Assembly: GCA_024236215.1 (NCBI GenBank)
Contig: JACKKX010000002.1
Span: 62,001 to 126,000 of the forward strand
DNA length: 64,000 nucleotides
Origin: Novosphingobium sp.
Lineage (GTDB): Bacteria > Pseudomonadota > Alphaproteobacteria > Sphingomonadales > Sphingomonadaceae
Direction of reading: 5' to 3'
Positions 1 to 64,000 of this stretch are shown in pieces. Positions within the stretch are counted from its first letter, which is position 1. Each line of letters starts with the position of its first letter. The notes below the pieces were generated by a model. The model ran no database searches. It was not told the DNA's origin and saw nothing but the letters and a program-made list of their open reading frames with translations. A program made the position numbers and the translations under genes.

Positions 1-540
1 GTGTTAGCGCGCTGCGGCAAGGCGTCCTTCCGCGAGGCTGCGCTGTTCACCCATCGCGGGCTGTCGGGCCCGGCGATCCTGCAAATCTCATCCTACTGGA
101 AGCGCGGCGATGCGGTGCGGATCGATTTCCTGCCCGATGCCACGCCTGGCTGGCTGGTGGAGGCAAAGCGCGTCAATCCCCGCGCATCTCCGCGCCGGGC
201 GCTGCCACTGCCCGAGCGGCTGGCGACTGTTCTGGCCGAACGGCTGGCCCTGCCTGGCGAGCTGGGACAGGCTTCGGACAAGGCGCTGCGCGCCGCCGAA
301 GCACGGCTGGCCGACTGGCACTTCACACCCACCGGCTCCGAAGGCTTCGCCAAGGCTGAGGTTACGGTCGGCGGGATCGCCACTTCCGAACTGTCGAGCC
401 GGACGATGGAAGCGCGCAAGATTCCGGGGCTCTACGCGATTGGCGAGGCAGTGGACGTTACCGGCTGGCTGGGCGGCTACAATTTCCAGTGGGCCTGGGC
501 CAGCGGGCAGGCGGCGGGATTGGCGATTGCCGAAGTTTAA
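1..540 (+). CDS. HI0933/BaiN-type NAD(P)/FAD-dependent flavoprotein, C-terminal part
   Basis: This is the last 179 codons of an aminoacetone oxidase/HI0933-like flavoprotein (the YhiN/BaiN group), usually about 390-400 residues, so more than half lies before the window. Family signs are the segment FTHRGLSGPAILQISSYW, which sits in the family's inserted domain. The C-terminal GLYAIGEAVDVTGWLGG...NFQWAWASG closes the FAD site. The GTG at position 1 is simply the first in-frame codon and not a true start. These enzymes are cytosolic FAD proteins, and the substrate cannot be assigned. A nitronate monooxygenase gene follows after 47 bp on the same strand with its own strong ribosome site, so the two may be co-transcribed. 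Confidence 0.85.
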   Translation: MLARCGKASFREAALFTHRGLSGPAILQISSYWKRGDAVRIDFLPDATPGWLVEAKRVNPRASPRRALPLPERLATVLAERLALPGELGQASDKALRAAEARLADWHFTPTGSEGFAKAEVTVGGIATSELSSRTMEARKIPGLYAIGEAVDVTGWLGGYNFQWAWASGQAAGLAIAEV

Positions 541-566
541 TTGATCGATTAAACCCCCTGCGGTAG

Positions 567-1565
<999 letters not shown>

Positions 1566-1589
1566 CCTGCCCGTTCAAGGAGAACCCAC

Positions 1590-2840
1590 ATGGCCGAAGC
1601 CTATATCATCGATGCAGTCCGCACCCCGCGCGGGATCGGCAAGCCCGGCAAGGGCGCGCTTTCGCACCTCCACCCCCAGCACCTCGCGATGACGGTGCTC
1701 AAGGCGATCCGCGACCGCAACGGCATCGATACCACCACGGTCGATGACATCATCTGGTCGTGCTCGTCGCAGAACGGCAAGCAGGGCGGAGATCTGGGCC
1801 GGATGGCCGCGCTGGCCGCCGGGTATGACATCACCGCCAGCGGCACCACGCTCGATCGGTTCTGCGGCGGCGGGATCACCTCGGTCAACCTCGCCGCCGC
1901 CTCGGTGATGAGCGGGATGGAAGACTGCGTGATCGCCGGTGGCACCGAGATGATGAGCTACACCGCGGCCTATGCCGCCGAGCAGGCCAACGCCGGGCTG
2001 CCGCCGCGCCTGATGGGATCGGGCAACGAAGCGCTCGATGCCCTGCACCCGCAGAGCCACCAGGGCGTGTGCGGCGATGCCATCGCCTCGATCGAGGGGA
2101 TCACCCGCGAGGAGCTCGATGCGCTGGCGCTGGTCAGCCAAGAGCGCGCCGACCGCGCGATCCGCGAAGGCCGCTTCGACCGCTCGCTGGTGACAGTCTA
2201 CAACGAGGACGGCAGCGTCGCGCTCGATCACGAGGAATTCCCGCGCCCCGAAACCACTGCCGAGGGCCTTGCCGCGCTCAAGCCCAGCTTCGCCGGGATC
2301 GCCGATTTCGAGATCGGCGGCACGACCTTTCGCAAGCAGATCAACCGCCGCTATCCCGATCTTGAAATCAGGCACTTCCACCATGCCGGCAACAGCTCGG
2401 GCGTGGTCGATGGCGCGGCGGCGCTGCTGATCGTTTCGCCCGCCTATGCCGAAAAGCACGGGCTCAAGCCGCGCGCGCGGATCGTTGCCTATGCCAACCA
2501 GGGCGATGATCCCACGCTGATGCTCAACGCCCCGGTTCCGGCGGCGAAGAAGGTGCTGGAAAAGGCCGGTCTCAAGACCGACGACATCGACGTCTGGGAA
2601 ATCAACGAGGCTTTCGCGGTGGTGGCGGAAAAGTTCATCCGCGACCTCGAGCTCGATCGCGACAAGGTCAACATCAACGGCGGGGCCTGTGCGCTGGGCC
2701 ACCCGATCGGGGCCACCGGCTCGATCCTGATCGGCACCGCGCTTGACGAGCTTGAGCGCTCGGGCGGGCGCTATGGACTGGTCACCATGTGCGCGGCGGG
2801 CGGCATGGCCCCGGCGATCGTGATCGAGCGGCTGGACTGA
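1590..2840 (+). CDS. Thiolase family acetyl-CoA C-acyltransferase
   Basis: A 416-residue thiolase, cytosolic, catalysing either thiolytic cleavage of 3-oxoacyl-CoA (last step of beta-oxidation) or acetoacetyl-CoA formation. All catalytic elements are visible: nucleophile Cys92 in DRFCGGGITS, the NEAF motif, His371 in ALGHPIGATG and the second Cys401 in TMCAAGGMAP. The length is normal. The start follows AAGGAGA. The window carries an acyl-CoA ligase and crotonases 16-18 kb away, so it could serve them, but its immediate neighbours are a nitronate monooxygenase and an FAD-linked hydroxyacid dehydrogenase. Chain-length specificity cannot be read from sequence. Confidence 0.93.
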   Translation: MAEAYIIDAVRTPRGIGKPGKGALSHLHPQHLAMTVLKAIRDRNGIDTTTVDDIIWSCSSQNGKQGGDLGRMAALAAGYDITASGTTLDRFCGGGITSVNLAAASVMSGMEDCVIAGGTEMMSYTAAYAAEQANAGLPPRLMGSGNEALDALHPQSHQGVCGDAIASIEGITREELDALALVSQERADRAIREGRFDRSLVTVYNEDGSVALDHEEFPRPETTAEGLAALKPSFAGIADFEIGGTTFRKQINRRYPDLEIRHFHHAGNSSGVVDGAAALLIVSPAYAEKHGLKPRARIVAYANQGDDPTLMLNAPVPAAKKVLEKAGLKTDDIDVWEINEAFAVVAEKFIRDLELDRDKVNINGGACALGHPIGATGSILIGTALDELERSGGRYGLVTMCAAGGMAPAIVIERLD

Positions 2841-2861
2841 TCGACCGCACTTTGCGCTTTT

Positions 2862-2899
2862 CGCCCCGGCCGTAGCTGATACGGTCGGGGCGTTGCATT
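2862..2899 (+). terminator. Hairpin after the thiolase gene, possible weak terminator
   Basis: The arms CGCCCCGGCCGT (2862-2873) and ACGGTCGGGGCG (2881-2892) form a 12-bp stem with one G-U pair and a 7-base loop. It is followed only by the short T-rich stretch TTGCATTT. It sits in the 72-bp gap before the FAD-linked dehydrogenase. It may attenuate read-through and separate the two transcription units. Confidence 0.5.
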
Positions 2900-2912
2900 T
2901 GGAGGGGATGAG

Positions 2913-4295
2913 ATGACCGAACTGCTGGAGCGGATCGCCGCAATCGTTGGCCCGCAAGGTCTGCTGACCGGTGAGGATGTTTCGGGCCGCGCGGCTGACT
3001 TCATGGGGCTGAGCCGGGTTCAGGCCCAGGCGATCGTGCGTCCGGCCAGCACTGCAGAACTCTCCGCAGTGATGAAGCTGTGCCACGGGGCCGGGCAGGT
3101 GGTGGTTCCAGCCGGGGGCTATACCGGGCTGGTCCACGGAGCCGATTGTCAGCCGGGCGATATCCAGATCTCGCTTGAGCGGATGCGCGGCGTGGATGCG
3201 ATCGACCCGGTCGGGCGGACCATGACCGTTGGCGCGGGGTGTCCGGTCCAGGCGGCACAGGAAGCCGCGGCGGAGCATGGCCTGAAGTTCGCGGTCGATT
3301 GGGGCGCGCGCGGTTCGGCCACGATCGGCGGAGGGATTTCCACCAACGCCGGGGGCAATTCGGTGGTCCGCTATGGGATGATGCGCGACAACGTGCTGGG
3401 GCTGGAGGCGGTGCTGGCCGATGGCACGGTGATCTCAAGCCTCAACGTGCTGCTCAAGAACAATGCCGCCTACGATCTCAAGCAGCTGTTCATTGGCAGC
3501 GAGGGCACGCTGGGGGTCGTCACCCGCGCGGTGCTCAAGCTGCAACCCGCGCCGCTATCGACCAATACCGCGCTGCTCGCGCTGGACAGTTTCGATGCGG
3601 TGCAGCGCCTGTTCGTCCATGCGGGCCAGCGGCTGGGGGCCATGCTGACCTCGTTCGAGGTGATGTGGGCGAGCTATTACGAGCCGATCGCGGTCAATTC
3701 GGGCCGCCACAATCCGCCGCTGCCAGCGGGATATGCCTGCTACGTGATCGTCGAGGCCAGCGGCACAGATCCCGAGCGCGATGCAGACCTGTTCCAGACG
3801 GTGCTGGGCGAGACGCTGGAACAGGGAATCGCGCTCGATGCGGTGATTGCCGCCAGCCAGACCCAGGCCCAGCAGATATGGGCGATCCGCGACGATATCG
3901 AGGCGCTGTTTCACTATGCCATGCCCGCGGTGACATTCGACGTCAGCCTGCCTATCGTGGCGATGGACGGCTATGTCCGCGAGCTTGAGGGCAAGGCCCG
4001 CGAAGTCTTCGGGGATGCCGCCAAGCTGATCGTTTTCGGCCATATCGGCGATGGCAACCTGCACATCCTGCTCGGCACACAGCCGTTCGAGGCCGATACC
4101 CGCCACCGGATCGAAGATATGGTCTATTCCGCGCTGGTGCCGCATGGCGGGTCGGTTTCGGCAGAACACGGGATCGGCCTTGAAAAGCGCGGCTGGCTGC
4201 ACATCACGCGCTCGGCAGAAGAAATCGCGCTGATGAAGACCATCAAGGCGGCGCTCGATCCCAAGGGAATTCTGAACCCCGGCAAGGTTCTCTGA
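2913..4295 (+). CDS. FAD-binding 2-hydroxyacid dehydrogenase (GlcD / D-2-hydroxyglutarate dehydrogenase family)
   Basis: A 460-residue protein with an N-terminal FAD_binding_4 (PCMH) domain and a C-terminal FAD-oxidase_C domain, the architecture of GlcD, D-lactate dehydrogenase and D-2-hydroxyglutarate dehydrogenase. Visible motifs are PAGGYTGLVHG (about residue 66), the FAD-binding GGGISTNAGGNSVVRYG, HIGDGNLHI starting at His377, and EHGIGLEKRGWL from residue 418. It oxidises a D-2-hydroxy acid to a 2-oxo acid and passes electrons to a carrier such as the quinone pool or an electron-transfer flavoprotein. No GlcE/GlcF partners are adjacent, which favours a single-subunit enzyme. The ribosome site GGAGGGG lies just upstream. 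Confidence 0.9.
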   Translation: MTELLERIAAIVGPQGLLTGEDVSGRAADFMGLSRVQAQAIVRPASTAELSAVMKLCHGAGQVVVPAGGYTGLVHGADCQPGDIQISLERMRGVDAIDPVGRTMTVGAGCPVQAAQEAAAEHGLKFAVDWGARGSATIGGGISTNAGGNSVVRYGMMRDNVLGLEAVLADGTVISSLNVLLKNNAAYDLKQLFIGSEGTLGVVTRAVLKLQPAPLSTNTALLALDSFDAVQRLFVHAGQRLGAMLTSFEVMWASYYEPIAVNSGRHNPPLPAGYACYVIVEASGTDPERDADLFQTVLGETLEQGIALDAVIAASQTQAQQIWAIRDDIEALFHYAMPAVTFDVSLPIVAMDGYVRELEGKAREVFGDAAKLIVFGHIGDGNLHILLGTQPFEADTRHRIEDMVYSALVPHGGSVSAEHGIGLEKRGWLHITRSAEEIALMKTIKAALDPKGILNPGKVL

Positions 4296-4343
4296 CGGCG
4301 GCGGTTCGTCTACTTCGGCGATTTTTTCGCCCGGCTGTGACAA

Positions 4344-4362
4344 GTTCGCACGGCGAGCGAAC
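4344..4362. promoter_or_regulatory. Inverted repeat just upstream of the ECF sigma factor gene
   Basis: A perfect repeat GTTCGC-N7-GCGAAC ends eight bases before the sigma factor ATG at 4371. It could be an operator or a 5'-leader hairpin. There is no other obvious promoter element in the 75-bp gap. The GTTC/GAAC half-sites are inverted, unlike the direct-repeat LexA box of alphaproteobacteria, so it is not an SOS box. Confidence 0.35.
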
Positions 4363-4370
4363 CACGGGGC

Positions 4371-4913
4371 ATGAACGACACGGCATCAAACCTGCCACCC
4401 GGCTCGCAAGGGATCGACGCATTCGCCGAGGCAATCGGCAATCATGCGGGAATTCTGCGCAAGGTGGCGGCAACCTATTGCAGCACGGAGCATGACCGGG
4501 CCGACCTGATCCAGGACATTCTGGTGCAATTGCTCGCCGCGCGGGGAAGTTATGACCCACAGCGGCCACTTTCGACCTGGATGTACCGCCTGGCGCTCAA
4601 CGTCGCGATTTCGCAGGTGCGCTCGCGTTATCGCCAGGCCCGCGTGCTTGTGCCGATTGAGGACGATCATCTTGAAGTGGCGGGACCAGGTGCGGATCAC
4701 GAAGGTAGGCAGGAACGCGCGCTGCTTGATCGGGCCATGCACGGCCTAGATCCGCTCAATCGAGCGATCATGCTGCTTTATCTCGATGGCTACAGCCAGG
4801 CCCAGATCGGCGAAATCGTCGGTATCTCTGCCAGCAATGCCGGAACCAAGATCGCCCGGATCAAGCAGCAATTGCGCAGCGCGATCGGTCTCAGTGTAAA
4901 TCAGGAATTCTGA
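4371..4913 (+). CDS. RNA polymerase sigma factor, ECF (sigma-70 family)
   Basis: A 180-residue sigma factor with only regions 2 and 4. Region 2 lies at about residues 25-90 (HDRADLIQDILVQLL, then PLSTWMYRLALNVAISQVRSR). Region 4 lies at about 120-170 (LDPLNRAIMLLYLDGYSQAQIGEIVGIS, a helix-turn-helix). There is no C-terminal extension. It overlaps nothing but is followed after one base by a membrane-protein gene, the usual position of a cognate anti-sigma factor. That suggests a membrane-gated response to an unknown signal. The ECF group cannot be assigned by eye. The target regulon is unknown, and the inverted repeat at 4344-4362 may be autoregulatory. Confidence 0.9.
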   Translation: MNDTASNLPPGSQGIDAFAEAIGNHAGILRKVAATYCSTEHDRADLIQDILVQLLAARGSYDPQRPLSTWMYRLALNVAISQVRSRYRQARVLVPIEDDHLEVAGPGADHEGRQERALLDRAMHGLDPLNRAIMLLYLDGYSQAQIGEIVGISASNAGTKIARIKQQLRSAIGLSVNQEF

Positions 4914-4914
4914 C

Positions 4915-5595
4915 ATGACGATGGACACCAATCTTGCAGATTTGCGCCGGGTGCTCGGTGATCTTGAAACCGGCCAGGCCGGGCCGGACATTTCGGCCAT
5001 ACTCGCCGCCGCCAAACTGCGGCCGCACCGCTCGGCTGGCATCGCGCTTGCCAGGTTGGCGCAGGGTCAGCTGTGGCAGATCTGCGCGGGCGCGGCGATC
5101 ATGCTGGCAGGAACTGCGACATGGTCAAGCCAGCTTGGCGCCATGGGCCTACTGTTTGCCAGCGGCGTGCTGTTTCACCTGCTGGGTGCGGTGATGATCG
5201 CCTGCGCGGTGATGATCCGGATGCTGGCACAGCGCGTCGATCTGGGTGGGCCAGTGCTGGAAACCCAGCTACGCATGGCCCGGGTCGAACGCATCGCCGC
5301 CTTCGAAGGCTGGGTGCTGGGCATGGGCTGGTGCTTCCTGTGGATCCCGGCCGGTGCCGCGCTGTTCTACCTGCTGAGCGGGTTTGACCTGTTCAGTCTG
5401 GGCGGCAGCGGGCTGTGGATTGGCTGCAACGTGGCGGTGGGCGTGCTCATCATCGCAGTACTGCGCTGGGTCCGCGACATGGCCGCAGAGAGCGGCAACG
5501 TCGGACTGGCGCAGACCATCGACGGTGCGCTTACCGGGCAGCGCGTGCGCGATGCCTCGGCCGCGCTGGCCGAGATACACACTTTCGCCGCCTAA
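4915..5595 (+). CDS. Multi-pass membrane protein downstream of ECF sigma factor, candidate anti-sigma factor
   Basis: 226 residues that I do not recognise as a named family. The first 60 residues are soluble and amphipathic. Two hydrophobic segments follow at about residues 63-105 (IMLAGTATWSSQLGAMGLLFASGVLFHLLGAVM in outline), and two more at about 135-180. The last 40 residues form a soluble tail. The ATG lies one base after the stop of the sigma factor, so translation is very likely coupled. A soluble N-terminus followed by membrane spans next to an ECF gene is the layout of many anti-sigma factors, but no zinc-binding HxxxCxxC motif is visible. The anti-sigma role is therefore inferred from position only. 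Confidence 0.7.
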   Translation: MTMDTNLADLRRVLGDLETGQAGPDISAILAAAKLRPHRSAGIALARLAQGQLWQICAGAAIMLAGTATWSSQLGAMGLLFASGVLFHLLGAVMIACAVMIRMLAQRVDLGGPVLETQLRMARVERIAAFEGWVLGMGWCFLWIPAGAALFYLLSGFDLFSLGGSGLWIGCNVAVGVLIIAVLRWVRDMAAESGNVGLAQTIDGALTGQRVRDASAALAEIHTFAA

Positions 5596-5693
5596 ACTCT
5601 CACCGCTTTTGCCACTTTCATCACGCGGACAGTCAGGCACCGCGCCTGGGGCGCGGGCGCTGGACTGCGCGCGTGAACGCGAAGGACTTCGCC

Positions 5694-6857
5694 ATGACAA
5701 ACCTTTCCGAGCCTTGCCGATCAAACCCGCAGGTGCGTCTCCACGCACTGGACGCCTTGCGTGCCGGTGCGCTGCTGCTGGGCCTGCTGGTCCATTCCGC
5801 CATGGCCTTCATGGCCGGCACCGAAAATGCCTGGATCGTCCATGACAAGGGCAGCTCGCCATTGGCCGATCTGGCGTTCTTCGTGCCGCACATGTTTCGC
5901 ATGGTGCTGTTCTTCATGATCGCGGGACTGTTCGCGCGTTTGGGGATCCAGCAGCTGGGCCGCCGCGCTTTCGTCAAGGATCGTATCAAGCGGATCGTGC
6001 TGGTGTTCATCGGATTCTGGCCGGTGATCATGGCTGGGATCATTGCCACCGCAATTGTCGCCCAAGCTGCCGGATTTGCCGTACCGCCGCCGCCCAAGGC
6101 CGGAGGCGTGCCGCTGTTTCACCTGTGGTTCCTCTACGTGATGACGCTGTTCTATGCGGCAACACTGGCGGGCACGGCGCTGCGCCTGATCAAGGTGGAT
6201 CCGGCTGAAAGTGTTGGCGGTATTGGCGAGCGGTTACTGGCTTCACCGCTGGCCGCTCCGGTGCTGGCCATCCCGCTGGCCGGGGCCATGCTGGCCGATC
6301 CGCGCTGGCTGCCGTGGTTCGGCGTTCCTACGCCCGATCAGTTCGGCCTGCCCGGGGCGGGCGCGCTGGTGGGCTATGGCTGCGCCTATGCGCTGGGCTG
6401 GTGGCTGGCGGCCCGGCTGGCGATGCTGGGCGTCTGGGCGGGGCGCTGGCGGCTCAACCTGGGTCTGGCTGTGGGAGCGAGCGCCGTATTCCTGTGGCAA
6501 TTCGGCCTGAAGCCCGATTTTGCTCCGCTGCACGGTCCGCAGTGGATACTGGCTGCGACGAGTTACGGACTGGGTGCCTGGGGCTGGACTCTGGCGCTGA
6601 CCGGTCTGGCCCAGACCTATCTCAACCGGCCGGTCCGCGAAGTGCGCTATCTGGCCGATGCCTCTTACTGGATCTACCTGTTGCATCTGCCGGTGGTGAT
6701 GCTGCTGCAAGTGGTGGTGATCCGATCGGACATACCGCTCGCGATCAAGATGGAGGCCGTGGTGCTGGCTGCCACTGCGCTGTTGCTGGGCACCTATCAC
6801 CTGCTGGTGCGGCGCAGCTGGATCGGGGCTTGGATCAACGGGCGGCGCAAGGGTTAG
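5694..6857 (+). CDS. Acyltransferase 3 family (OpgC-like) integral membrane protein
   Basis: A 387-residue polytopic membrane protein with about ten hydrophobic helices. It begins with the acyltransferase-3 signature RLHALDALRAGALLLGLLVHSAM, and the C-terminal half has YLADASYWIYLLHLPVVMLLQ, both typical of the group containing OpgC and O-acetyltransferases for surface glycans. It probably transfers an acyl group (acetyl or succinyl) to a periplasmic or cell-surface carbohydrate. The ATG at 5694 is chosen because GAAGGA lies seven bases upstream; the frame stays open further upstream, but nothing there looks coding. It ends overlapping the convergent oxidase gene by four bases. The acceptor is unknown. 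Confidence 0.82.
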   Translation: MTNLSEPCRSNPQVRLHALDALRAGALLLGLLVHSAMAFMAGTENAWIVHDKGSSPLADLAFFVPHMFRMVLFFMIAGLFARLGIQQLGRRAFVKDRIKRIVLVFIGFWPVIMAGIIATAIVAQAAGFAVPPPPKAGGVPLFHLWFLYVMTLFYAATLAGTALRLIKVDPAESVGGIGERLLASPLAAPVLAIPLAGAMLADPRWLPWFGVPTPDQFGLPGAGALVGYGCAYALGWWLAARLAMLGVWAGRWRLNLGLAVGASAVFLWQFGLKPDFAPLHGPQWILAATSYGLGAWGWTLALTGLAQTYLNRPVREVRYLADASYWIYLLHLPVVMLLQVVVIRSDIPLAIKMEAVVLAATALLLGTYHLLVRRSWIGAWINGRRKG

Positions 6858-8020
6858 AGCAGCACTGTGCGCCCCACGTCACGGGCATTGATCACACCGC
6901 TCAGCCCAAGGGCGGTGCGCATGTCCTGCTTCATCAGGGTGAGATAGCGGGTCAGCGCGGCCTCGCCCCCGGCAGCCAGCGCCAGCGCCCAGGGGCGGCC
7001 GATCAGTGCGGCCCTGGCGCCCAGCGCCAGTGCGCGGACCAGATCCTGCCCGGTGCGGATCCCGCCATCGACCAGCAGAGTGGTGCTATCGCCCACGGCA
7101 TCGGCAATATGCGGCAGTATCGCCGCGCTTGAGGCAACTCCATCGAGTTGCCGTCCGCCGTGGTTCGATACCACCATCCCGTCGGCCCCGATTGCCACGG
7201 CCTGGCGGGCGTCATCGACATCGAGCACGCCCTTGAGGACCAGGTTGCCCTTCCAGATGCCGCGCAGCCACTCGATGTCCTTCCAGGTCACCGAGGGATC
7301 GAACTGGCCGGCCATCCACAGCATGAAATTGGCAATGTTGCCCGATCCCGATCCCGGCACATATTTGGCCACCGTCCCCAGTCCGTGCGGACGGCCGCGC
7401 AGGCCCACGTCCATCACCCAGCGCGGGTGCAGGGCATAGTCGATCGGCCCGGCACGCAGCTTGCCCCACGGGCCCAGTCCACCGGCCATGCCGTTGCGGA
7501 TATCGCGATAGCGCGTTCCCAGCACCGCCAGATCGATGGTGAAGGCGAGGGTGCGCACGCCCTGATCCCAGGCGCGGGCAAGGATATCCTGCACCACGCC
7601 GCGATCCTTGAGCATGTAGAGCTGGAACCAGAACGGCTTGTCCGAAACCTGCCCGACCTCTTCCGGCGAGCAGACGCCCACCGTGGTCAGGCAAAAGGGG
7701 ATTCCCGCCGCGTCGGCCGCACGCTTGGCCTGAACCTCGCCGCGGCGCGCGGTCATCCCGCCCATTCCAACCGGGGCCAGCACCAGCGGCATGGCAAGGC
7801 TTTCCCCGAACAGATCGACCGAACAATCCATCTTCGAGGCGTCGCACAGCACCTTCTGGGTCAGCTGGATTGCTTCCCAATCGGCTGTGTTGCGGCGCAG
7901 CGTCACTTCGGCCCCGGCCCCGCCGTCGATGTAATCGAACAGGAAGCGCGGCAGCCGCCGTTCGGCCTCGCGGCGGAAATCGGCATAGCTGGCGGCGAGG
8001 AGATTGAGGCTTTCGCCCAT
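6854..8020 (-). CDS. FMN-dependent alpha-hydroxyacid oxidase/dehydrogenase (LldD/MdlB family)
   Basis: A 388-residue TIM-barrel flavoprotein of the L-lactate dehydrogenase, glycolate oxidase and (S)-mandelate dehydrogenase family. It oxidises an L-2-hydroxy acid to the 2-oxo acid. Signature residues are present: RRNTADWEAI near the N-terminus, the FMN segment LVLAPVGMGGM, and the catalytic His287 in VVSNHGGRQLDG, followed by LLVDGGIRTGQD and LGARAALIGRPWA. The ATG overlaps the stop of the upstream ThDP-enzyme gene by one base (TGATG), so the two are translationally coupled. This pairing recalls mdlB-mdlC (mandelate to benzoylformate to benzaldehyde), but substrate identity is inference. Confidence 0.9.
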   Translation of the reverse strand: MGESLNLLAASYADFRREAERRLPRFLFDYIDGGAGAEVTLRRNTADWEAIQLTQKVLCDASKMDCSVDLFGESLAMPLVLAPVGMGGMTARRGEVQAKRAADAAGIPFCLTTVGVCSPEEVGQVSDKPFWFQLYMLKDRGVVQDILARAWDQGVRTLAFTIDLAVLGTRYRDIRNGMAGGLGPWGKLRAGPIDYALHPRWVMDVGLRGRPHGLGTVAKYVPGSGSGNIANFMLWMAGQFDPSVTWKDIEWLRGIWKGNLVLKGVLDVDDARQAVAIGADGMVVSNHGGRQLDGVASSAAILPHIADAVGDSTTLLVDGGIRTGQDLVRALALGARAALIGRPWALALAAGGEAALTRYLTLMKQDMRTALGLSGVINARDVGRTVLL

Positions 8021-9567
8021 CAGAGCAGCGCCTCGATCAGCCGTGGCCCCTTGTGCGCCAGCGCATCGGCTAGTGCGGCGCGGAAACCCTCCGCCGTGTC
8101 AACCCGCGTGGCCGGCACGCCCATGCCCTCGGAAATCTGCGACCAGTTAATCGCGGGATTGCGCAGGTCGAGCATCTCGAGCGCCTTGGGGCCGGGGTTC
8201 TGCACGCCCACCCGCATCAGCTCGATGTTGAGGATCGCGTAGGAGCCGTTGTTGAGGATGATGGTGGTGACGTCGAGCTTTTCTCGCGCCATCGTCCACA
8301 GCGCCTGGACGGTGTACATCGCCCCGCCATCGCCGTGCAGGGCGATCACCTTGCGATCCGGGCAGGCCACCGCCGCGCCCACCGCGAGCGGCAGCCCCTG
8401 GCCGATCGAACCGCCGGTCAATTGCAGCCAGTCGTGCTTTTTCGCCCCTGCGCAGGCCAGCATCGAGGCACCGCCCTGGGTTGCACCTTCATCGGAGACG
8501 ATCGCGTTCTCGGGGAGCAGTTCGGCCAGGATTGCCCCGAGATTGGCGCTGTTGAGCGCGCCTTCCTGCGCCGGAAAGCTGCCCGGCTGCTGGATCAGCG
8601 CGGGTTCGGTGGGAGCATCCAGCGCGCTCGCCACGCTGGAAAGCGCATGCAGCGCGTCTTCGCGCAGCGATGCCAGACGAACCAGAGTAGCTCCCTCGGG
8701 CGAAAGCCAGCTAGGCTTGCCGGGATAGGCGAAGAACGAGACCGGCGGCTCGGTGCCGCAGAACACGATGGTCCTGAATTCGGCCAGATAGGCTTGAGCC
8801 TGCTCGCCGAAATAGGGCAGCTTCTCCACCGCGACCCTGCCAACGCCGCGCTGATGGCGGGTGGCAAAGGTTTCGGCGATCAGGCGGCAGCCGGCGGCCG
8901 CCGCGATCCGCCCGGCTTCGATCAGCGCCTCTTCGCGCAGCGCCCGTCCGCCCAGGAACAGGCACTTGGGTCCTTCGCCGTCCTTGAGCGCAGCGGCAGC
9001 GGCGGCGATTGCATCGCCGGTGGTCCTGGCCGCGGGCGCGAGGGCAGGGGGGGCGACCGGCGACGACCCCTCGCTCCAGGCGTGATTGGCCGGGACGATC
9101 ACCGTCGCGACCTTGCCCGGATAGCCTTGCGCCACGGCAAAGGCCTCGGCCCCGGCATGGGCCAGATCGCGTTCGGAGGTGGATGTGCGCACCCAGTCCG
9201 ACATCGGGCGCGCAACGCCTTCGGTATCGGAGGTGAGCGGGGCGTTGAAATGCTTGTGATAGGTCGCGTGTTCGCCGACCATGTTGATGATCGGGCTGCC
9301 GGCCTTGCGCGCGTTGTGCAGGTTGGCAAGGCCGTTGCCCAGTCCCGGACCAAGATGCAGCAGGGTCACCGCGGGCTTGTCGGCCATGCGCCCATAGCCA
9401 TCGGCGGCGCCGGTCACCACGCCTTCGAACAGTCCCAGGATCGAGCGCATCCCGTGCTGGCGGTCGATCGCCGCGACCAGCTGCATTTCCGAGGTGCCGG
9501 GATTGGCGAAGCAGACCTCCACCCCGCAGGCGTGCAGCGTCTCGATAAAGGCTTCGGCTCCGTTCAT
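8020..9567 (-). CDS. Thiamine diphosphate-dependent enzyme (acetolactate synthase / benzoylformate decarboxylase family)
   Basis: A 515-residue ThDP enzyme with the usual three domains. The N-terminal PYR domain has catalytic Glu48 in LGLFEGVVTGAADGYGRM. A degenerate central domain follows. The C-terminal PP domain has the metal/ThDP motif GDGGAMYTVQALWTM...LNN. The length fits non-assimilatory members. It is commonly auto-annotated as acetolactate synthase large subunit, but no regulatory ilvN subunit is adjacent, and the coupled gene encodes a 2-hydroxyacid oxidase. A 2-oxoacid decarboxylase or lyase role is therefore at least as likely. The start at 9567 follows GGGAGG; the frame continues upstream to 9627 without an equivalent ribosome site. 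Confidence 0.85.
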   Translation of the reverse strand: MNGAEAFIETLHACGVEVCFANPGTSEMQLVAAIDRQHGMRSILGLFEGVVTGAADGYGRMADKPAVTLLHLGPGLGNGLANLHNARKAGSPIINMVGEHATYHKHFNAPLTSDTEGVARPMSDWVRTSTSERDLAHAGAEAFAVAQGYPGKVATVIVPANHAWSEGSSPVAPPALAPAARTTGDAIAAAAAALKDGEGPKCLFLGGRALREEALIEAGRIAAAAGCRLIAETFATRHQRGVGRVAVEKLPYFGEQAQAYLAEFRTIVFCGTEPPVSFFAYPGKPSWLSPEGATLVRLASLREDALHALSSVASALDAPTEPALIQQPGSFPAQEGALNSANLGAILAELLPENAIVSDEGATQGGASMLACAGAKKHDWLQLTGGSIGQGLPLAVGAAVACPDRKVIALHGDGGAMYTVQALWTMAREKLDVTTIILNNGSYAILNIELMRVGVQNPGPKALEMLDLRNPAINWSQISEGMGVPATRVDTAEGFRAALADALAHKGPRLIEALL

Positions 9568-9634
9568 TGCATTTCCCTCCCGTTTGCGGCGAGTTTTGAG
9601 GAGAGCGCGGGCAAGTGCAAGTGCCAATCACGCG

Positions 9635-10309
9635 TCAGGGTATATCTTCGGCCCGGATCGCGCGGACCACATCCTTGAACGCCCGGGTCGCTACGGCTTC
9701 GATCGCGCCCATGCGCGGCGCGAACGGCTTGCCGTAACCCGCAAAGGTGGTCAGGCCTTCCATCGCAGCGGAGATGAACACCACAATCGCGGTGCGCTTT
9801 TCCGGCGGCAAATCCGGGCGCATCTCGGCAACGATCTCCTCCAGCGGAGCGCGGGCACGGGCGTAGAGTTCGTGCATCCTCTCGAACACGAAGGGATCGT
9901 GGTTGGACAAGGCCCAGAGCTCGGGAAAGAAGTGGGTGGTCTTTTGGGTGCGAAGGTCTTCGAGCACCAGTTCGCAATAATAGTCCAGCCGGACCGCGGG
10001 CTCGAGTGTCGGGTCCTGCAGAATCTCGATGAATTCCAGCTCGTAGCTGCTGATCACGGCTTCGAGCAGTGCCCGGACCAGATCTTCACGGCTCGGGAAA
10101 TGGTATGTCAGATTGCCCAGCTTCATTCCGCATTCGGCGGCGATGCGGCGCATGGTCATGGCGCGATAGCCTTGCTCAACCAGCAGATGCAGCGCCGCCC
10201 GGAGAATCTCCTCGCGCGTCTCATGTCCCTTCTGATAGCCGCCCTCGCGTGGGGGAAAGGACAGGTCGGCGATGGTGATGGCACGAACTTCCCGTTTGGT
10301 TTCCTGCAT
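9635..10309 (-). CDS. TetR family transcriptional regulator
   Basis: A 224-residue repressor-type protein. A 25-residue N-terminal extension precedes a TetR helix-turn-helix at about residues 28-75 (TREEILRAALHLLVEQGYRAMTMRRIAAECGMKLGNLTYHF in outline). The ligand-binding C-terminal domain is helical. It is encoded divergently from the amine dehydrogenase operon (10441 onward) and upstream of the ThDP/hydroxyacid oxidase pair on its own strand, so it may control either or both. The ATG at 10309 is preferred because GGGAG lies five bases upstream; a GTG two codons earlier is possible. The ligand is unknown, and an amine, aldehyde or acyl-CoA would be natural. Confidence 0.85.
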   Translation of the reverse strand: MQETKREVRAITIADLSFPPREGGYQKGHETREEILRAALHLLVEQGYRAMTMRRIAAECGMKLGNLTYHFPSREDLVRALLEAVISSYELEFIEILQDPTLEPAVRLDYYCELVLEDLRTQKTTHFFPELWALSNHDPFVFERMHELYARARAPLEEIVAEMRPDLPPEKRTAIVVFISAAMEGLTTFAGYGKPFAPRMGAIEAVATRAFKDVVRAIRAEDIP

Positions 10310-10339
10310 TTGCACTCCCGCTTTGATCGCTGGAATTTT

Positions 10340-10376
10340 GGACGCTAGACAAATTTAGGACACTTGACAAACTTTA
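10340..10376. repeat. Tandem 18/19-bp direct repeat between tetR and the amine dehydrogenase operon
   Basis: GGACGCTAGACAAATTTA (10340-10357) is followed immediately by GGACACTTGACAAACTTTA (10358-10376), differing at two positions and by one inserted C. The shared core is GGACnCTnGACAAA. The repeat lies in the divergent intergenic region 10310-10440, about 65-100 bp before the aauB start. Helically phased direct repeats of this kind usually bind an activator or two repressor dimers. It is a candidate operator for the TetR protein or for an unlinked regulator. Confidence 0.5.
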
Positions 10377-10440
10377 TCCCGAACCGTCAGCATGGCGGGG
10401 TCTCAGGCAAGGGTTCTTGCCACGACCGGGGAGTATTCGC

Positions 10441-11610
10441 ATGCGATCCACGCCGTTCGCGCTCGCGCTGTTGCTGTCAGCCTTTGCGGGGTCGCCGCTA
10501 TCCGCTGCTGCGCCGCCTCCCCTGCCCGAAGAAGCGCTTCCCGCCGTGGCGACCCTGCCCGAAAACTACCCCAAGAGCTGGGTGCTGGTGCACGATTTCA
10601 ACTTCAACGCGATCCTCGATGGGCGGGTGGTGGTGGTCGATACCGCCGATACCGCCCAGCCGCTCAAGGGAATCATCCGCACCGCGCAGTTCGGCAACCT
10701 GCTGTTCGCGCCCGACAAGCACGAGTTCTACACCGCCGAAACCTTCTATTCGCGCCTGACCAGGGGCGAGCGCACCGATGCGATCACCCTATGGGATTCG
10801 GTCACCCTTCAGCCCAAGGGCGAGATTGTGCTGCCCGGCGGCAAGCGCCAGCAGGCGGTAACCTACAACGGCACGTTCCAGTTCGTGAACGGACACAAGT
10901 GGGCGGTAGTGGCCAATTTCACGCCGGCCCAGTCGGTCACCGTGGTCGATCTGGAAGGACGCAAGGTTCTGAGTGAGATCGACCTGCCCGGCTGCTCGCA
11001 TTTCTATCCCACAGGCGCACGCGGCTTCACGACATTCTGCGCCGACGGTTCGCTGACCTCGATCCAGCTTGACGACAAGGGTCAGGTGGCGAGCTCCAGG
11101 ACCGTCGCAGACGTCCAGGATGTCGAGAATCAAGCCCAGTTCCAGAACGCGGCGATGGCTGGCCAGACGGCCTGGTTCGTCACCTTCCGCGGCCAGCTCA
11201 AGGGCTATGACCTCTCCGGTCCGGTCGCCAGACCGCTGCCCGGCAATCTTTCGGTCGGCACGGCCGAGGGCGGTCAGCCCGAATGGCGCCCGGGCGGCTG
11301 GCAGGTGATCGCGGCGGGCCCCAAGGGTCTGCTCTACGTGTTGATGAGCCCCTACGGCAAGGAAGGCAGCCACAAGGATGGCGGGACCGAGGTCTGGGTG
11401 ATCGACCCGGCCAGCGGCAAGCGGGTCAGCCGGATCGCGCTGCAAGCCCATTCCGCCTCGATCGGGGTGACCAACGAGACCACGCCGCATCTGATCGTGA
11501 CCCGGGCTGATGCCGGGATCGACGTTTACGATGCGGTCAGCGGCGCGTTTGTCCATTCGCTGGGTAACACAACCGCGTTCAACCCGATCCTTGTAACTCC
11601 GGTTCCGTGA
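10441..11610 (+). CDS. aauB: Amine dehydrogenase heavy (alpha) chain, MauB/AauB family
   Basis: A 389-residue exported protein: an N-terminal signal peptide of about 24 residues (FALALLLSAFAGSPLSA) followed by a seven-bladed beta-propeller of the amine dehydrogenase heavy-chain family. This subunit pairs with the TTQ-bearing light chain in a periplasmic alpha2-beta2 enzyme that oxidatively deaminates a primary amine to an aldehyde and ammonia. Visible family features are VLVHDFNFNAILDGRVVVVDT, FAPDKHEFYTAETFYSRLTRGERTD and the C-terminal blade VWVIDPASGKRV. The ATG has GGGGAG seven bases upstream. It opens the operon aauB-E-D-A and its stop overlaps aauE. The light chain is what argues for an aromatic amine dehydrogenase rather than methylamine dehydrogenase. 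Confidence 0.92.
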   Translation: MRSTPFALALLLSAFAGSPLSAAAPPPLPEEALPAVATLPENYPKSWVLVHDFNFNAILDGRVVVVDTADTAQPLKGIIRTAQFGNLLFAPDKHEFYTAETFYSRLTRGERTDAITLWDSVTLQPKGEIVLPGGKRQQAVTYNGTFQFVNGHKWAVVANFTPAQSVTVVDLEGRKVLSEIDLPGCSHFYPTGARGFTTFCADGSLTSIQLDDKGQVASSRTVADVQDVENQAQFQNAAMAGQTAWFVTFRGQLKGYDLSGPVARPLPGNLSVGTAEGGQPEWRPGGWQVIAAGPKGLLYVLMSPYGKEGSHKDGGTEVWVIDPASGKRVSRIALQAHSASIGVTNETTPHLIVTRADAGIDVYDAVSGAFVHSLGNTTAFNPILVTPVP

Positions 11611-12098
11611 TGGCGGCGCTGAGCCTGTTCCTGGCCCTGCTGCTCTGCGCTTCGGCCTTGCACAAGGTGCTTGCGCGCGAGCGGCTGGCACTGGTTGTGG
11701 CGCGGCTGGCCAGCGTGGCGCCACCGCTTGGCGCGGTGCTGCTGGCGCTGGCGGCAACGATCGAGGCGCTGGCCGGGCTGGCCCTGCTGGTCCCGGCGCT
11801 GCACACCGGCGCGGCACTTGCCGCCACGGCCTTGTGGAGCGGCTATGCCCTGGCCCTGCTACGCCATCGCGGCCAGACGCTTGACTGCGGCTGCGATTTC
11901 GCTGCGCGCGAGCGGCCGGTCGATCTCTTCGCGATCCTGCGCCCGGTGCTGCTGGCACTGCTTGCCGCCTGGTCGGGTGCGAGCGGGCCCGGCCCGTGGA
12001 CCCTGGAAGTCCCCTTCGCCGCTTTGGCACTTGCCGCGCTGTGGTTCGCTGCGGGTGAACTGCATGCCATCCCTCAGGTCAGGAGTATCCGCCGGTGA
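11610..12098 (+). CDS. aauE: MauE/AauE membrane protein, amine dehydrogenase maturation
   Basis: 162 residues, four predicted membrane helices, and the characteristic Cys-Gly-Cys in TLDCGCDFAARERP between helices 2 and 3. The MauE family (DoxX-like membrane proteins related to DsbD/VKOR-type redox proteins) is required with MauD for formation or stability of the disulfide-rich light chain. The ATG at 11610 overlaps the aauB stop (TGATG); a GTG one codon earlier is also possible. Overlap with the next gene is GTGA at 12095-12098. The gene sits between heavy-chain and MauD genes, as in known aau and mau clusters. Confidence 0.88.
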   Translation: MAALSLFLALLLCASALHKVLARERLALVVARLASVAPPLGAVLLALAATIEALAGLALLVPALHTGAALAATALWSGYALALLRHRGQTLDCGCDFAARERPVDLFAILRPVLLALLAAWSGASGPGPWTLEVPFAALALAALWFAAGELHAIPQVRSIRR

Positions 12099-12688
12099 TC
12101 GTTGCTTCGCAGATGCTGCTTTGGGTGGCGGTGATCGTGCTGGGGGTGCTGGTCGCGGCGCTCGCGCGGCAGGTTGGTATCCTGCACGAGCGGATCGCAC
12201 CGGCCGGTGCGCTGACCCTGCACCAGAACGTCAAGGTGGGCGAGGTGCCCACCCCGCTGGAGCTGCGCACGATCGATGGCGGCTCGATCACCGTCGGCGG
12301 CAAGCGCGAAGGGCGCAGCCAGTTGGTGTTCTTTGCCGCGCCCGATTGCCCGGTCTGCAAGAGCCTGCTTCCGGTGCTGCGCACCTCGGCGCGCGACGAG
12401 GCGGACTGGCTCGAGGTGGTGCTGGCGGGCGATGGCGATGAACGCGCCTATCGCGCGATGCTCGATGCGCAGCAAATCGCGGGCATCCCGCTGGTCCTGT
12501 CCGAAGCGCTGGGCCGTTCGTTCGGGGTTTCCAAACTGCCCTATGCGGTGCTGATCGACGAGGCGGGGCGGCTCGCTTCGCTGGGTCTCGTCAACAGCCG
12601 CGAACATCTTGAAAGCCTGTTTGAAGCCAAGGAGCGGGGCGTCGCCTCGATCCAGGATTTCCTCTCGCGCCGTAACGGGGGAGCATGA
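12095..12688 (+). CDS. aauD: MauD/AauD thioredoxin-like disulfide protein for amine dehydrogenase maturation
   Basis: 197 residues with one N-terminal membrane anchor (residues about 5-24) and a periplasmic thioredoxin-fold domain. The redox motif is Cys85-Pro-Val-Cys88 in FFAAPDCPVCKSLLPVL, and the cis-Pro region is SKLPYAVLIDEAG. MauD is needed for correct disulfide formation in the cysteine-rich light chain. The start is a GTG overlapping the aauE stop, with AGGAG ten bases upstream. The 3' end overlaps the light-chain gene by four bases (ATGA). Confidence 0.92.
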   Translation: MIVASQMLLWVAVIVLGVLVAALARQVGILHERIAPAGALTLHQNVKVGEVPTPLELRTIDGGSITVGGKREGRSQLVFFAAPDCPVCKSLLPVLRTSARDEADWLEVVLAGDGDERAYRAMLDAQQIAGIPLVLSEALGRSFGVSKLPYAVLIDEAGRLASLGLVNSREHLESLFEAKERGVASIQDFLSRRNGGA

Positions 12689-13233
12689 CCATGTCTGCAT
12701 TCGACACCTTTGCCGAAAAGCTCTCGCGCCGTCTCGCGCGCGGCACCTCGCGCCGTTCCTACCTCGCCTGGCTGGGAATGGCCGCGACCGGGGCGGCGGT
12801 GTTTCCGGTGCTGCCGGTCTCGCGCGCGGCGGCCCAGTCGCACGGCGGCGGCGCGGCGCGGCCGCCGATCACCTCGGGCAACCCGCAGGATCCGGGTGAC
12901 CGCGCAAGCTGCGATTACTGGCGCTATTGCGCGATCGACGGGTTCCTGTGCTCTTGCTGCGGCGGAACGGTCAACACCTGCCCTCCGGGGACCGAGATGA
13001 GCCCGATCACCTGGATCGGCACCTGCACCAATCCCGCAGACGGGCGCGCCTATGTGATCAGCTACAACGATTGCTGCGGGGTATCTTCCTGCGGGCAGTG
13101 CCTGTGCAACCGCAACGAAGGCGATCGTCCGCAGGTCCGTCCGCAATCGAACAACGATTACAACTGGTGCCTCTCGACCGAGAGCAGCATCTACAATTGC
13201 TCGGTCGCGGCGATTGTCGGGGTGGCCGAATGA
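12685..13233 (+). CDS. aauA: Aromatic amine dehydrogenase light (beta) chain, TTQ precursor
   Basis: A 182-residue precursor of the catalytic subunit. A Tat-type signal (SRRSYLAWLG, residues 22-31) precedes a mature domain with 14 cysteines after residue 75. The tryptophans that form tryptophan tryptophylquinone are Trp110 (SPITWIGTC) and Trp161 (NDYNWCLS). The general-base aspartate is Asp129 in SYNDCCG. These fall one residue after the Trp109, Trp160 and Asp128 I recall for Alcaligenes faecalis AADH, and the total length is the same. It oxidises primary amines such as tyramine or phenethylamine. The ATG at 12685 overlaps aauD; a second ATG two codons later is possible. TTQ needs dedicated maturation, yet no mauG is in the window. 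Confidence 0.93.
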   Translation: MTMSAFDTFAEKLSRRLARGTSRRSYLAWLGMAATGAAVFPVLPVSRAAAQSHGGGAARPPITSGNPQDPGDRASCDYWRYCAIDGFLCSCCGGTVNTCPPGTEMSPITWIGTCTNPADGRAYVISYNDCCGVSSCGQCLCNRNEGDRPQVRPQSNNDYNWCLSTESSIYNCSVAAIVGVAE

Positions 13234-13715
13234 AGCCTTCGCGCGCAATGCTGGTAACGCTTGGCGCGAGCGCGCTGGTGCTGGCCGCGCTGCCTGGCGC
13301 AGCTCCCGCCGCACAGCCCGGCCCCAACGGCGCGACGATCTTCGCCCGCTGCGCTGCTTGCCACACCGCCACCGGGCGCGGGGTGCCCGGGGCCTATCCG
13401 CCGCTTGGGTCCGATTTCCGTGCGCTCGCCGTCAAACCGGATGGGCGGCGCTATCTGGTGCTCGCGGTAACGCGCGGCGTTTCCGGTCCTTTGGTGGTGG
13501 AAGGCAAGCCCTTCCGCAACGTCATGCCCGCCCAATCCGGGCTTGACGATGCCTCGGTCGCCGCGGTGCTCAACCACGTCGGCACCGTGATCGCCAAGTC
13601 CGGGCCGCCGTTCAAGGCCTTCACCGCAAAGGAGGTCGCCACCGCGCGGGCCAGCGGACAAGCCATTACCGCGGCCGATGTTGCCCGGCTCCATGCCACC
13701 GTGGGCGGGGGATGA
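13230..13715 (+). CDS. Monohaem c-type cytochrome (class I) of the amine dehydrogenase operon
   Basis: 161 residues, exported through a signal peptide of about 28 residues. One haem motif, CAACH at residues 41-45, is followed 54 residues later by a plausible axial Met99 in NVMPAQSG, typical of class I cytochrome c. The ATG overlaps the light-chain stop (ATGA), and its own 3' end overlaps the next cytochrome gene by four bases. The gene is in the place where mau clusters carry an electron acceptor. No amicyanin or azurin gene is present, so this cytochrome is the best candidate for receiving electrons from TTQ. A maturation role is possible. Confidence 0.85.
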   Translation: MKPSRAMLVTLGASALVLAALPGAAPAAQPGPNGATIFARCAACHTATGRGVPGAYPPLGSDFRALAVKPDGRRYLVLAVTRGVSGPLVVEGKPFRNVMPAQSGLDDASVAAVLNHVGTVIAKSGPPFKAFTAKEVATARASGQAITAADVARLHATVGGG

Positions 13716-14197
13716 AGCGGGCGGCGCGCCTTGGCCTGTTTACCGCGCCGGTGCTGCTGCTTGCGGCATCGGTCGGTGCCGGGCAGGGCAGCGCGCAGTT
13801 TTCGGCGATGCCGGGCGTGGCGCATCCGGCGCGGGCGCGGGTCGATTACATGCTCAAGTGCCAGGGCTGCCATCATCCCGATGGCGGCGGCAATCTGGTC
13901 AACACCCCGCCGCTGCGCGGTGAGGTGGCGAAGTTCCTGGCCGTGCCCGGCGGACGTGAGTTTCTGGGCCGGGTGCCTGGGGTCGCCAGCACCGACCTCG
14001 ACGATGCCCGGCTGGCCGAGCTGCTCAACTGGACTCTCTACACCTTCGACCGGCAGCACCTTCCCGCCGGATTCCAACCCTATTCGCCCGGCGAGCTCGC
14101 CAAGCTGCGCAAGGCGCCGCTCCGGCTTGAGCGCGCCGAAATGCGCGCCGGCCTGGTCCGGGCGATCGAAAATCACCAGAAACGCGCCAAGAACTAG
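13712..14197 (+). CDS. Second monohaem c-type cytochrome-like protein, unusual distal ligand
   Basis: 161 residues with a signal peptide of about 28 residues and one haem-binding motif CQGCH (residues 50-54) followed by a second His (CQGCHHPDGGG). Downstream of the haem site the only methionine is Met144, close to the C-terminus and outside a normal Met-ligand context, so axial ligation may not be His/Met. The rest (VPGVASTDLDDARLAELLNWTL, GFQPYSPGELAKLRKAPL) resembles small periplasmic cytochromes next to quinoprotein dehydrogenases. It is translationally coupled to the first cytochrome (ATGA). Function is inferred: electron transfer or participation in TTQ formation. Confidence 0.78.
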   Translation: MKRAARLGLFTAPVLLLAASVGAGQGSAQFSAMPGVAHPARARVDYMLKCQGCHHPDGGGNLVNTPPLRGEVAKFLAVPGGREFLGRVPGVASTDLDDARLAELLNWTLYTFDRQHLPAGFQPYSPGELAKLRKAPLRLERAEMRAGLVRAIENHQKRAKN

Positions 14198-14215
14198 CCA
14201 ACAGGGAGGCATATC

Positions 14216-16423
14216 ATGCGCAATTCTCGCACCGGCAAGCTGCTGCTACCCAACCTCGCCATTGTCGCCATGCTCGCGGCAAGCCCGGCCCATGCCCAGA
14301 ACAACGCGGATGAAGATGGCGCCGGTCCGGGCGAGATCGTGGTGACGGCGGCGAAGCGATCGGAAAACCTCCAGTCGGTCCCGATCGCGATTTCCGCGAT
14401 TGGCGGGGATGCGCTGTCCAAATCGCGGGTCGATACGGTGGATTCGCTGGTAACCAAGGTGACCAACCTCCAGCTGACCGCGATCGTCGGCGACAACACC
14501 CCGATTTTCGCGCTGCGCGGGGTGTCGATGTCGGACTATTCGCTCAATCAGGCGAGCCCGGTCGCGACCTATTACGACGAGGTCTACAAGGGCAACTTCG
14601 CCTTCCTGGGCGTGGCAATGTACGATCTTGAACGGGTCGAGGTGCTCAAGGGGCCGCAGGGCACGCTCTATGGCAAGAACACCACCGGCGGGGCGGTCAA
14701 TCTGATTACGCGCAGCGCCAAGCTGGGCGAGACCAGCGGTTACCTCAGCGCCGGCTACGGCAATTACAACCGGGTCGACGTCAGCGGCGCGGTCAACGTG
14801 CCGCTGGGAGACAAGGCGGCGCTGCGCGTGGCGGGCACCTATTCGCACGCCGATGGCTGGTTCAAGAACCAGCTCCCCGGAATGCCCGATCTGGCCGAGG
14901 TCAAGGAATACGGGGTGCGCGCCTCGCTCTATTTCGAGCCCGCCGATGGCGTCGATTTCACCCTGCGTGCCTCAACCTCGTACCAGAACCCGCACAACTA
15001 CGGGATCTATGCCACGCCCGAAAGCGTCAACCGGCCCGGCCTCAGCACCCGCCAGATCGAATCCGACGTGCCCGACCGGCGCCGCGCGCGCACCTGGTCG
15101 GTGGCATTTACCGCCAATGCCGATCTTTCGGACACCATCAAGCTGACCTCGATCACCTCTTACGACAAGGGCTCGCTGCACTTCGTCGAGGATACCGATG
15201 GCACCGCGACCAAACTGCTCGAGATTCCCTATGACGACGAAGCCAAGCAGTTCGCTCAGGACCTGCGCCTGACCAGCAATACCGGCGGGCCGTTCGATTT
15301 CATCCTCGGCGCCTATTATGCCCATGAGCAGATCTACAATTCGAGCAATTTCAGGATCCTGCTCGATACCGACATCAACGGCGACAATCTTGTCGACGAT
15401 CAGGATTGCGCCGATGCGCTGCCCTATGTCTGCCAGATCAAGAACAGCTTCGATCAGACCAAGGACAGTTTCGCGCTCTATACCGATCTCAAGTACGCGC
15501 TCAGCGACAGCCTGACGGTGCGCGGCGGCCTGCGCTACACCCATGACAAGGGGCGCCAGTACAACTTTACCTCCGACGCGCTGGGGGTGAGCGGTGCGTT
15601 CATCGCCAACCTGATCCCGCAGTCGGAGCTGAAGTATTCGACCGACAATCTCTCGGGCAAGATCGGGCTCGACTACAAGTTCGGCAGCGGCAACATGATC
15701 TATGCCAGTGTCAGCCGCGGCTACCGCGCGCCCAGCTTCAACGCCCAGGCCTTCTTCGATCCATCCGAACTGTCGATTGCCAAGGCGGAAAAAGTCACTG
15801 CCTATGAAGTGGGTGCCAAGACCCAGTTCGCCGACCGGCGGGTGACGCTCAATATGGCGGCGTTCTACTACGATTACCGCAACCAGCAGTTCATCAATGT
15901 CGATCCCGGCACCGCAGCGCAGACCCTGCTCAACATCCCAAAGTCGCGGATCTACGGTGCCGAGGCCGACCTGACAGTGCGGGCGAGCGACATGCTGAGC
16001 TTCCACGCCGGGCTTGGTCTGCTTTCCACCAAGATCATCGCCGGCACGGTCAGCGGCACCAACGTGGCCGGCAACCGGCTGTCCAATGCGCCCAGCATGA
16101 CCTTTAACCTGGGGGTCGATCTGACGCTGTTCGATGGCGGCGCGGGCAAGCTCTCGCTTCATCCCGAAATGTCGTATTAGTCGAGCCAGTTCTTCGAGGT
16201 GGTCAACGTCCCGCGGCTGCGGCAGGATGGCTATGCCCTGCTTGGCGGGCATATCGACTGGGAAAGCGCCGATGGCCGCTTCAACGCCTCGATCTGGGGC
16301 AAGAACCTGGCGAACAAGTTCTACGTCACTTCCAGCGTCGACCTGCTGGCGGGCTGGGGCTTCGATTACAATCACATCGGTGCGCCGCGGACCTATGGTA
16401 TCACGCTGGGCGTGAAATACTGA
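14216..16423 (+). pseudogene. TonB-dependent outer-membrane receptor interrupted by an in-frame TAG
   Basis: A reading frame of 735 codons encodes a complete TonB-dependent receptor: signal peptide (residues 1-27, ending AHAQ), TonB box EIVVTAAKR, plug domain (LERVEVLKGPQGTLYGKNTTGG) and a 22-strand-type barrel ending ITLGVKY with the usual C-terminal aromatic residue. The frame is broken by one amber codon at 16178-16180 (residue 655, context MSY-stop-SSQFFEV). The same frame continues unbroken to 16423 with barrel sequence. A CAG-to-TAG change is the simplest explanation, since Gln fits the family here. The truncated product would lack about 80 residues and the C-terminal assembly signal. 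It follows the cytochrome gene by 18 bp (GGGAGG ribosome site), so it probably imported the operon's substrate. Confidence 0.8.
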
Positions 16424-16451
16424 GTCGGCCGCGAGCCGGAAGGAGAGGACA

Positions 16452-17855
16452 ATGTCGGACTACAAGCTGCTGATCGGCGGCAGGCTCGTCGATGGCGATG
16501 CCAGCATGGATGTGATCAACCCGGCGAGTGAGGAAGTGCTGGCCGCGTGCCCACGCGGCTCGGAGCGGCAAATGAACGAGGCCGTGGCCGCCGCCAAGGA
16601 AGCTTTCAAATCGTGGCGCAAGGTGCCCATGGCCGAACGGCGCGCCATGGTGATGAAACTGGCCGACGCGGTTGAAGCGCGGGTTGAGGAATTCGGCAGG
16701 TTGCTGACCCAGGAACAGGGCAAGCCGCTGGCCGAATCGACCGCGGAAATCGCCTATACCGCCGCCTTCCTGCGCTACCTCGCCTCGCTCGATCTTGAGA
16801 ACAAGCTGATCGAGGACAACGAGAACCGCCGGGTCGAGATGCGGCGCAAGCCGCTCGGCGTGGTCGGCTGCATCATTCCGTGGAACTTCCCGGTGCTGAT
16901 CGTTGCCTTCAAGGCGCCGGTCGCGCTGCTTGCGGGTAATACCATCGTGATCAAGCCCGCGCCGACTACCCCGCTCACCACCCTGCGGCTGGGCGAGCTG
17001 ATTGCCGATATTTTCCCGGCGGGTGTGGTCAATATCGTTACCGATCAGAACGATCTCGGCGGGGTGCTCACCACCCATCCCGATGTCGCCAAGATCAGCT
17101 TCACCGGTTCGACCGAGACCGGCAAGAAGGTGATGGCCAGCGCCGCCAGCTCGATCAAGCGGATCACGCTTGAGCTGGGCGGCAACGATGCGGCAATCGT
17201 GCTGGGCGATGTCGATCCCAAGACGGTCGCGCCGGGGATCTTCGGCGGGGCGACGATGAACGCCGGTCAGGTCTGCCTCGCAATCAAGCGGGTCTATGCC
17301 CACGAATCGATCTACGACGAGCTGTGCGACGAGCTGGCCAAGCTGGCCGATGCGGCGGTGGTAGACGATGGCCTCAAGCAGGGCGCCCAGATCGGGCCGC
17401 TGCAGAACAAGATGCAGTATGAAAAGGTCAAGGGCTTCCTTGAGGATGCCCGCGTCAACGGAACCATCATCGCCGGCGGAGTGGTGGAGGACCGGCCGGG
17501 CTACTTCATCCGCCCGACCATCGTGCGCGACGTTTCCGACGGGACCATGATCGTCGATGAAGAGCAGTTCGGTCCGATCCTCCCGGTGATCAAGTTCAGC
17601 GATGTCGACGATGCGCTCGAACGCGCCAATGCCAGCCCGTGGGGGCTGGGCGGCTCGGTCTGGTCGACCGATCGCGACAAGGCCTACGACATTGCCTGCG
17701 AGGTCGATTCCGGGACGGTGTGGATCAACAAGCACCTCGATTTCGGGCCCAACATTCCCTTTGGCGGCGCCAAGCAATCGGGGATCGGGGTCGAGTTCGC
17801 CGAGGAAGGGCTGTATGAGTTCACCCAGATCCAGGTGATCAACGAAGCGCGATGA
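16452..17855 (+). CDS. NAD(P)-dependent aldehyde dehydrogenase
   Basis: 467 residues with the full aldehyde dehydrogenase fold. It has the substrate/cofactor segment [13 protein letters not shown], the GxTxxG nucleotide motif in [11 protein letters not shown], general base Glu241 in [11 protein letters not shown], and catalytic Cys275 in [11 protein letters not shown]. It should oxidise the aldehyde made by the amine dehydrogenase to the acid, in the cytosol. The start follows AAGGAGAGG. It lies 28 bp after the receptor reading frame and overlaps the CoA ligase by four bases (ATGA), which ties it to the amine operon. Exact substrate unknown. Confidence 0.93.
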
Positions 17856-19480
17856 CCCAGCTGAGCTATGCCAGGGGCGCCACCGAACCGCCGCTGCTCG
17901 AACACACGATCGGCGCCGCGCTTGAGCAGGCCGCCGATCGCTGGGGCGCGTCGCTTGCGCTGGTTTCGCGTCATCAGGGTGTGCGCTGGACCTGGGCCGA
18001 GCTCAACGCCGAGGTCGATCGGATCGCTACCGGACTGCTCGAACAGGGCGTGCTCAAGGGTGACCGGGTGGGAATCTGGGCGCCCAACTGCGCCGAATGG
18101 ACCGTGATCCAGTTTGCCACCGCCAAGATCGGCGCGGTGCTGGTCACGATCAATCCGGCATACCGGGTCAGTGAGGTGGAATACGCGCTGAACAAGGTGG
18201 GCTGTTCGGTGCTGGTCACCGCGCCCAGCTTCAAGACCAGCGACTATATCGCCATGCTGCGCGAGCTGGGGCCGGAAAAGCTGCCCCATCTCAGGCTGAT
18301 GGTCTCGCTGGGCGAAGGCGCGCACGAAGGCTTCATGCCCTGGGCGAGCCTGCGCTCGCAGCCGGATCGCGGCGCGCTCGCCGCCGTGGGCGGGGTGCTC
18401 GATCGCAACGATGCGATCAACATCCAGTTCACCAGCGGCACCACGGGTTTTCCCAAGGGCGCGACGCTGACCCATCGCAACATCCTCAACAACGGCTATT
18501 TCACCGCCCGCACAATCAAGCTCGGGCCGGAGGACCGGATATGCATTCCGGTCCCGCTTTATCACTGTTTCGGCATGGTGCTTGGCAACCTTGCCGCGCT
18601 GACCAGCGGCGCGGCGATGGTCTATCCGGGCGAGGCCTATGATCCCAAGGCCGCACTGGAAGCAGTTCAGGCCGAGGGGTGCACCGCGCTCTACGGCGTG
18701 CCGACGATGTTCATCACCATCCTCAACCAGCCCGATCTGGCCAGTTACGACGTATCGAGCCTGCGCACCGGGATCATGGCCGGATCACCATGCCCGATCG
18801 CGACGATGCGCGCGGTGATCGACCGGCTCAACATGAGCGAGGTGACGATCGGCTATGGCATGACCGAGACCAGCCCGCTTACCACCCAGACCGCGACCGA
18901 CGACCCGCTTGAAGAGCGGGTCGGCACGGTCGGGCGCGTCCATCCCCATGCCGAGGCCAAGGTTGTCGGCCCCATGGGCGAAACCCTGCCGATCGGCGAA
19001 CAGGGCGAATATTGCTCGCGCGGCTATGCGGTGATGCTGGGTTATTGGGACGATCCGGCCAAGACCGCCGAGGCGATCGATGCCGATGGCTGGATGCATT
19101 CGGGCGATCTCGCGACCATCGATGCCAAGGGCTATGTGCGGATCACCGGGCGGATCAAGGACATGATCATTCGCGGGGGCGAGAACATCTACCCGCGCGA
19201 GATCGAGGAATTCCTCCTCACCCACCCTGAGATTGCCGATGCCCAGGTGTTCGGCGTGGCCGACGAGAAGTATGGCGAGGAAGTCTGCGCCTGGATCATC
19301 GCCAAGCCGGGCGCGGCGCTGGGCGAGGATGCGGTGATCGCGCACTGCAAGGGCAGGATCGCGCACTACAAGGTGCCGCGCTTTGTGCGGATCGTCGAGG
19401 GCTTCGCGATGACTGTCACCGGCAAGGCCCAGAAGTTCGAGATGCGCAAGACGATGGAAGCGGAGCTGGGGCGTGGCTGA
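17852..19480 (+). CDS. AMP-forming acyl-CoA ligase (fatty/aryl acyl-CoA synthetase)
   Basis: 542 residues of the ANL superfamily. The P-loop is [15 protein letters not shown] beginning at about residue 194, followed by [11 protein letters not shown] (A5), the hinge [19 protein letters not shown], and the catalytic lysine near the C-terminus in [13 protein letters not shown]. It activates a carboxylic acid with ATP and CoA. In this operon it would take the acid produced by aldehyde oxidation. The sequence is closest in style to medium-chain and aryl FadD/AcsM-like enzymes, but the specificity cannot be read. Coupled to the aldehyde dehydrogenase (ATGA) and to the first crotonase gene (GTG inside its last codons). 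Confidence 0.92.
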
Positions 19481-20267
19481 AGGACCCGAAGTGGAATTCA
19501 TGCGCTCCGAAGCCGATGGCGATGTTCTGGTCGTCACGCTGGACCGCGCGGACAAACGCAATGCCTTGTCCGCCGCGTTCATCGAGGAAATCGTTTCGCT
19601 GTTCGACTGGGTGCGCCAGGCCGAAGCGGTGCGCGCGGTGGTGGTACGGGCCGAAGGTTCGGTGTTCTGCGCCGGTCTCGATCTGATCGAACACCACCTT
19701 GAGGATCGCAGCGCGACCGATTTCATGTACATCTGCCGCCGCTGGCACGCCGCCTTCGATGCGATCCAGCACTGCGGCAAGCCGGTGATCGGGGCGCTCA
19801 ATGGCGCGGTGGTCGGCGGCGGGCTTGAGCTGGCATCGGCGTTCCATATCCGCGTGGCCGATCAGACCACCTATTTCGCCTTGCCCGAGGGGCAGCGCGG
19901 AATCTTCACCGGCGGCGGTGCCACGGTGCGGGTCGCGCGGCTGGTGGGCGAGGCGCGGATGATCGACATGATGCTCACCGGCCGGGTCTATACCCGCGAG
20001 GAGGCGGTTTCGGTCGGGCTGTGCCAATATCTGGTCGAAGGTTCGAGCATGGACAAGGCGATGGAGATTGCGCGCAAAGCTGCCCAAAATCCGCCGCTGT
20101 CGAACTTCGCGATCACTTCGGGGATCGCCCATATCGGCAACATGCCGGCTAATGACGCTTTTTACGCCGAAGCCTTCATCGCCGGGATCACCAATACCCA
20201 GCCGGCCTCGAAAGACCGGCTGGCGGCCTTCATGAACAAGACTGCGGCCAAGGTGCTCAATGACTGA
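19473..20267 (+). CDS. Enoyl-CoA hydratase/isomerase family protein (both catalytic Glu present)
   Basis: 264 residues, crotonase fold. The oxyanion-hole segments are SVFCAGLDL and [14 protein letters not shown]. The two glutamates of hydratases are present at the canonical 20-residue spacing, Glu119 in GGLELA and Glu139 in LPEGQRG, so hydration of a 2-enoyl-CoA is plausible. The start is a GTG overlapping the CoA ligase end; an ATG nine codons later is an alternative. It overlaps the next crotonase by eight bases. No acyl-CoA dehydrogenase or hydroxyacyl-CoA dehydrogenase lies in the operon, so the substrate may already be unsaturated or other enzymes come from elsewhere. Confidence 0.9.
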
Positions 20268-21051
20268 TCCCGACATGGCGCCGATCCTCAGCGATGAGGA
20301 CGGGCCGATCGCGCGGATCGTGCTCAACCGTCCGCGCGCGGGCAACAGTCTGTCGATGGAGCTGGTTTCGGCGCTGCGGGCCGAACTTGCCTTGCTGGCC
20401 GGGCGGACCGAGATCAAGGTGATCGTGCTGTCCGGTGCGGGCGGGCGGATATTCTCTGCCGGGCACGATCTCAACGAATTCAACGGGCAGGAGGACATGG
20501 ATTTCCTCCAGCGCGATTTTGCCGGGATCACCGCGCTGATGCAGCAGATCATGGCCCAGCCGCAAGTGGTGATAGCCAAGGTGGAAGGCGTGGCGACCGC
20601 GGCCGGGTGCGAGCTGGTCGCGGCCTGCGACCTGGCGCTGGCTTCCAGCGTGGCACGCTTTGCGGTTCCGGGGGTCAATATCGGCTTCTGGTGCCACACC
20701 CCGCAGGTTGCCCTGGCCCGCACCATCGGGCGCAAGCAGGCGATGATGATGCTTGCCACCGGCAAGCTGTTTCCCGCCAGCCATGCCCTGGCGATCGGGC
20801 TGATCAACGAGATTCACGAACCCGATGCGCTGGACGAGGCGACCGAGGCCTTGGCCGGGCAGATCGCTGGCAAGGCCGGTTCGGTGCTGCGCCGGGGCAA
20901 GGCGTCGTTCAACCGCCAGGCCGCGCTGCCGCTGGCCGATGCCTATGCCTTTGCCCGGCAGCAGGCGCTGGAGAACATCGTCGATCCCGATGCCCGCGAG
21001 GGGATCGCCGCGTTTATCGAGAAGCGCGAGCCGGACTGGCCCGGCGGATAG
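20260..21051 (+). CDS. Crotonase-family protein, ECHDC3-like, missing the second catalytic Glu
   Basis: 263 residues with crotonase fold. SAGHDLNEF and [17 protein letters not shown] are typical of the ECHDC3-like branch. Glu118 is kept, but the residue 20 positions later, where hydratases carry the second glutamate, is Gly138 ([13 protein letters not shown]). Simple enoyl hydration is therefore doubtful. A thioesterase, isomerase or other CoA-ester role is possible. It is the last gene of the amine operon; its ATG lies inside the end of the preceding gene. It ends three bases from a convergent ArsR gene. Confidence 0.88.
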
Positions 21052-21054
21052 CGA

Positions 21055-21372
21055 TCAGCAGACCGGGTTCTGGCTGTCGCAGATCAGGCACAGCGCATGA
21101 ATGATATCGCGCACTACCGGGTCCTTGAGGCTGTAGTAGCGTGTCTGCGCCTCACCACGGATGCCGACCACTCCTTCGTCGCGGAGCATGGCAAGGTGCT
21201 GCGACACCGCCGATTGCGACAGCCCGACCAGATCGACCAGCTGGGAGACCGAAGCCTCGCCCTCGTCGAGTCGGCACAGCATCAGCAGTCGTTCGGGATG
21301 GCTCATGATCTTGAGCCGCCCCGACATGGCGTTGGCGTTGGCCTTGAGATCGGAAAGGTCTGTCGGCTTCAT
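21055..21372 (-). CDS. bigR: ArsR-family redox/persulfide-responsive repressor (BigR/SqrR-like)
   Basis: 105 residues with a winged helix-turn-helix (SVSQLVDLVGLSQSAVSQHLAMLRDEG in outline). Two cysteines lie where BigR and SqrR have their persulfide-sensing pair: Cys33 in LMLCRLDEG and Cys98 in LCLICDSQ. There is no ArsR-type metal motif ELCVCDL. In the family, formation of a tetrasulfide link between the two cysteines releases DNA. The start follows GGAGG. It lies 66 bp after the rhodanese gene on the same strand and divergent from the persulfide dioxygenase, which matches the known bigR locus. The palindrome at 21824-21849 is the likely operator. Confidence 0.85.
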   Translation of the reverse strand: MKPTDLSDLKANANAMSGRLKIMSHPERLLMLCRLDEGEASVSQLVDLVGLSQSAVSQHLAMLRDEGVVGIRGEAQTRYYSLKDPVVRDIIHALCLICDSQNPVC

Positions 21373-21438
21373 ATCAGGCCCTCCACTTATGCAATTTCGC
21401 CAAGGTTGCAAGTTCGCCGCAACCGGCCACCGCAAGGC

Positions 21439-21771
21439 TCAGCGTTCAACCGGCAGCCCGGCCGCCCGCCAGGCCCCGAAGCCGCCGCCCAGATGGGTGT
21501 CGATTTCGGCCTGCGCCGCGCCACATTTGTCGAGTGCCATGGCCGAGCGGCGGCCCGCCGCGCAATTGAGTACCAGGGTCTTGTCGCCCGGATCGGGCAG
21601 CTGCGAGGCCCGGAAGAGCGAAAGCGGCATGTTGACCGCCCCGGGGATGTGCCCGGCAGCGAACTCGTCCGGTTCGCGCACATCAACCACCAGCGCGCGT
21701 CCATCGCGCAGCATGGTTTCAAGCTGACGGGGGGTGACCTCGCGATGCCTGGGCTTGCCGAATCCGAACAC
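21439..21771 (-). CDS. Rhodanese-domain sulfurtransferase
   Basis: 110 residues, a single rhodanese domain. The substrate-entry segment VVDVREPDEFAAGHIPGAVNMPLS and the active-site loop with Cys70 in LNCAAGRRS are visible, the persulfide-carrying cysteine of the family. There is no signal peptide, so it is cytosolic. It would exchange sulfane sulfur between persulfides, thiosulfate and thiols, working with the divergently encoded persulfide dioxygenase. It is first in a two-gene unit with the ArsR repressor. Confidence 0.9.
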   Translation of the reverse strand: MFGFGKPRHREVTPRQLETMLRDGRALVVDVREPDEFAAGHIPGAVNMPLSLFRASQLPDPGDKTLVLNCAAGRRSAMALDKCGAAQAEIDTHLGGGFGAWRAAGLPVER

Positions 21772-21823
21772 GATATCTGCCTCTGGGTTGAAAGACGGGA
21801 CGTCCGCCTCATATTGTCACTTG

Positions 21824-21849
21824 CTTATATGCAGGATCACGCATATAAG
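21824..21849. promoter_or_regulatory. Palindromic candidate operator for the BigR-like repressor
   Basis: Perfect arms CTTATATGC (21824-21832) and GCATATAAG (21841-21849) with an 8-base spacer, AT-rich in a GC-rich genome. It lies midway between the divergent rhodanese (start 21771) and persulfide dioxygenase (start 22011) genes. Immediately after it comes a second, smaller inverted repeat AATCAC-N7-GTGATT (21852-21870). The position and base composition match the AT-rich operators of BigR-type ArsR repressors. Direct binding is inferred. Confidence 0.6.
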
Positions 21850-22010
21850 TCAATCACGATATTTGTGATTCGAGCCCCCTGTTCCGCCAGACCGCTCCCC
21901 CTCTTTATGGTATGGCGGAACAACCTGACGGCGATCCCGGCACTGCCTATCGGAGCCAGCGCTGGGGTCGCCGTTCAAGGATTGGAGCGGCCAGAAAGGG
22001 ACCTTCCGCA

Positions 22011-22934
22011 ATGACCGATACCGCACTTGCCGCCGCTGTCGCCCAGGCCGATGCCGCCCGCGCATCGGGCCGGATCCCGGCGGTGAAGACCTTCTTCGAC
22101 GAGGCGACTTTTACCGCGACCCACGTTGTCCACGATCCCGTGACGAAACGCGCGGCGGTGATCGATCCGGTGCTCGATTTCGACCAGCCCTCGGGCCGCA
22201 CCACCACCGCTTCGGCCGAGGCCGTCGCGGCCTATGTGCGCGACCAGGGGCTGACGGTGGACTGGCTGATCGAAACCCATGCCCACGCCGATCATCTTTC
22301 CTCGGCGCCCTACCTCCAGGTCGAGCTTGGCGGCAGGACCGCAATCGGCGGCGCGATCCGCACCGTGCAGGAGACCTTTGCCAAGGTGTTCAACGAGCCC
22401 GCCAGCTTCGCGCGCGACGGATCGCAGTTCGGGCACCTGTTTGCCGATGGCGAGACCTTCGCGATCGGCGACCTGCCCGCGATCGCGCTGCATGTTCCGG
22501 GCCATACCCCGGCCTGCATGGCTTACCTGATCGGGGATGCGCTGTTCGTTGGCGATACCCTGTTCATGCCCGATTTCGGCACCGCGCGGTGCGATTTCCC
22601 CGGTGGCGATGCCCGCGCGCTTTACCGTTCGATCCGCCGCCTGCTCGCCCTGCCGGGTGAAACGCGGATGTTCCTGTGCCACGATTACAAGGCTGAGGGT
22701 CGCGGCGAATATGTCTGGGAAACCACGGTCGCGGCGCAGCGCGCGGGCAACATCCATGTCCGCGACGGCGTGGGCGAGGACGAATTCGTCGCCATGCGCG
22801 AAGCGCGCGACAAGACGCTCGATATGCCGCGCTTGATCCTCCCCTCGGTTCAGGTCAACATCCGCGCCGGGATGTTTCCCGAGCCCGAGGAGAACGGCGT
22901 GAGCTACCTCAAACTGCCGCTCAATCTGCTGTGA
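22011..22934 (+). CDS. Persulfide dioxygenase-like metallo-beta-lactamase-fold protein (Blh/ETHE1 type)
   Basis: 307 residues. The metal motif THAHADHLSSAPYL, the later His in HVPGHTPACMAYL and Asp in FVGDTLFMPDFGTARCDFPGGDA, and the C-terminal MFLCHDYK are the iron ligands and substrate residues of ETHE1/Blh enzymes. These oxidise glutathione persulfide to sulfite. The frame is open from 21912, but the ATG at 22011 (after AAAGGGA) gives the N-terminus expected for the family. Overlaps the TauE/SafE gene by four bases (GTGA). Sulfite formed here would be exported by that neighbour. Confidence 0.88.
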   Translation: MTDTALAAAVAQADAARASGRIPAVKTFFDEATFTATHVVHDPVTKRAAVIDPVLDFDQPSGRTTTASAEAVAAYVRDQGLTVDWLIETHAHADHLSSAPYLQVELGGRTAIGGAIRTVQETFAKVFNEPASFARDGSQFGHLFADGETFAIGDLPAIALHVPGHTPACMAYLIGDALFVGDTLFMPDFGTARCDFPGGDARALYRSIRRLLALPGETRMFLCHDYKAEGRGEYVWETTVAAQRAGNIHVRDGVGEDEFVAMREARDKTLDMPRLILPSVQVNIRAGMFPEPEENGVSYLKLPLNLL

Positions 22935-23719
22935 GCCTGTTCGATCTGGCGCACCTGCTGGCCGCGCTCAGCGGGGTGCTGGTGGGCTTCACGCTAGGGC
23001 TCGTCGGCGGGGGCGGCTCGATCCTAGCGGTGCCGCTGATGGTCTATGTGGTGGGGGTGAAAAGCCCCCACGTGGCGATCGGCACCAGTGCGCTGGCGGT
23101 TGCCGCCAATGCCCTTGTCGGGCTTTTCAACCATGCCCGGGCCCACAATGTCACCTGGAGCTGCGGCGGCGCCTATGCCGCGGCCGGGGTGATCGGCGCG
23201 CTCGCCGGATCGAGCCTGGGCAAGGCGTTCGACGGCCAGAAGCTGCTGTTCCTGTTCGCGCTGCTGATGCTGGTGGTCGCCGCGCTGATGTTTCGCAGCC
23301 GCAGCCAGCAAGGCATCGAAGGGGTGACCTGTACGCGCGACAACCTGCCCAAGGTCGCCTCGTTCGGCTTTGGGACCGGGGTCCTTTCTGGCTTCTTCGG
23401 GATCGGCGGAGGGTTTCTGATCGTGCCCGGACTGGTCGCCTCGACCGCGATGACCACCTACCGCGCAATCGGCACGTCGCTGGTGGCGGTGAGCGCCTTC
23501 GGTCTGACCACGGCGCTCAACTATGCGGTCTCGGGGCTGGTCGATTGGGGGGTTGCCGGGGCCTTCGTTGCGGGCGGCGTGGCGGGCAGCCTTGGAGGAA
23601 CCTCGCTGGCAAGCAAGCTGTCGACCAGCAAGGGTCTGCTCAGCACGATCTTTGCGGGCATGATCGTGCTGGTCGCCGCCTATATGCTTTACCGCAGCGC
23701 AGCCGCCATTGGGGCTTGA
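22931..23719 (+). CDS. TauE/SafE family sulfite/sulfur-compound exporter
   Basis: 262 residues, about eight membrane helices. Repeated family motifs are LGLVGGGGSILAVPLMVYVVGV in the first half and GFFGIGGGFLIVPGLV in the second half. This family exports sulfite, sulfoacetate or related anions. The start is GTG overlapping the persulfide dioxygenase stop, giving a clear functional pair: persulfide oxidised to sulfite, then sulfite expelled. The same pairing is known from bigR operons. Confidence 0.9.
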   Translation: MSLFDLAHLLAALSGVLVGFTLGLVGGGGSILAVPLMVYVVGVKSPHVAIGTSALAVAANALVGLFNHARAHNVTWSCGGAYAAAGVIGALAGSSLGKAFDGQKLLFLFALLMLVVAALMFRSRSQQGIEGVTCTRDNLPKVASFGFGTGVLSGFFGIGGGFLIVPGLVASTAMTTYRAIGTSLVAVSAFGLTTALNYAVSGLVDWGVAGAFVAGGVAGSLGGTSLASKLSTSKGLLSTIFAGMIVLVAAYMLYRSAAAIGA

Positions 23720-23773
23720 GCCAGCCTTCGCCACCGCTATGGCGGAAAGGACGCAGCACAGCGGAGAACGGCG

Positions 23774-24997
23774 ATGCACTACGATGTCTTGATTGTCGGC
23801 GCGGGGCAGGGCGGCGGCGCGGCGGCAATCCAGCTGCGCCAGCAGGGTTTCGCCGGTTCGATCGGGATGATCGGGCGCGAGGCCGAGCCGCCCTATGAAC
23901 GCCCCCCGCTGTCCAAGGAATACATGCTGGGCGAAAAGACCTTTGACCGGCTCTATGTGCGCCAGCCCGATTTCTGGGCCGGAAAGGACATCGATCTGGT
24001 GCTTGGCACCGAGGTTGTCGCGCTCGATTCCGCTGCCTACTCGGTCACGCTGTCCGACGGGCGCACCTGCGCCTATGGCGAGCTGATCTGGGCCACAGGC
24101 GGCGATCCGCGCAAGTTGTCGATCCCCGGAGCCGATCTGCCGGGCGTGCACGGCGTGCGCACCCGCGAGGATGCCGACGCGATCCTGGGCGAGCTTTCCG
24201 GGGTCAGCCGGGTGGTGGTGATCGGCGGGGGCTACATCGGGCTTGAGGCGGCGGCGGTGCTGCGCAAGCTGGGCAAGGAAGTGACCCTGCTCGAAGTGCT
24301 GCCACGGGTTCTGGCGCGGGTCGCGGGTGAGCAGCTTTCCGCCTTCTACGAGGCTGAGCACCGCGCCCACGGCGTCGATCTGCGCACCGAAACCGGCGCG
24401 AGCGAGATTCTTGGCGAGGGCCGGGTCAGCGGCGTGCGGTTGACCGATGGCAGCGAAATCGCCTGCCAGATGGTGATCGTCGGGATCGGGATCGTTCCGG
24501 CGGTCGCGCCCTTGCTCGCCGCCGGGGCCAGGGGCGGCAACGGGGTCGAGGTGGACGAATTCTGCCGCACAAGCCTGCCCCACATCTATGCGATCGGCGA
24601 TTGCGCGGCCCATGCCAATGCCTTTGCCGAGGGCGCGATGATCCGGCTCGAAAGCGTGCAGAACGCCAACGATCAGGCGACCTGCGTGGCCAGGGCGATC
24701 GTTGGCGATCCCCAGCCCTACAAGGCGACTCCGTGGTTCTGGTCGAACCAGTACGATCTCAAGCTCCAGACGGTGGGGCTTTCCACCGGGCACGATGCCA
24801 CCGTGCTGCGCGGCGATCCCGCAGCGCGGAGTTTTTCGGTGATCTACCTCAAGGGCGGGCGGATGATCGCGATCGATGCGGTGGGGGCGATGAAGGACTA
24901 TGTCCAGGCGCGCAAACTGGTTGAGGAAGGCGCGGTGATCGCTCCCCAAGACCTCGCCGATACCGAGCGCCCGCTCAAGGAACTGCCGCGCGCCTGA
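23774..24997 (+). CDS. FAD-dependent pyridine nucleotide-disulfide oxidoreductase (ferredoxin/rubredoxin reductase type)
   Basis: 407 residues with an FAD Rossmann motif [14 protein letters not shown] (residues 5-18), the signature [15 protein letters not shown], a second NAD Rossmann motif [15 protein letters not shown], and [12 protein letters not shown] binding the FAD. The C-terminal reductase domain has [16 protein letters not shown]. This is the putidaredoxin/rhodocoxin reductase subgroup, which passes electrons from NAD(P)H to a 2Fe-2S ferredoxin. There is no ferredoxin or P450 gene nearby. It follows the TauE/SafE gene by 54 bp with a GGAGAACGGCG ribosome site and may belong to the persulfide locus. 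It ends directly against a convergent gene. Confidence 0.88.
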
Positions 24998-25618
24998 TCA
25001 ATCCTCACGGCGATAGGCGGGCAGGGCCAGTCCCCTGCCGATCGCGAGGCCGCGTAGGCAGAAGCCGGCCGCGGCGGCCAGCACCCAGACCAGACCGCGC
25101 GGCAGCCCCAGCACGGTTCCTGCCGCGCAGACGGTCGCCGCCAGCGCGGCAGCGGTAACGTAGATCTCTGGCCGCATGATGATCGAGGGGCGCCCGGCCA
25201 GCACGTCGCGGATCACCCCGCCGACGCAGCCGGTGATAACGCCCATCAGCACGGCGGGCACCGGGGCGACGGCAAAGGCCAGCGCCTTGGCCGTTCCCAG
25301 CACCGAATAAGCCGCCAGTCCGGCGGCATCGGCCCAATCGAGTAGCTTGCCTTCCCACCAGCGGTGCGGGGTGAACCAGGCGACCAGCGCCACCCCCAAG
25401 CAGACCGGCGCGACCCAGGGATCGCGCACCCAGAACACCGGCGCCCCGATCAGCAGATCGCGCACCGATCCCCCGCCGACCCCGGTAACCAGCGCAAAGA
25501 AGCTCATCGTCACGAAGGTCTGCCGAAGCCTCGCGGCAAGCAACGCCCCGGTCAATGCAAACACCGCCGTGCCGGCAAGATCGAGCACGGCGGGTATCTG
25601 GGGAACCGTAGCAGTCAT
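24998..25618 (-). CDS. TRIC-type / UPF0126 (YadS-YicG family) membrane protein
   Basis: 206 residues, seven hydrophobic helices in two similar halves with glycine-rich motifs GVGGGSVRDLLIG and GCVGGVIRDVLAG, the hallmark of the UPF0126 family. Members are trimeric intracellular cation-type channels in bacteria, and some are annotated as glycine transporters. The ATG at 25618 overlaps the upstream PepSY gene's stop by four bases, so the two are coupled. The frame is open further upstream but reads there as out-of-frame PepSY sequence. Physiological ion or substrate not known. Confidence 0.85.
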   Translation of the reverse strand: MTATVPQIPAVLDLAGTAVFALTGALLAARLRQTFVTMSFFALVTGVGGGSVRDLLIGAPVFWVRDPWVAPVCLGVALVAWFTPHRWWEGKLLDWADAAGLAAYSVLGTAKALAFAVAPVPAVLMGVITGCVGGVIRDVLAGRPSIIMRPEIYVTAAALAATVCAAGTVLGLPRGLVWVLAAAAGFCLRGLAIGRGLALPAYRRED

Positions 25619-26298
25619 CGGCCGGCCTTGCGGCGGCGCAGCAGCAGCGCGCTGCCCATCACCGTGCTCAGCAGGCCCAGCGCCGCCATGCCTATCAGCA
25701 GCGGATGGCTGCTGTTCTCGCGCTCGACAGGGTCCATGATGTGCAAGCCCCACATGAAATCGTAGAATCGCCACCAGCGGGTGCGCAAAGCCAGTACTTC
25801 GCCGGTATCGGCATCGACATAGACGTTCGTGCCATCCTCGTAATGGACTTGCCAGGCGGGACGGGCGCGGCGCAGGTCAATCGGGCTGCGATCGGCATCG
25901 AACCGGCGAACAAGCGCCTTGCGCGCCGGAGATTTGAGCGCATCGTCGGCGATCCTGCGGGCAAGCGGCGCGTCGACCCCCTGGATCTGTTCACCGGTTT
26001 GGGCCTTCGATGTCAGTAATGAATGGTCTGCGCGTTCGATGATCCAGACCGGGCCGTCAACGCGCTGAATCAGCGTCATTTTTATCACAGGCCAGCCGTT
26101 GACCTCGGGCACCTTGAACCTTTGCTCTTCGGAAAGAGCATGGCGCTCGCCGCGCAAGTCCTCGCCGCGCACTTGTTCGATCGGGCGCAGTGCCATGACC
26201 AGCCCGCTCAATGTCCACAGCACCAAGGGGATAGCCACCACCCAGCCCAGCCAGATATGCCAGCGCGCCAGATGCTGCATCAGGGAGCGGCGGGCCAT
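25615..26298 (-). CDS. PepSY-domain membrane protein
   Basis: About 227 residues with an N-terminal membrane helix (HIWLGWVVAIPLVLWTLSGLVMAL in outline, about residues 14-36), a periplasmic PepSY-like region (WQVHYEDGTNVYVDADTGEVLAL), and a second helix near the C-terminus followed by RRRKAGR. The layout WHIWLGW...HPLL resembles PepSY-associated membrane proteins linked to iron reduction, but these usually have more helices. Start choice is uncertain: ATG at 26298 has AAGG directly adjacent, and a TTG at 26313 overlaps the lpd stop (TTGA). It sits directly downstream of lpd. Confidence 0.72.
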   Translation of the reverse strand: MARRSLMQHLARWHIWLGWVVAIPLVLWTLSGLVMALRPIEQVRGEDLRGERHALSEEQRFKVPEVNGWPVIKMTLIQRVDGPVWIIERADHSLLTSKAQTGEQIQGVDAPLARRIADDALKSPARKALVRRFDADRSPIDLRRARPAWQVHYEDGTNVYVDADTGEVLALRTRWWRFYDFMWGLHIMDPVERENSSHPLLIGMAALGLLSTVMGSALLLRRRKAGR

Positions 26299-26309
26299 CC
26301 TTCGGCGGC

Positions 26310-27713
26310 TCAAATATGGATCGGTTTGCCAGTCACCCCCATTGCCGCTTCCTTGACCGCTTCGGAATGGGTCGGGTGGGCGTGGCAGGTATAGGCGATG
26401 TCCTCACTGGTGGCGCCGAATTCCATCGCCTGGGCGACCTGGGCAATCATCGTCCCCGCGACCGAGGCGATCATCCAGGCGCCCAGCACCTTGTCGGTCT
26501 GGGCATCGGCGATCACCTTCACGAAGCCTTCGGGCTCATGGTTGGTCTTGGCGCGGCTGTTGGCCATCATCGGGAACTTGCCGACCTTGATCGCGTGCCC
26601 GGCTTCCTTCGCCGCTTCCTCGGTCAGCCCGACCCCGGCGAATTCGGGCATGGTATAGACCACGCCGGGGATCACCGCGTGATTGACGATGCCCACCCCG
26701 GTGGCGATGTATTCGGCCACGGCGATACCCTCGTCCTCGGCCTTGTGGGCCAGCATCGGCCCCGGAATGACGTCGCCGATCGCACGCACGCCATCAACCT
26801 TGGTGCGAAAATCGTGGCCGGTGTCGATCTGGCCGCGCGCGTTCAGTTCAAGGCCGATGTTCTCAAGGCCAAGGCCCGCCACGTTCGGGCGGCGGCCGAT
26901 GGCAACCAGAACGCAATCCGCCTCGATTGTTTCGACCGCGCCGCCGGCCGATGGTTCTGCAGTCAAAGTGGCCTTCTTGCCCTTGACTGCAACGCCGGTG
27001 ACCTTGGTCGAGAGCTTTAGCTCCATGCCCTGCTTCTTGAAGATCCTGGCGGCTTCCTTGCGGATGTCGCCGTCCATTCCCGGCAGCAGCTGATCGAGGA
27101 ATTCGACCACGGTGACCTTGGCCCCCAGGCGCCGCCAGACCGAACCGAGCTCCAGCCCGATCACCCCACCGCCGATCACCACCAGGTGCGAAGGCACCTT
27201 GCCCAGCGCCAGCGCGCCAGTGGAATCGACGATCACGCCCTTGTCGTTATCGACTTCCACGCCCGGCAGCGGTGTAACGCTGGAACCGGTTGCGATCACC
27301 ACTTCCTTCGCCGTGTAGTCCTTGCCAGCAACGGTTACGGTGTGGGCGTCCTTGAATGCGCCGGTGCCCTTGAGCCAATCGACCTTGTTCTTCTTGAACA
27401 GGTATTCGATCCCCCCGGTCAGCCCCTTGACCGCATCGGCCTTGTCAGCCTGCAAGGCGGCGAGATCGAGCTCGACCTTGCTCAGCTTCACGCCATAGCG
27501 GGCGAGGGTGCCGTTGGCGGCTTCCTCATACTTTTCCGAGCCGTGCAGCAGCGCCTTCGACGGAATGCAGCCCACATTGAGGCAGGTCCCGCCCAGCGTC
27601 TCGCGGCTTTCCACACAGGCCGTCTTCAGCCCCAGCTGCGCCGCGCGGATCGCGCCGACATAGCCGCCGGGGCCGGCGCCGATGAAGATCACGTCATAGT
27701 CGTATTCAGCCAT
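26310..27713 (-). CDS. lpd: Dihydrolipoyl dehydrogenase (E3)
   Basis: 467 residues, FAD/NAD disulfide oxidoreductase. It has the redox pair in GTCLNVGCIPSKALL, the NAD Rossmann motif VVIGGGVIGLELGSVWRRLG, the FAD segment VRAIGDVIPGPMLAHKAEDEG, and the C-terminal dimer-interface HAHPTHSEAVKEAA that carries the catalytic His and Glu. It reoxidises dihydrolipoyl-E2 of 2-oxoglutarate dehydrogenase (and possibly other 2-oxoacid complexes) with NAD+. Ten bases downstream of sucB, completing the E1-E2-E3 set. Confidence 0.96.
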   Translation of the reverse strand: MAEYDYDVIFIGAGPGGYVGAIRAAQLGLKTACVESRETLGGTCLNVGCIPSKALLHGSEKYEEAANGTLARYGVKLSKVELDLAALQADKADAVKGLTGGIEYLFKKNKVDWLKGTGAFKDAHTVTVAGKDYTAKEVVIATGSSVTPLPGVEVDNDKGVIVDSTGALALGKVPSHLVVIGGGVIGLELGSVWRRLGAKVTVVEFLDQLLPGMDGDIRKEAARIFKKQGMELKLSTKVTGVAVKGKKATLTAEPSAGGAVETIEADCVLVAIGRRPNVAGLGLENIGLELNARGQIDTGHDFRTKVDGVRAIGDVIPGPMLAHKAEDEGIAVAEYIATGVGIVNHAVIPGVVYTMPEFAGVGLTEEAAKEAGHAIKVGKFPMMANSRAKTNHEPEGFVKVIADAQTDKVLGAWMIASVAGTMIAQVAQAMEFGATSEDIAYTCHAHPTHSEAVKEAAMGVTGKPIHI

Positions 27714-27723
27714 GGTCCTGTCC

Positions 27724-28923
27724 TCAAAGGTCGATCAGCAGACGAGTGGGATCCTCGATCGCTTCCTTGATGGTCTTGAGCGCGGTCACCGCCTCGCGAC
27801 CGTCTATCAGGCGGTGGTCGTAGCTGAGCGCGAGGTACATCATCGGACGGATCACGATCTGCCCGTCGCGCACCACCGGGCGGTCCTCGATCCGGTGCAG
27901 GCCCAGCACGGCGCTCTGCGGCGGGTTGATGATCGGGGTGGACATCAGGCCGCCGAAAATCCCTCCGTTGGAGATGGTGAAAGTGCCGCCCTGCATATCG
28001 GCCATGGTCAGCGTGCCGTCCTTGGCGCGCTTGCCGAGATCGGCGATGGCCTTTTCGATATCGGCAAAGCCCATCCGGTCGACATTGCGGACCACCGGCA
28101 CGACCAGCCCATTGGGCGCCGAAACCGCTACCGACAGGTCGACATAAGGGAAATAGACGATCTCATCGCCATCGATCTGGGCGTTGACGCCCGGAATGTC
28201 CTTGAGCGCGAGGCACGCTGCCTTGGCGAAGAACGACATGAAGCCCAGCTTCACCCCGTGCTTCTTTTCGAACACGTCCTTGTAGCGGTTACGCGCGTCG
28301 ATTACCGCCGACATGTCGCAATCGTTGAAGGTGGTCAGCAGCGCGGCGGTTTCCTGCGCGCTCTTGAGCCGCTTGGCCACGGTCTGGCGCAGGCGGGTCA
28401 TCTTGACGCGTTCCTCGCCGCGATCCCCGGCCGGGGCGGCGGGAGCGGCGGGCGCAGCAGCGGCCGCAGCGGGCGCCGCGCTCTTGGCCTGGGCTGCGGC
28501 GACGACGTCTTCCTTGGTGATCCGCCCGTCCTTACCGGTGCCCTTGACCGTGGCGGGATCGATCCCGTGTTCCAGCACCGCGCGGCGCACCGCGGGAGAA
28601 AGCGTGGCGGCTTCGCCAGCAGGCGCAGCTGCGCTCGCCGTCGGAGCAGGTGCAGCTGCCGCGGCAGGAGCCGCCGCCACGCCAGAGCCGACTTCGATCG
28701 TGGCGATCACCGCGCCGACCGAAACGTTATCGCCCACCTTGGCCAGGTGCTGGCCCATGACCCCGGCGACCGGCGCGGGCACTTCGACCGCAACCTTGTC
28801 GGTTTCAAGACTGGCGATCGGCTCGTCGGCCGCGACCGCTTCACCCGGCTGCTTTAGCCATTCGCCGATGGTTGCTTCGGATACGGATTCACCCAGGGTG
28901 GGGACTTTGACTTCTGTGGACAT
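27724..28923 (-). CDS. sucB: 2-oxoglutarate dehydrogenase E2, dihydrolipoyl succinyltransferase
   Basis: 399 residues. An N-terminal lipoyl domain carries the lipoylated lysine in [12 protein letters not shown] (about residue 43), followed by an Ala/Pro-rich linker. A peripheral subunit-binding domain ([22 protein letters not shown] in outline, about residues 108-140) comes next, after it a second Ala/Pro linker, then the catalytic acyltransferase domain ending with the active-site [12 protein letters not shown]. It transfers the succinyl group to CoA. Twelve bases downstream of sucA; ribosome site GAGGA. Confidence 0.96.
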
Positions 28924-28935
28924 CTTGCTGGTTCC

Positions 28936-31749
28936 TCAGGCTTTCTTCCTGCGGCGGATTTCGGTGCGGACCGAGGTGCCGAGCGCGTGGCTGATCAGCG
29001 CGCCCTGTTCGCTGACATGGCGGCTGGCGAGGCCCGTTGCCGGCGAGGCGCTGGCGACACGGCCGGCATAGCGCGGGCGGGTCACCTTGCACTTGGCCGC
29101 GATCAGCGCTTCCTCGATCAGGCTTTCGACGAAGAACCACGATCCGTTGTTCTTCGGCTCCTCCTGGCACCAGACCACCTCTTCCAGATTGCGCATCCTG
29201 GAAAAGCGCAGCGCCAGCGGCTCGCCGGGGAAGGGATAGAGCTGTTCGAGGCGGATGATCTGGACGTCCTTGGTGCCTTCAGCATCGCGCGCTTCCATCA
29301 GATCATAGGCGACCTTGCCCGAACACAGCACGACCCGGCGCGTGTCCTTGTCGGCAGCCCCGTTGCGGTCGGAGAGGATGCGCTTGAAGTGCGCCTCACC
29401 GACGAATTCGCTGGCCTCGCTCTTGGCCATCGGGTGGCGCAGCAGGCTCTTGGGGGTCATGATGATCAGCGGCTTGCGGAACGGGCGGTGCATCTGCCGG
29501 CGCAGAACGTGGAAGTAATTCGCCGGGCTGGTGATGTTGCACACCTGCATGTTATCCTGCGCACAGAGCTGAAGGTAGCGCTCCAGGCGGGCCGAGGAGT
29601 GCTCCGGCCCCTGGCCCTCGAACCCGTGCGGCAGCAGCAGCACCAGCCCGTTGGCGCGCAGCCACTTGGCCTCGGAGGCGGCGATGTACTGGTCGATCAT
29701 GATCTGCGCGCCGTTGGCGAAATCGCCGAACTGCGCTTCCCACAGCACCAGGGTCTTGGGATCGGCGCTGGCATAGCCGTATTCGAAGCCCAGAACGCCG
29801 TATTCGCTCAGCGGGCTGTCATGCACCTCGAACTTGCCGTGCGGCACGGTGGTGAGCGGCACGTATTTGTGCTCGTCGCTCTGGTCGACCCACACCGCGT
29901 GGCGCTGGCTGAACGTGCCCCGGCCCGAATCCTGGCCCGAAAGGCGCACGTTGTAGCCTTCGGAAACCAGGCTGCCGAAGGCCAGCGCCTCGGCCGTCGC
30001 CCAGTCAAAACCCTGGCCGCTGGTGAACATCTCGCGCTTGGCGTCGATCACGCGGGCCAGCGTCTTGTGGACCTGGAGCGTATCGGGAATGGTGGTCAGC
30101 GTCCGGCCCAGGCTGTCGAACAGCTTCTGTTCGATCCCGGTGTGGATGTTGCGGCGTGCGGTTTCGGGGTCGGCGGGGGCGTGCAGCCCGGTCCAGCGTC
30201 CGGCGAACCAGTCGGCATGGTTGGACTTGTAGCTCTTGGCCGCCTCGAACTCGGTTTCCAGCGTGGCGATGAAGTGGGATTCGACCTCGCCCGCGTGGTT
30301 GGCGTCGATCACCCCTTCGCCGATCAGGCGGCGGGCATAGACCTGGCTGACCGGCAGATGCTGGCGGATCTTCTGATACATCAGCGGCTGGGTAAAGCCC
30401 GGCTCATCGCCTTCGTTGTGGCCGAAGCGGCGATAGCACCACATGTCGACCACGATGTCGCGCCCGAAGGTCTGGCGATAGTCGATCGCCAGTTTGCAGG
30501 CGAAGGTCACCGCCTCGGGATCATCGCCGTTGACGTGCAGGATCGGTGCCTGGACGCCCTTGGCGACGTCGGAGGGATAGGGCGATCCACGGCTGAACTG
30601 CGGGCTGGTGGTAAAGCCGATCTGGTTGTTGACCACGAAGTGGATGCAGCCGCCGGTGTTGTAGCCGCGCACTCCCGAAAAGCCGAAGCATTCCCAGACG
30701 ATCCCCTGCCCGGCAAAGGCCGCGTCGCCGTGGATCAGCACGGGCAGCACCTGCTTGTGCTTGCCGGGGCCGATATCGTCGCGGAAGGCCTGGTTGGCGC
30801 GGACCTTGCCCAGCACCACCGGATCGACCGTTTCAAGGTGGCTGGGGTTGGGGACCAGGCTCATGTGCACCTTGATCCCGTCGAACTCGCGATCGGCGCT
30901 GGTGCCCAGGTGATACTTGACGTCGCCCGAACCGCCGACATCCTCGGGATTGGCCGTGCCGCCCGAGAATTCGTGGAAGATGACGCGATAGGGCTTGGCC
31001 AGCACGTTGGCGAGCACGTTGAGCCGCCCGCGGTGCGCCATGCCGTAAACGATCTCGCGCACGCCGCGCGATCCGCCGTACTTGATCACCGCTTCAAGCG
31101 CCGGGATCATCGCCTCACCGCCGTCCAGCCCGAAGCGCTTGGTGCCGACGTATTTGCGGCCGAGAAACTTTTCGTACTGCTCGCCGCGGATCACCGCGCC
31201 CAGGATCGCCTTCTTGCCCTCGGGGGTAAAGTCGATGCTCTTGTCGCCGCCCTCGATCCGGTCTTGGATGAAGCGGCGCTCCTCGACATCGGCGATGTGC
31301 ATGTATTCGAAGCCGACCTTGCCGCAGTAATTCTGCCGCAGCACCGCCACCAGTTCGCGCACCGTCGCCCATTCGAGGCCAAGCGTACCGCCAAGATAGA
31401 CCTTGCGATCGAGCGCCGCGCCGGTGAAGCCGTGATAGGCCGGATCGAGATCGGCCGGCAGGTTCTGGTGCGAAAGCCCAAGGGGATCGAGATCGGCACC
31501 AAGATGCCCGCGCACGCGGTAGGTGCGCACCAGCATCATCGCCCGGATCGAATCCGCCGCCGCTTCCTCGATCGCGCGCGGGTCCATCGCCGCGCCGCCC
31601 CTGGCCGCCGCCGCCTTGATCGCGACCTGCATCTGCGTCGGATCGAGCGCCTGGGTCAGATCGTCTTCGGCGCCGCGCCAATCGGGCCGCGCCCAGCTGG
31701 GGCCGGGCTGAGGATCGTCGGGGAGGAAATCGTGGCTTTCGTTGCCCAT
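28936..31749 (-). CDS. sucA: 2-oxoglutarate dehydrogenase E1 component
   Basis: 937 residues, the usual length for E1o. An N-terminal E2-binding segment precedes the ThDP-binding transketolase core, with GMAHRGRLNVLANVL, HGDAAFAGQGIVWE (the GDA...N ThDP/Mg motif continues through VNNQIGFTTS) and YRRFGHNEGDEP. The C-terminal domain contains HGFEGQGPEHSSARLERYLQ. It decarboxylates 2-oxoglutarate and succinylates the E2 lipoyl group. Lies between sucD and sucB in the mdh-sucD-sucA-sucB-lpd block on the minus strand. Confidence 0.97.
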   Translation of the reverse strand: MGNESHDFLPDDPQPGPSWARPDWRGAEDDLTQALDPTQMQVAIKAAAARGGAAMDPRAIEEAAADSIRAMMLVRTYRVRGHLGADLDPLGLSHQNLPADLDPAYHGFTGAALDRKVYLGGTLGLEWATVRELVAVLRQNYCGKVGFEYMHIADVEERRFIQDRIEGGDKSIDFTPEGKKAILGAVIRGEQYEKFLGRKYVGTKRFGLDGGEAMIPALEAVIKYGGSRGVREIVYGMAHRGRLNVLANVLAKPYRVIFHEFSGGTANPEDVGGSGDVKYHLGTSADREFDGIKVHMSLVPNPSHLETVDPVVLGKVRANQAFRDDIGPGKHKQVLPVLIHGDAAFAGQGIVWECFGFSGVRGYNTGGCIHFVVNNQIGFTTSPQFSRGSPYPSDVAKGVQAPILHVNGDDPEAVTFACKLAIDYRQTFGRDIVVDMWCYRRFGHNEGDEPGFTQPLMYQKIRQHLPVSQVYARRLIGEGVIDANHAGEVESHFIATLETEFEAAKSYKSNHADWFAGRWTGLHAPADPETARRNIHTGIEQKLFDSLGRTLTTIPDTLQVHKTLARVIDAKREMFTSGQGFDWATAEALAFGSLVSEGYNVRLSGQDSGRGTFSQRHAVWVDQSDEHKYVPLTTVPHGKFEVHDSPLSEYGVLGFEYGYASADPKTLVLWEAQFGDFANGAQIMIDQYIAASEAKWLRANGLVLLLPHGFEGQGPEHSSARLERYLQLCAQDNMQVCNITSPANYFHVLRRQMHRPFRKPLIIMTPKSLLRHPMAKSEASEFVGEAHFKRILSDRNGAADKDTRRVVLCSGKVAYDLMEARDAEGTKDVQIIRLEQLYPFPGEPLALRFSRMRNLEEVVWCQEEPKNNGSWFFVESLIEEALIAAKCKVTRPRYAGRVASASPATGLASRHVSEQGALISHALGTSVRTEIRRRKKA

Positions 31750-31830
31750 CGCAACTGCCCTCTTCTGCTTCGCTACATCAGGGGCCTTTGCGCTCCCGGG
31801 GAGGAATTCGCTTTTGCCCGAAACGTGGTT

Positions 31831-31852
31831 GCCCGGCGCCTAGGCACCGGGC
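31831..31852 (-). terminator. Hairpin in the sucD-sucA gap, possible attenuator or processing site
   Basis: Read on the minus strand, GCCCGGTGCC and GGCGCCGGGC form a 10-bp stem with one G-U pair and a two-base TA centre. The mismatch on the plus strand becomes a wobble pair only in the minus-strand RNA, which fits a function in the sucD-sucA transcript. No T-run follows. It may set the ratio of sucD to sucA message through 3'-end stabilisation. It is the only notable structure in the 115-bp gap. Confidence 0.4.
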
Positions 31853-31864
31853 ACGGGTTTACAC

Positions 31865-32755
31865 TCAGGCAAATTCCTTGAGCGCTTCGGCCAGCGTCTC
31901 GCCCAGCAGGCTGGGGGAGGAGGAAACGCGGATGCCCGCCGCTTCCATCGCCGCGATCTTGTCTTCGGCGCCGCCCTGTCCGCCCGAGACGATTGCGCCG
32001 GCATGGCCCATGCGGCGGCCCGGAGGCGCCGTGCGCCCGGCGATGAACCCGGCCATCGGCTTGCGGCGGCCACGCTTGGCTTCATCGCGCAGGAACTGGG
32101 CGGCCTCTTCCTCGGCGCTGCCGCCGATCTCGCCGATCATGATGATCGACTTGGTTTCCTCATCAGCCAGGAACAGCTCGAGCACGTCAATGAAGTTGGT
32201 GCCGTTGACCGGATCGCCGCCGATGCCCACCGCGGTGGTCTGGCCCAGGCCGATGTTGCTGGTCTGGAACACGGCTTCATAGGTCAGCGTGCCCGAACGG
32301 CTGACCACGCCGACGCTGCCCTTCTTGAAGATCGAACCAGGCATGATCCCGATCTTGCATTCGCCGGGAGTCAGCACGCCGGGGCAGTTGGGGCCGATCA
32401 GGCGGCTCTTGCTGCCCGAAAGCGCGCGCTTGACGCGGACCATGTCGAGCACCGGAATACCCTCGGTGATGCACACGATCAGCTCGATCTGGGCATCGAT
32501 TGCCTCCAGGATCGCGTCGGCCGCGCCCGGGGGCGGAACGTAGATGCACGAAGCGGTGGCTCCGGTCGCCGCCCTGGCTTCGGCAACGCTATCGAACTGC
32601 GGCAGCCCGATGTGCTCGGTCCCGCCCTTGCCGGGGGTGACGCCCGCGACCATCTGGGTGCCGTAATCGAGCGCCGCCTGGGTATGGAACGAACCGGTGG
32701 CGCCGGTCATCCCCTGGGTGATGACCTTGGTGTGCTTGTTGACGAGGATGGACAT
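31865..32755 (-). CDS. sucD: Succinate-CoA ligase (ADP-forming) subunit alpha
   Basis: 296 residues, CoA-binding Rossmann domain followed by the ligase domain. It has [24 protein letters not shown] at the N-terminus, the CoA-binding [10 protein letters not shown], and the phosphohistidine loop ending [12 protein letters not shown], where the active His is phosphorylated. It makes ATP from succinyl-CoA. The beta subunit gene sucC, normally next to sucD, is not in the window. Lies 24 bp downstream of mdh. Confidence 0.96.
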
Positions 32756-32779
32756 GTCTCGAATCTCCTGGGGAAGGGC

Positions 32780-33778
<999 letters not shown>

Positions 33779-33893
33779 TCAGGCACAAAGGCAGCCCATT
33801 CCATCCCGCTGGAGCGCGGGCCACCGGTTGATCGAAGCGTGCCGTAGGCGCGAGTCCGGGTGATTGCAAGCGAGGAAAAGTCGACAGAGCAAA

Positions 33894-33922
33894 TATTTAG
33901 TGATAATAGTTCGCAATTGCAA
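33894..33922 (-). promoter_or_regulatory. Possible mdh promoter
   Basis: On the minus strand, TTGCAA (33922-33917), 17 bases and TAAATA (33899-33894) lie about 150 bp upstream of mdh in an AT-rich pocket. Agreement with the consensus is partial (4/6 and 3/6). The rest of the 33743-34005 gap shows only a small hairpin GGTCGC-ggcgaa-GCGACC at 33946-33963 and no coding sequence I can support. Confidence 0.25.
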
Positions 33923-34005
33923 TAATGGCATGCGAGGCGAGCTTCGGTCGCGGCGAAGCGACCGCCAGCCTGGCGGTCATTGGCGATGCCGTAAGGGAAA
34001 TGCCC

Positions 34006-34326
34006 TCAGCCGAGATTCGTGCTCGGTCTGCCTTCCAGCCGCGCGGCGAGCCCGCACGCCATGCGCCGGTCGAACCGGCGGCAGATTTCGAGCCAGTGAC
34101 GATACTCTTCGTGGCGGCCCTCTTGCCAGGCGCGCTCGGCCTCAAGCCGGGCCTGCTGCGCCGCGCCCAGCCCATGGACGGCGAAATGCTTGAGCGCATC
34201 GCGCAAAACGTGATCGGGCGTGGGGGCATCGCCGTTATCGTTCGCCGCCTTGCGGCGCAGACCCAGGCCCATTGCGGTGCTGGAACGGATGGCGGCGGGG
34301 CGGGGGGCGGCGAAGCGGATCGTCAT
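34006..34326 (-). CDS. Small conserved hypothetical protein, sphingomonad type
   Basis: 106 residues, basic N-terminus (MTIRFAAPRPAAIRSSTAMG) and the short motif RRKAANDNGD, a KAANDN-type stretch seen in many small alphaproteobacterial proteins. The C-terminal half is helical, charged and soluble (ALKHFAVHGLGAAQQARLEAERAW). No signal peptide or membrane segment. Function not recognised. It lies between the cell wall hydrolase (87 bp upstream) and mdh, all on the minus strand. Reading in the opposite strand overlaps but lacks a plausible start. Confidence 0.6.
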   Translation of the reverse strand: MTIRFAAPRPAAIRSSTAMGLGLRRKAANDNGDAPTPDHVLRDALKHFAVHGLGAAQQARLEAERAWQEGRHEEYRHWLEICRRFDRRMACGLAARLEGRPSTNLG

Positions 34327-34413
34327 CGCCCTGCGCTCTACACAGCCGGAGCTAAGCCTTGGTGTGACACTATGGTTGCTATCGCTTAACCAAGGGGTGA
34401 CGGGCGAGTGCCG

Positions 34414-35541
34414 TCAGCCGCCCGGCCTGGCGATCCATTGCCCCGATTGCTGGTATTCCGGGCGCACCCCATCCGAGCCGGGCAACTTGTCACCGCGATA
34501 GAGCGCATCGCCCCCGCGCTCCCTGACGTCCTGCGAATAGGCCGGAGCCGCGGCCGCGCGCGGTGTGGCGGTTTCGCCGGTGCCCTGGGCGCTCTTCAGG
34601 CCGGCCTCATAGGCGCGCTGCAGGGCCAGCGGATCGAGCGCCGGATCCTCGCCGGTGGTCTGCGCGGTATTGCTGTGCGGGTGCGGCGCGGCCGATGGTT
34701 CGCCCCCGCCATAGGCAAAGCGGAAGGCCCCGGCATCGCCCGCGCGTCCCTTGAAACTGTAGAACCGGTGCGCGCCGACCGTGATCAGGTAGTTCAGGCT
34801 GGGCGCCCAATAGGGATGCACCGCGATGGTGTGGTAATGGGTGGCAAGGCCGACCGAGGGTTCGACCGCGCCCGACAGCGCCGCCGCCGCCACGCGGCGC
34901 GCCCGGTCCCAGAAGAAGGCGCTGGGGCGGCGCGAAAGCGCCCCGTCGCAGGTGAAGCTGAACTGGCATCCGGTGCTGCGTTCCGAACCCTGATAGACCA
35001 CGCCGCAAACGGTCTTGGGATAGGATGGATGGGCCACGCGGTTGAGCACTACCTGAGCCACCGCGCGCTGGCCTTGATCGGGCTCGCTGGCGGCTTCGTA
35101 ATAGACCGCGGCGGTCAGGCAATCGAGCGCGCGGCTGCGATCGACGCCCGAATTGTCGATCCGGAACGAGCGGGCAATCGGCCCGCCGATTGCATTGGCG
35201 ATTGCCCCGCCGGTTGTTTCCACCAGCGCGTTGCCAGAGCTTTCGGTGGTTTCGCTGGCGAGATAATAGAAGGCCGAACCGGGAAAGCTGTCTCCGCTGC
35301 GCTCAAACGGCATCGGTTCGATCTGCAGCTCTGCCTTGCCGGCACTGCCGATGGAAAAACTGCCCCACTGATCGGGCGCAGCCAGCGCGGGCACCGCGAT
35401 CGCCGCCAGCAGTACCAGTGCGCGGCGCCCCATGTGCCGCCGCCCCTTGCGCATCCCCACGGTGCGCGCGCCCCGGCGCGGCAAGCGCGCGGAAAAATCG
35501 CGCGGTCGCGGTTCATAGGGAAGGGCGTGGATCTGCTGCAT
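34414..35541 (-). CDS. SleB-type cell wall hydrolase
   Basis: 375 residues. A basic N-terminus is followed by one membrane anchor or signal (ALVLLAAIAVPALA, about residues 41-54), a linker, and then a Hydrolase_2/SleB domain at about residues 140-260. The domain has the family signature DCLTAAVYYEAASEPDQGQRAVAQVVLNRV with catalytic Glu, and TGCQFSFTCDG, ATHYHT and WAPSL. It cleaves peptidoglycan, probably as a lytic transglycosylase, outside the cytoplasmic membrane. The Pro/Ala/Gly-rich C-terminus is low in complexity. The ATG at 35541 has GAGG five bases upstream. Divergent from the btu operon. Confidence 0.85.
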   Translation of the reverse strand: MQQIHALPYEPRPRDFSARLPRRGARTVGMRKGRRHMGRRALVLLAAIAVPALAAPDQWGSFSIGSAGKAELQIEPMPFERSGDSFPGSAFYYLASETTESSGNALVETTGGAIANAIGGPIARSFRIDNSGVDRSRALDCLTAAVYYEAASEPDQGQRAVAQVVLNRVAHPSYPKTVCGVVYQGSERSTGCQFSFTCDGALSRRPSAFFWDRARRVAAAALSGAVEPSVGLATHYHTIAVHPYWAPSLNYLITVGAHRFYSFKGRAGDAGAFRFAYGGGEPSAAPHPHSNTAQTTGEDPALDPLALQRAYEAGLKSAQGTGETATPRAAAAPAYSQDVRERGGDALYRGDKLPGSDGVRPEYQQSGQWIARPGG

Positions 35542-35724
35542 CGGTCCTCGTGTGGCTTACGCGCCTCCGCGCGTAATCCGGTTGCGCCCTGCCTGCATCC
35601 GCCGAATTGGCGCCGTGCCGAAGCGGGACGATCCCTGCCGATAGCCTTAAGCGGTTAAGAAACGGCGCATTCGCCTCTCCGCTTGCCATGTTCGCGGCCC
35701 CCGAATATGGACACCGCGCGTCAT

Positions 35725-35895
35725 GGGTTGTCCGGTTTTCCGGACCGAAGAGGGAAGGGGGTGCCAATCCTCCGCTGCCCCCGCAACTGTGACTGGGGAG
35801 CGTTGCGCCCCACATGCCACTGTCCTGAGCGTGTCGAAGGGCGGGAAGGCGGGCGCAAGGCATTGATCCGGGAGCCAGGAGACCTGCCCCTGACG
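35725..35895 (+). ncRNA. Cobalamin (adenosylcobalamin-type) riboswitch
   Basis: The conserved cobalamin aptamer blocks occur in order. First is GGGAAGGGGGTGCCAATCC (from 35752), then GCTGCCCCCGCAACTGTGAC (from 35774), GCCACTG (35816-35822), CGGGAAGGC (35842-35850), and GAGCCAGGAGACCTGCC (35872-35888). It lies 110 bp before btuB and should repress btuB-F-C-D when cobalamin binds. The loop between GCCACTG and CGGGAAGGC carries a REP-like 19-base word. Boundaries are approximate. Of the 35542-36001 gap, the part before 35725 holds the hydrolase promoter region with nothing else I can name. Confidence 0.93.
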
Positions 35896-36001
35896 GTCGT
35901 TCCGCGCCGGGCGGGGTGTACCGGAATGCAGCGAGGCCCCCGCGAATTCGCGCGGGTGCTCACGCCATGGACGGCATTCGTTCATGACGGGAGTATTGCG
36001 C

Positions 36002-37897
36002 GTGAAATATCTGTTTTTGCTGAGTTGTTCATTGGCCGCCGCTTCGCCTGCCCTGGCCCAGGGAAAAGGGCCACTCGAATCCTATAGTGGACCGTGGCTG
36101 ACCAAGGATGGCGAAGTCATCGATTGCTGCATCGACGGCGCCCGCGCTCTTCCTGACGCCGAGATCACCGTAACCGCCACCGGTCTGTGGTCAAAACGCG
36201 TCAGCAGCGGGCAATCCATTGCCGTTGTTACCGCTGCGGATATGGAACGCATCCAGGGCGCCGACATCACCCGCGCGATCGAACGCCTGCCCGGCGTGAC
36301 CCTGGCCCGCAGCGGCGGCCTTGGCAGCCAGACCAGCCTGTTCGTGCGCGGCGCCAATTCCGAACAGCTTCTGGTGATGATCGACGGCATCCGCATGACC
36401 GATACCGCTGCGCCTTCTGGCGGTTTCGATCTTGGTACACTGCTGAGCGGCGGGGTCGGGCGGATCGAGCTGCTGCGCGGGCCAAACAGTCTGGCCTGGG
36501 GCAGCGAGGCGATTGGCGGTGTGCTGGCCGTGACCAGCGACGAGCGCAGCGGCGCGCGCGCCTCGATCGAATACGGCGCCCACGATACGCTCGACGCGCA
36601 GCTCCAGGGCGGACTTGCGGGCGAGCGCTATGGCCTGGCGCTGAGCGGCGGCTATACCCGCAGCGACGGGATCTCGGCCTATGCGGCTGGCACGGAAGCC
36701 GATCCCTTTCGCCAGTGGCGTCTGGGCGGGCGCGGGCACTTCGACCTGTCTGACAGCCTGACATTGACCGCAGCCGGTCGCTATGCCGATAGCAGGATCG
36801 ATTTCGACGGCTTTCCGCCGCCCAGCTACAGCTTTGCCGATACCCCCGAATACCAGACCACCCGGCAAGGCTCTGGACGGGTCGGGCTGGAATATGCGGA
36901 CAGCGGGATCGAACTGAGCGGCGGGTTGGCCCTGTCCGATACCCGCCGCGCTTATTTCGATCCCACCTTTGGAACGGCACCGAACTATCAGACCAGCGGG
37001 CGTACGATCCATGCCGATGCCAAGGGACTCGCCGATCTGGCCGATGGGGTGACGCTCGATTTCGGGGCCGAAGGCGACTGGTCGCGGTTCTCCACCAGTT
37101 TCGATCCTCGCCAGACCGCGCGGATTGTGGGTGCGCATGCGCTGCTGGGCTATCATGGCGATCGGCTTGATCTGACCGCCGGTGCGCGGATCGACGATCA
37201 CGACCGGTTCGGCAGCCACTGGACCTTCGGTGCCAACGGCAGTTTCGATCTGGGCGGAAACCTGCGCCTGATCGCTTCCTGGGGCCAAGGGTTCAAGGCC
37301 CCCACACTCTACCAGCTCTATGGCTATGGCGGGAACACCGCGCTGAAGCCCGAGGAAAGCCGCGCCTTCGACGGGGGCATCGAATATGGCAGCCGCGCAG
37401 GCGGCCTGCGCCTTTCCGCCACGCTGTTCCGCCGCGACAGCACCAACCTGATCGACTACCTCTGGCCTGCGGGCTATTTCAACGTCGGGCGCACCCGCGC
37501 GCAGGGCTTTGAGCTGGAAGGCACGGCGCAGGTCAGCCCGCGCCTTTCGGTCCGTGCCGCCTATACCTTCATCGATGCCACCAACCGCGCCACCGGCAAC
37601 CAGCTGGCGCGGCGCCCGCGCCACGCGCTCTCCGCCTCGGCAGACTGGACCACGCCGCTGGCGGGCCTCGCGTTGGGTGCCGATCTGCGGCTGGCGGGGG
37701 ACAGCTTCGACGATGCCGGGAATTTCATCCGGCTCGATGGCTATGCCCTGGCCACCGTGCGGGCCACGTTGCCGCTGGGCGAGCATTTCGAGCTTTATGG
37801 CCGCGTGGAGAACGTCACCGACACTCGCTACCAGACGGTGGCCGGTTACGGCAGCTATGGCCGATCGGCCTATGCCGGGGTAAGGGCGCGCTGGTGA
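36002..37897 (+). CDS. btuB: TonB-dependent vitamin B12 receptor
   Basis: 631 residues with a signal peptide MKYLFLLSCSLAAASPALAQ, TonB box EITVTATG, plug domain (RLPGVTLARSGGLGSQTSLFVRG in outline, IELLRGPNSLAWGSEAIGGVL) and a beta-barrel ending AYAGVRARW with the C-terminal aromatic residue. The cobalamin riboswitch and the downstream btuF/C/D genes define it as the B12 receptor. The GTG at 36002 is preferred over ATG at 35984 because GGGAG lies eight bases upstream and the signal peptide then begins correctly. A Cys-Cys pair (DCCIDGA) follows the signal region, which is uncommon. Confidence 0.92.
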   Translation: MKYLFLLSCSLAAASPALAQGKGPLESYSGPWLTKDGEVIDCCIDGARALPDAEITVTATGLWSKRVSSGQSIAVVTAADMERIQGADITRAIERLPGVTLARSGGLGSQTSLFVRGANSEQLLVMIDGIRMTDTAAPSGGFDLGTLLSGGVGRIELLRGPNSLAWGSEAIGGVLAVTSDERSGARASIEYGAHDTLDAQLQGGLAGERYGLALSGGYTRSDGISAYAAGTEADPFRQWRLGGRGHFDLSDSLTLTAAGRYADSRIDFDGFPPPSYSFADTPEYQTTRQGSGRVGLEYADSGIELSGGLALSDTRRAYFDPTFGTAPNYQTSGRTIHADAKGLADLADGVTLDFGAEGDWSRFSTSFDPRQTARIVGAHALLGYHGDRLDLTAGARIDDHDRFGSHWTFGANGSFDLGGNLRLIASWGQGFKAPTLYQLYGYGGNTALKPEESRAFDGGIEYGSRAGGLRLSATLFRRDSTNLIDYLWPAGYFNVGRTRAQGFELEGTAQVSPRLSVRAAYTFIDATNRATGNQLARRPRHALSASADWTTPLAGLALGADLRLAGDSFDDAGNFIRLDGYALATVRATLPLGEHFELYGRVENVTDTRYQTVAGYGSYGRSAYAGVRARW

Positions 37898-38718
37898 AGC
37901 ACGCGGCCCCGATCCTTGCCCTGACGCTGGCAGCCTGCGCCGCCGCACCAGGGCAGGAGCGCGCCCGCGTGCGGCCCACGATCGTCAGCCTCAATCCCTG
38001 CACCGATGCGATCCTGGCCGAGGTGGCCGATCCGGGGCAGATCCTGGCGCTCTCGCACTACAGCAGCGATCCGGCGGCAAGCTCGATGGATCTGGCCGCC
38101 GCGCGGCGTTTTCCCGCAACCGGCGGGACGGTGGAAGAGATTGCCGCGCTGCACCCCGATCTGGTGCTCGATGGCAGTTTCATCGCTCCGGCGACGCGCG
38201 CCGCGCTGGAGCGGCTTTCGATCCGGCTCGAAACGGTGGGGATCGCGCCCACTGTGAAGGAAAGCGAAGCACAGGTGCGCCGGATCGCCGCGCTGGCCGG
38301 ACACCCCGAGCGCGGCGAGGCGCTGGTGGCGCGGATCGAGGCAGCGCTGGCGGCCAATCGCGCGCCCCAAGGGCCGGCCATGCCCGCGATCGTCTGGCAA
38401 TCGGGCGGGATCGTTGCGGGGGCGGATACGCTGATTTCCGATCTGCTGGTGCGCACCGGCTTTGCCAATGCTGCCGCCCGGCGCGGCATGCATCAGGCCG
38501 AATACCTTCCGCTTGAGGTGGTGCTGGCCGATCCTCCCGCAGTAATCTTCGCGGCGGGGGATGGCCGCGCCAACCAGGATCGGCTGCTCTCCCATCCCGT
38601 GCTCTCACGGCTGGCCGATACCCGCCGCGAGAGGCTCGATCCCGGCCTTTTATGGTGCGGCGGCCCGACCATCGTGCGCGCCGCGCATCGGCTGGGACAG
38701 GCGCGACGCAGCATATGA
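37894..38718 (+). CDS. btuF: Cobalamin ABC transporter substrate-binding protein
   Basis: 274 residues. The N-terminal signal ends near LTLAACAAAPG, which fits a lipoprotein signal (LAAC), so it may be membrane-tethered rather than free. The type III periplasmic binding fold is shown by RPTIVSLNPCTDAILAEVADPGQILALSHYSSDP and EEIAALHPDLVLDGSF. It delivers B12 from btuB to btuC-btuD. The start is GTG overlapping the btuB stop (GTGA); the end overlaps btuC (ATGA). Confidence 0.88.
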   Translation: MKHAAPILALTLAACAAAPGQERARVRPTIVSLNPCTDAILAEVADPGQILALSHYSSDPAASSMDLAAARRFPATGGTVEEIAALHPDLVLDGSFIAPATRAALERLSIRLETVGIAPTVKESEAQVRRIAALAGHPERGEALVARIEAALAANRAPQGPAMPAIVWQSGGIVAGADTLISDLLVRTGFANAAARRGMHQAEYLPLEVVLADPPAVIFAAGDGRANQDRLLSHPVLSRLADTRRERLDPGLLWCGGPTIVRAAHRLGQARRSI

Positions 38719-39677
38719 CCCGGCGGCTCAACCCGTTTTTGATCGCCGCGCTGCTGCTGGCCGTCCCGTTCTCTCTGCTGGCGGGGCGGGTGTGGATCGA
38801 CCCGTTCGATCCGGGCAGTGGCAACGCGCTGGCGATCCTGGCAGAACTGCGCGCGCCGCGCATCGTCCTGGCGCTTACGATCGGCGCCGGGCTGGGTGCG
38901 GCGGGGGCGGCGATGCAGGGCTATCTGCGCAATCCGCTGGCCGATCCCGGCCTGTTCGGGATCGCCCCCGGCGCGGCGCTGGGGGCTGTGCTGAGTTTCT
39001 GGAGCGGCTATGCCGCGCAGCCGTGGGCGCTGCCGCTCTTCGCGCTGACGGGCGCCGCCGGAGCGATGACGCTGCTGGCGCTGGTCGCCGGGCGCGGCGG
39101 TTCGGTGATCCTTTTCACCCTGACCGGGATGATGATTTCCAGCCTGGCCGGCGCGCTGACCAGCCTGGCGCTGAGCCTCGCGCCCAATCCCTTCGCGATG
39201 AGCGAGATCGTCACCTGGCTGATGGGCGCGCTGACCGACCGTTCGTGGCACGAAGTATGGATCGCCGCCCCGCTGACGCTGGCAGGGATCGGTGTGCTGG
39301 CACTGGCCGGGCCGGGGCTCGATGCCATGACGCTGGGCGAGGAAGCTGCGCGCTCGCTCGGGGTGCGGCCCGGAAGGTTGCAGGCGCTGATGATCCTGGG
39401 CGTGGGGCTGACGGTGGGATCGGGGGTGGCGGTGGCCGGAATCGTCGGCTTCGTAGGGCTGATGGTGCCACACCTGCTGCGTCCCTTTACCGACCGGCGC
39501 CCCGGCGCGCTGATCGTGCCTTCGGCGCTTGGCGGGGCGCTGCTGGTGCTGGTGGCCGACAGCCTGTGCCGCCTGTTGCCGCTCCAGGGTGAGCTGCGGC
39601 TGGGGATCGCGCTCTCACTGCTGGGGGCGCCGTTCTTCCTCGCGCTCTTGGCGGGGATGCGGGGGCGGCTGGCATGA
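38715..39677 (+). CDS. btuC: Cobalamin/iron-siderophore-type ABC transporter permease (FecCD family)
   Basis: 320 residues, about ten membrane helices. FecCD signatures are LRAPRIVLALTIGAGLGAAGAAMQGYLRNPLADPGLFGI and, near the end, GIVGFVGLMVPHLLRPFTDRR, where the ATPase-coupling helices lie. The ATG at 38715 overlaps the btuF stop. The reading frame is open further upstream, but only as out-of-frame btuF sequence. It forms the inner-membrane channel for B12. Confidence 0.92.
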   Translation: MTRRLNPFLIAALLLAVPFSLLAGRVWIDPFDPGSGNALAILAELRAPRIVLALTIGAGLGAAGAAMQGYLRNPLADPGLFGIAPGAALGAVLSFWSGYAAQPWALPLFALTGAAGAMTLLALVAGRGGSVILFTLTGMMISSLAGALTSLALSLAPNPFAMSEIVTWLMGALTDRSWHEVWIAAPLTLAGIGVLALAGPGLDAMTLGEEAARSLGVRPGRLQALMILGVGLTVGSGVAVAGIVGFVGLMVPHLLRPFTDRRPGALIVPSALGGALLVLVADSLCRLLPLQGELRLGIALSLLGAPFFLALLAGMRGRLA

Positions 39678-40426
39678 CCCTTGCCGCGCAGGATCTTTCG
39701 CTGCCCGGGCGTCTCTCGGGCGTCAGCATGGAATTGCACCGCGGCGCGGTGACCGCGATCTGCGGCCCCAACGGCGCGGGCAAATCCAGCCTGCTGCGCT
39801 GCCTTGCGGGGCTGATGGGCGGGCGCAATGTCCTGCTCGATGGCTTGCCGCTCGAACTGCGCAGCGCGCGCGAGCGAGCCTGCGAGATCGGCTATCTGCC
39901 CCAGGAGGGCGAGGTGGCCTGGGATCTGACGGTGGAAACGCTGGTTTCGCTGGGTCGCCTTCCCTGGCGCAGCGGCGCCGAGGCCGATCGCATCGCTATC
40001 GACGCAGCGATCGCCACGCTCAGCCTCGAAACCTTGCGCCAGAGGCGCGTCTCGCAGCTTTCAGGAGGGGAGCGCGCGCGGGCGCTGATCGCGCGGGTGA
40101 TCGCGGGCACATCGCGCTGGCTGCTGGCCGACGAGCCGCTGGCCAATCTCGATCTGGGCTATCAGCAGGCGCTGCTCGGCCAGCTGCGCGCGCTTGCCGG
40201 GCAGGGGCTGGGGGTGGTGCTGGTGCTCCACGATCTGGCCCAGGCCGCCAACTTCGCCGACCGGGTGCTGGTGCTCGATCGCGGTCGGCTGGTTGCCGAT
40301 GCGCCTCCGCTCGAGGCGCTGGGCGAAGCAAAGATCGAGCGGGTCTGGGGTGTGCGGGCGCGCTGGCTCGGCGAGCCGGGCCAGCGCGCGCTCGCGGTAG
40401 AGCCTACTTCAGCCCGCGCGCCTTGA
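39674..40426 (+). CDS. btuD: Cobalamin ABC transporter ATP-binding protein
   Basis: 250 residues with all ABC motifs: Walker A GPNGAGKSS (residues 34-42), Q-loop YLPQEGEV, signature QLSGGERARALIARVIA, Walker B WLLADEPLANLD, and H-loop LVLHDLAQ. Energises btuC. It starts inside the btuC stop (ATGA). Its 3' end overlaps the convergent M3 peptidase gene by 23 bases. Confidence 0.92.
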   Translation: MTLAAQDLSLPGRLSGVSMELHRGAVTAICGPNGAGKSSLLRCLAGLMGGRNVLLDGLPLELRSARERACEIGYLPQEGEVAWDLTVETLVSLGRLPWRSGAEADRIAIDAAIATLSLETLRQRRVSQLSGGERARALIARVIAGTSRWLLADEPLANLDLGYQQALLGQLRALAGQGLGVVLVLHDLAQAANFADRVLVLDRGRLVADAPPLEALGEAKIERVWGVRARWLGEPGQRALAVEPTSARAP

Positions 40427-42581
40427 GCATCGGTTCGATGCTGGGATCGCGCCCGGCAAAGGCCCGGTACATCTGCGCATAATCCAGCGAGTGTCCCTTC
40501 GAGAGCACCATGTCGCGGAAGCGCTGGCCGTTGGCGCGAGTCATCCCGCCGTTGGCCTCGAACCAGGCGAAGGCGTCGTGATCGAGCATTTCGGTCCACG
40601 AATAGGCATAGTACCCGGCGGCATAGCCGTTGGCCCAGATGTGGCGGAAATAGCTGGTGCGATAGCGGGTGGGCACGTGCGCCACGTCAAGCCCGGTCGA
40701 TCCCAGCGCCTTGGCTTCGAAGGCATCGACATCCTGCTTGCCGGCATCGGCGGGCAGCGCGTGCCACTTGAGATCGAGCAGCGCCGCAGCGACGACCTCG
40801 CCCAGCGCATAGCCCTGGTTGAAATGCTTGGCCTTCTCGATCTTGGCGACCAGCGCGGCGGGCATCGGCGCGCCGGTCTGGTAATGCTTGGCGAAGTTGG
40901 CCAGCACCCGCGGCTCGGTCATCCAGTTTTCGTTGAACTGGCTGGGGAATTCCACGAAATCGCGCGCGGTGTTGGTGCCCGCGATCGAGGGATAGCGCTG
41001 GTTGGACAGCATCCCGTGCAGCGCATGGCCAAACTCGTGGAACATGGTGCTGGCATCGTCCCAGCTGATCAGCGCGGGCTGGCCGGGGGCGGGCTTGGTG
41101 AAGTTCTCGACATTGAACACCACCGGCTTGGTGCCGAGCAGCGTGGTCTGATCGACAAAGTTCGACATCCACGCCCCGCCCGACTTGTTGTCGCGCTTCC
41201 AGGGATCGAAATAGAATAGCGCCAGCTCCGAACCGTCGGCGTCGTAAACGGTGTAGACGGTCACATCGGGGTGATAGACCGGAATGTCGCTGCGCTTCTT
41301 GAAAGTCAGCCCATAGAGCTGGTTGGCGGCAAAGAAAACGCCATTTTCCAGCACGTTGGTGATCTCAAGATAGGGCTTGATCTGGCTTTCGTCGAGGTCG
41401 TACTTGGCCTTGCGGAGCTTCTCCGAATAGAAATCCCAGTCCGCCGGGGTAACGGTGAACTTGCCGCCATCCTTGCGGATGAAGGTGTTGAGCTCGGCCG
41501 CCTCTCGCTGCTGGGCGGCGGCCAGGGCGGGGACCATCTGCTCAAGGAAGCCGATCGCCTTGGCCGGGGTCTGGGCCATCTGGTTGGTCAGGACATAGCT
41601 GGCATAGTCCGGATAACCGAGCAGCCTGGCCTTCTGCGCGCGCAGTTCGGCCAGTTCCTGCACCAGCGCGCGGGTATCGTTGGCGTCGCCGCGCTCGGAG
41701 CGCATCCAGCTATGCTCGAACAGCGCCTGGCGCGCGGCGCGGTTGCCCATCGAGGCGAGCAGCGGCTGCTGCGTGGTGTTCTGGAGCGGCAGGACATAGC
41801 TGCCAGCGGGCAGACCGCGATCCCCCGCCGTCTTCTGCGCGGCGGCGACATCGGCCTTGGACAGCCCCGCCAGCCAGCGCTTGTCGGTAAACGCCAGCGC
41901 GCCGTCCTTGGTGCCCTTGGTCAGCTTTTGCCCGAAATCGGTCGACAAGGTGGAAAGCCGGGCGTTGACGCTTTTCAGCTCGGTCTTGTCGGCGGCGGAC
42001 AGCAGCGCGCCGTTGCGCACCATGTTGTCATAAGTGACTTCGAGCACCTGCATCTGATCGGCCTCAAGCCCCAGATCGGCGCGGCGCTCGTGAAGATACT
42101 TGATCCGCGCGAACAGCTTGTCGTTGAGCAGGATCGTATCGCGCATGTCGGAAAGCTTGGGCGCGGTGCGGCTGTCGATCGCGTCGAGCGTGTCGTTGGT
42201 GTTGGCGCTGGTCAGCGCGGAAAAGACATAGAGCACGCGGGTCAGCATCTGGCCGGACTTTTCCAGCGCAACGATGGTGTTGTCGAAGGTGGGGGTATCG
42301 GGATCGTTGGCGATGGCATCGACCTCGGCCAGCTGGATCGCGATGCCCTGTTCGATCGCGGGCTCATAGTCGCTGTCCTTGATCTTCGAAAAATCGGGGG
42401 CCTGGAACGGCAGGCTCGATGCCTCGGCGAAGATCCCGGTGCCCTTGGGGATTACCGGCGCATAGGGGGCAACGCTGGGCGCGGCCTCGGGCGCGGGGGC
42501 CACGGCCACCGGGGCGGCTTCCTTGGGCGCGCAGGCAGCCAGCGCCAGCAGCGATACAGAAAGCAGGGGAAGGGTGCGCAT
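40404..42581 (-). CDS. M3 family metallopeptidase, dipeptidyl carboxypeptidase-like lipoprotein
   Basis: 725 residues. Lipoprotein signal with lipobox LAAC (MRTLPLLSVSLLALAAC). The thimet-oligopeptidase/Dcp fold is identified by the zinc motif FHEFGHALHGML, with the third ligand Glu downstream in FVEFPSQFNENW, plus AYYAYSWTEMLDHDAF near the C-terminus. It cleaves small peptides in the periplasm or at the outer membrane. The start at 42581 follows AAGGAA; an upstream in-frame ATG at 42608 would hide the signal peptide. It sits back to back on the same strand with an M13 peptidase gene 75 bp upstream. Confidence 0.93.
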   Translation of the reverse strand: MRTLPLLSVSLLALAACAPKEAAPVAVAPAPEAAPSVAPYAPVIPKGTGIFAEASSLPFQAPDFSKIKDSDYEPAIEQGIAIQLAEVDAIANDPDTPTFDNTIVALEKSGQMLTRVLYVFSALTSANTNDTLDAIDSRTAPKLSDMRDTILLNDKLFARIKYLHERRADLGLEADQMQVLEVTYDNMVRNGALLSAADKTELKSVNARLSTLSTDFGQKLTKGTKDGALAFTDKRWLAGLSKADVAAAQKTAGDRGLPAGSYVLPLQNTTQQPLLASMGNRAARQALFEHSWMRSERGDANDTRALVQELAELRAQKARLLGYPDYASYVLTNQMAQTPAKAIGFLEQMVPALAAAQQREAAELNTFIRKDGGKFTVTPADWDFYSEKLRKAKYDLDESQIKPYLEITNVLENGVFFAANQLYGLTFKKRSDIPVYHPDVTVYTVYDADGSELALFYFDPWKRDNKSGGAWMSNFVDQTTLLGTKPVVFNVENFTKPAPGQPALISWDDASTMFHEFGHALHGMLSNQRYPSIAGTNTARDFVEFPSQFNENWMTEPRVLANFAKHYQTGAPMPAALVAKIEKAKHFNQGYALGEVVAAALLDLKWHALPADAGKQDVDAFEAKALGSTGLDVAHVPTRYRTSYFRHIWANGYAAGYYAYSWTEMLDHDAFAWFEANGGMTRANGQRFRDMVLSKGHSLDYAQMYRAFAGRDPSIEPMLKARGLK

Positions 42582-42656
42582 AGTGAATTCCTTGTGGCTG
42601 AAATGCATGGGGGCAGCGTCGCCGCTGCCCCCGGTAAGGTCAAGTCCCGAAGCGGA

Positions 42657-44696
42657 TTACCAGATCTTCACCCGCTTTTCGGGCGGGATGTACATCGCAT
42701 CGCCAGGCTGGATGTTCCAGGCGGCGTACCAGGCGTCGAGATCGCGCAGCGGCGCGATCGTGCGATAGCGCGCCGGGCTGTGCGGATCGGTGGTCACCTG
42801 GTTGCGCAGCGAATCCTCGCGCGCCTTTGACCGCCAGACCTGGGCATAGGCGAGGAAGAAGCGCTGATCGCCGGTCAGCCCGTCGATGATCGGTGCTTCC
42901 TTGCCGCCCAGCGCAAGGTGATAGGCGTCGTAGGCGACATTGAGACCGGCAAAGTCGGCGATGTTCTCGCCCATGGTCAGCTCGGGATTGATGTGCGAGC
43001 CGGGTACCACCTCGAACGCGGCGTATTGCTCGCCGAACTTCTTGGCCTCGGCGTTGAAGCGCTCGGCATCTTCGGGGGTCCACCAGTCGCGAACCGCGCC
43101 GCTCGCGTCGATCTTGCGGCCCTGATCGTCGAACCCGTGGCTGATCTCGTGCCCGATCACCACGCCGATCGCGCCATAATTGACCGCCAGGTCGGCGCTG
43201 GGATCGAAGAACGGCGCCTGAAGGATACCCGCCGGGAACACGATCTGGTTGAGCAGCCCGCCGTTATAGGCGTTCACGGTCTGCGGGTTCATACCCCACA
43301 GCTTGTGGTCAACCGGCTTGCCCAGGAAGCTCATCTGGTATTCGGCATTGAACTTGGTGGCGCTGACCACCGAGCCATAAAGGTCGTTGGCATCGGCCAT
43401 GACCCCCGAATAGTCGCGCCATTTGTCGGGATAGCCGACCATCACGTCCATCCGCGAAAGCTTTTCGAGCGCGGCCTCCTTGGTCGCCGGACTCATCCAC
43501 GAATTGGAGCGGATCCGCGCGCCCATCGCCACCTTGAGGTTGGCGACCAGCTTTTCCATCTTGACCTTAGCGGTCTCGGGGAAATGCTTTGCGACATAGG
43601 CCTGGCCGACCAGCTCGCCCAGCGAGCCGTTGACCAGATCGACCGCCCGCTTCCAGCGCGGACGATTGACCGTCACCCCCGAAATGGTGCTGGTGTAGGC
43701 AAAGCGGCTGTCGACCATTGCCTTGTTGAGATAGGGCGCGGCCTGATCGGCAACGTGGAATTCCTGCCACAGCTTGAGCGTCTCGAGCGGGGTCGAGTCA
43801 AAGAGCCGGGCGATCGAGCGGAAGGCGGTGTTCTCGTTGACGATGATCCGCTTCTGCTCGGGCACGTTGGCACCGGCGAAGAACGCATCCCAATCGAGCC
43901 CGGGGGCATAGGCCTTAAGCTCGGCGGTCGAATAGGGGTTGTTGATCTTGTCGATATCGCGGCTCTGCGCCGAATCCCAGCTTAGCGAAGCCACTTCGGT
44001 TTCAAAGGCCAGAATCCGCGACGCTGCGCCCTTGGGATCGGGATTGCCCAGCGCGCGCATCATGCGCTCGACATAGCTGTAATAGGCCTGGCGCTGCTTG
44101 GCGAACTGCGGGTTGAAGTAATAATCCTTCTCGGGCAGGCCCAGCCCGCCTTGGCTCATCCACAGCACGTTCATGTTGGGATCGACCGGATCGGCATAGG
44201 GGCCGAAATTGAACAGGGTGATGCCGAACTTGGCATAGGTGCTGCCCATGTAGCGGCTGAATTCGGACTTGTCCGAGATCGCCCGCAGCACGCCCAGATC
44301 CTTCATCAGCGGCTTGAGCCCAACCCGCTCGATCTGCTTCTCGTTCATGAAGGCGCTGTAGAGTGCGCCGTACTTGGTCCCCGCCGGAGCGCCGGTGATC
44401 AGCTTCTGGACCTGATCCTGCACGTCTTCGCGCAGATTGGTGAACGAACCGGTGCTGGGCCGGTCCGAGGGGATTTCGGTCTTGTCCATCCAGGTGCCCG
44501 AGGCATAGCGTTCAAAATCGTCGCCGGGCTTGGCGGTTGTATCGCGCGCGGTCAGATCAACCCCGAATTCGCCGATCTGGGGGTGGCCGATGACGGTGAT
44601 CTCCTCACCGGTCGATGCGGTTTGGTCATCGGCACGGACCGGCACGGTCGCAACCATTGCCAGCGCGGCGCAAGCAATCAGAAAACGGCTTTTCAT
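42657..44696 (-). CDS. M13 family metallopeptidase (neprilysin/PepO-like), exported
   Basis: 679 residues with a signal peptide (MKSRFLIACAALAMVATVPVRA). The M13 N-terminal domain includes DDFERYASGTWMDKTEIPSDR. The zinc motif is IGHEISHGFDDQGR with GENIADFAGL carrying the third ligand. Near the end, PAPARYRT-type residues (HSPARYRTIAPLRDL) form the substrate arm. It degrades peptides outside the cytoplasm. The pair with the downstream M3 enzyme suggests extracellular peptide use, though neither is linked to a peptide transporter here. Confidence 0.93.
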   Translation of the reverse strand: MKSRFLIACAALAMVATVPVRADDQTASTGEEITVIGHPQIGEFGVDLTARDTTAKPGDDFERYASGTWMDKTEIPSDRPSTGSFTNLREDVQDQVQKLITGAPAGTKYGALYSAFMNEKQIERVGLKPLMKDLGVLRAISDKSEFSRYMGSTYAKFGITLFNFGPYADPVDPNMNVLWMSQGGLGLPEKDYYFNPQFAKQRQAYYSYVERMMRALGNPDPKGAASRILAFETEVASLSWDSAQSRDIDKINNPYSTAELKAYAPGLDWDAFFAGANVPEQKRIIVNENTAFRSIARLFDSTPLETLKLWQEFHVADQAAPYLNKAMVDSRFAYTSTISGVTVNRPRWKRAVDLVNGSLGELVGQAYVAKHFPETAKVKMEKLVANLKVAMGARIRSNSWMSPATKEAALEKLSRMDVMVGYPDKWRDYSGVMADANDLYGSVVSATKFNAEYQMSFLGKPVDHKLWGMNPQTVNAYNGGLLNQIVFPAGILQAPFFDPSADLAVNYGAIGVVIGHEISHGFDDQGRKIDASGAVRDWWTPEDAERFNAEAKKFGEQYAAFEVVPGSHINPELTMGENIADFAGLNVAYDAYHLALGGKEAPIIDGLTGDQRFFLAYAQVWRSKAREDSLRNQVTTDPHSPARYRTIAPLRDLDAWYAAWNIQPGDAMYIPPEKRVKIW

Positions 44697-45043
44697 CTGG
44701 AAAGACTCCCTGAAAAATCAGGCGCGGACCGGCCATCAAGCCTCCGCGCAGGCTGGTTTAGCCATGGGCGCGGCGGGCGCGATAAGTCAATGCTGTTCGC
44801 AGAGGGGGATTGGCCGTTGGTGGAGTGGGCCGAACCGATGCGACCACCTGCCGGCGGATGCCCGGGCGTGCGCTTCGGTGTCTTTGCAAGTGCGGCATCT
44901 GCCGATCTTGCCGGTCAATCCGACATATCTAGCCGCGCAACAGACTTTGCGCTTTACATCATCGATACCCGAGAATAGTCACATAAATCTCAAGGAGTTA
45001 TACTGGTTTCTTTAGTTAAAACTGTCCTTTTGTTGGGGGTCTT
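44697..45043. other. 347-bp divergent intergenic region
   Basis: No gene is supported here; the open frames crossing it are antisense continuations of the peptidase gene. The last 120 bases are markedly AT-rich compared with the surroundings and must contain the promoter of the lipoprotein/Slam pair. A GGGGG ribosome site lies just before its ATG. I see no clear Fur, LexA or riboswitch motif. Confidence 0.6.
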
Positions 45044-45949
45044 ATGCGGGTTATTCGATTGGCGGCGCTTTTCTCGCTGGCTGCTGCCTTGTCCGCTTGC
45101 GGCGGTGGCGGAGTAAGCAGTACCCCCACACCAACACCCACTCCAACTCCCACCCCAACTCCCCCACCGGCCGCATACACCAAGATTCAGGATCTGACGG
45201 GAACTCACACCTTCCAGACTGCGGATGTGCACTGGCAGATCACGACTGCGGGGCCCGCAGGGCAGGGCGCGGATACCTTCGGAAATACGGTGACCGTGAC
45301 CTACGATGTCGCTGCGGGAAGCTATGTCATCAACGCCCCGGGCGGAATCACCGGCATATTCGAGCTGAGCAATGCCGATCCGGCCCATTCGACCGCGACG
45401 ACTCAGGCATTCAAGAAGACCACTTCCACCGGCCAGCAGGAACTCAGGGTCACTTGGCCGACTGTCGGCGGCGTGCCGCTCAGCTACACGATGTTCGGAC
45501 GGTTTATCAACGTGGCGGGTTCGGATGCGAAGGCCTGGCTGGCGGTTGGAGGAATGCCGACCATTGCCAGCGATATGCCCAAGACCGGCACCGCCACCTA
45601 TTCGGCAGAAACGGCTGGCTCGATCGTTAGCGGCGGGGTTCAGTACGATACAACCACGGCATCGACCGCTACGTTTTCGGCCAACTTCGGCACCGGCGCC
45701 ATCAGCACCTCGCTGCACCTGATCGCCGCGCCCGTGGGGTCGAGCGCCGCGACGGACTTTGGCACTTTTAACGGAACCGGTGCGATCGCGGCGGGTAGCT
45801 CAGCTTTTTCAGGCACCTTTGCCGGTACCACCGGCCCGGGTTTTGTTGGCTCGTTCTTCGGGCCGCAGGGAGCGGAAATGGGCTATGTCTACAACTTCCT
45901 GAGCGGATCGAACGAGGCCTTCGGCGGAACTTCGGGCAAGAAGCAGTAG
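45044..45949 (+). CDS. Surface-lipoprotein candidate with TbpB-like C-terminal barrel, putative Slam substrate
   Basis: 301 residues. Lipoprotein signal with lipobox LSAC, acylated Cys19, followed by GGGGVSS and a (Thr-Pro)n linker at about residues 26-42. The body is rich in Thr, Gly and Ala. The C-terminal 65 residues (FNGTGAIAAGSSAFSGTFAG, then VGSFFGPQGAEMGYVYNFL) match the pattern of the small beta-barrel of transferrin-binding-protein-B-like lipoproteins. The gene is followed after 30 bp by a Slam-type gene, the translocon that moves such lipoproteins to the cell surface. Ligand unknown. The linker is encoded by short C/A-rich repeats at 45120-45168. Confidence 0.78.
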   Translation: MRVIRLAALFSLAAALSACGGGGVSSTPTPTPTPTPTPTPPPAAYTKIQDLTGTHTFQTADVHWQITTAGPAGQGADTFGNTVTVTYDVAAGSYVINAPGGITGIFELSNADPAHSTATTQAFKKTTSTGQQELRVTWPTVGGVPLSYTMFGRFINVAGSDAKAWLAVGGMPTIASDMPKTGTATYSAETAGSIVSGGVQYDTTTASTATFSANFGTGAISTSLHLIAAPVGSSAATDFGTFNGTGAIAAGSSAFSGTFAGTTGPGFVGSFFGPQGAEMGYVYNFLSGSNEAFGGTSGKKQ

Positions 45950-45978
45950 CTGCAGTAACTGCAGTAGCTGCGGTGATT
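45943..45978. repeat. 9-bp tandem repeat spanning the lipoprotein stop codon
   Basis: GCAGTAGCT, GCAGTAACT, GCAGTAGCT and the diverged GCGGTGATT lie end to end from 45943. The lipoprotein stop TAG (45947-45949) is inside the first unit, and the Slam GTG start (45980) follows directly after the last. Every unit keeps TAG/TAA/TGA in the lipoprotein frame. Copy-number change would alter the spacing between the two genes without changing the lipoprotein. Confidence 0.7.
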
Positions 45979-45979
45979 T

Positions 45980-47320
45980 GTGCGCCTGGCGCGTAGCCTG
46001 ATCGGACTGATCGCCGGTGCGATCGTGGCGAGCCTGGCCCCTGCGACCCTGGCACAGGACGGCACATCTGCGCCGCAAACGCTTACCCTCTCTCCCGCGC
46101 AGTTGTTCGATTTTGCCGCTCAGGCCGAGGCGCGGGGCGATTTCGCGACTGCCGAAGCGGCCTACCGCGCGCTGGCTGGAAATCCCGATATCGAACTGCG
46201 AACCGAGGCCCGGTTCCGCCTTGGCATGATGCTGGCCGAACGACTGCATCGCTATGCCGATGCGGCGATCGAGTTTCGCGCGATCCTCGATGAAAAACCC
46301 GGCGCGGCGCGAGTCCGGCTCGAGCTGGCGCGGATGCATGGGCAACTGGGGCACCTGGGAGCGGCGGAACGGGAACTGCGCGCCGCCGAGGCCGCTGGGC
46401 TTCCCCCGGAAGTCGAGCGAATGGTACGTTTCTACGCCGGGGCGCTGTCGGCCAATAAGCCGTTGGGTGTTTCACTGGAGCTGGCGCTGGCGCCGGACAG
46501 CAATATCAACCGTGCCACCCGATCGGATACCCTGGGAACGACCATCGGCGAATTCACGCTCGACGAGAATGCCAAGGCGCGTTCCGGACTGGGGTTGGCG
46601 CTGCGCGGACAGGCCTATCTGCGGGTTCCGATCAATCAGCGAGCGCGCTGGCTGACTCGCGTTTCCGCCGATAGCGACATCTACCGCCAGAGCCGCTTCG
46701 ACGATTATTCGCTGGGGATCGGCACTGGCCCGGAGATGCAGATCGGGCGCGATCGGCTGTCGGTTTCGGTTGGTCCGGCTTGGCGCTGGTATGGAGGCCA
46801 GTTGTTTACCATCAGCGCGTCCAGCTCAGCCGACTGGCAGCATCCACTTGGCAAGCGGGGCCAGCTTAGGGCGGGGGCGAGCTATGCGCGCATCGACAAT
46901 CGGCGCAACGATCTTCAGGATGCCAGTTCGTTTGGCTTGAGCGTCGGGGTCGACCGTGCCCTCTCTGCTCGTGCGGGCATCGGATTGCAACTCAGCGCCA
47001 GCCGCGAGGCCGCGCGCGATCCGGGCTATTCCACTACGAGCGGCGGAATTGGCCTTTACATGTTTCGCGAGTTTGGGTCGACCACGGCTGTTGCGGGCAT
47101 CAACTACAGTCATCTTGAAGCTGACACGCGCCTGCTGCTCTATCCCTCGCGCCGAATAGACAATCGCTATGGGGTGTCGTTTGCTGGAACGTTTCGGGCG
47201 CTCAGGATCCGGTCCTTTGCGCCATTTGCGAGGGTGCGGTTCGAAGCGAATCGTTCCACGATAGAAATTTATGACTATCAACGCGTCGCCGGAGAGTTTG
47301 GACTAGCGGCCGCATTTTGA
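45980..47320 (+). CDS. Slam-type surface lipoprotein assembly modifier (DUF560, type XI secretion)
   Basis: 446 residues. A signal peptide ([24 protein letters not shown]) is followed by an N-terminal helical TPR-like domain at about residues 35-150 ([40 protein letters not shown]). The C-terminal beta-barrel at about 155-446 opens with the Slam hallmark [13 protein letters not shown] and ends in [11 protein letters not shown] with terminal Phe. Slam proteins flip folded-competent lipoproteins across the outer membrane. The start is GTG, with only a weak ribosome site. The preceding gene encodes the probable client. Slams are best known from Neisseria and related pathogens. Confidence 0.85.
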
Positions 47321-47483
47321 TCGGAATGTCGGAAATTGCGGAGACGATGGTGCCGGTTTGCCAAATGAACCTAGCTGCACCCGAGCCGCAACGTTGGACG
47401 TGGTCACGCAACAGCATGTCTCTGCGGGTCGCCGGTGCCCGTGCAACCATGATCCCGATCACGCCATGCCCCTTGCCACAATC

Positions 47484-47498
47484 GAACAGATGTGGAAC
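47484..47498. promoter_or_regulatory. LexA (SOS) box of alphaproteobacterial type upstream of uvrA
   Basis: GAAC (47484-47487), seven bases, GAAC (47495-47498): an exact GAAC-N7-GAAC direct repeat, the reverse complement of the GTTC-N7-GTTC operator bound by alphaproteobacterial LexA. It ends 12 bases before the uvrA ATG at 47511. uvrA is a classic SOS gene, so damage-inducible control is likely. Confidence 0.75.
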
Positions 47499-47510
47499 AT
47501 GGCGGGCGCC

Positions 47511-50402
<2,892 letters not shown>

Positions 50403-50405
50403 ATA

Positions 50406-51473
50406 TCAGCCCCGGCGCGAGCTTTCGCGGATCAGCAGTTTGACCGGGACGCGGCGCTGTTCGTGCGGGTCTCCGGCGATCGCGGCGAGCAGCTTGTCGA
50501 CCATCATTTCGCCCGCGGCGCGGAAATCGGGCTCGATCGAGGTCAGGGGAGGCGAGGAATAGGCCCCGGCGCGGATCCCGTCGAAGCCGACCAGCCCGAC
50601 CGTGCCCGGCACCGCCAGGCCGTGGGCGTGGAGCGCGTCGAGTGCGCCAAGCGCAACCGGATCGCAGACCGCGAACAGCGCGTCGAAAGGCGTCCCCGCC
50701 TCGATCAGCGCCTGGACCGCGCGGCGGCCCTGTTCCTCGCGCGGCAGGCCCTTGTCGATCGGCGCCAGCGCGGGCTCAAGGCCGTGTTCGCGCATCTCCT
50801 CGGCATAGCCCTCGTAGCGCTCGAGAAACTGGCGCTGGGGCGAGGTTTCCGAGCCGATGCAGACGATCTTGCGATAGCCCTGCTCGATCAGGTGGCGGGT
50901 GGCAAGGCGGGCACCGCCGTGGTTGTCGGAGCGGATCCATTCGACATCGTCGAACGGTGCCCCCCAGCAGACCCAGTGCATGCTCTTGCCGGTGTGGTTG
51001 GCCTGGCCGAGCTGGCGGAAATAGTCCCAGGCGGAATAGTTCTCGGTCGTGCCGATCACCGCTAGGCCATCGGCCTTGCGCTGTTCCTCGTAGCGGCCGT
51101 TGAAGTTTTCCGGCCCGTCCTGAAAGCTGACCAGCGTTTCATAGCCGCGCAGGCTGGCCGCGCCGCACAGCGAGGCGAGCAGCGCGGAATGGAACGGGTT
51201 GAGATCCTTGCGGTCTTCCCCCGGGCGGCAGATCACCACCACCGCCAGGGTGCCGGTGCGCCCGGTGCGCAGACGGGCGGCGTTCTCGTCGACGAAATAG
51301 TTGAGCTTGCGGGCGGCTTCGGCCACGCGCTGGCGGGTCGCCTCGCTGACCACCGGATCGCCCGCCAGCGCACGGCTGACGGTCGACTGGCTGACTCCGG
51401 CCTCGGCCGCGACGTCGAACGAGGTGACGCGCAGGGATCGCGGCTTGGGCCTGGTTTCGGTATCGTGCCCCAT
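50406..51473 (-). CDS. LacI family transcriptional regulator
   Basis: 355 residues. The N-terminal helix-turn-helix with hinge (TSFDVAAEAGVSQSTVSRALAGDPVVSEATRQRVAEAARKLNY in outline) is at about residues 16-60, followed by a periplasmic-binding-protein-like effector domain (LAVVVICRPGEDR, FAVCDPVALGALDALHAHG). The ligand is probably a sugar or sugar acid, not identifiable here. It begins ten bases after the SDR gene stop, so the two are one unit. It ends three bases from convergent uvrA. A SDR plus LacI unit suggests control of a sugar or polyol oxidation. Confidence 0.9.
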   Translation of the reverse strand: MGHDTETRPKPRSLRVTSFDVAAEAGVSQSTVSRALAGDPVVSEATRQRVAEAARKLNYFVDENAARLRTGRTGTLAVVVICRPGEDRKDLNPFHSALLASLCGAASLRGYETLVSFQDGPENFNGRYEEQRKADGLAVIGTTENYSAWDYFRQLGQANHTGKSMHWVCWGAPFDDVEWIRSDNHGGARLATRHLIEQGYRKIVCIGSETSPQRQFLERYEGYAEEMREHGLEPALAPIDKGLPREEQGRRAVQALIEAGTPFDALFAVCDPVALGALDALHAHGLAVPGTVGLVGFDGIRAGAYSSPPLTSIEPDFRAAGEMMVDKLLAAIAGDPHEQRRVPVKLLIRESSRRG

Positions 51474-51483
51474 CGGCGCCGTT

Positions 51484-52266
51484 TCACATCGCCGAGATGC
51501 CGCCGTCAAGCTTGAGCTCGGCGCCGGTCATGAAGCTGCTTTCGTCGCTGGCGAGGAACAGTACCCCGGCCGCGATCTCGTCGGGATGGCCCACGCGCTT
51601 GAGCGGGATCTGGCGGGCCAGCTTGTCCATGATCACGTCCTTGGGCTTTCCGGTGCTGGTCACCATGCCATCGAGGATCGGGGTATCGACGAAGGTCGGG
51701 TGGACCGAGTTGGAGCGGATGTTCCAGCCCATCTTGCCGCAATAGAGCGCGACCGACTTGCTCAGCATCCACACCGCCGCCTTGCTGGCGTTGTATCCGG
51801 GCATGGTGTCGGACGCGATCAGCCCGGCGATCGAGGAGATGTTGATGATCGAGCCGGGCTGGTTGTCCTTGAGCAGCGGCAGGGCGTGCTTGCAGCCGAG
51901 GAACACCGAATCGACGTTGACCGCGAAGCCGCGGTGCCATTCCTCGAGCGTGCAGGTCTCGATATTGCCGCGCACCCCGATCCCGGCGTTGTTGACCAGC
52001 ACCGACAGCCCGCCCAGATCGCTCTGCACCTGTTCAAGCGCGGCAAGCCAGTCAGCTTCCTGCGTGACATCGAGCTTGCAGGAAAAGGCGGTGCCCGCGC
52101 CGAGTTCGGCGTTGATCGCGGCGGCCTGCGCTGCGGCGCCCTCGGCGTTGAGATCTGCCAGCATCACCCGCGCGCCCTCGCGCGCCAGCATCCGTCCTTG
52201 CGCCGCACCCAGCCCCTGCGCCCCGCCGGTTATCAGCGCCAGCTTGCCCGCTACCCGTCCCGCCAT
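51484..52266 (-). CDS. Short-chain dehydrogenase/reductase (SDR, classical)
   Basis: 260 residues. NAD(P)-binding TGGAQGLG (residues 13-20), the NNAG motif in LVNNAGIGVRG, catalytic Ser in INISSIAGL and Tyr-Lys in YNASKAAV, and the C-terminal SSFMTGAELKLDGG. The acidic residue after beta-2 (MLADLNAEG) favours NAD over NADP. Oxidises or reduces a secondary alcohol/ketone of unknown identity. Directly upstream of the LacI gene. Confidence 0.92.
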   Translation of the reverse strand: MAGRVAGKLALITGGAQGLGAAQGRMLAREGARVMLADLNAEGAAAQAAAINAELGAGTAFSCKLDVTQEADWLAALEQVQSDLGGLSVLVNNAGIGVRGNIETCTLEEWHRGFAVNVDSVFLGCKHALPLLKDNQPGSIINISSIAGLIASDTMPGYNASKAAVWMLSKSVALYCGKMGWNIRSNSVHPTFVDTPILDGMVTSTGKPKDVIMDKLARQIPLKRVGHPDEIAAGVLFLASDESSFMTGAELKLDGGISAM

Positions 52267-52267
52267 G

Positions 52268-52804
52268 TCATTCTCCTCCCAAAATATCCGGGGCCAGCAG
52301 CATCAGCAGCCGCACGTCGATCCCAAGTCCGCGGCGGCGCGATTCGGCAACGAACGCCGCCAACCTTCTTCGCGGCACACGATGGACGGTGATGTCCTCG
52401 CCGTCCAGCCCTCCGCCGGGGCCGTTCCGGGTGAGGCCGTGGGCGCGCAGCAGGGTGAAGCTTTCGCTGACCATTCCGGGGGAGGAATAGAACTCACCCA
52501 GAACCTCCATCCGCGCGGCGCGATAGCCGGTTTCCTCCTCCAGTTCGCGTGCGGCGGCGGCGGTGGCGTCTTCTCCGGCCTTGCCATCATCGTCCCCGAT
52601 CAGTCCGGCGGGCAGCTCAAGGCACGGCCTGCCCAGCGGCACGCGAAACTGCTCGACCAGGATCACGTGGTCTTCGGGGTCGATCGCCAGGATCACCGCC
52701 GCGCGTATGCCGCGGGCACGGGTGACATATTCCCACTTGCCGCGGGTGCGTGCGCTGATGAACTTGCCCGCCCAGCGGATTTCCTCGGGTTCGTCGAAAT
52801 GCAT
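52268..52804 (-). CDS. NUDIX hydrolase (ADP-ribose pyrophosphatase-like)
   Basis: 178 residues. The Nudix box is seen in GDDDGKAGEDATAAAARELEEETGY: the REL.EEETG core and the upstream Glu are in place, with the leading Gly displaced by two residues relative to the strict GX5EX7 consensus. The LELPAGLIG lead-in and VILVEQFRVPLGRPCLELPAG resemble ADP-ribose pyrophosphatases. It hydrolyses a nucleoside diphosphate-linked compound. One base separates its stop from the SDR start, so it heads the NUDIX-SDR-LacI unit. Confidence 0.88.
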   Translation of the reverse strand: MHFDEPEEIRWAGKFISARTRGKWEYVTRARGIRAAVILAIDPEDHVILVEQFRVPLGRPCLELPAGLIGDDDGKAGEDATAAAARELEEETGYRAARMEVLGEFYSSPGMVSESFTLLRAHGLTRNGPGGGLDGEDITVHRVPRRRLAAFVAESRRRGLGIDVRLLMLLAPDILGGE

Positions 52805-52813
52805 CCGCCGCGT

Positions 52814-53497
52814 TTAGACTTCGATCAGGCGATCGGGCAACTCGTTGCGATCGTTGGCGCTGCGCGGGAAGTGCTCGGCCAGCACCACGCCGACCTTGTC
52901 CACCGCCACCGCCAATCCCTCACCGATCCGCCCGGCGCGGATTTCGGCAAGCATGGCATGCATCGCAGCGCCCCAGACCTCGGGCTGGACCTTGGCGGCA
53001 ATCGCCTCGTCGGCGACGATTTCGGCACGGTGCTCAGCCAGGCTGAGGTAGATCAGGATCCCGGTGCTGCCGTGGGTGCGGCGCTCGGCCCCGACCTTGA
53101 AGCAGGTGATTGCCCGGGCGCGCACGCGCGCGTGCTTGAGCGGGGCGGGGACCAGCAACAGGCGCAGCGGGCGCCACAGCTGGAGCAGCCACATGCCGGT
53201 GAACTTCAATGCCGCGACCAGCGCCGCCAGGGCGAGGATCTGGCGCGGGTGCCATTGCGGCTCCCACCGGCCCAGCACCCGGTCAACCAGCGCGAGGTAG
53301 AAATCGGGCGCCAGCGCCAGCGCGCTCAGCGCCAGCAGCGCCGCCACCACCGACCAGACCAGCGCCACGTCGGCATAGGGATCGGAGCTGTCGGCCAGGA
53401 TAGTCACGATCTCGCCCGCGCTGGCTTCCTCGGCGCGGGCCACGGCCTGGCTTACCCGGTCGCGGTCGGCATCGGTGAGGGAAAGGGACTGGGCCAT
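52814..53497 (-). CDS. TPM-domain membrane protein
   Basis: 227 residues. An N-terminal TPM/Psb32-like segment (SQAVARAEEASAGEIVTILADSSDPYADVAL) is interrupted by two membrane helices at about residues 45-105. The rest of the TPM domain follows (HGSTGILIYLSLAEHRAEIVADEAIAAKV). The start ATG 53497 has GGAGG five bases upstream. Lies ten bases downstream of a second TPM gene and after lemA; TPM and LemA proteins are typically encoded together, with a proposed but unproven role in envelope or membrane-protein maintenance. Confidence 0.85.
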   Translation of the reverse strand: MAQSLSLTDADRDRVSQAVARAEEASAGEIVTILADSSDPYADVALVWSVVAALLALSALALAPDFYLALVDRVLGRWEPQWHPRQILALAALVAALKFTGMWLLQLWRPLRLLLVPAPLKHARVRARAITCFKVGAERRTHGSTGILIYLSLAEHRAEIVADEAIAAKVQPEVWGAAMHAMLAEIRAGRIGEGLAVAVDKVGVVLAEHFPRSANDRNELPDRLIEV

Positions 53498-53506
53498 CAA
53501 CGCCTC

Positions 53507-54337
53507 CTACCAGCTACCCGAAGAGCCGCCGCCGCCAAAACTGCCGCCGCCGCCCGAAAAGCCGCCGCCACCGCCCCAGCTGCTGCCTCCGCCGCCGCCG
53601 CCGCTGCTGCCCCCGCGCGAGATTCCGTCGAGCACGCTCCACAGGATTACCGAACCCAGCCCGCTGTCATGATAGCGCCGCCCGCCGCGCATCCGACGCA
53701 GCATCGGCAGAACGAAAAAGATGAACATCATAAGCAGCCAGAACAGGGTCGATGCCAACACGTCTTCGACTTGGTCCTGGCGAGGCTGAACCTCGGCGGC
53801 AACCTTGCGCGCCTGATCCTCGGGCAGCGTCAACTGGGCGACGATTGCATCGGTCCCGGCCTCGATCCCGCCGGCCATGTCGCCAGCCTTGAAGCGCGGC
53901 ACCACCTGCTGCTGGATGATGAGCGAGCTGAGCCCGTCGGTCAGCACCGGCTCAAGGCCATAGCCGACCTCGATCCGCACCCGCCGCTCGTTGGGGGCGA
54001 TGATGAACAGCGCGCCATCGTTGCGTTCCTTGTCGCCGATCGCCCAGTGGCGGCCGAGCTGGTAGCCGTAATCGGCGATGTCATAGCCTTGCAGGTCGGG
54101 CAGGGTGACCACCACCAGCTGCCGCTGCGACTGGGTTTCGAGCGCTTCGAGCTTTTGCGTCAGGCGCGCTTCCTCGTCCGCCGGAATGACGTTGGCGGCA
54201 TCGACCACCCTGCCGGTCAGCGCGGGGAACTGCTGCGCCAGGGCAAGGCCTGGCAGCAGCAGCGCGGCGAGCGCCAGCAGCGCCGCAGCAACCGCGGCCG
54301 CAGCGCGCTGGTGCGATGCGAGGGCGCGAAGCCCCAT
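53507..54337 (-). CDS. TPM-domain protein with glycine-rich tail (YgcG-like)
   Basis: 276 residues. Signal peptide (ALLALAALLLPGLALAQ), then a periplasmic TPM domain at about residues 38-165 (LTGRVVDAANVIPADEEARLTQKLEALE, NDGALFIIAPNERRVRIEVGYGLE). One membrane helix (LFWLLMMFIFFVLPML) follows near residue 210, then a Gly/Ser-rich low-complexity tail ending GGGGSSGSW. This is the common YgcG architecture. Sixteen bases from lemA on the same strand. Confidence 0.9.
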   Translation of the reverse strand: MGLRALASHQRAAAAVAAALLALAALLLPGLALAQQFPALTGRVVDAANVIPADEEARLTQKLEALETQSQRQLVVVTLPDLQGYDIADYGYQLGRHWAIGDKERNDGALFIIAPNERRVRIEVGYGLEPVLTDGLSSLIIQQQVVPRFKAGDMAGGIEAGTDAIVAQLTLPEDQARKVAAEVQPRQDQVEDVLASTLFWLLMMFIFFVLPMLRRMRGGRRYHDSGLGSVILWSVLDGISRGGSSGGGGGGSSWGGGGGFSGGGGSFGGGGSSGSW

Positions 54338-54352
54338 GGCGCGATCCTCCGC

Positions 54353-54970
54353 CTAGAGCTTGCCTTCAAGGCTGGGCGCTACTTCGGCGCCCGGGGTGGC
54401 GGCTTCATAGGGGACCATCGGCTTGGCGCCGTAGATCACCTTGGCGCCGATCGCATCGGGGAAGGTGCGGATCGTGGTATTGTACTGGCGCACAGCCTCA
54501 TTGTAGTCGCGGATCGCAACGCGGATACGGTTTTCCTGGCCCTCAAGCTGGCTTTGCAGCATCTGGTAATTGGTGATGCTTTTCAGCTCGGGATAGGCTT
54601 CGGCGTTGGCCAGCAGGCGCCCGAAGCCCATCAGCGAGCCGGAAAGCTGGTTCTGCGCCTCCTGAAACGCCTTCATTTTGGCCGGATCGCTCAGATCGTC
54701 GGCCTTGATCTGGATGCTGGTGGCCTTGGCACGGGCTTCGATCACCCCGGTGAGGATACCCTTTTCCTGTTCGGCTGCACCCTTGGCAACCGCGGCAAGG
54801 TTGGGGATCAGGTTGGCACGTTCCTGGAACGCGGCCTGGACGTCGGCCCACTTGGCCTTGGCCTGTTCCTCGGCGGTGGGCACCGAGTTGATCCCACAGC
54901 CGGCCAGGCTGATGGCGGTGGCGGCAACCAGGGCGGACTGGGCGAAACGGGTGGGGAAGGCAGCAGACAT
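54353..54970 (-). CDS. lemA: LemA family protein, lipoprotein
   Basis: 205 residues. Lipoprotein signal with lipobox SLAGC (ISLAGCGINSV), then the long helical LemA domain (QAAFQERANLIPNLAAVAKGAAEQEKGILTGVIEARAKA in outline; ENRIRVAIRDYNEAVRQYNTTIRTFP). LemA forms a coiled four-helix structure of unknown function at the membrane. First of three same-strand genes lemA, TPM, TPM; divergent from mscL. Confidence 0.92.
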   Translation of the reverse strand: MSAAFPTRFAQSALVAATAISLAGCGINSVPTAEEQAKAKWADVQAAFQERANLIPNLAAVAKGAAEQEKGILTGVIEARAKATSIQIKADDLSDPAKMKAFQEAQNQLSGSLMGFGRLLANAEAYPELKSITNYQMLQSQLEGQENRIRVAIRDYNEAVRQYNTTIRTFPDAIGAKVIYGAKPMVPYEAATPGAEVAPSLEGKL

Positions 54971-55130
54971 CGTGGTCGGTTCCTCTATGCAGGCGCCAGA
55001 CGGCGCGGCTGCCTTAATGTAGTAACACGCCTGAGCGGTTCAAGAAAAACCGGACATCGCCAGCGCTTGCCGTCACCGATTGGCCGTGGCAGACAGTTGC
55101 ACCTTGGCTCAAGACGAAGGGGAGCGGCCA

Positions 55131-55538
55131 ATGCTGGGTGAATTCAAGACGTTCATTGCGCGCGGAAACGTGCTCGATCTCGCGGTCGGTGTGATTATCG
55201 GCGGTGCATTCGGAAAGATCGTTTCCTCGCTGACCGACGATGTGATCATGCCGGTGATCTCGTCGGTGGTGGGCGATACCGATTTTTCGAGTAAGTACGT
55301 GGTGCTTTCGGGCGAAGCCCCGGCCGGAGCATCGCTGGCTGCGGCCAGGGAAGCCGGGGCCACCGTGCTGGCCTATGGCAGCTTCATCACCGCGGTGATC
55401 AACTTCCTGATTCTGGCTTTCGTGATCTTCCTGATCGTGCGCCAGGCCAACAAGGCGATGCCGCCGCCCGCCGAGGCTCCCGCCGGGCCAAGCGAGGTCG
55501 ATCTGCTGACCGAGATCCGCGACGCGCTGAAGAAGTAG
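55131..55538 (+). CDS. mscL: Large-conductance mechanosensitive channel
   Basis: 135 residues, normal for MscL. TM1 is preceded by [34 protein letters not shown] with the pore glycines, TM2 is [21 protein letters not shown], and the cytoplasmic helix ends [15 protein letters not shown] longer than usual periplasmic loop ([23 protein letters not shown]) separates the helices. Homopentameric pressure valve in the inner membrane. ATG 55131 follows AGGGGAG. Confidence 0.96.
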
Positions 55539-55597
55539 GGAGTACTTTTCCGGCGGAGCGGCACGGCATCTTTGGGACGATAGGCTGACCGCCGGTC

Positions 55598-55683
55598 GCA
55601 ACACCAGCCCGCTCCCCCTCCCGGCCACCCATAGGTTAACCCTAGGTTCTGGGTGGCCGGGAGGGGGAGCGGGCTGGTGTTGC
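55598..55683. repeat. Perfect 34-bp inverted repeat with 18-base loop downstream of mscL
   Basis: The left arm 55598-55631 and right arm 55650-55683 are perfect reverse complements over 34 bp (arms begin GCAACACCAGCCC and end GGGCTGGTGTTGC). The loop is TAGGTTAACCCTAGGTTC. The transcript would form a very stable hairpin, able to protect or end the mscL message, although no T-run follows. The right arm runs straight into the REP-like element at 55676. Confidence 0.85.
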
Positions 55684-55713
55684 AAGGCCAAGCCGGATGG
55701 CTTGGCCGCACCC
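55676..55713 (+). repeat. REP-like structured element, copy A (upstream of tmRNA gene)
   Basis: Head GGTGTTGCAAG (55676-55686), stem GCCAAGCC, loop GGAT, complementary stem GGCTTGGC, then CGCACCC. The first four bases, GGTG, can also pair with CACC of the tail. Copy B at 56148 shares head, loop and tail but has an entirely different stem sequence that is still self-complementary. Confidence 0.7.
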
Positions 55714-55740
55714 TGACAAAGACAGTCACTTCACATTAAT

Positions 55741-56078
55741 CGCTAGGCGCCTATATGGGGTTTGCCGGGTTCGCCCGGCTATGGCGATAAACTGCGGCGT
55801 GCAATAGGCGCAGCGGACCCGGGGGCGGTACCCGGCGGCTCCACCACCTCCTCTGCCCGTGCAGAGGAAATGACGGGGCCGAACTAGGATCGACGTGTGT
55901 TGAAGAGCGCTGTTTTTGCCCGGGCTGAGTAACCCGTTAAAGGCTCAAAACTCACAAGTGCCAACGACAACGAAGCACTTGCTCTCGCCGCGTAATTCTA
56001 GGGGCTAACGCCCTGACGTTATTAAGCGACAGCACGGTTCGGACCGAACCGGGTAACAGAATCGGAAACCGGGCGTCC
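55741..56078 (+). ncRNA. ssrA: tmRNA (ssrA), circularly permuted two-piece alphaproteobacterial form
   Basis: The acceptor piece comes first and ends in a tRNA-like T-arm and CGGCTCCACCA (CCA at 55844-55846). An excised spacer of about 28 bases follows. The coding piece then begins GGGGCCGAACTAGGATCGAC (55875), whose first seven bases pair with CGGCTCC to rebuild the acceptor stem. The tag frame starts at GCC 55960 and encodes A-N-D-N-E-A-L-A-L-A-A with stop TAA 55993-55995. A UUCG-capped hairpin lies at 55764-55779, and 55747-55754 pairs with 55804-55811 in the acceptor piece. It rescues stalled ribosomes and tags the peptide for proteolysis. The outer ends are approximate. Confidence 0.93.
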
Positions 56079-56124
56079 GGGGGTACGTAGCAACAGAAAC
56101 CCCCACTTGATTCCCTTTTTTTTT
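56079..56124 (+). terminator. Intrinsic terminator of the tmRNA gene
   Basis: GGGGGT (56079-56084) pairs with ACCCCC (56099-56104), followed after eleven bases by a run of nine T (56116-56124). It lies directly behind the tmRNA coding piece and is the clearest T-run in the window. Confidence 0.65.
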
Positions 56125-56184
56125 GGTGCGGTCGGCCCATCCGGGCCGGTGTTGCAAGCCCTTCGCGGATGCGAAGGGCGTACC
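56125..56184. repeat. REP-like structured element, copy B plus an inverted partner (downstream of tmRNA gene)
   Basis: Plus-strand unit: head GGTGTTGCAAG (56148-56158), stem CCCTTCGC, loop GGAT, stem GCGAAGGG, tail CGTACCC. Immediately before it, GGCCC-ATCC-GGGCC (56134-56147) reads on the minus strand as a stem with the same GGAT loop, followed by a CGCACC tail (56125-56130). Two opposed units therefore form a composite like those of REP/BIME repeats. Confidence 0.7.
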
Positions 56185-56196
56185 CAGCAAGAACTC

Positions 56197-56439
56197 TCAG
56201 AACACCGTCTCAGGCCGCTCGGCCACGCGCCGCTCATGCTTGAGGCAATCGAGGATCTTGGCCCCGGCCATGAACACCGCGCCAGTGCAGGCCAGGAACA
56301 ACAGCTTGCCGCCGAAACCGGGGAAGCGGTGGAGATAGACCGTTCCGCGCTCAACCGCGCCCAGCGCCAGGGCATAGATGATCAGGTACGCCTCGACATC
56401 GGTTTTGATCACAAACAGGCGGCTGATCTTGCGGAGCAT
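56197..56439 (-). CDS. Small membrane protein, conserved hypothetical
   Basis: 80 residues from the ATG at 56439, which has GAGAGGG four bases upstream; the frame opens further upstream without a comparable site. Two hydrophobic segments are visible (VEAYLIIYALALGAVERG and FGGKLLFLACTGAVFMAG), with a charged C-terminus (LKHERRVAERPETVF). No named family recognised. It lies alone between the REP-like element and astB. Confidence 0.65.
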   Translation of the reverse strand: MLRKISRLFVIKTDVEAYLIIYALALGAVERGTVYLHRFPGFGGKLLFLACTGAVFMAGAKILDCLKHERRVAERPETVF

Positions 56440-56552
56440 GGTCCCTCTCAATTCCTTAACGGGAATCATCGCAACCATCATGCCAGTCGCAGATTTGTGC
56501 GCAAGGGCGTGGTTAAGGCCAATCGCAATTGTAAACCGTCCCGACAGGGAAC

Positions 56553-57803
56553 TCAGGTCAGTTCGGAGAGCCCCAGCGCATCGAGCAAAGCCGCGCGTGC
56601 GGCCGAGACCTGCGCGGCAAGGTGGGGATCACCCAGATCGGCGGGCGCGATACTCTCGGGCCAGTGCGCGGCAATCACCGCTTCGATTGCATCGGCCCTG
56701 GCCGTATCGAGCAGAAAGCGCGGATCGACCGTTGCCGGATCGGCTACAACTCGCAGCCGCAGACAGGCCGGGCCGCCGCCGTTGGCCATCGACTGGCGCA
56801 CGTCGACTGGAAGCACCCTGCGGATCGGCCCGTTGCTGGCAAGCATGCTATCGAGCCAGGCGCGGACCCGGGCATGATCCCAGGCTTCGCTGGGGATCAC
56901 CAGTGCCATCTCCCCGCCGGGCAGGGTCAGCAACTGGGCATTGAACAGGTAGGAGCGGATCGCATCCTCAAGACTGACCGCGCTGGCCGGAACGATGACG
57001 ATTTCCGCCTCGGGCAGGGCCGCGCGGATCGCGGCATAGGTGGCATCGGGATCGGCAAAGGCCAATTCGTGGGTGAACAGCACCCGTTCGTTGGCGACCG
57101 CGACCACGTCGTTGTGAAAGGCCCCGGCGGCAATCGCTGCGGGGTTCTGTTCGACGAACAGGGTGCGCGCCGGATCGAGCCCGTGCAGCCGGGCAACCGC
57201 GCGGCTGGCCTGTTCGTGCTGGCGCGCGGGAAAGGCTCCGCCGGTGGTGCCGTAAACGAAGATCTCCAGCCCCGCCGACCCGTGGCCCGAGCCCATCCGC
57301 ATGTGGTTGGCAGCGCCCTCGTCGCCGAAGCAGGGCGGCACTGCTTCATGCACCGCGAAATGGGTCGCATCGGCAAAGGCCAGCCGCAACTGGCGCAGGG
57401 TATCGGGCCATTCCTGTGAGCGGTGGGGCATGGTGACAAGGTTGGCGGCGGTCAGGTGGCAGCGTCCGTCGGCGGTATCGGGCGCGGGTGAGACCGTAGC
57501 GGCATTGGCGGTCCACATCGAGCTGGCCGACCAGGCCGCCGCCAGCAGCCGCCGGTCCTCGCTGCCATCGGCCCCGATTGCGTGCAGAAAGCGCGGGTTG
57601 GGGCGGGGCAGGGGCAGCAGAAACCCTTGCGCCAGCCCAAGGGCCAGATTGTGGCGCATCTTGGCCAGCCCCTGGAGCGCCGCTGCCCGTGGGTGCGAGA
57701 CATCGCCCGCGTTTCGTGCCGAAGCCAGATTACCCAGGCTGAGCCCGGCATAGTTGTGGCTGGGTCCGACGATCCCGTCGAAATTGATCTCGACCAGCGC
57801 CAT
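56553..57803 (-). CDS. astB: N-succinylarginine dihydrolase
   Basis: 416 residues. The N-terminus VEINFDGIVGPSHNYAGLSLGNLAS is the family signature, and HLTAANLVTMPHRSQE, GDEGAANHMRM and the C-terminal SMANGGGPACLRLRV carry the pentein-fold catalytic residues (His, Glu, Cys). Converts N-succinylarginine to N-succinylornithine, CO2 and ammonia in the arginine succinyltransferase pathway. The ATG at 57803 lies one base after the astA stop; the open frame upstream reads only as shifted astA sequence. Confidence 0.95.
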   Translation of the reverse strand: MALVEINFDGIVGPSHNYAGLSLGNLASARNAGDVSHPRAAALQGLAKMRHNLALGLAQGFLLPLPRPNPRFLHAIGADGSEDRRLLAAAWSASSMWTANAATVSPAPDTADGRCHLTAANLVTMPHRSQEWPDTLRQLRLAFADATHFAVHEAVPPCFGDEGAANHMRMGSGHGSAGLEIFVYGTTGGAFPARQHEQASRAVARLHGLDPARTLFVEQNPAAIAAGAFHNDVVAVANERVLFTHELAFADPDATYAAIRAALPEAEIVIVPASAVSLEDAIRSYLFNAQLLTLPGGEMALVIPSEAWDHARVRAWLDSMLASNGPIRRVLPVDVRQSMANGGGPACLRLRVVADPATVDPRFLLDTARADAIEAVIAAHWPESIAPADLGDPHLAAQVSAARAALLDALGLSELT

Positions 57804-57804
57804 A

Positions 57805-58824
57805 TCAGCGCCCCACGGTCCAGACCTTGTCGCCGGGCACGACGCAGATGGCTTCGGCGGCGGCGGAATTGATGGCAATTCCCTGACCGTCGGGATCCTC
57901 CACCGCCACGCCGAAGCAGCAGCGGAACCCGCCGAGCTTGCCGGTGGCGATAAGCACCTTGTCACCGCGTTCGGCCTCGATCCCGGTCAGCGCCACGTGC
58001 CGGGCATCGGCGATCGATTGCACCTTGTCGGTCCGCGCGGTCATGGTCGGGCCGCCGTCAAAAATGTCGACATAACCCTCGAAGTGGAAATTCTCAGCCT
58101 CAAGCATCCGCATCGCGGCGCGGCCCGATGGATGCGGCAGGCCGATCACCGAGCGCGCGGATTCGGGCAGCATCGCGGTATAGACCGGGTGCTTGGGCAT
58201 CAGATCGGCGATGAACTGGTTGCCGTTGATCGCGTTGAACTGATCGGCCTCCTGGAAATTCATCCCGAAGAAGCGCCCGGCGACCCCGTCCCAGAACGGC
58301 GAGCCTCCGCGCTCGTCGATCACCCCGCGCAGCTCGGCAAAGATGCGTTCGGCAAAGCGCTCGCGGTGCATGGCGATGAACAGATAGCGGCTGCGCGCCA
58401 GCAACATGCCCAGACCCCCGGCGCGCTCGGCCGGGTGAAGGAACAGCCCGCCCACCTCGCTTGCCCCGCCCAGATCGTTGACCAGATTGAGCATTTCGGC
58501 GGTAAAGACCCGGTCCAGCTCTTTGGAATGTTGGGTCAAGGTGGTCAGGCGATAGGAATAGAACGGCCAGGCGGTGCCCACCCCGGTGAAGATCTGGCAG
58601 GTTCCCCGCACATCGCCGGTCTCGGCATTTTCGAGGATCAGCACGAACAGCTCGCCCGGCTGATGCTCGCCATCGCGCGCGAAGGCGGTCGCCGAATCCG
58701 CTAGTTTGGCGCCCAGCGACTTGCGGTCGGGGGGCAGGTTGGTGAAGCCACCGCCGGTGAGCTTGGCCATTTCGTAGAGGTGCTGAAGATCGTCGGCCAC
58801 GGCAGGGCGGATGCGGAAGGTCAC
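57805..58824 (-). CDS. astA: Arginine N-succinyltransferase
   Basis: 339 residues, GNAT-like fold of the AstA family. N-terminal FRIRPAVADDLQHLYEMAKLTGGGFTNLP, EVGGLFLHPAERAGGLGMLLARSRYLF (acyl-CoA binding), and FWDGVAGRFFGMNFQEAD are characteristic. It starts arginine breakdown by succinylation with succinyl-CoA. Start GTG overlaps the stop of the M20 hydrolase gene (GTGA). First dedicated step of the pathway; one base before astB. Confidence 0.95.
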   Translation of the reverse strand: MTFRIRPAVADDLQHLYEMAKLTGGGFTNLPPDRKSLGAKLADSATAFARDGEHQPGELFVLILENAETGDVRGTCQIFTGVGTAWPFYSYRLTTLTQHSKELDRVFTAEMLNLVNDLGGASEVGGLFLHPAERAGGLGMLLARSRYLFIAMHRERFAERIFAELRGVIDERGGSPFWDGVAGRFFGMNFQEADQFNAINGNQFIADLMPKHPVYTAMLPESARSVIGLPHPSGRAAMRMLEAENFHFEGYVDIFDGGPTMTARTDKVQSIADARHVALTGIEAERGDKVLIATGKLGGFRCCFGVAVEDPDGQGIAINSAAAEAICVVPGDKVWTVGR

Positions 58825-60032
58825 AGGGGGGCTCCGGTTGCTAGACGGTGGAGGACCAGCGCCGAAAGCCGCGCGCGCTCCTCAAGGCTGGGGACGATCA
58901 GGAACTCGTCCGATGAGTGGATCGCGCCGCCGCGCACGCCCATGGTATCGACCACCGGCACACCGCAGGCGGCGATGTTGTTGCCATCGCAAACCCCGCC
59001 GCTGGCCTTGCGGGTGATCGTCTGGCCGAGCAGCGCGGAGCAGAGCTCGACGATCCCGAACAGCTTTTCGGCGCGGGCATCGATCGGCTTGGGGGGGCGG
59101 CTGATGCCGCCGTGGAGGTGGATCGAAACTTCGTGCTCTGCTTCGTTTTTGGCGATCAACAGCTTGATTTCATGCTCGAACCGATCGGCCAGGGCAAGCT
59201 CGCGCGGGCGGATGTTGAAACGCAGCACGGCATTGTCGGGGACTACATTGTTGGCGCTTCCCCCGTCGATCCGCGCCGGATTGACCGACAGTCCCTCGCG
59301 CTCCAGCGCCTTGAGACCCAGCGCCAGCGCGGCGGCGGCGACCACGGCATTGCGGCCATCCTGCGGGTTGCGCCCGGCATGGGCCGAGCGTCCGCTGACG
59401 ATCAGGCTGTAGTTGCCGCTGCCCGCCCGCGCGCCCGCCAGCGTGCCATCGGGCAAGGCCGAGGGTTCGTAGGTCAGCGCCGCAGCCTTGCCCTGCGCCA
59501 GGCGGGCAATCAGGGCGGCGGAGGAGAGGCTGCCGGTTTCCTCGTCCGAATTGATCAGCACCTCATAGCCGATACCGGCCGCTGCCTCGCTGGCCTCGAA
59601 CGCGGTCAGCGCGGCCAGGATCACGGCGATGCCGCCTTTCATGTCGGCAACGCCGGGGCCGTTTAGCGTGGTCTCATCGAGCCAGCGCTGGTGCTGAAAG
59701 GAATGCGCGGCTGGAAACACCGTGTCCATGTGCCCGGTGAGCAGAAACCGGCGTTGCGCCTCGGGGCGAACCGAGAGAACCAGATGCATGCCACATTCGA
59801 CGGCGGTTTCCGATCCGTCCGTCGCCACCGCCGTGACCGGCGCCGGATCTTCCAGCCGGACATCGCCGGGCAGCGCGGCAAAGGCATCGGCAAGCAATCG
59901 CGCCTGCTCGGCCAGCCCGGCAAGGTTGCCGGTGCCCGTGTTGAGCGCCGACCAGACCTGAACCTGCCCCAGCATCGGGGCGGGATCGACGGCGGCCAGC
60001 ACGGCCTGTTCGGGAAGCGAAAGCTGTTGCAT
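58821..60032 (-). CDS. M20 family metallo-hydrolase in the ast operon
   Basis: 403 residues. Metal-binding and catalytic motifs of M20 peptidases: LTGHMDTVFP, GPGVADMKGGIAVI, NSDEETGSLSS (catalytic Glu-Glu), and a dimerisation domain in the middle (SGRSAHAGRNPQDGRNAV). It resembles DapE/ArgE/carboxypeptidase G2-like hydrolases. It is the first gene of the unit M20-astA-astB and coupled to astA. No astE (an M14-type succinylglutamate desuccinylase) is present. This enzyme may hydrolyse an N-succinyl amino acid in its place, which is inference from position and family chemistry. Confidence 0.85.
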   Translation of the reverse strand: MQQLSLPEQAVLAAVDPAPMLGQVQVWSALNTGTGNLAGLAEQARLLADAFAALPGDVRLEDPAPVTAVATDGSETAVECGMHLVLSVRPEAQRRFLLTGHMDTVFPAAHSFQHQRWLDETTLNGPGVADMKGGIAVILAALTAFEASEAAAGIGYEVLINSDEETGSLSSAALIARLAQGKAAALTYEPSALPDGTLAGARAGSGNYSLIVSGRSAHAGRNPQDGRNAVVAAAALALGLKALEREGLSVNPARIDGGSANNVVPDNAVLRFNIRPRELALADRFEHEIKLLIAKNEAEHEVSIHLHGGISRPPKPIDARAEKLFGIVELCSALLGQTITRKASGGVCDGNNIAACGVPVVDTMGVRGGAIHSSDEFLIVPSLEERARLSALVLHRLATGAPL

Positions 60033-60201
60033 CTGAAACCACCCCTAGCCGAGCGCGCATGGCCTTCCAACCCCCGGTTGCCCCGCCCGGTTGCCTTCGC
60101 TTCGCAACTGCGGCATAGCCCGCCGCATTCCTCCCCGGAATCGATCTTTTTTGACTGCCCGGGCGCGCACGCGGCCGTGGCTCTGAACTGTGCGAGGAAA
60201 G

Positions 60202-62262
60202 ATGAGCGAACGGGTAGAACGCGCCGGATTGCAGGTCGATGCGGCCTTGGCGGGCTTTGTCGAGGCCGAGGTTCTGGCTCCGCTGGGCAAGGATGCCGCT
60301 ATTTTCTGGAGCGGTTTTGCCGCGCTGCTCGATCGCTTCGTCCCGGTCAACCGCGCCTTGCTGGCCAAGCGCGATGCGCTTCAGGCGCAGATCGACGCCT
60401 GGCATCTGGCGCGCGCCGGAAAGCCGATCGAGATGGCCGAATACACCGCTTTTCTGGGTGAAATTGGCTACCTTGTCCCCGAACCGGCGCCCTTCGCGAT
60501 CGGCACTGCGAACGTCGATCCCGAAATCGCGACCATGGCCGGGCCGCAGCTGGTGGTGCCGGTGCTCAATGCGCGGTTCCTGCTCAACGCCGCCAATGCC
60601 CGCTGGGGCAGCCTTTATGATGCCTATTACGGCACCGATGCACTCGATGCCGCCCCGGCGCGTCCCGGCGGTTATGACGAGGCGCGCGGGGCCGCAGTGA
60701 TCGCGGCTGCGCATGCGTTCCTCGATGGCGCTGTACCCGGCTGGGAGGCCGCGCTGCGCGGTGAGGCTTGCGAACATCTGGTGGCCAGCAAGCCGGGCAG
60801 CTTCCTCTTCCGCCACAATGGGCTGCATATCGAGGTGGTGGTCGATCCGGACCATCCGGTCGGCAAGACCGATCCACTGCACATCGCCGACGTGCAGCTT
60901 GAAGCCGCGCTGACCACGATCTGCGATCTGGAAGATTCGATCGCCGCGGTCGACGGTGAGGACAAGCTGGCGGCCTATCGCAACTGGCTGGGGGTGATCC
61001 GCGGTGATCTGACCGACACATTCGACAAGGGCGGCAAGACCATGACCCGCGCGCTCAACGCCGACCGGGTGTGGGGCGATCTGGTGCTGCCGGGGCGCAG
61101 CCTTCTGTTCGTGCGCAATGTCGGCCATCTGATGACCAATCCGGCGATCCTGCTCGCCGATGGCGGCGAAGTGCCCGAAGGGATGATGGACGCGGTGATC
61201 ACCAGCGCGATTGGTGCGCATGATGTGCTGGGCAAGTGCCGGTTTGGTAACAGCCGAAGGGGCTCGGTCTACATCGTCAAGCCCAAGCAGCACGGGCCCG
61301 AGGAATGCGCCTTCACCAACGATCTGTTCGATGCGGTGGAAGACCTGCTGGGCCTTGCGCGCCACACCCTGAAAGTGGGCGTGATGGACGAGGAACGCCG
61401 CACTTCGGCCAATCTCGCCGCCTGCATACATGCGGTGAAGGATCGGATCGTGTTCATCAACACCGGTTTCCTCGATCGCACCGGGGATGAAATCCACACC
61501 TCGATGCGGGCCGGACCGATGATCCGCAAGGGCGACATGAAGAAAAGCGCCTGGATTCAAGCATATGAGAGCCGCAACGTCCAGATCGGTCTGGCCTGTG
61601 GACTTTCGGGCAAGGCCCAGATCGGCAAGGGCATGTGGGCCGCGCCCGATCTGATGGGCGAGATGATGGTCCAGAAGATCGGCCATCCCAAGGCCGGAGC
61701 AAACACCGCCTGGGTGCCTTCGCCCACTGCCGCCACGCTGCACGCGATGCATTACCACTCAGTCGATGTCTTTGCGGTTCAAAGGGAACTGGCCAGCCAG
61801 ACGACTCCTGCGCTCGCGGATCTGCTCACCGTCCCGGTCGCCCAGGGCACCAACTGGTCCGAAGAAGAAGTACGCGAAGAACTCGACAACAACGCCCAGG
61901 GGCTGCTCGGCTATGTGGTGCGCTGGATCGATCAGGGCGTGGGCTGTTCCAAGGTGCCCGACATCCAAGATGTCGGCCTGATGGAAGACCGCGCGACGCT
62001 ACGCATTTCCAGCCAGCACATGGCCAACTGGCTACTCCATGGGGTTTGCACCAAGGATCAGGTGATGGACAGCCTGCGCCGTATGGCCGCCAAGGTCGAT
62101 GCGCAGAACGCGGGCGATCCGCTCTACGAACCGCTGACCGGCAACGAGGGTGCCCCGGCGTTCCGTGCCGCAATGGATCTGGTCTTCAAGGGCGTGAAAC
62201 AGCCCAGCGGCTATACCGAACCGCTGCTTCATGCATGGCGCAGGCGCAAGAAAGGGGAGTGA
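60202..62262 (+). CDS. glcB: Malate synthase G
   Basis: 686 residues, single-chain malate synthase G. Visible are [25 protein letters not shown]-like N-terminal sequence ([15 protein letters not shown]), the acetyl-CoA/glyoxylate site region [15 protein letters not shown] with metal-binding Glu/Asp, [18 protein letters not shown], and the C-terminal domain with [16 protein letters not shown]. Condenses glyoxylate with acetyl-CoA. The ATG at 60202 follows GAGGAAAG; a GTG at 60190 is also in frame. No isocitrate lyase or glycolate oxidase genes are adjacent. Confidence 0.96.
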
Positions 62263-62271
62263 GCGAAAGGC

Positions 62272-63441
62272 TCACCATCCGGCGATCACAGCCTTGCGGA
62301 TCCCCCTGAAGGGAACGCCGGGCCCAAGATCGGAATTGCACAGCGCTGCAATCGTCACGTTCTTGCGGGTAAAAGTCTGCACCATCGCGCAGAACCCATA
62401 GAAGGAGCCATAATGCAGGATTGAGGGGGTAGCCTCGCTAGGCCCGGTAACAAGCAGTCCGCACGCATATTGCGTGTCGCCATAGTGGGCGTCGTCGGGC
62501 GAAAAGCGGTTGGCCCCGGACAGGCGCCCGTCGCGCAGCTTTCCGGGTGCGGTCATCAAAGACACATGGGTTTGATCGAACAGCTTACCGGATAACAACG
62601 CCGCGGGCCACCGGACCAGGTCCATGACTGTGCCGCGCATCGCGCCCGCACCGCCAGCCTGCGAGGGGTCGGCGTAGGCGGCATTGGCAAAGGGCCGGCC
62701 GGGATCACCAGTCTGCGAATAGCCTGACGCGCGCCCCGCAACGATTTGGTCGGGAGTGTCGATCGCCATACTCGACAGGTTCAGTGGACCGTACACCAGG
62801 GCTTCCATGGCCTGAGCAAGCGGGACCTTGGTGACTTGTTCGATAACCGCCCCCAGCACGATGAAATTGGCGTTGCTGTAGAGCCAAGCGGTGCCGGGAT
62901 CGAAATCGAACGGTTTGGCTTGGCTGGCGATTTCGGCTGCGAGTTCGATCTGGTCCCTGGCCTTGAATGCCTGGCTGGGCAATTCCTCGCTTTCGTCGCT
63001 GTGGAGACCGGCGGTCTGGTGCATTAGCTCCAGCGTGCTGAACGGCTTGAGTTGCTTGAAGACAGGCAGGTATTCAAACACGGGAGCGCCGAGATCGAGT
63101 TTGCCCTGCGATGCCAGCTTGATCGCCGCCGCAGCTGCAAACTGCTTGGTAATTGACCCATAACGAAAAACAGTGGTTGGGGTCACCGGGCTTGCTGTTT
63201 CCAGGTTCGCGATGCCGAAGCCGTGCGAATAATATGGAACACCAGCCCGCGCGACTGCAACTGCTGCGCCCGGGACGCCATGTTCGGCCATGCTTGCGCC
63301 GACTGCTGCGGCGATCCCTTTGGCCATCGCCGTGCTGGCTCGGGTCACGGTCCTTGCAACTGCCGGACTTGCAGCAAATGCCGCGGTTGCCGAGGCTGCA
63401 GCGCTACCAGCCAGGACGGCACGCCGGGTAACGGGTTTCAA
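62272..63441 (-). CDS. Serine hydrolase (beta-lactamase class C/esterase family), Tat-exported
   Basis: 389 residues. Twin-arginine signal (VTRRAVLAGSAAA) and class-C fold. The catalytic tetrad SITK is at residues 96-99 and the second motif Tyr188-Ser-Asn190. The third motif is probably the HYG of ILHYGSFYG near the C-terminus. These proteins are esterases, D-aminopeptidases or penicillin-binding-like hydrolases more often than true beta-lactamases. The start codon is TTG at 63441: an in-frame TGA lies three codons upstream, and GGGGTGA gives the ribosome site. Convergent with malate synthase G, nine bases apart. Confidence 0.87.
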   Translation of the reverse strand: MKPVTRRAVLAGSAAASATAAFAASPAVARTVTRASTAMAKGIAAAVGASMAEHGVPGAAVAVARAGVPYYSHGFGIANLETASPVTPTTVFRYGSITKQFAAAAAIKLASQGKLDLGAPVFEYLPVFKQLKPFSTLELMHQTAGLHSDESEELPSQAFKARDQIELAAEIASQAKPFDFDPGTAWLYSNANFIVLGAVIEQVTKVPLAQAMEALVYGPLNLSSMAIDTPDQIVAGRASGYSQTGDPGRPFANAAYADPSQAGGAGAMRGTVMDLVRWPAALLSGKLFDQTHVSLMTAPGKLRDGRLSGANRFSPDDAHYGDTQYACGLLVTGPSEATPSILHYGSFYGFCAMVQTFTRKNVTIAALCNSDLGPGVPFRGIRKAVIAGW

Positions 63442-63487
63442 TGATCTTCACCCCACCAGTACTGTTGTACCGAGTTAATACAGCGCT

Positions 63488-64000
63488 TCAGCTGGAGCGC
63501 AAGTTCATCTCTCTCGCGATCATAGCAAATTCCGCCACACTCAGCGTCTCCGCCCGGCGTACCGGGTCAATTTGCAGCCTTTCAAGCGCCTCCAGCGCCC
63601 CCGGTACGCCTTTAAGGCTCTGGCGCAGCATCTTGCGGCGCTGGCCGAAGGCGGCTTCGGTCAGGCGTTCGAGTTTTCGGGCGGAAACGCCTGCGGGCAT
63701 TTCGGCGGGGGTAACGTGGACCACGGCGCTCATCACCTTGGGGGGCGGGGTGAAGGCGCTGCGGTGGACCTTCATCGCGATCCTTGCTGCGCTGCGCCAC
63801 TGCGCCAGAACGGCCAGACGGCCATAGGCATCGCTGCCCGCTTCGGCCACGATCCGCTGCGCGACCTCGAGCTGGAACATCAGCGTCAGGCTGGCCCATT
63901 GCGGCGGCCATGCCTCACCTCCCAGCCAGCCCACGAACAAGGCGGTGCCGACATTGTAGGGCAGGTTGGCCACCACGTGGAACGGCCCCTCGATCCCGTG
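63488..64000 (-). CDS. rsmA: 16S rRNA dimethyladenosine transferase (C-terminal part)
   Basis: The last 170 codons of RsmA/KsgA, running off the window edge at the 5' side (family length about 270-280). Motif IV appears as [14 protein letters not shown], and the C-terminal helical domain includes [28 protein letters not shown] and [22 protein letters not shown]. It dimethylates two adjacent adenines in the 16S rRNA 3' hairpin using S-adenosylmethionine. Loss gives kasugamycin resistance in other bacteria. Confidence 0.95.

Follow-up and report, generated by a model that had tools for sequence, protein, structure and literature searches.

A TTQ amine dehydrogenase operon in Novosphingobium with a DmdD orthologue, possibly linking a methylthio-amine to methanethiol

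In the 64,000 nucleotides of Novosphingobium sp. DNA that we analyzed (the window), 11 genes follow one another on the forward strand between 10441 and 21051, encoding the TTQ amine dehydrogenase proteins AauB, MauE, MauD and AauA, two cytochromes c, a TonB-dependent receptor, an aldehyde dehydrogenase (ALDH), a CoA ligase and two crotonases (Table 1). The first-pass annotation had named all of these genes and placed them on one strand, as we do, but had counted ten. Eight of the ten junctions are overlaps of 4 or 8 bases, and the others are one 18-base gap and a gap of 271 bases 5' of the ALDH gene; from the overlaps, we infer that the aau to crotonase genes form one transcript. No conserved operator emerged 5' of aauB, where the window has only an 18-base direct repeat and some relatives have palindromes.

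Table 1. Features of the amine dehydrogenase locus and its neighbors, in window coordinates.
Feature	Position	Strand	Basis or remark
FMN-dependent 2-hydroxyacid (lactate-type) dehydrogenase	6854..8020	-	NF008398 503 bits, above cut-off 376
ThDP-dependent enzyme, PRK07586 type, benzoylformate-decarboxylase-like	8020..9573	-	NF005760 743 bits, above cut-off 363
Divergent TetR-family regulator	9635..10315	-	syntenic in relatives
aauB, TTQ amine dehydrogenase heavy chain	10441..11610	+	PF06433 147 bits; start codon read at 10441
mauE-type membrane protein	11607..12098	+	PF07291 44.6 bits
mauD-type thioredoxin-like protein	12095..12688	+	TIGR02661 167 bits, cut-off 188.6
aauA, TTQ light chain (W110, W161, D129)	12685..13233	+	PF02975 165 bits; AADH clade 100/98
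cytc1, monohaem cytochrome c, c552 type, conserved Met99	13230..13715	+	PF00034; Thermus c552 match
cytc2, monohaem c552-fold cytochrome without Met loop	13712..14197	+	3' of light chain
TonB-dependent receptor	14216..16180	+	premature in-frame TAG at 16178-16180
Aldehyde dehydrogenase	16452..17855	+	PF00171 501 bits; under the cut-off of all 25 NCBIfam models listed of 43
AMP-forming acyl-CoA ligase, PRK12583 type	17852..19480	+	NF009233 807 bits, cut-off 832
Crotonase 1, DmdD orthologue	19473..20267	+	4izb 338 bits; 63.8% identity; pocket and clade
Crotonase 2, PRK08139-like	20260..21051	+	306 bits, cut-off 313
ArsR/BigR-like regulator, convergent, outside operon	21055..21435	-	NF033788 81 bits, above cut-off 55; BigR model 67.8, cut-off 155
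Blh-type sulfur dioxygenase domain, neighbor	22005..22934	+	NF040641 381 bits, cut-off 625, C-terminal part of model

The arrangement is not a matter of chance. We compared 20 loci, the window among them, whose light chains are 70% or more identical (L101 and L106 were found via crotonase 1); most span about 10 kb on each side of the light chain. Best matches to window genes recover the TetR regulator and cytc2 in all 20, the TonB receptor and ligase in 18 each, cytc1 in 17 and ALDH in 16. The operon core thus recurs across Sphingomonadales, and this synteny upholds the earlier proposal that an amine dehydrogenase is joined to an ALDH and a CoA ligase. The outer-membrane importer assigned to the operon by the same annotation is likewise syntenic in relatives, but the gene in the window has a premature stop: its reading frame stays open past the TAG to 16423, and it encodes 654 amino acids where two full-length relatives have 742 and 749.

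The amine dehydrogenase belongs to the aromatic (AADH) type, as first proposed. The light-chain tree, set beforehand as the test of this assignment, places the window's chain in a clade of 49 rows (100/98) that includes Alcaligenes faecalis AADH, and sets four methylamine dehydrogenase (MADH) references apart (100/100). Both TTQ tryptophans and the catalytic Asp129 are present, and none of the three varies across 19 aligned light chains. By raw PDB bits the top row is 3c75 (170 bits), an MADH precursor that includes its leader; when only the mature part is counted, AADH scores 155 bits and other MADH chains at most 127, and identity to the A. faecalis chain is 57.9% over 107 residues. The best PDB match of the heavy chain is also A. 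faecalis AADH (2h3x, 147 bits, against 127 for the best MADH). Curated MADH models are missed by both light chain (TIGR02659, 175.8 against a cut-off of 196.85) and heavy chain (TIGR02658, 153.7 against 454.45), which together with the tree rules out methylamine dehydrogenase. The cluster shares the heavy-MauE-MauD-light core of mau operons, whereas it has no mauF, amicyanin, mauJ or mauG and its light chain lies outside the MADH clade. The gene order in A. faecalis is aauBEDA, and the same order, along with the residue placement, holds here in a cluster without mauG; annotated plasmid clusters, those of P. aeruginosa and Cupriavidus among them, are also ordered heavy-E-D-light. Heavy and light chains, MauE- and MauD-type helpers and the TTQ residues are thus common to the two systems; in contrast to A. 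faecalis, the heavy chain here is more distant (147 bits), and a TonB receptor, ALDH, CoA ligase and DmdD follow in one operon.

The electron acceptor of the amine dehydrogenase is likely cytc1, whose Met99 is invariant in 17 aligned rows. The second cytochrome is of a different kind: all 58 loci have a Met-less protein of this type 3' of the light chain, and no Met is conserved across 28 aligned rows. The predicted structure of cytc2 (pLDDT 89) is nearest to 1c52, with a best E of 0.0025 and none at 0.001. A new protein family was considered and rejected, as 20 of 23 aligned members weakly match PF00034, unlike the window's own copy, and the model is c552-like. A MauG-family match is absent from 29 of 44 light-chain genomes, and a search for MauG elsewhere in the window's own genome gave no PF03150 match. 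No settled account of TTQ formation in the aromatic enzymes is known to us, and cytc2 may be a single-gene candidate for this step.

The earlier reading of the operon, an amine-to-acyl-CoA pathway with generic crotonases, stands for the ALDH and ligase wiring but missed the identity of crotonase 1. Sequence, tree and pocket identify it as an orthologue of DmdD, the hydratase that acts on methylthioacryloyl-CoA in DMSP demethylation. Against the solved reference 4izb (R. pomeroyi DmdD), crotonase 1 scores 338 bits at 63.8% identity, and it keeps both catalytic Glu residues and all six residues given for the methylthioacryloyl-CoA (MTA-CoA) pocket in PMC3660561 (L71, F86, C90, W93, I146 and N243). 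It falls in one clade with R. pomeroyi DmdD (23 rows, two pairs of which are one locus fetched twice; 99/96, with a program warning of long branches between this clade and the rest). F86 and C90 occur in 23 of 23 rows of the clade and N243 in all 22 readable ones, against 0 of 49 sister-clade rows for each. Crotonase 2, when aligned with crotonase 1, has Gly in place of the second catalytic Glu.

With a DmdD orthologue in the operon, the likely pathway shifts from the conversion of some amine to an acyl-CoA toward that of a methylthio-amine to methanethiol. On balance we lean toward an operon that breaks down such an amine, with 3-methylthiopropylamine, the decarboxylation product of methionine, as the most likely substrate. 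Its oxidation to methional and ammonia by the TTQ enzyme would take place in the periplasm, with electrons passed to cytc1; ALDH would convert methional to 3-methylmercaptopropionate (MMPA), and the ligase would form MMPA-CoA. A DmdC-type acyl-CoA dehydrogenase encoded elsewhere could then yield MTA-CoA, which crotonase 1, by analogy with R. pomeroyi DmdD, would hydrate and hydrolyze to methanethiol and finally acetaldehyde and CO2 (PMC3660561). The genome holds two candidate DmdC-type dehydrogenases, members of a broad family, that are 48.5% (L086) and 53% (L087) identical to a Marivivens DmdC-type gene; both also resemble 6ijc, which we take to be DmdC and which is the best PDB match of L086 (728 bits). 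Such a route would resemble DMSP demethylation (dmdA-dmdB-dmdC-dmdD) in its last enzyme, in the CoA ligase before it and in candidate DmdC-type dehydrogenases elsewhere in the genome. It would differ in drawing MMPA from an amine via an aldehyde and in using a ligase from a different family, and no dmdA turned up in the genome.

The genomic setting of DmdD bears on this reading. In the window, its reading frame and that of the ligase share 8 bases. Of 15 distinct sphingomonad DmdD-clade loci, seven have the DmdD gene directly 3' of a ligase. Five of the seven (the window, L096, L101, L106 and L107) have aau genes, or the cytochromes that go with them, on the same contig; in the other two (L095 and L100), the contig starts at or in the ligase. 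In two of the 15 (L097 and L098), DmdD adjoins a dmdA that shares 80–84% identity with its dmdA-type counterpart in a Marivivens dmdA-dmdB-dmdC-dmdD-like cluster; the L097 dmdA reaches 356 bits against a DMSP demethylase cut-off of 410. In a third locus (L093, genome G163), it adjoins a gene 38% identical to that Marivivens gene, and five loci (L102, L103, L099, L104 and L105) have neither aau nor dmdA within reach. In two sphingomonads other than that of the window, the DmdD copy adjoining dmdA is 87–89% identical to crotonase 1. The window's own genome, G145 and G312 bear DmdD with dmdA matches of only 22–27% identity (22% for the best in the own genome, short of a DMSP demethylase), so MMPA should come from another source there. 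In searches that scored the best 6 or 13 candidates per genome at E 1e-60 or better, and so may miss further copies, an order sample of 396 genomes held DmdD in 4 and the light chain in 44, with both in 3 of the 4 (Fisher p 0.005, a plain test ignoring kinship). In a genus sample of 195, the light chain occurred in 75 and in 4 of 5 DmdD genomes (p 0.07, kinship again ignored).

Some observations fit this picture less well. The operon ligase is not a curated DmdB, the 3-(methylthio)propionyl-CoA ligase (NF005426, 231 bits against a cut-off of 822); a closer ligase lies elsewhere in the genome (C2:190947-192536, 647 bits, still below 822), and the Marivivens ligase adjoining dmdD also misses this model (311 bits). 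There is no dmdC within the operon, and a search for an SBP56 methanethiol oxidase found no match. We counted these ligase, dmdC and SBP56 results against the methylthio-amine reading, together with the TonB premature stop, the scarcity of DmdD among most operon relatives, the genus-level co-occurrence, the five DmdD loci away from aau and dmdA, the activity of R. pomeroyi DmdD on crotonyl-CoA and the ThDP counts at lower identity. We counted for it the identity and pocket of DmdD, ligase–DmdD adjacency, dmdA-linked copies, dmdA-less genomes, order-level co-occurrence, candidate DmdC-type genes, two features of the divergent arm described below (the arm in G472 and the close ThDP orthologues) and the place of 3-methylthiopropylamine and 4-methylthio-2-hydroxybutyrate in DMSP biosynthesis.

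An unlikely alternative is that the operon serves short alkylamines (C4–C6 or branched). These would pass via aldehyde and acid forms to acyl-CoA, and crotonase 1 would be a plain beta-oxidation enoyl-CoA hydratase. The core operon is more often seen without DmdD: among 18 light-chain loci that are at least 70% identical and not found via crotonase 1, just two, the window included, carry DmdD, which means that the core must also function in its absence. The ligase belongs to the fatty-acid type, PMC5395565 describes DmdB and DmdC as broad enzymes that prefer chain length, and PMC3660561 gives a rate of 42 per second for the hydration of crotonyl-CoA by R. pomeroyi DmdD, which makes a C4–C5 alkylamine substrate possible. 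However, crotonase 1 retains every pocket residue holding the methylthio group, three of which occur in none of the 49 related crotonases; CoA-ester hydrolysis by DmdD would waste beta-oxidation intermediates; and its close copies sit with dmdA.

Aromatic amines as in A. faecalis (phenylethylamine, tyramine, tryptamine, or benzylamine with a mandelate-type arm), leading to an aromatic acyl-CoA, seem to us improbable substrates. The AADH clade of the light chain, a divergent arm resembling a hydroxyacid dehydrogenase with benzoylformate decarboxylase and a feruloyl-CoA synthetase (276 bits) among the best PDB matches of the ligase would all suit them. Yet this reading leaves DmdD without a role, the best 25 of 110 ligase matches include no phenylacetate-CoA ligase model, and AADH itself has a broad substrate range. 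That two separate functions share a transcript, dmdD (and crotonase 2) having joined by chance insertion and DmdD serving MMPA from other sources, is very improbable: DmdD does sit with crotonase 2 away from aau in L102 and L103, and L048 lacks crotonase 2, but ligase–DmdD adjacency recurs in seven distinct loci, with the order kept down to 75% identity (L106), and the reading frames overlap in the window.

The methylthio-amine reading may extend to the divergent arm. Its ThDP enzyme, whose PDB matches are benzoylformate decarboxylases, is a proposed 2-oxo acid decarboxylase, and with the hydroxyacid dehydrogenase it would probably, on weaker grounds, take 4-methylthio-2-hydroxybutyrate and 4-methylthio-2-oxobutyrate to methional. 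Published schemes of DMSP biosynthesis (PMC11306096 and PMC9135737) name both the hydroxybutyrate and 3-methylthiopropylamine. At locus L217 of G472 (94% complete, with dmdA beside dmdD and no light-chain match), the ligase and crotonase 2 genes are directly opposite those of the hydroxyacid dehydrogenase and the ThDP enzyme. ThDP orthologues of 75% identity or more occur in 6 of 14 DmdD-bearing genomes and in none of the 15 other genomes searched that bear the operon; when matches down to 43% are admitted, the counts are 6 of 14 and 6 of 15. With only 6 of 14, the arm is ruled out as a constant partner of DmdD. The fullest version, in which 3-methylthiopropylamine and the 2-hydroxy acid MTHB converge on methional and then methanethiol through an undescribed dedicated operon that shares DmdD with DMSP demethylation, with TTQ made by cytc2 without MauG, is a doubtful extension.

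Our search found no literature on an aralkylamine dehydrogenase in Novosphingobium, most subscription papers lying outside it. If the methylthio-amine reading is true, methanethiol would arise outside DMSP demethylation, from a methionine-derived amine, via a periplasmic TTQ enzyme and the end enzyme of the DMSP pathway. Intermediates of DMSP synthesis would gain a catabolic sink, the presence of DmdD in bacteria without DmdA would be explained, and TTQ amine dehydrogenases would have wider roles. The MauG-free pattern also makes the route of TTQ formation in aromatic amine dehydrogenases testable.

The first of the two crotonases that end the operon is, by its sequence, DmdD, the methylthioacryloyl-CoA (MTA-CoA) hydratase. 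It matched PDB entry 4izb, which we take to be the Ruegeria pomeroyi DmdD entry, with 338 bits and 63.8% identity, and is 65% identical to the closest plasmid genes annotated as dmdD. Our choice of 4izb fits PMC3660561 by its point-mutant entry and by its kinship to 3HIN. Excerpts of that paper name Glu121 and Glu141 as catalytic in the R. pomeroyi enzyme and Leu71, Phe86, Cys90, Trp93, Ile146 and Asn243 as lining its pocket; in our alignment, crotonase 1 retains both glutamates and all six of these pocket residues. Across 89 rows, the DmdD clade (support 99/96, with a program warning of long branches at its base) retains Phe86 and Cys90 in 23/23 rows and Asn243 in all 22 readable ones, versus 0/49 sister rows for each of the three, and Ile146 is replaced by Leu in two Rhodobacterales rows.

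The operon lies in a 3.08-Mb genome (window: contig C2, 62001-126000) and comprises 11 genes, all on the plus strand, with overlaps of 4 or 8 bases at 8 of 10 junctions. Every gene named in the first-pass annotation was found on that strand, although its count of ten falls one short. The TonB receptor frame carries a premature in-frame TAG, beyond which the frame runs open as far as 16423; this is either a genuine stop or a sequencing error. Among relatives, the receptor gene is full length at two loci (L101 and L106) and split into two frames at a third (L107). An 18-base direct repeat in two copies between the TetR gene and aauB is a possible operator.

Coordinates of the features discussed, in window positions
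Feature	Start	End	Strand
FMN-dependent hydroxyacid dehydrogenase	6854	8020	-
ThDP enzyme	8020	9573	-
TetR regulator	9635	10315	-
18-base direct repeat, two copies	10334	10369	
Amine dehydrogenase operon	10441	21051	+
cytc2	13712	14197	+
TonB receptor frame	14216	16423	+
Premature TAG in receptor frame	16178	16180	+
Crotonase 1 (DmdD)	19473	20267	+
ArsR/BigR-like regulator, rhodanese, Blh-type dioxygenase, TauE-like permease	21055	23719	

The amine dehydrogenase is of the aromatic (AADH) type, as first annotated: its light chain groups with Alcaligenes faecalis AADH rather than within methylamine dehydrogenases (MADH). In a 70-row tree of only 114 columns, it falls together with A. faecalis AADH and Pseudomonas aeruginosa aauA in a clade of 49 rows (100/98), and four MADH references form a separate clade (100/100). 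The heavy chain scores higher against AADH than MADH (147 versus 127 bits in PDB matches). For the light chain, the first PDB row is an MADH precursor (170 bits, leader included in the alignment); over the mature part only, AADH scores 155 bits and the remaining MADH chains at most 127. The window proteins fall below the cut-offs of both curated MADH models. The tree places a separate group of 16 sphingomonad TTQ light chains, about 49-52% identical to the window's, to the MADH side (L054-L058, L061-L065, L068, L070, L072, L073, L075 and L076); at these loci cytc2 is present but the ligase type of this operon is absent. The TTQ cluster on Novosphingobium aromaticivorans pNL2 (L180) adjoins genes for catechol ortho-cleavage and 3-oxoadipate, and two genomes (G501 and G505) each carry a single in-frame stop in the light-chain frame.

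Because the terminal DmdD is preceded by an aldehyde dehydrogenase and a CoA ligase, with a primary-amine dehydrogenase in front, we infer 3-methylthiopropylamine as the substrate, which these three enzymes would lead towards MTA-CoA; all steps ahead of DmdD have this inferred standing. The sole step on this route without a gene in the operon is the 3-methylmercaptopropionyl-CoA (MMPA-CoA) dehydrogenase, and two DmdC-type genes lie elsewhere in the genome. The amine is named in schemes of DMSP synthesis in excerpts of PMC11306096 and PMC9135737; the former states that Crypthecodinium cohnii is believed to use a methionine decarboxylation pathway, none of whose genes is known. Convergent on the operon end is the regulator-rhodanese-dioxygenase-permease group (permease assigned by eye, with no model match), also present at L095 of the same lineage, which may handle sulfide from methanethiol.

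Beyond the TetR gene, a divergent two-gene arm (lactate-type dehydrogenase, ThDP enzyme) occurs in the window and at two other loci (L048 and L222). The pair would suit conversion of 4-methylthio-2-hydroxybutyrate via 4-methylthio-2-oxobutyrate to methional. ThDP orthologues at least 75% identical occur in 6/14 DmdD-bearing versus 0/15 other operon-bearing genomes, and matches down to 43% identity in 6/14 versus 6/15; we regard the link between this arm and DmdD as moderate. In G472 (L217), no aau genes intervene and the two arm genes lie directly opposite the ligase and crotonase 2; in G560 (L218), an acyl-CoA dehydrogenase gene 71% identical to L086, one of the two DmdC-type genes, lies some 4 kb away from them.

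A contig scan confirmed 95 relatives, and 80 loci were retained. Counted with the window and L093, the distinct sphingomonad loci inside the DmdD clade number 15, and 14 of these share one sphingomonad subclade. DmdD directly follows the operon ligase at seven (window, L095, L096, L100, L101, L106 and L107; at L095 and L100 the contig starts at or in the ligase), adjoins dmdA, 80-84% identical to the Marivivens gene, at two (L097 and L098), is paired with crotonase 2 away from aau at two (L102 and L103; in G312, the genome of L102, the aau operon is on a different contig) and has neither aau nor dmdA within reach at three (L099, L104 and L105). At the remaining locus (L093, G163), which groups among Rhodobacterales, DmdD adjoins a dmdA-like gene 38% identical to that of Marivivens; this Rhodobacterales-type dmdD in a sphingomonad-family genome looks like a horizontal gain. 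The Marivivens plasmid order is GcvT-like dmdA, AMP-binding, acyl-CoA dehydrogenase, dmdD. We did not find dmdA in the window's own genome, where the best match had 22% identity. In the order sample, DmdD occurs in 4/396 genomes, 3 with a light chain (Fisher p 0.005, kinship ignored), and in the genus sample in 5/195, 4 with a light chain (G000, G514, G145 and G470; p 0.07, kinship ignored); in the fifth, G472, dmdA adjoins dmdD (L223) and no light chain matched.

A Met-less monohaem cytochrome of the cytc2 type stands downstream of the light chain in 58/58 loci (L032-L085 among them). Past the start, no Met column reaches half of its 28 aligned rows, and the profile alignment lacks the loop bearing Met99 of cytc1, a residue retained in 17/17 cytc1 sequences; the predicted model (pLDDT 89) has Thermus c552 as its nearest structure. 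The cytc2 profile matched a gene in 6/6 AADH-type plasmid clusters versus 0/3 MADH clusters, but 5 of those 6 were among its 28 rows, so only L183 tests it independently. The three MADH clusters have mauG or a cytochrome c peroxidase in its place; MauG forms the TTQ of methylamine dehydrogenase, according to an excerpt of PMC6405878. Its family, PF03150, had no match in 29 of 44 light-chain genomes, the window's included, some of the 44 being incomplete. A role for cytc2 in electron transfer is equally possible; the open haem site and the adjacent MauG-free light chains make it a candidate for TTQ formation and a candidate MauG substitute.

The light chain (PF02975) is present in 44/396 genomes of the order and 75/195 of the genus. 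In relatives, whose MAG contigs are short, a gene was called by its best match to the window's genes over a span of about 10 kb. Of 20 loci (window included) with a light chain at least 70% identical, all 20 carry TetR and cytc2, 18 the TonB receptor, 18 the ligase, 17 cytc1, 16 aldehyde dehydrogenase, 5 crotonase 2 and 4 DmdD; two of these loci came via crotonase 1, leaving DmdD in 2/18 without them. Among 38 loci of lower light-chain identity, the ligase occurs in 7 and DmdD in none. From these counts, the amine-to-acyl-CoA core recurs as a unit in sphingomonads, with DmdD marking a subset.
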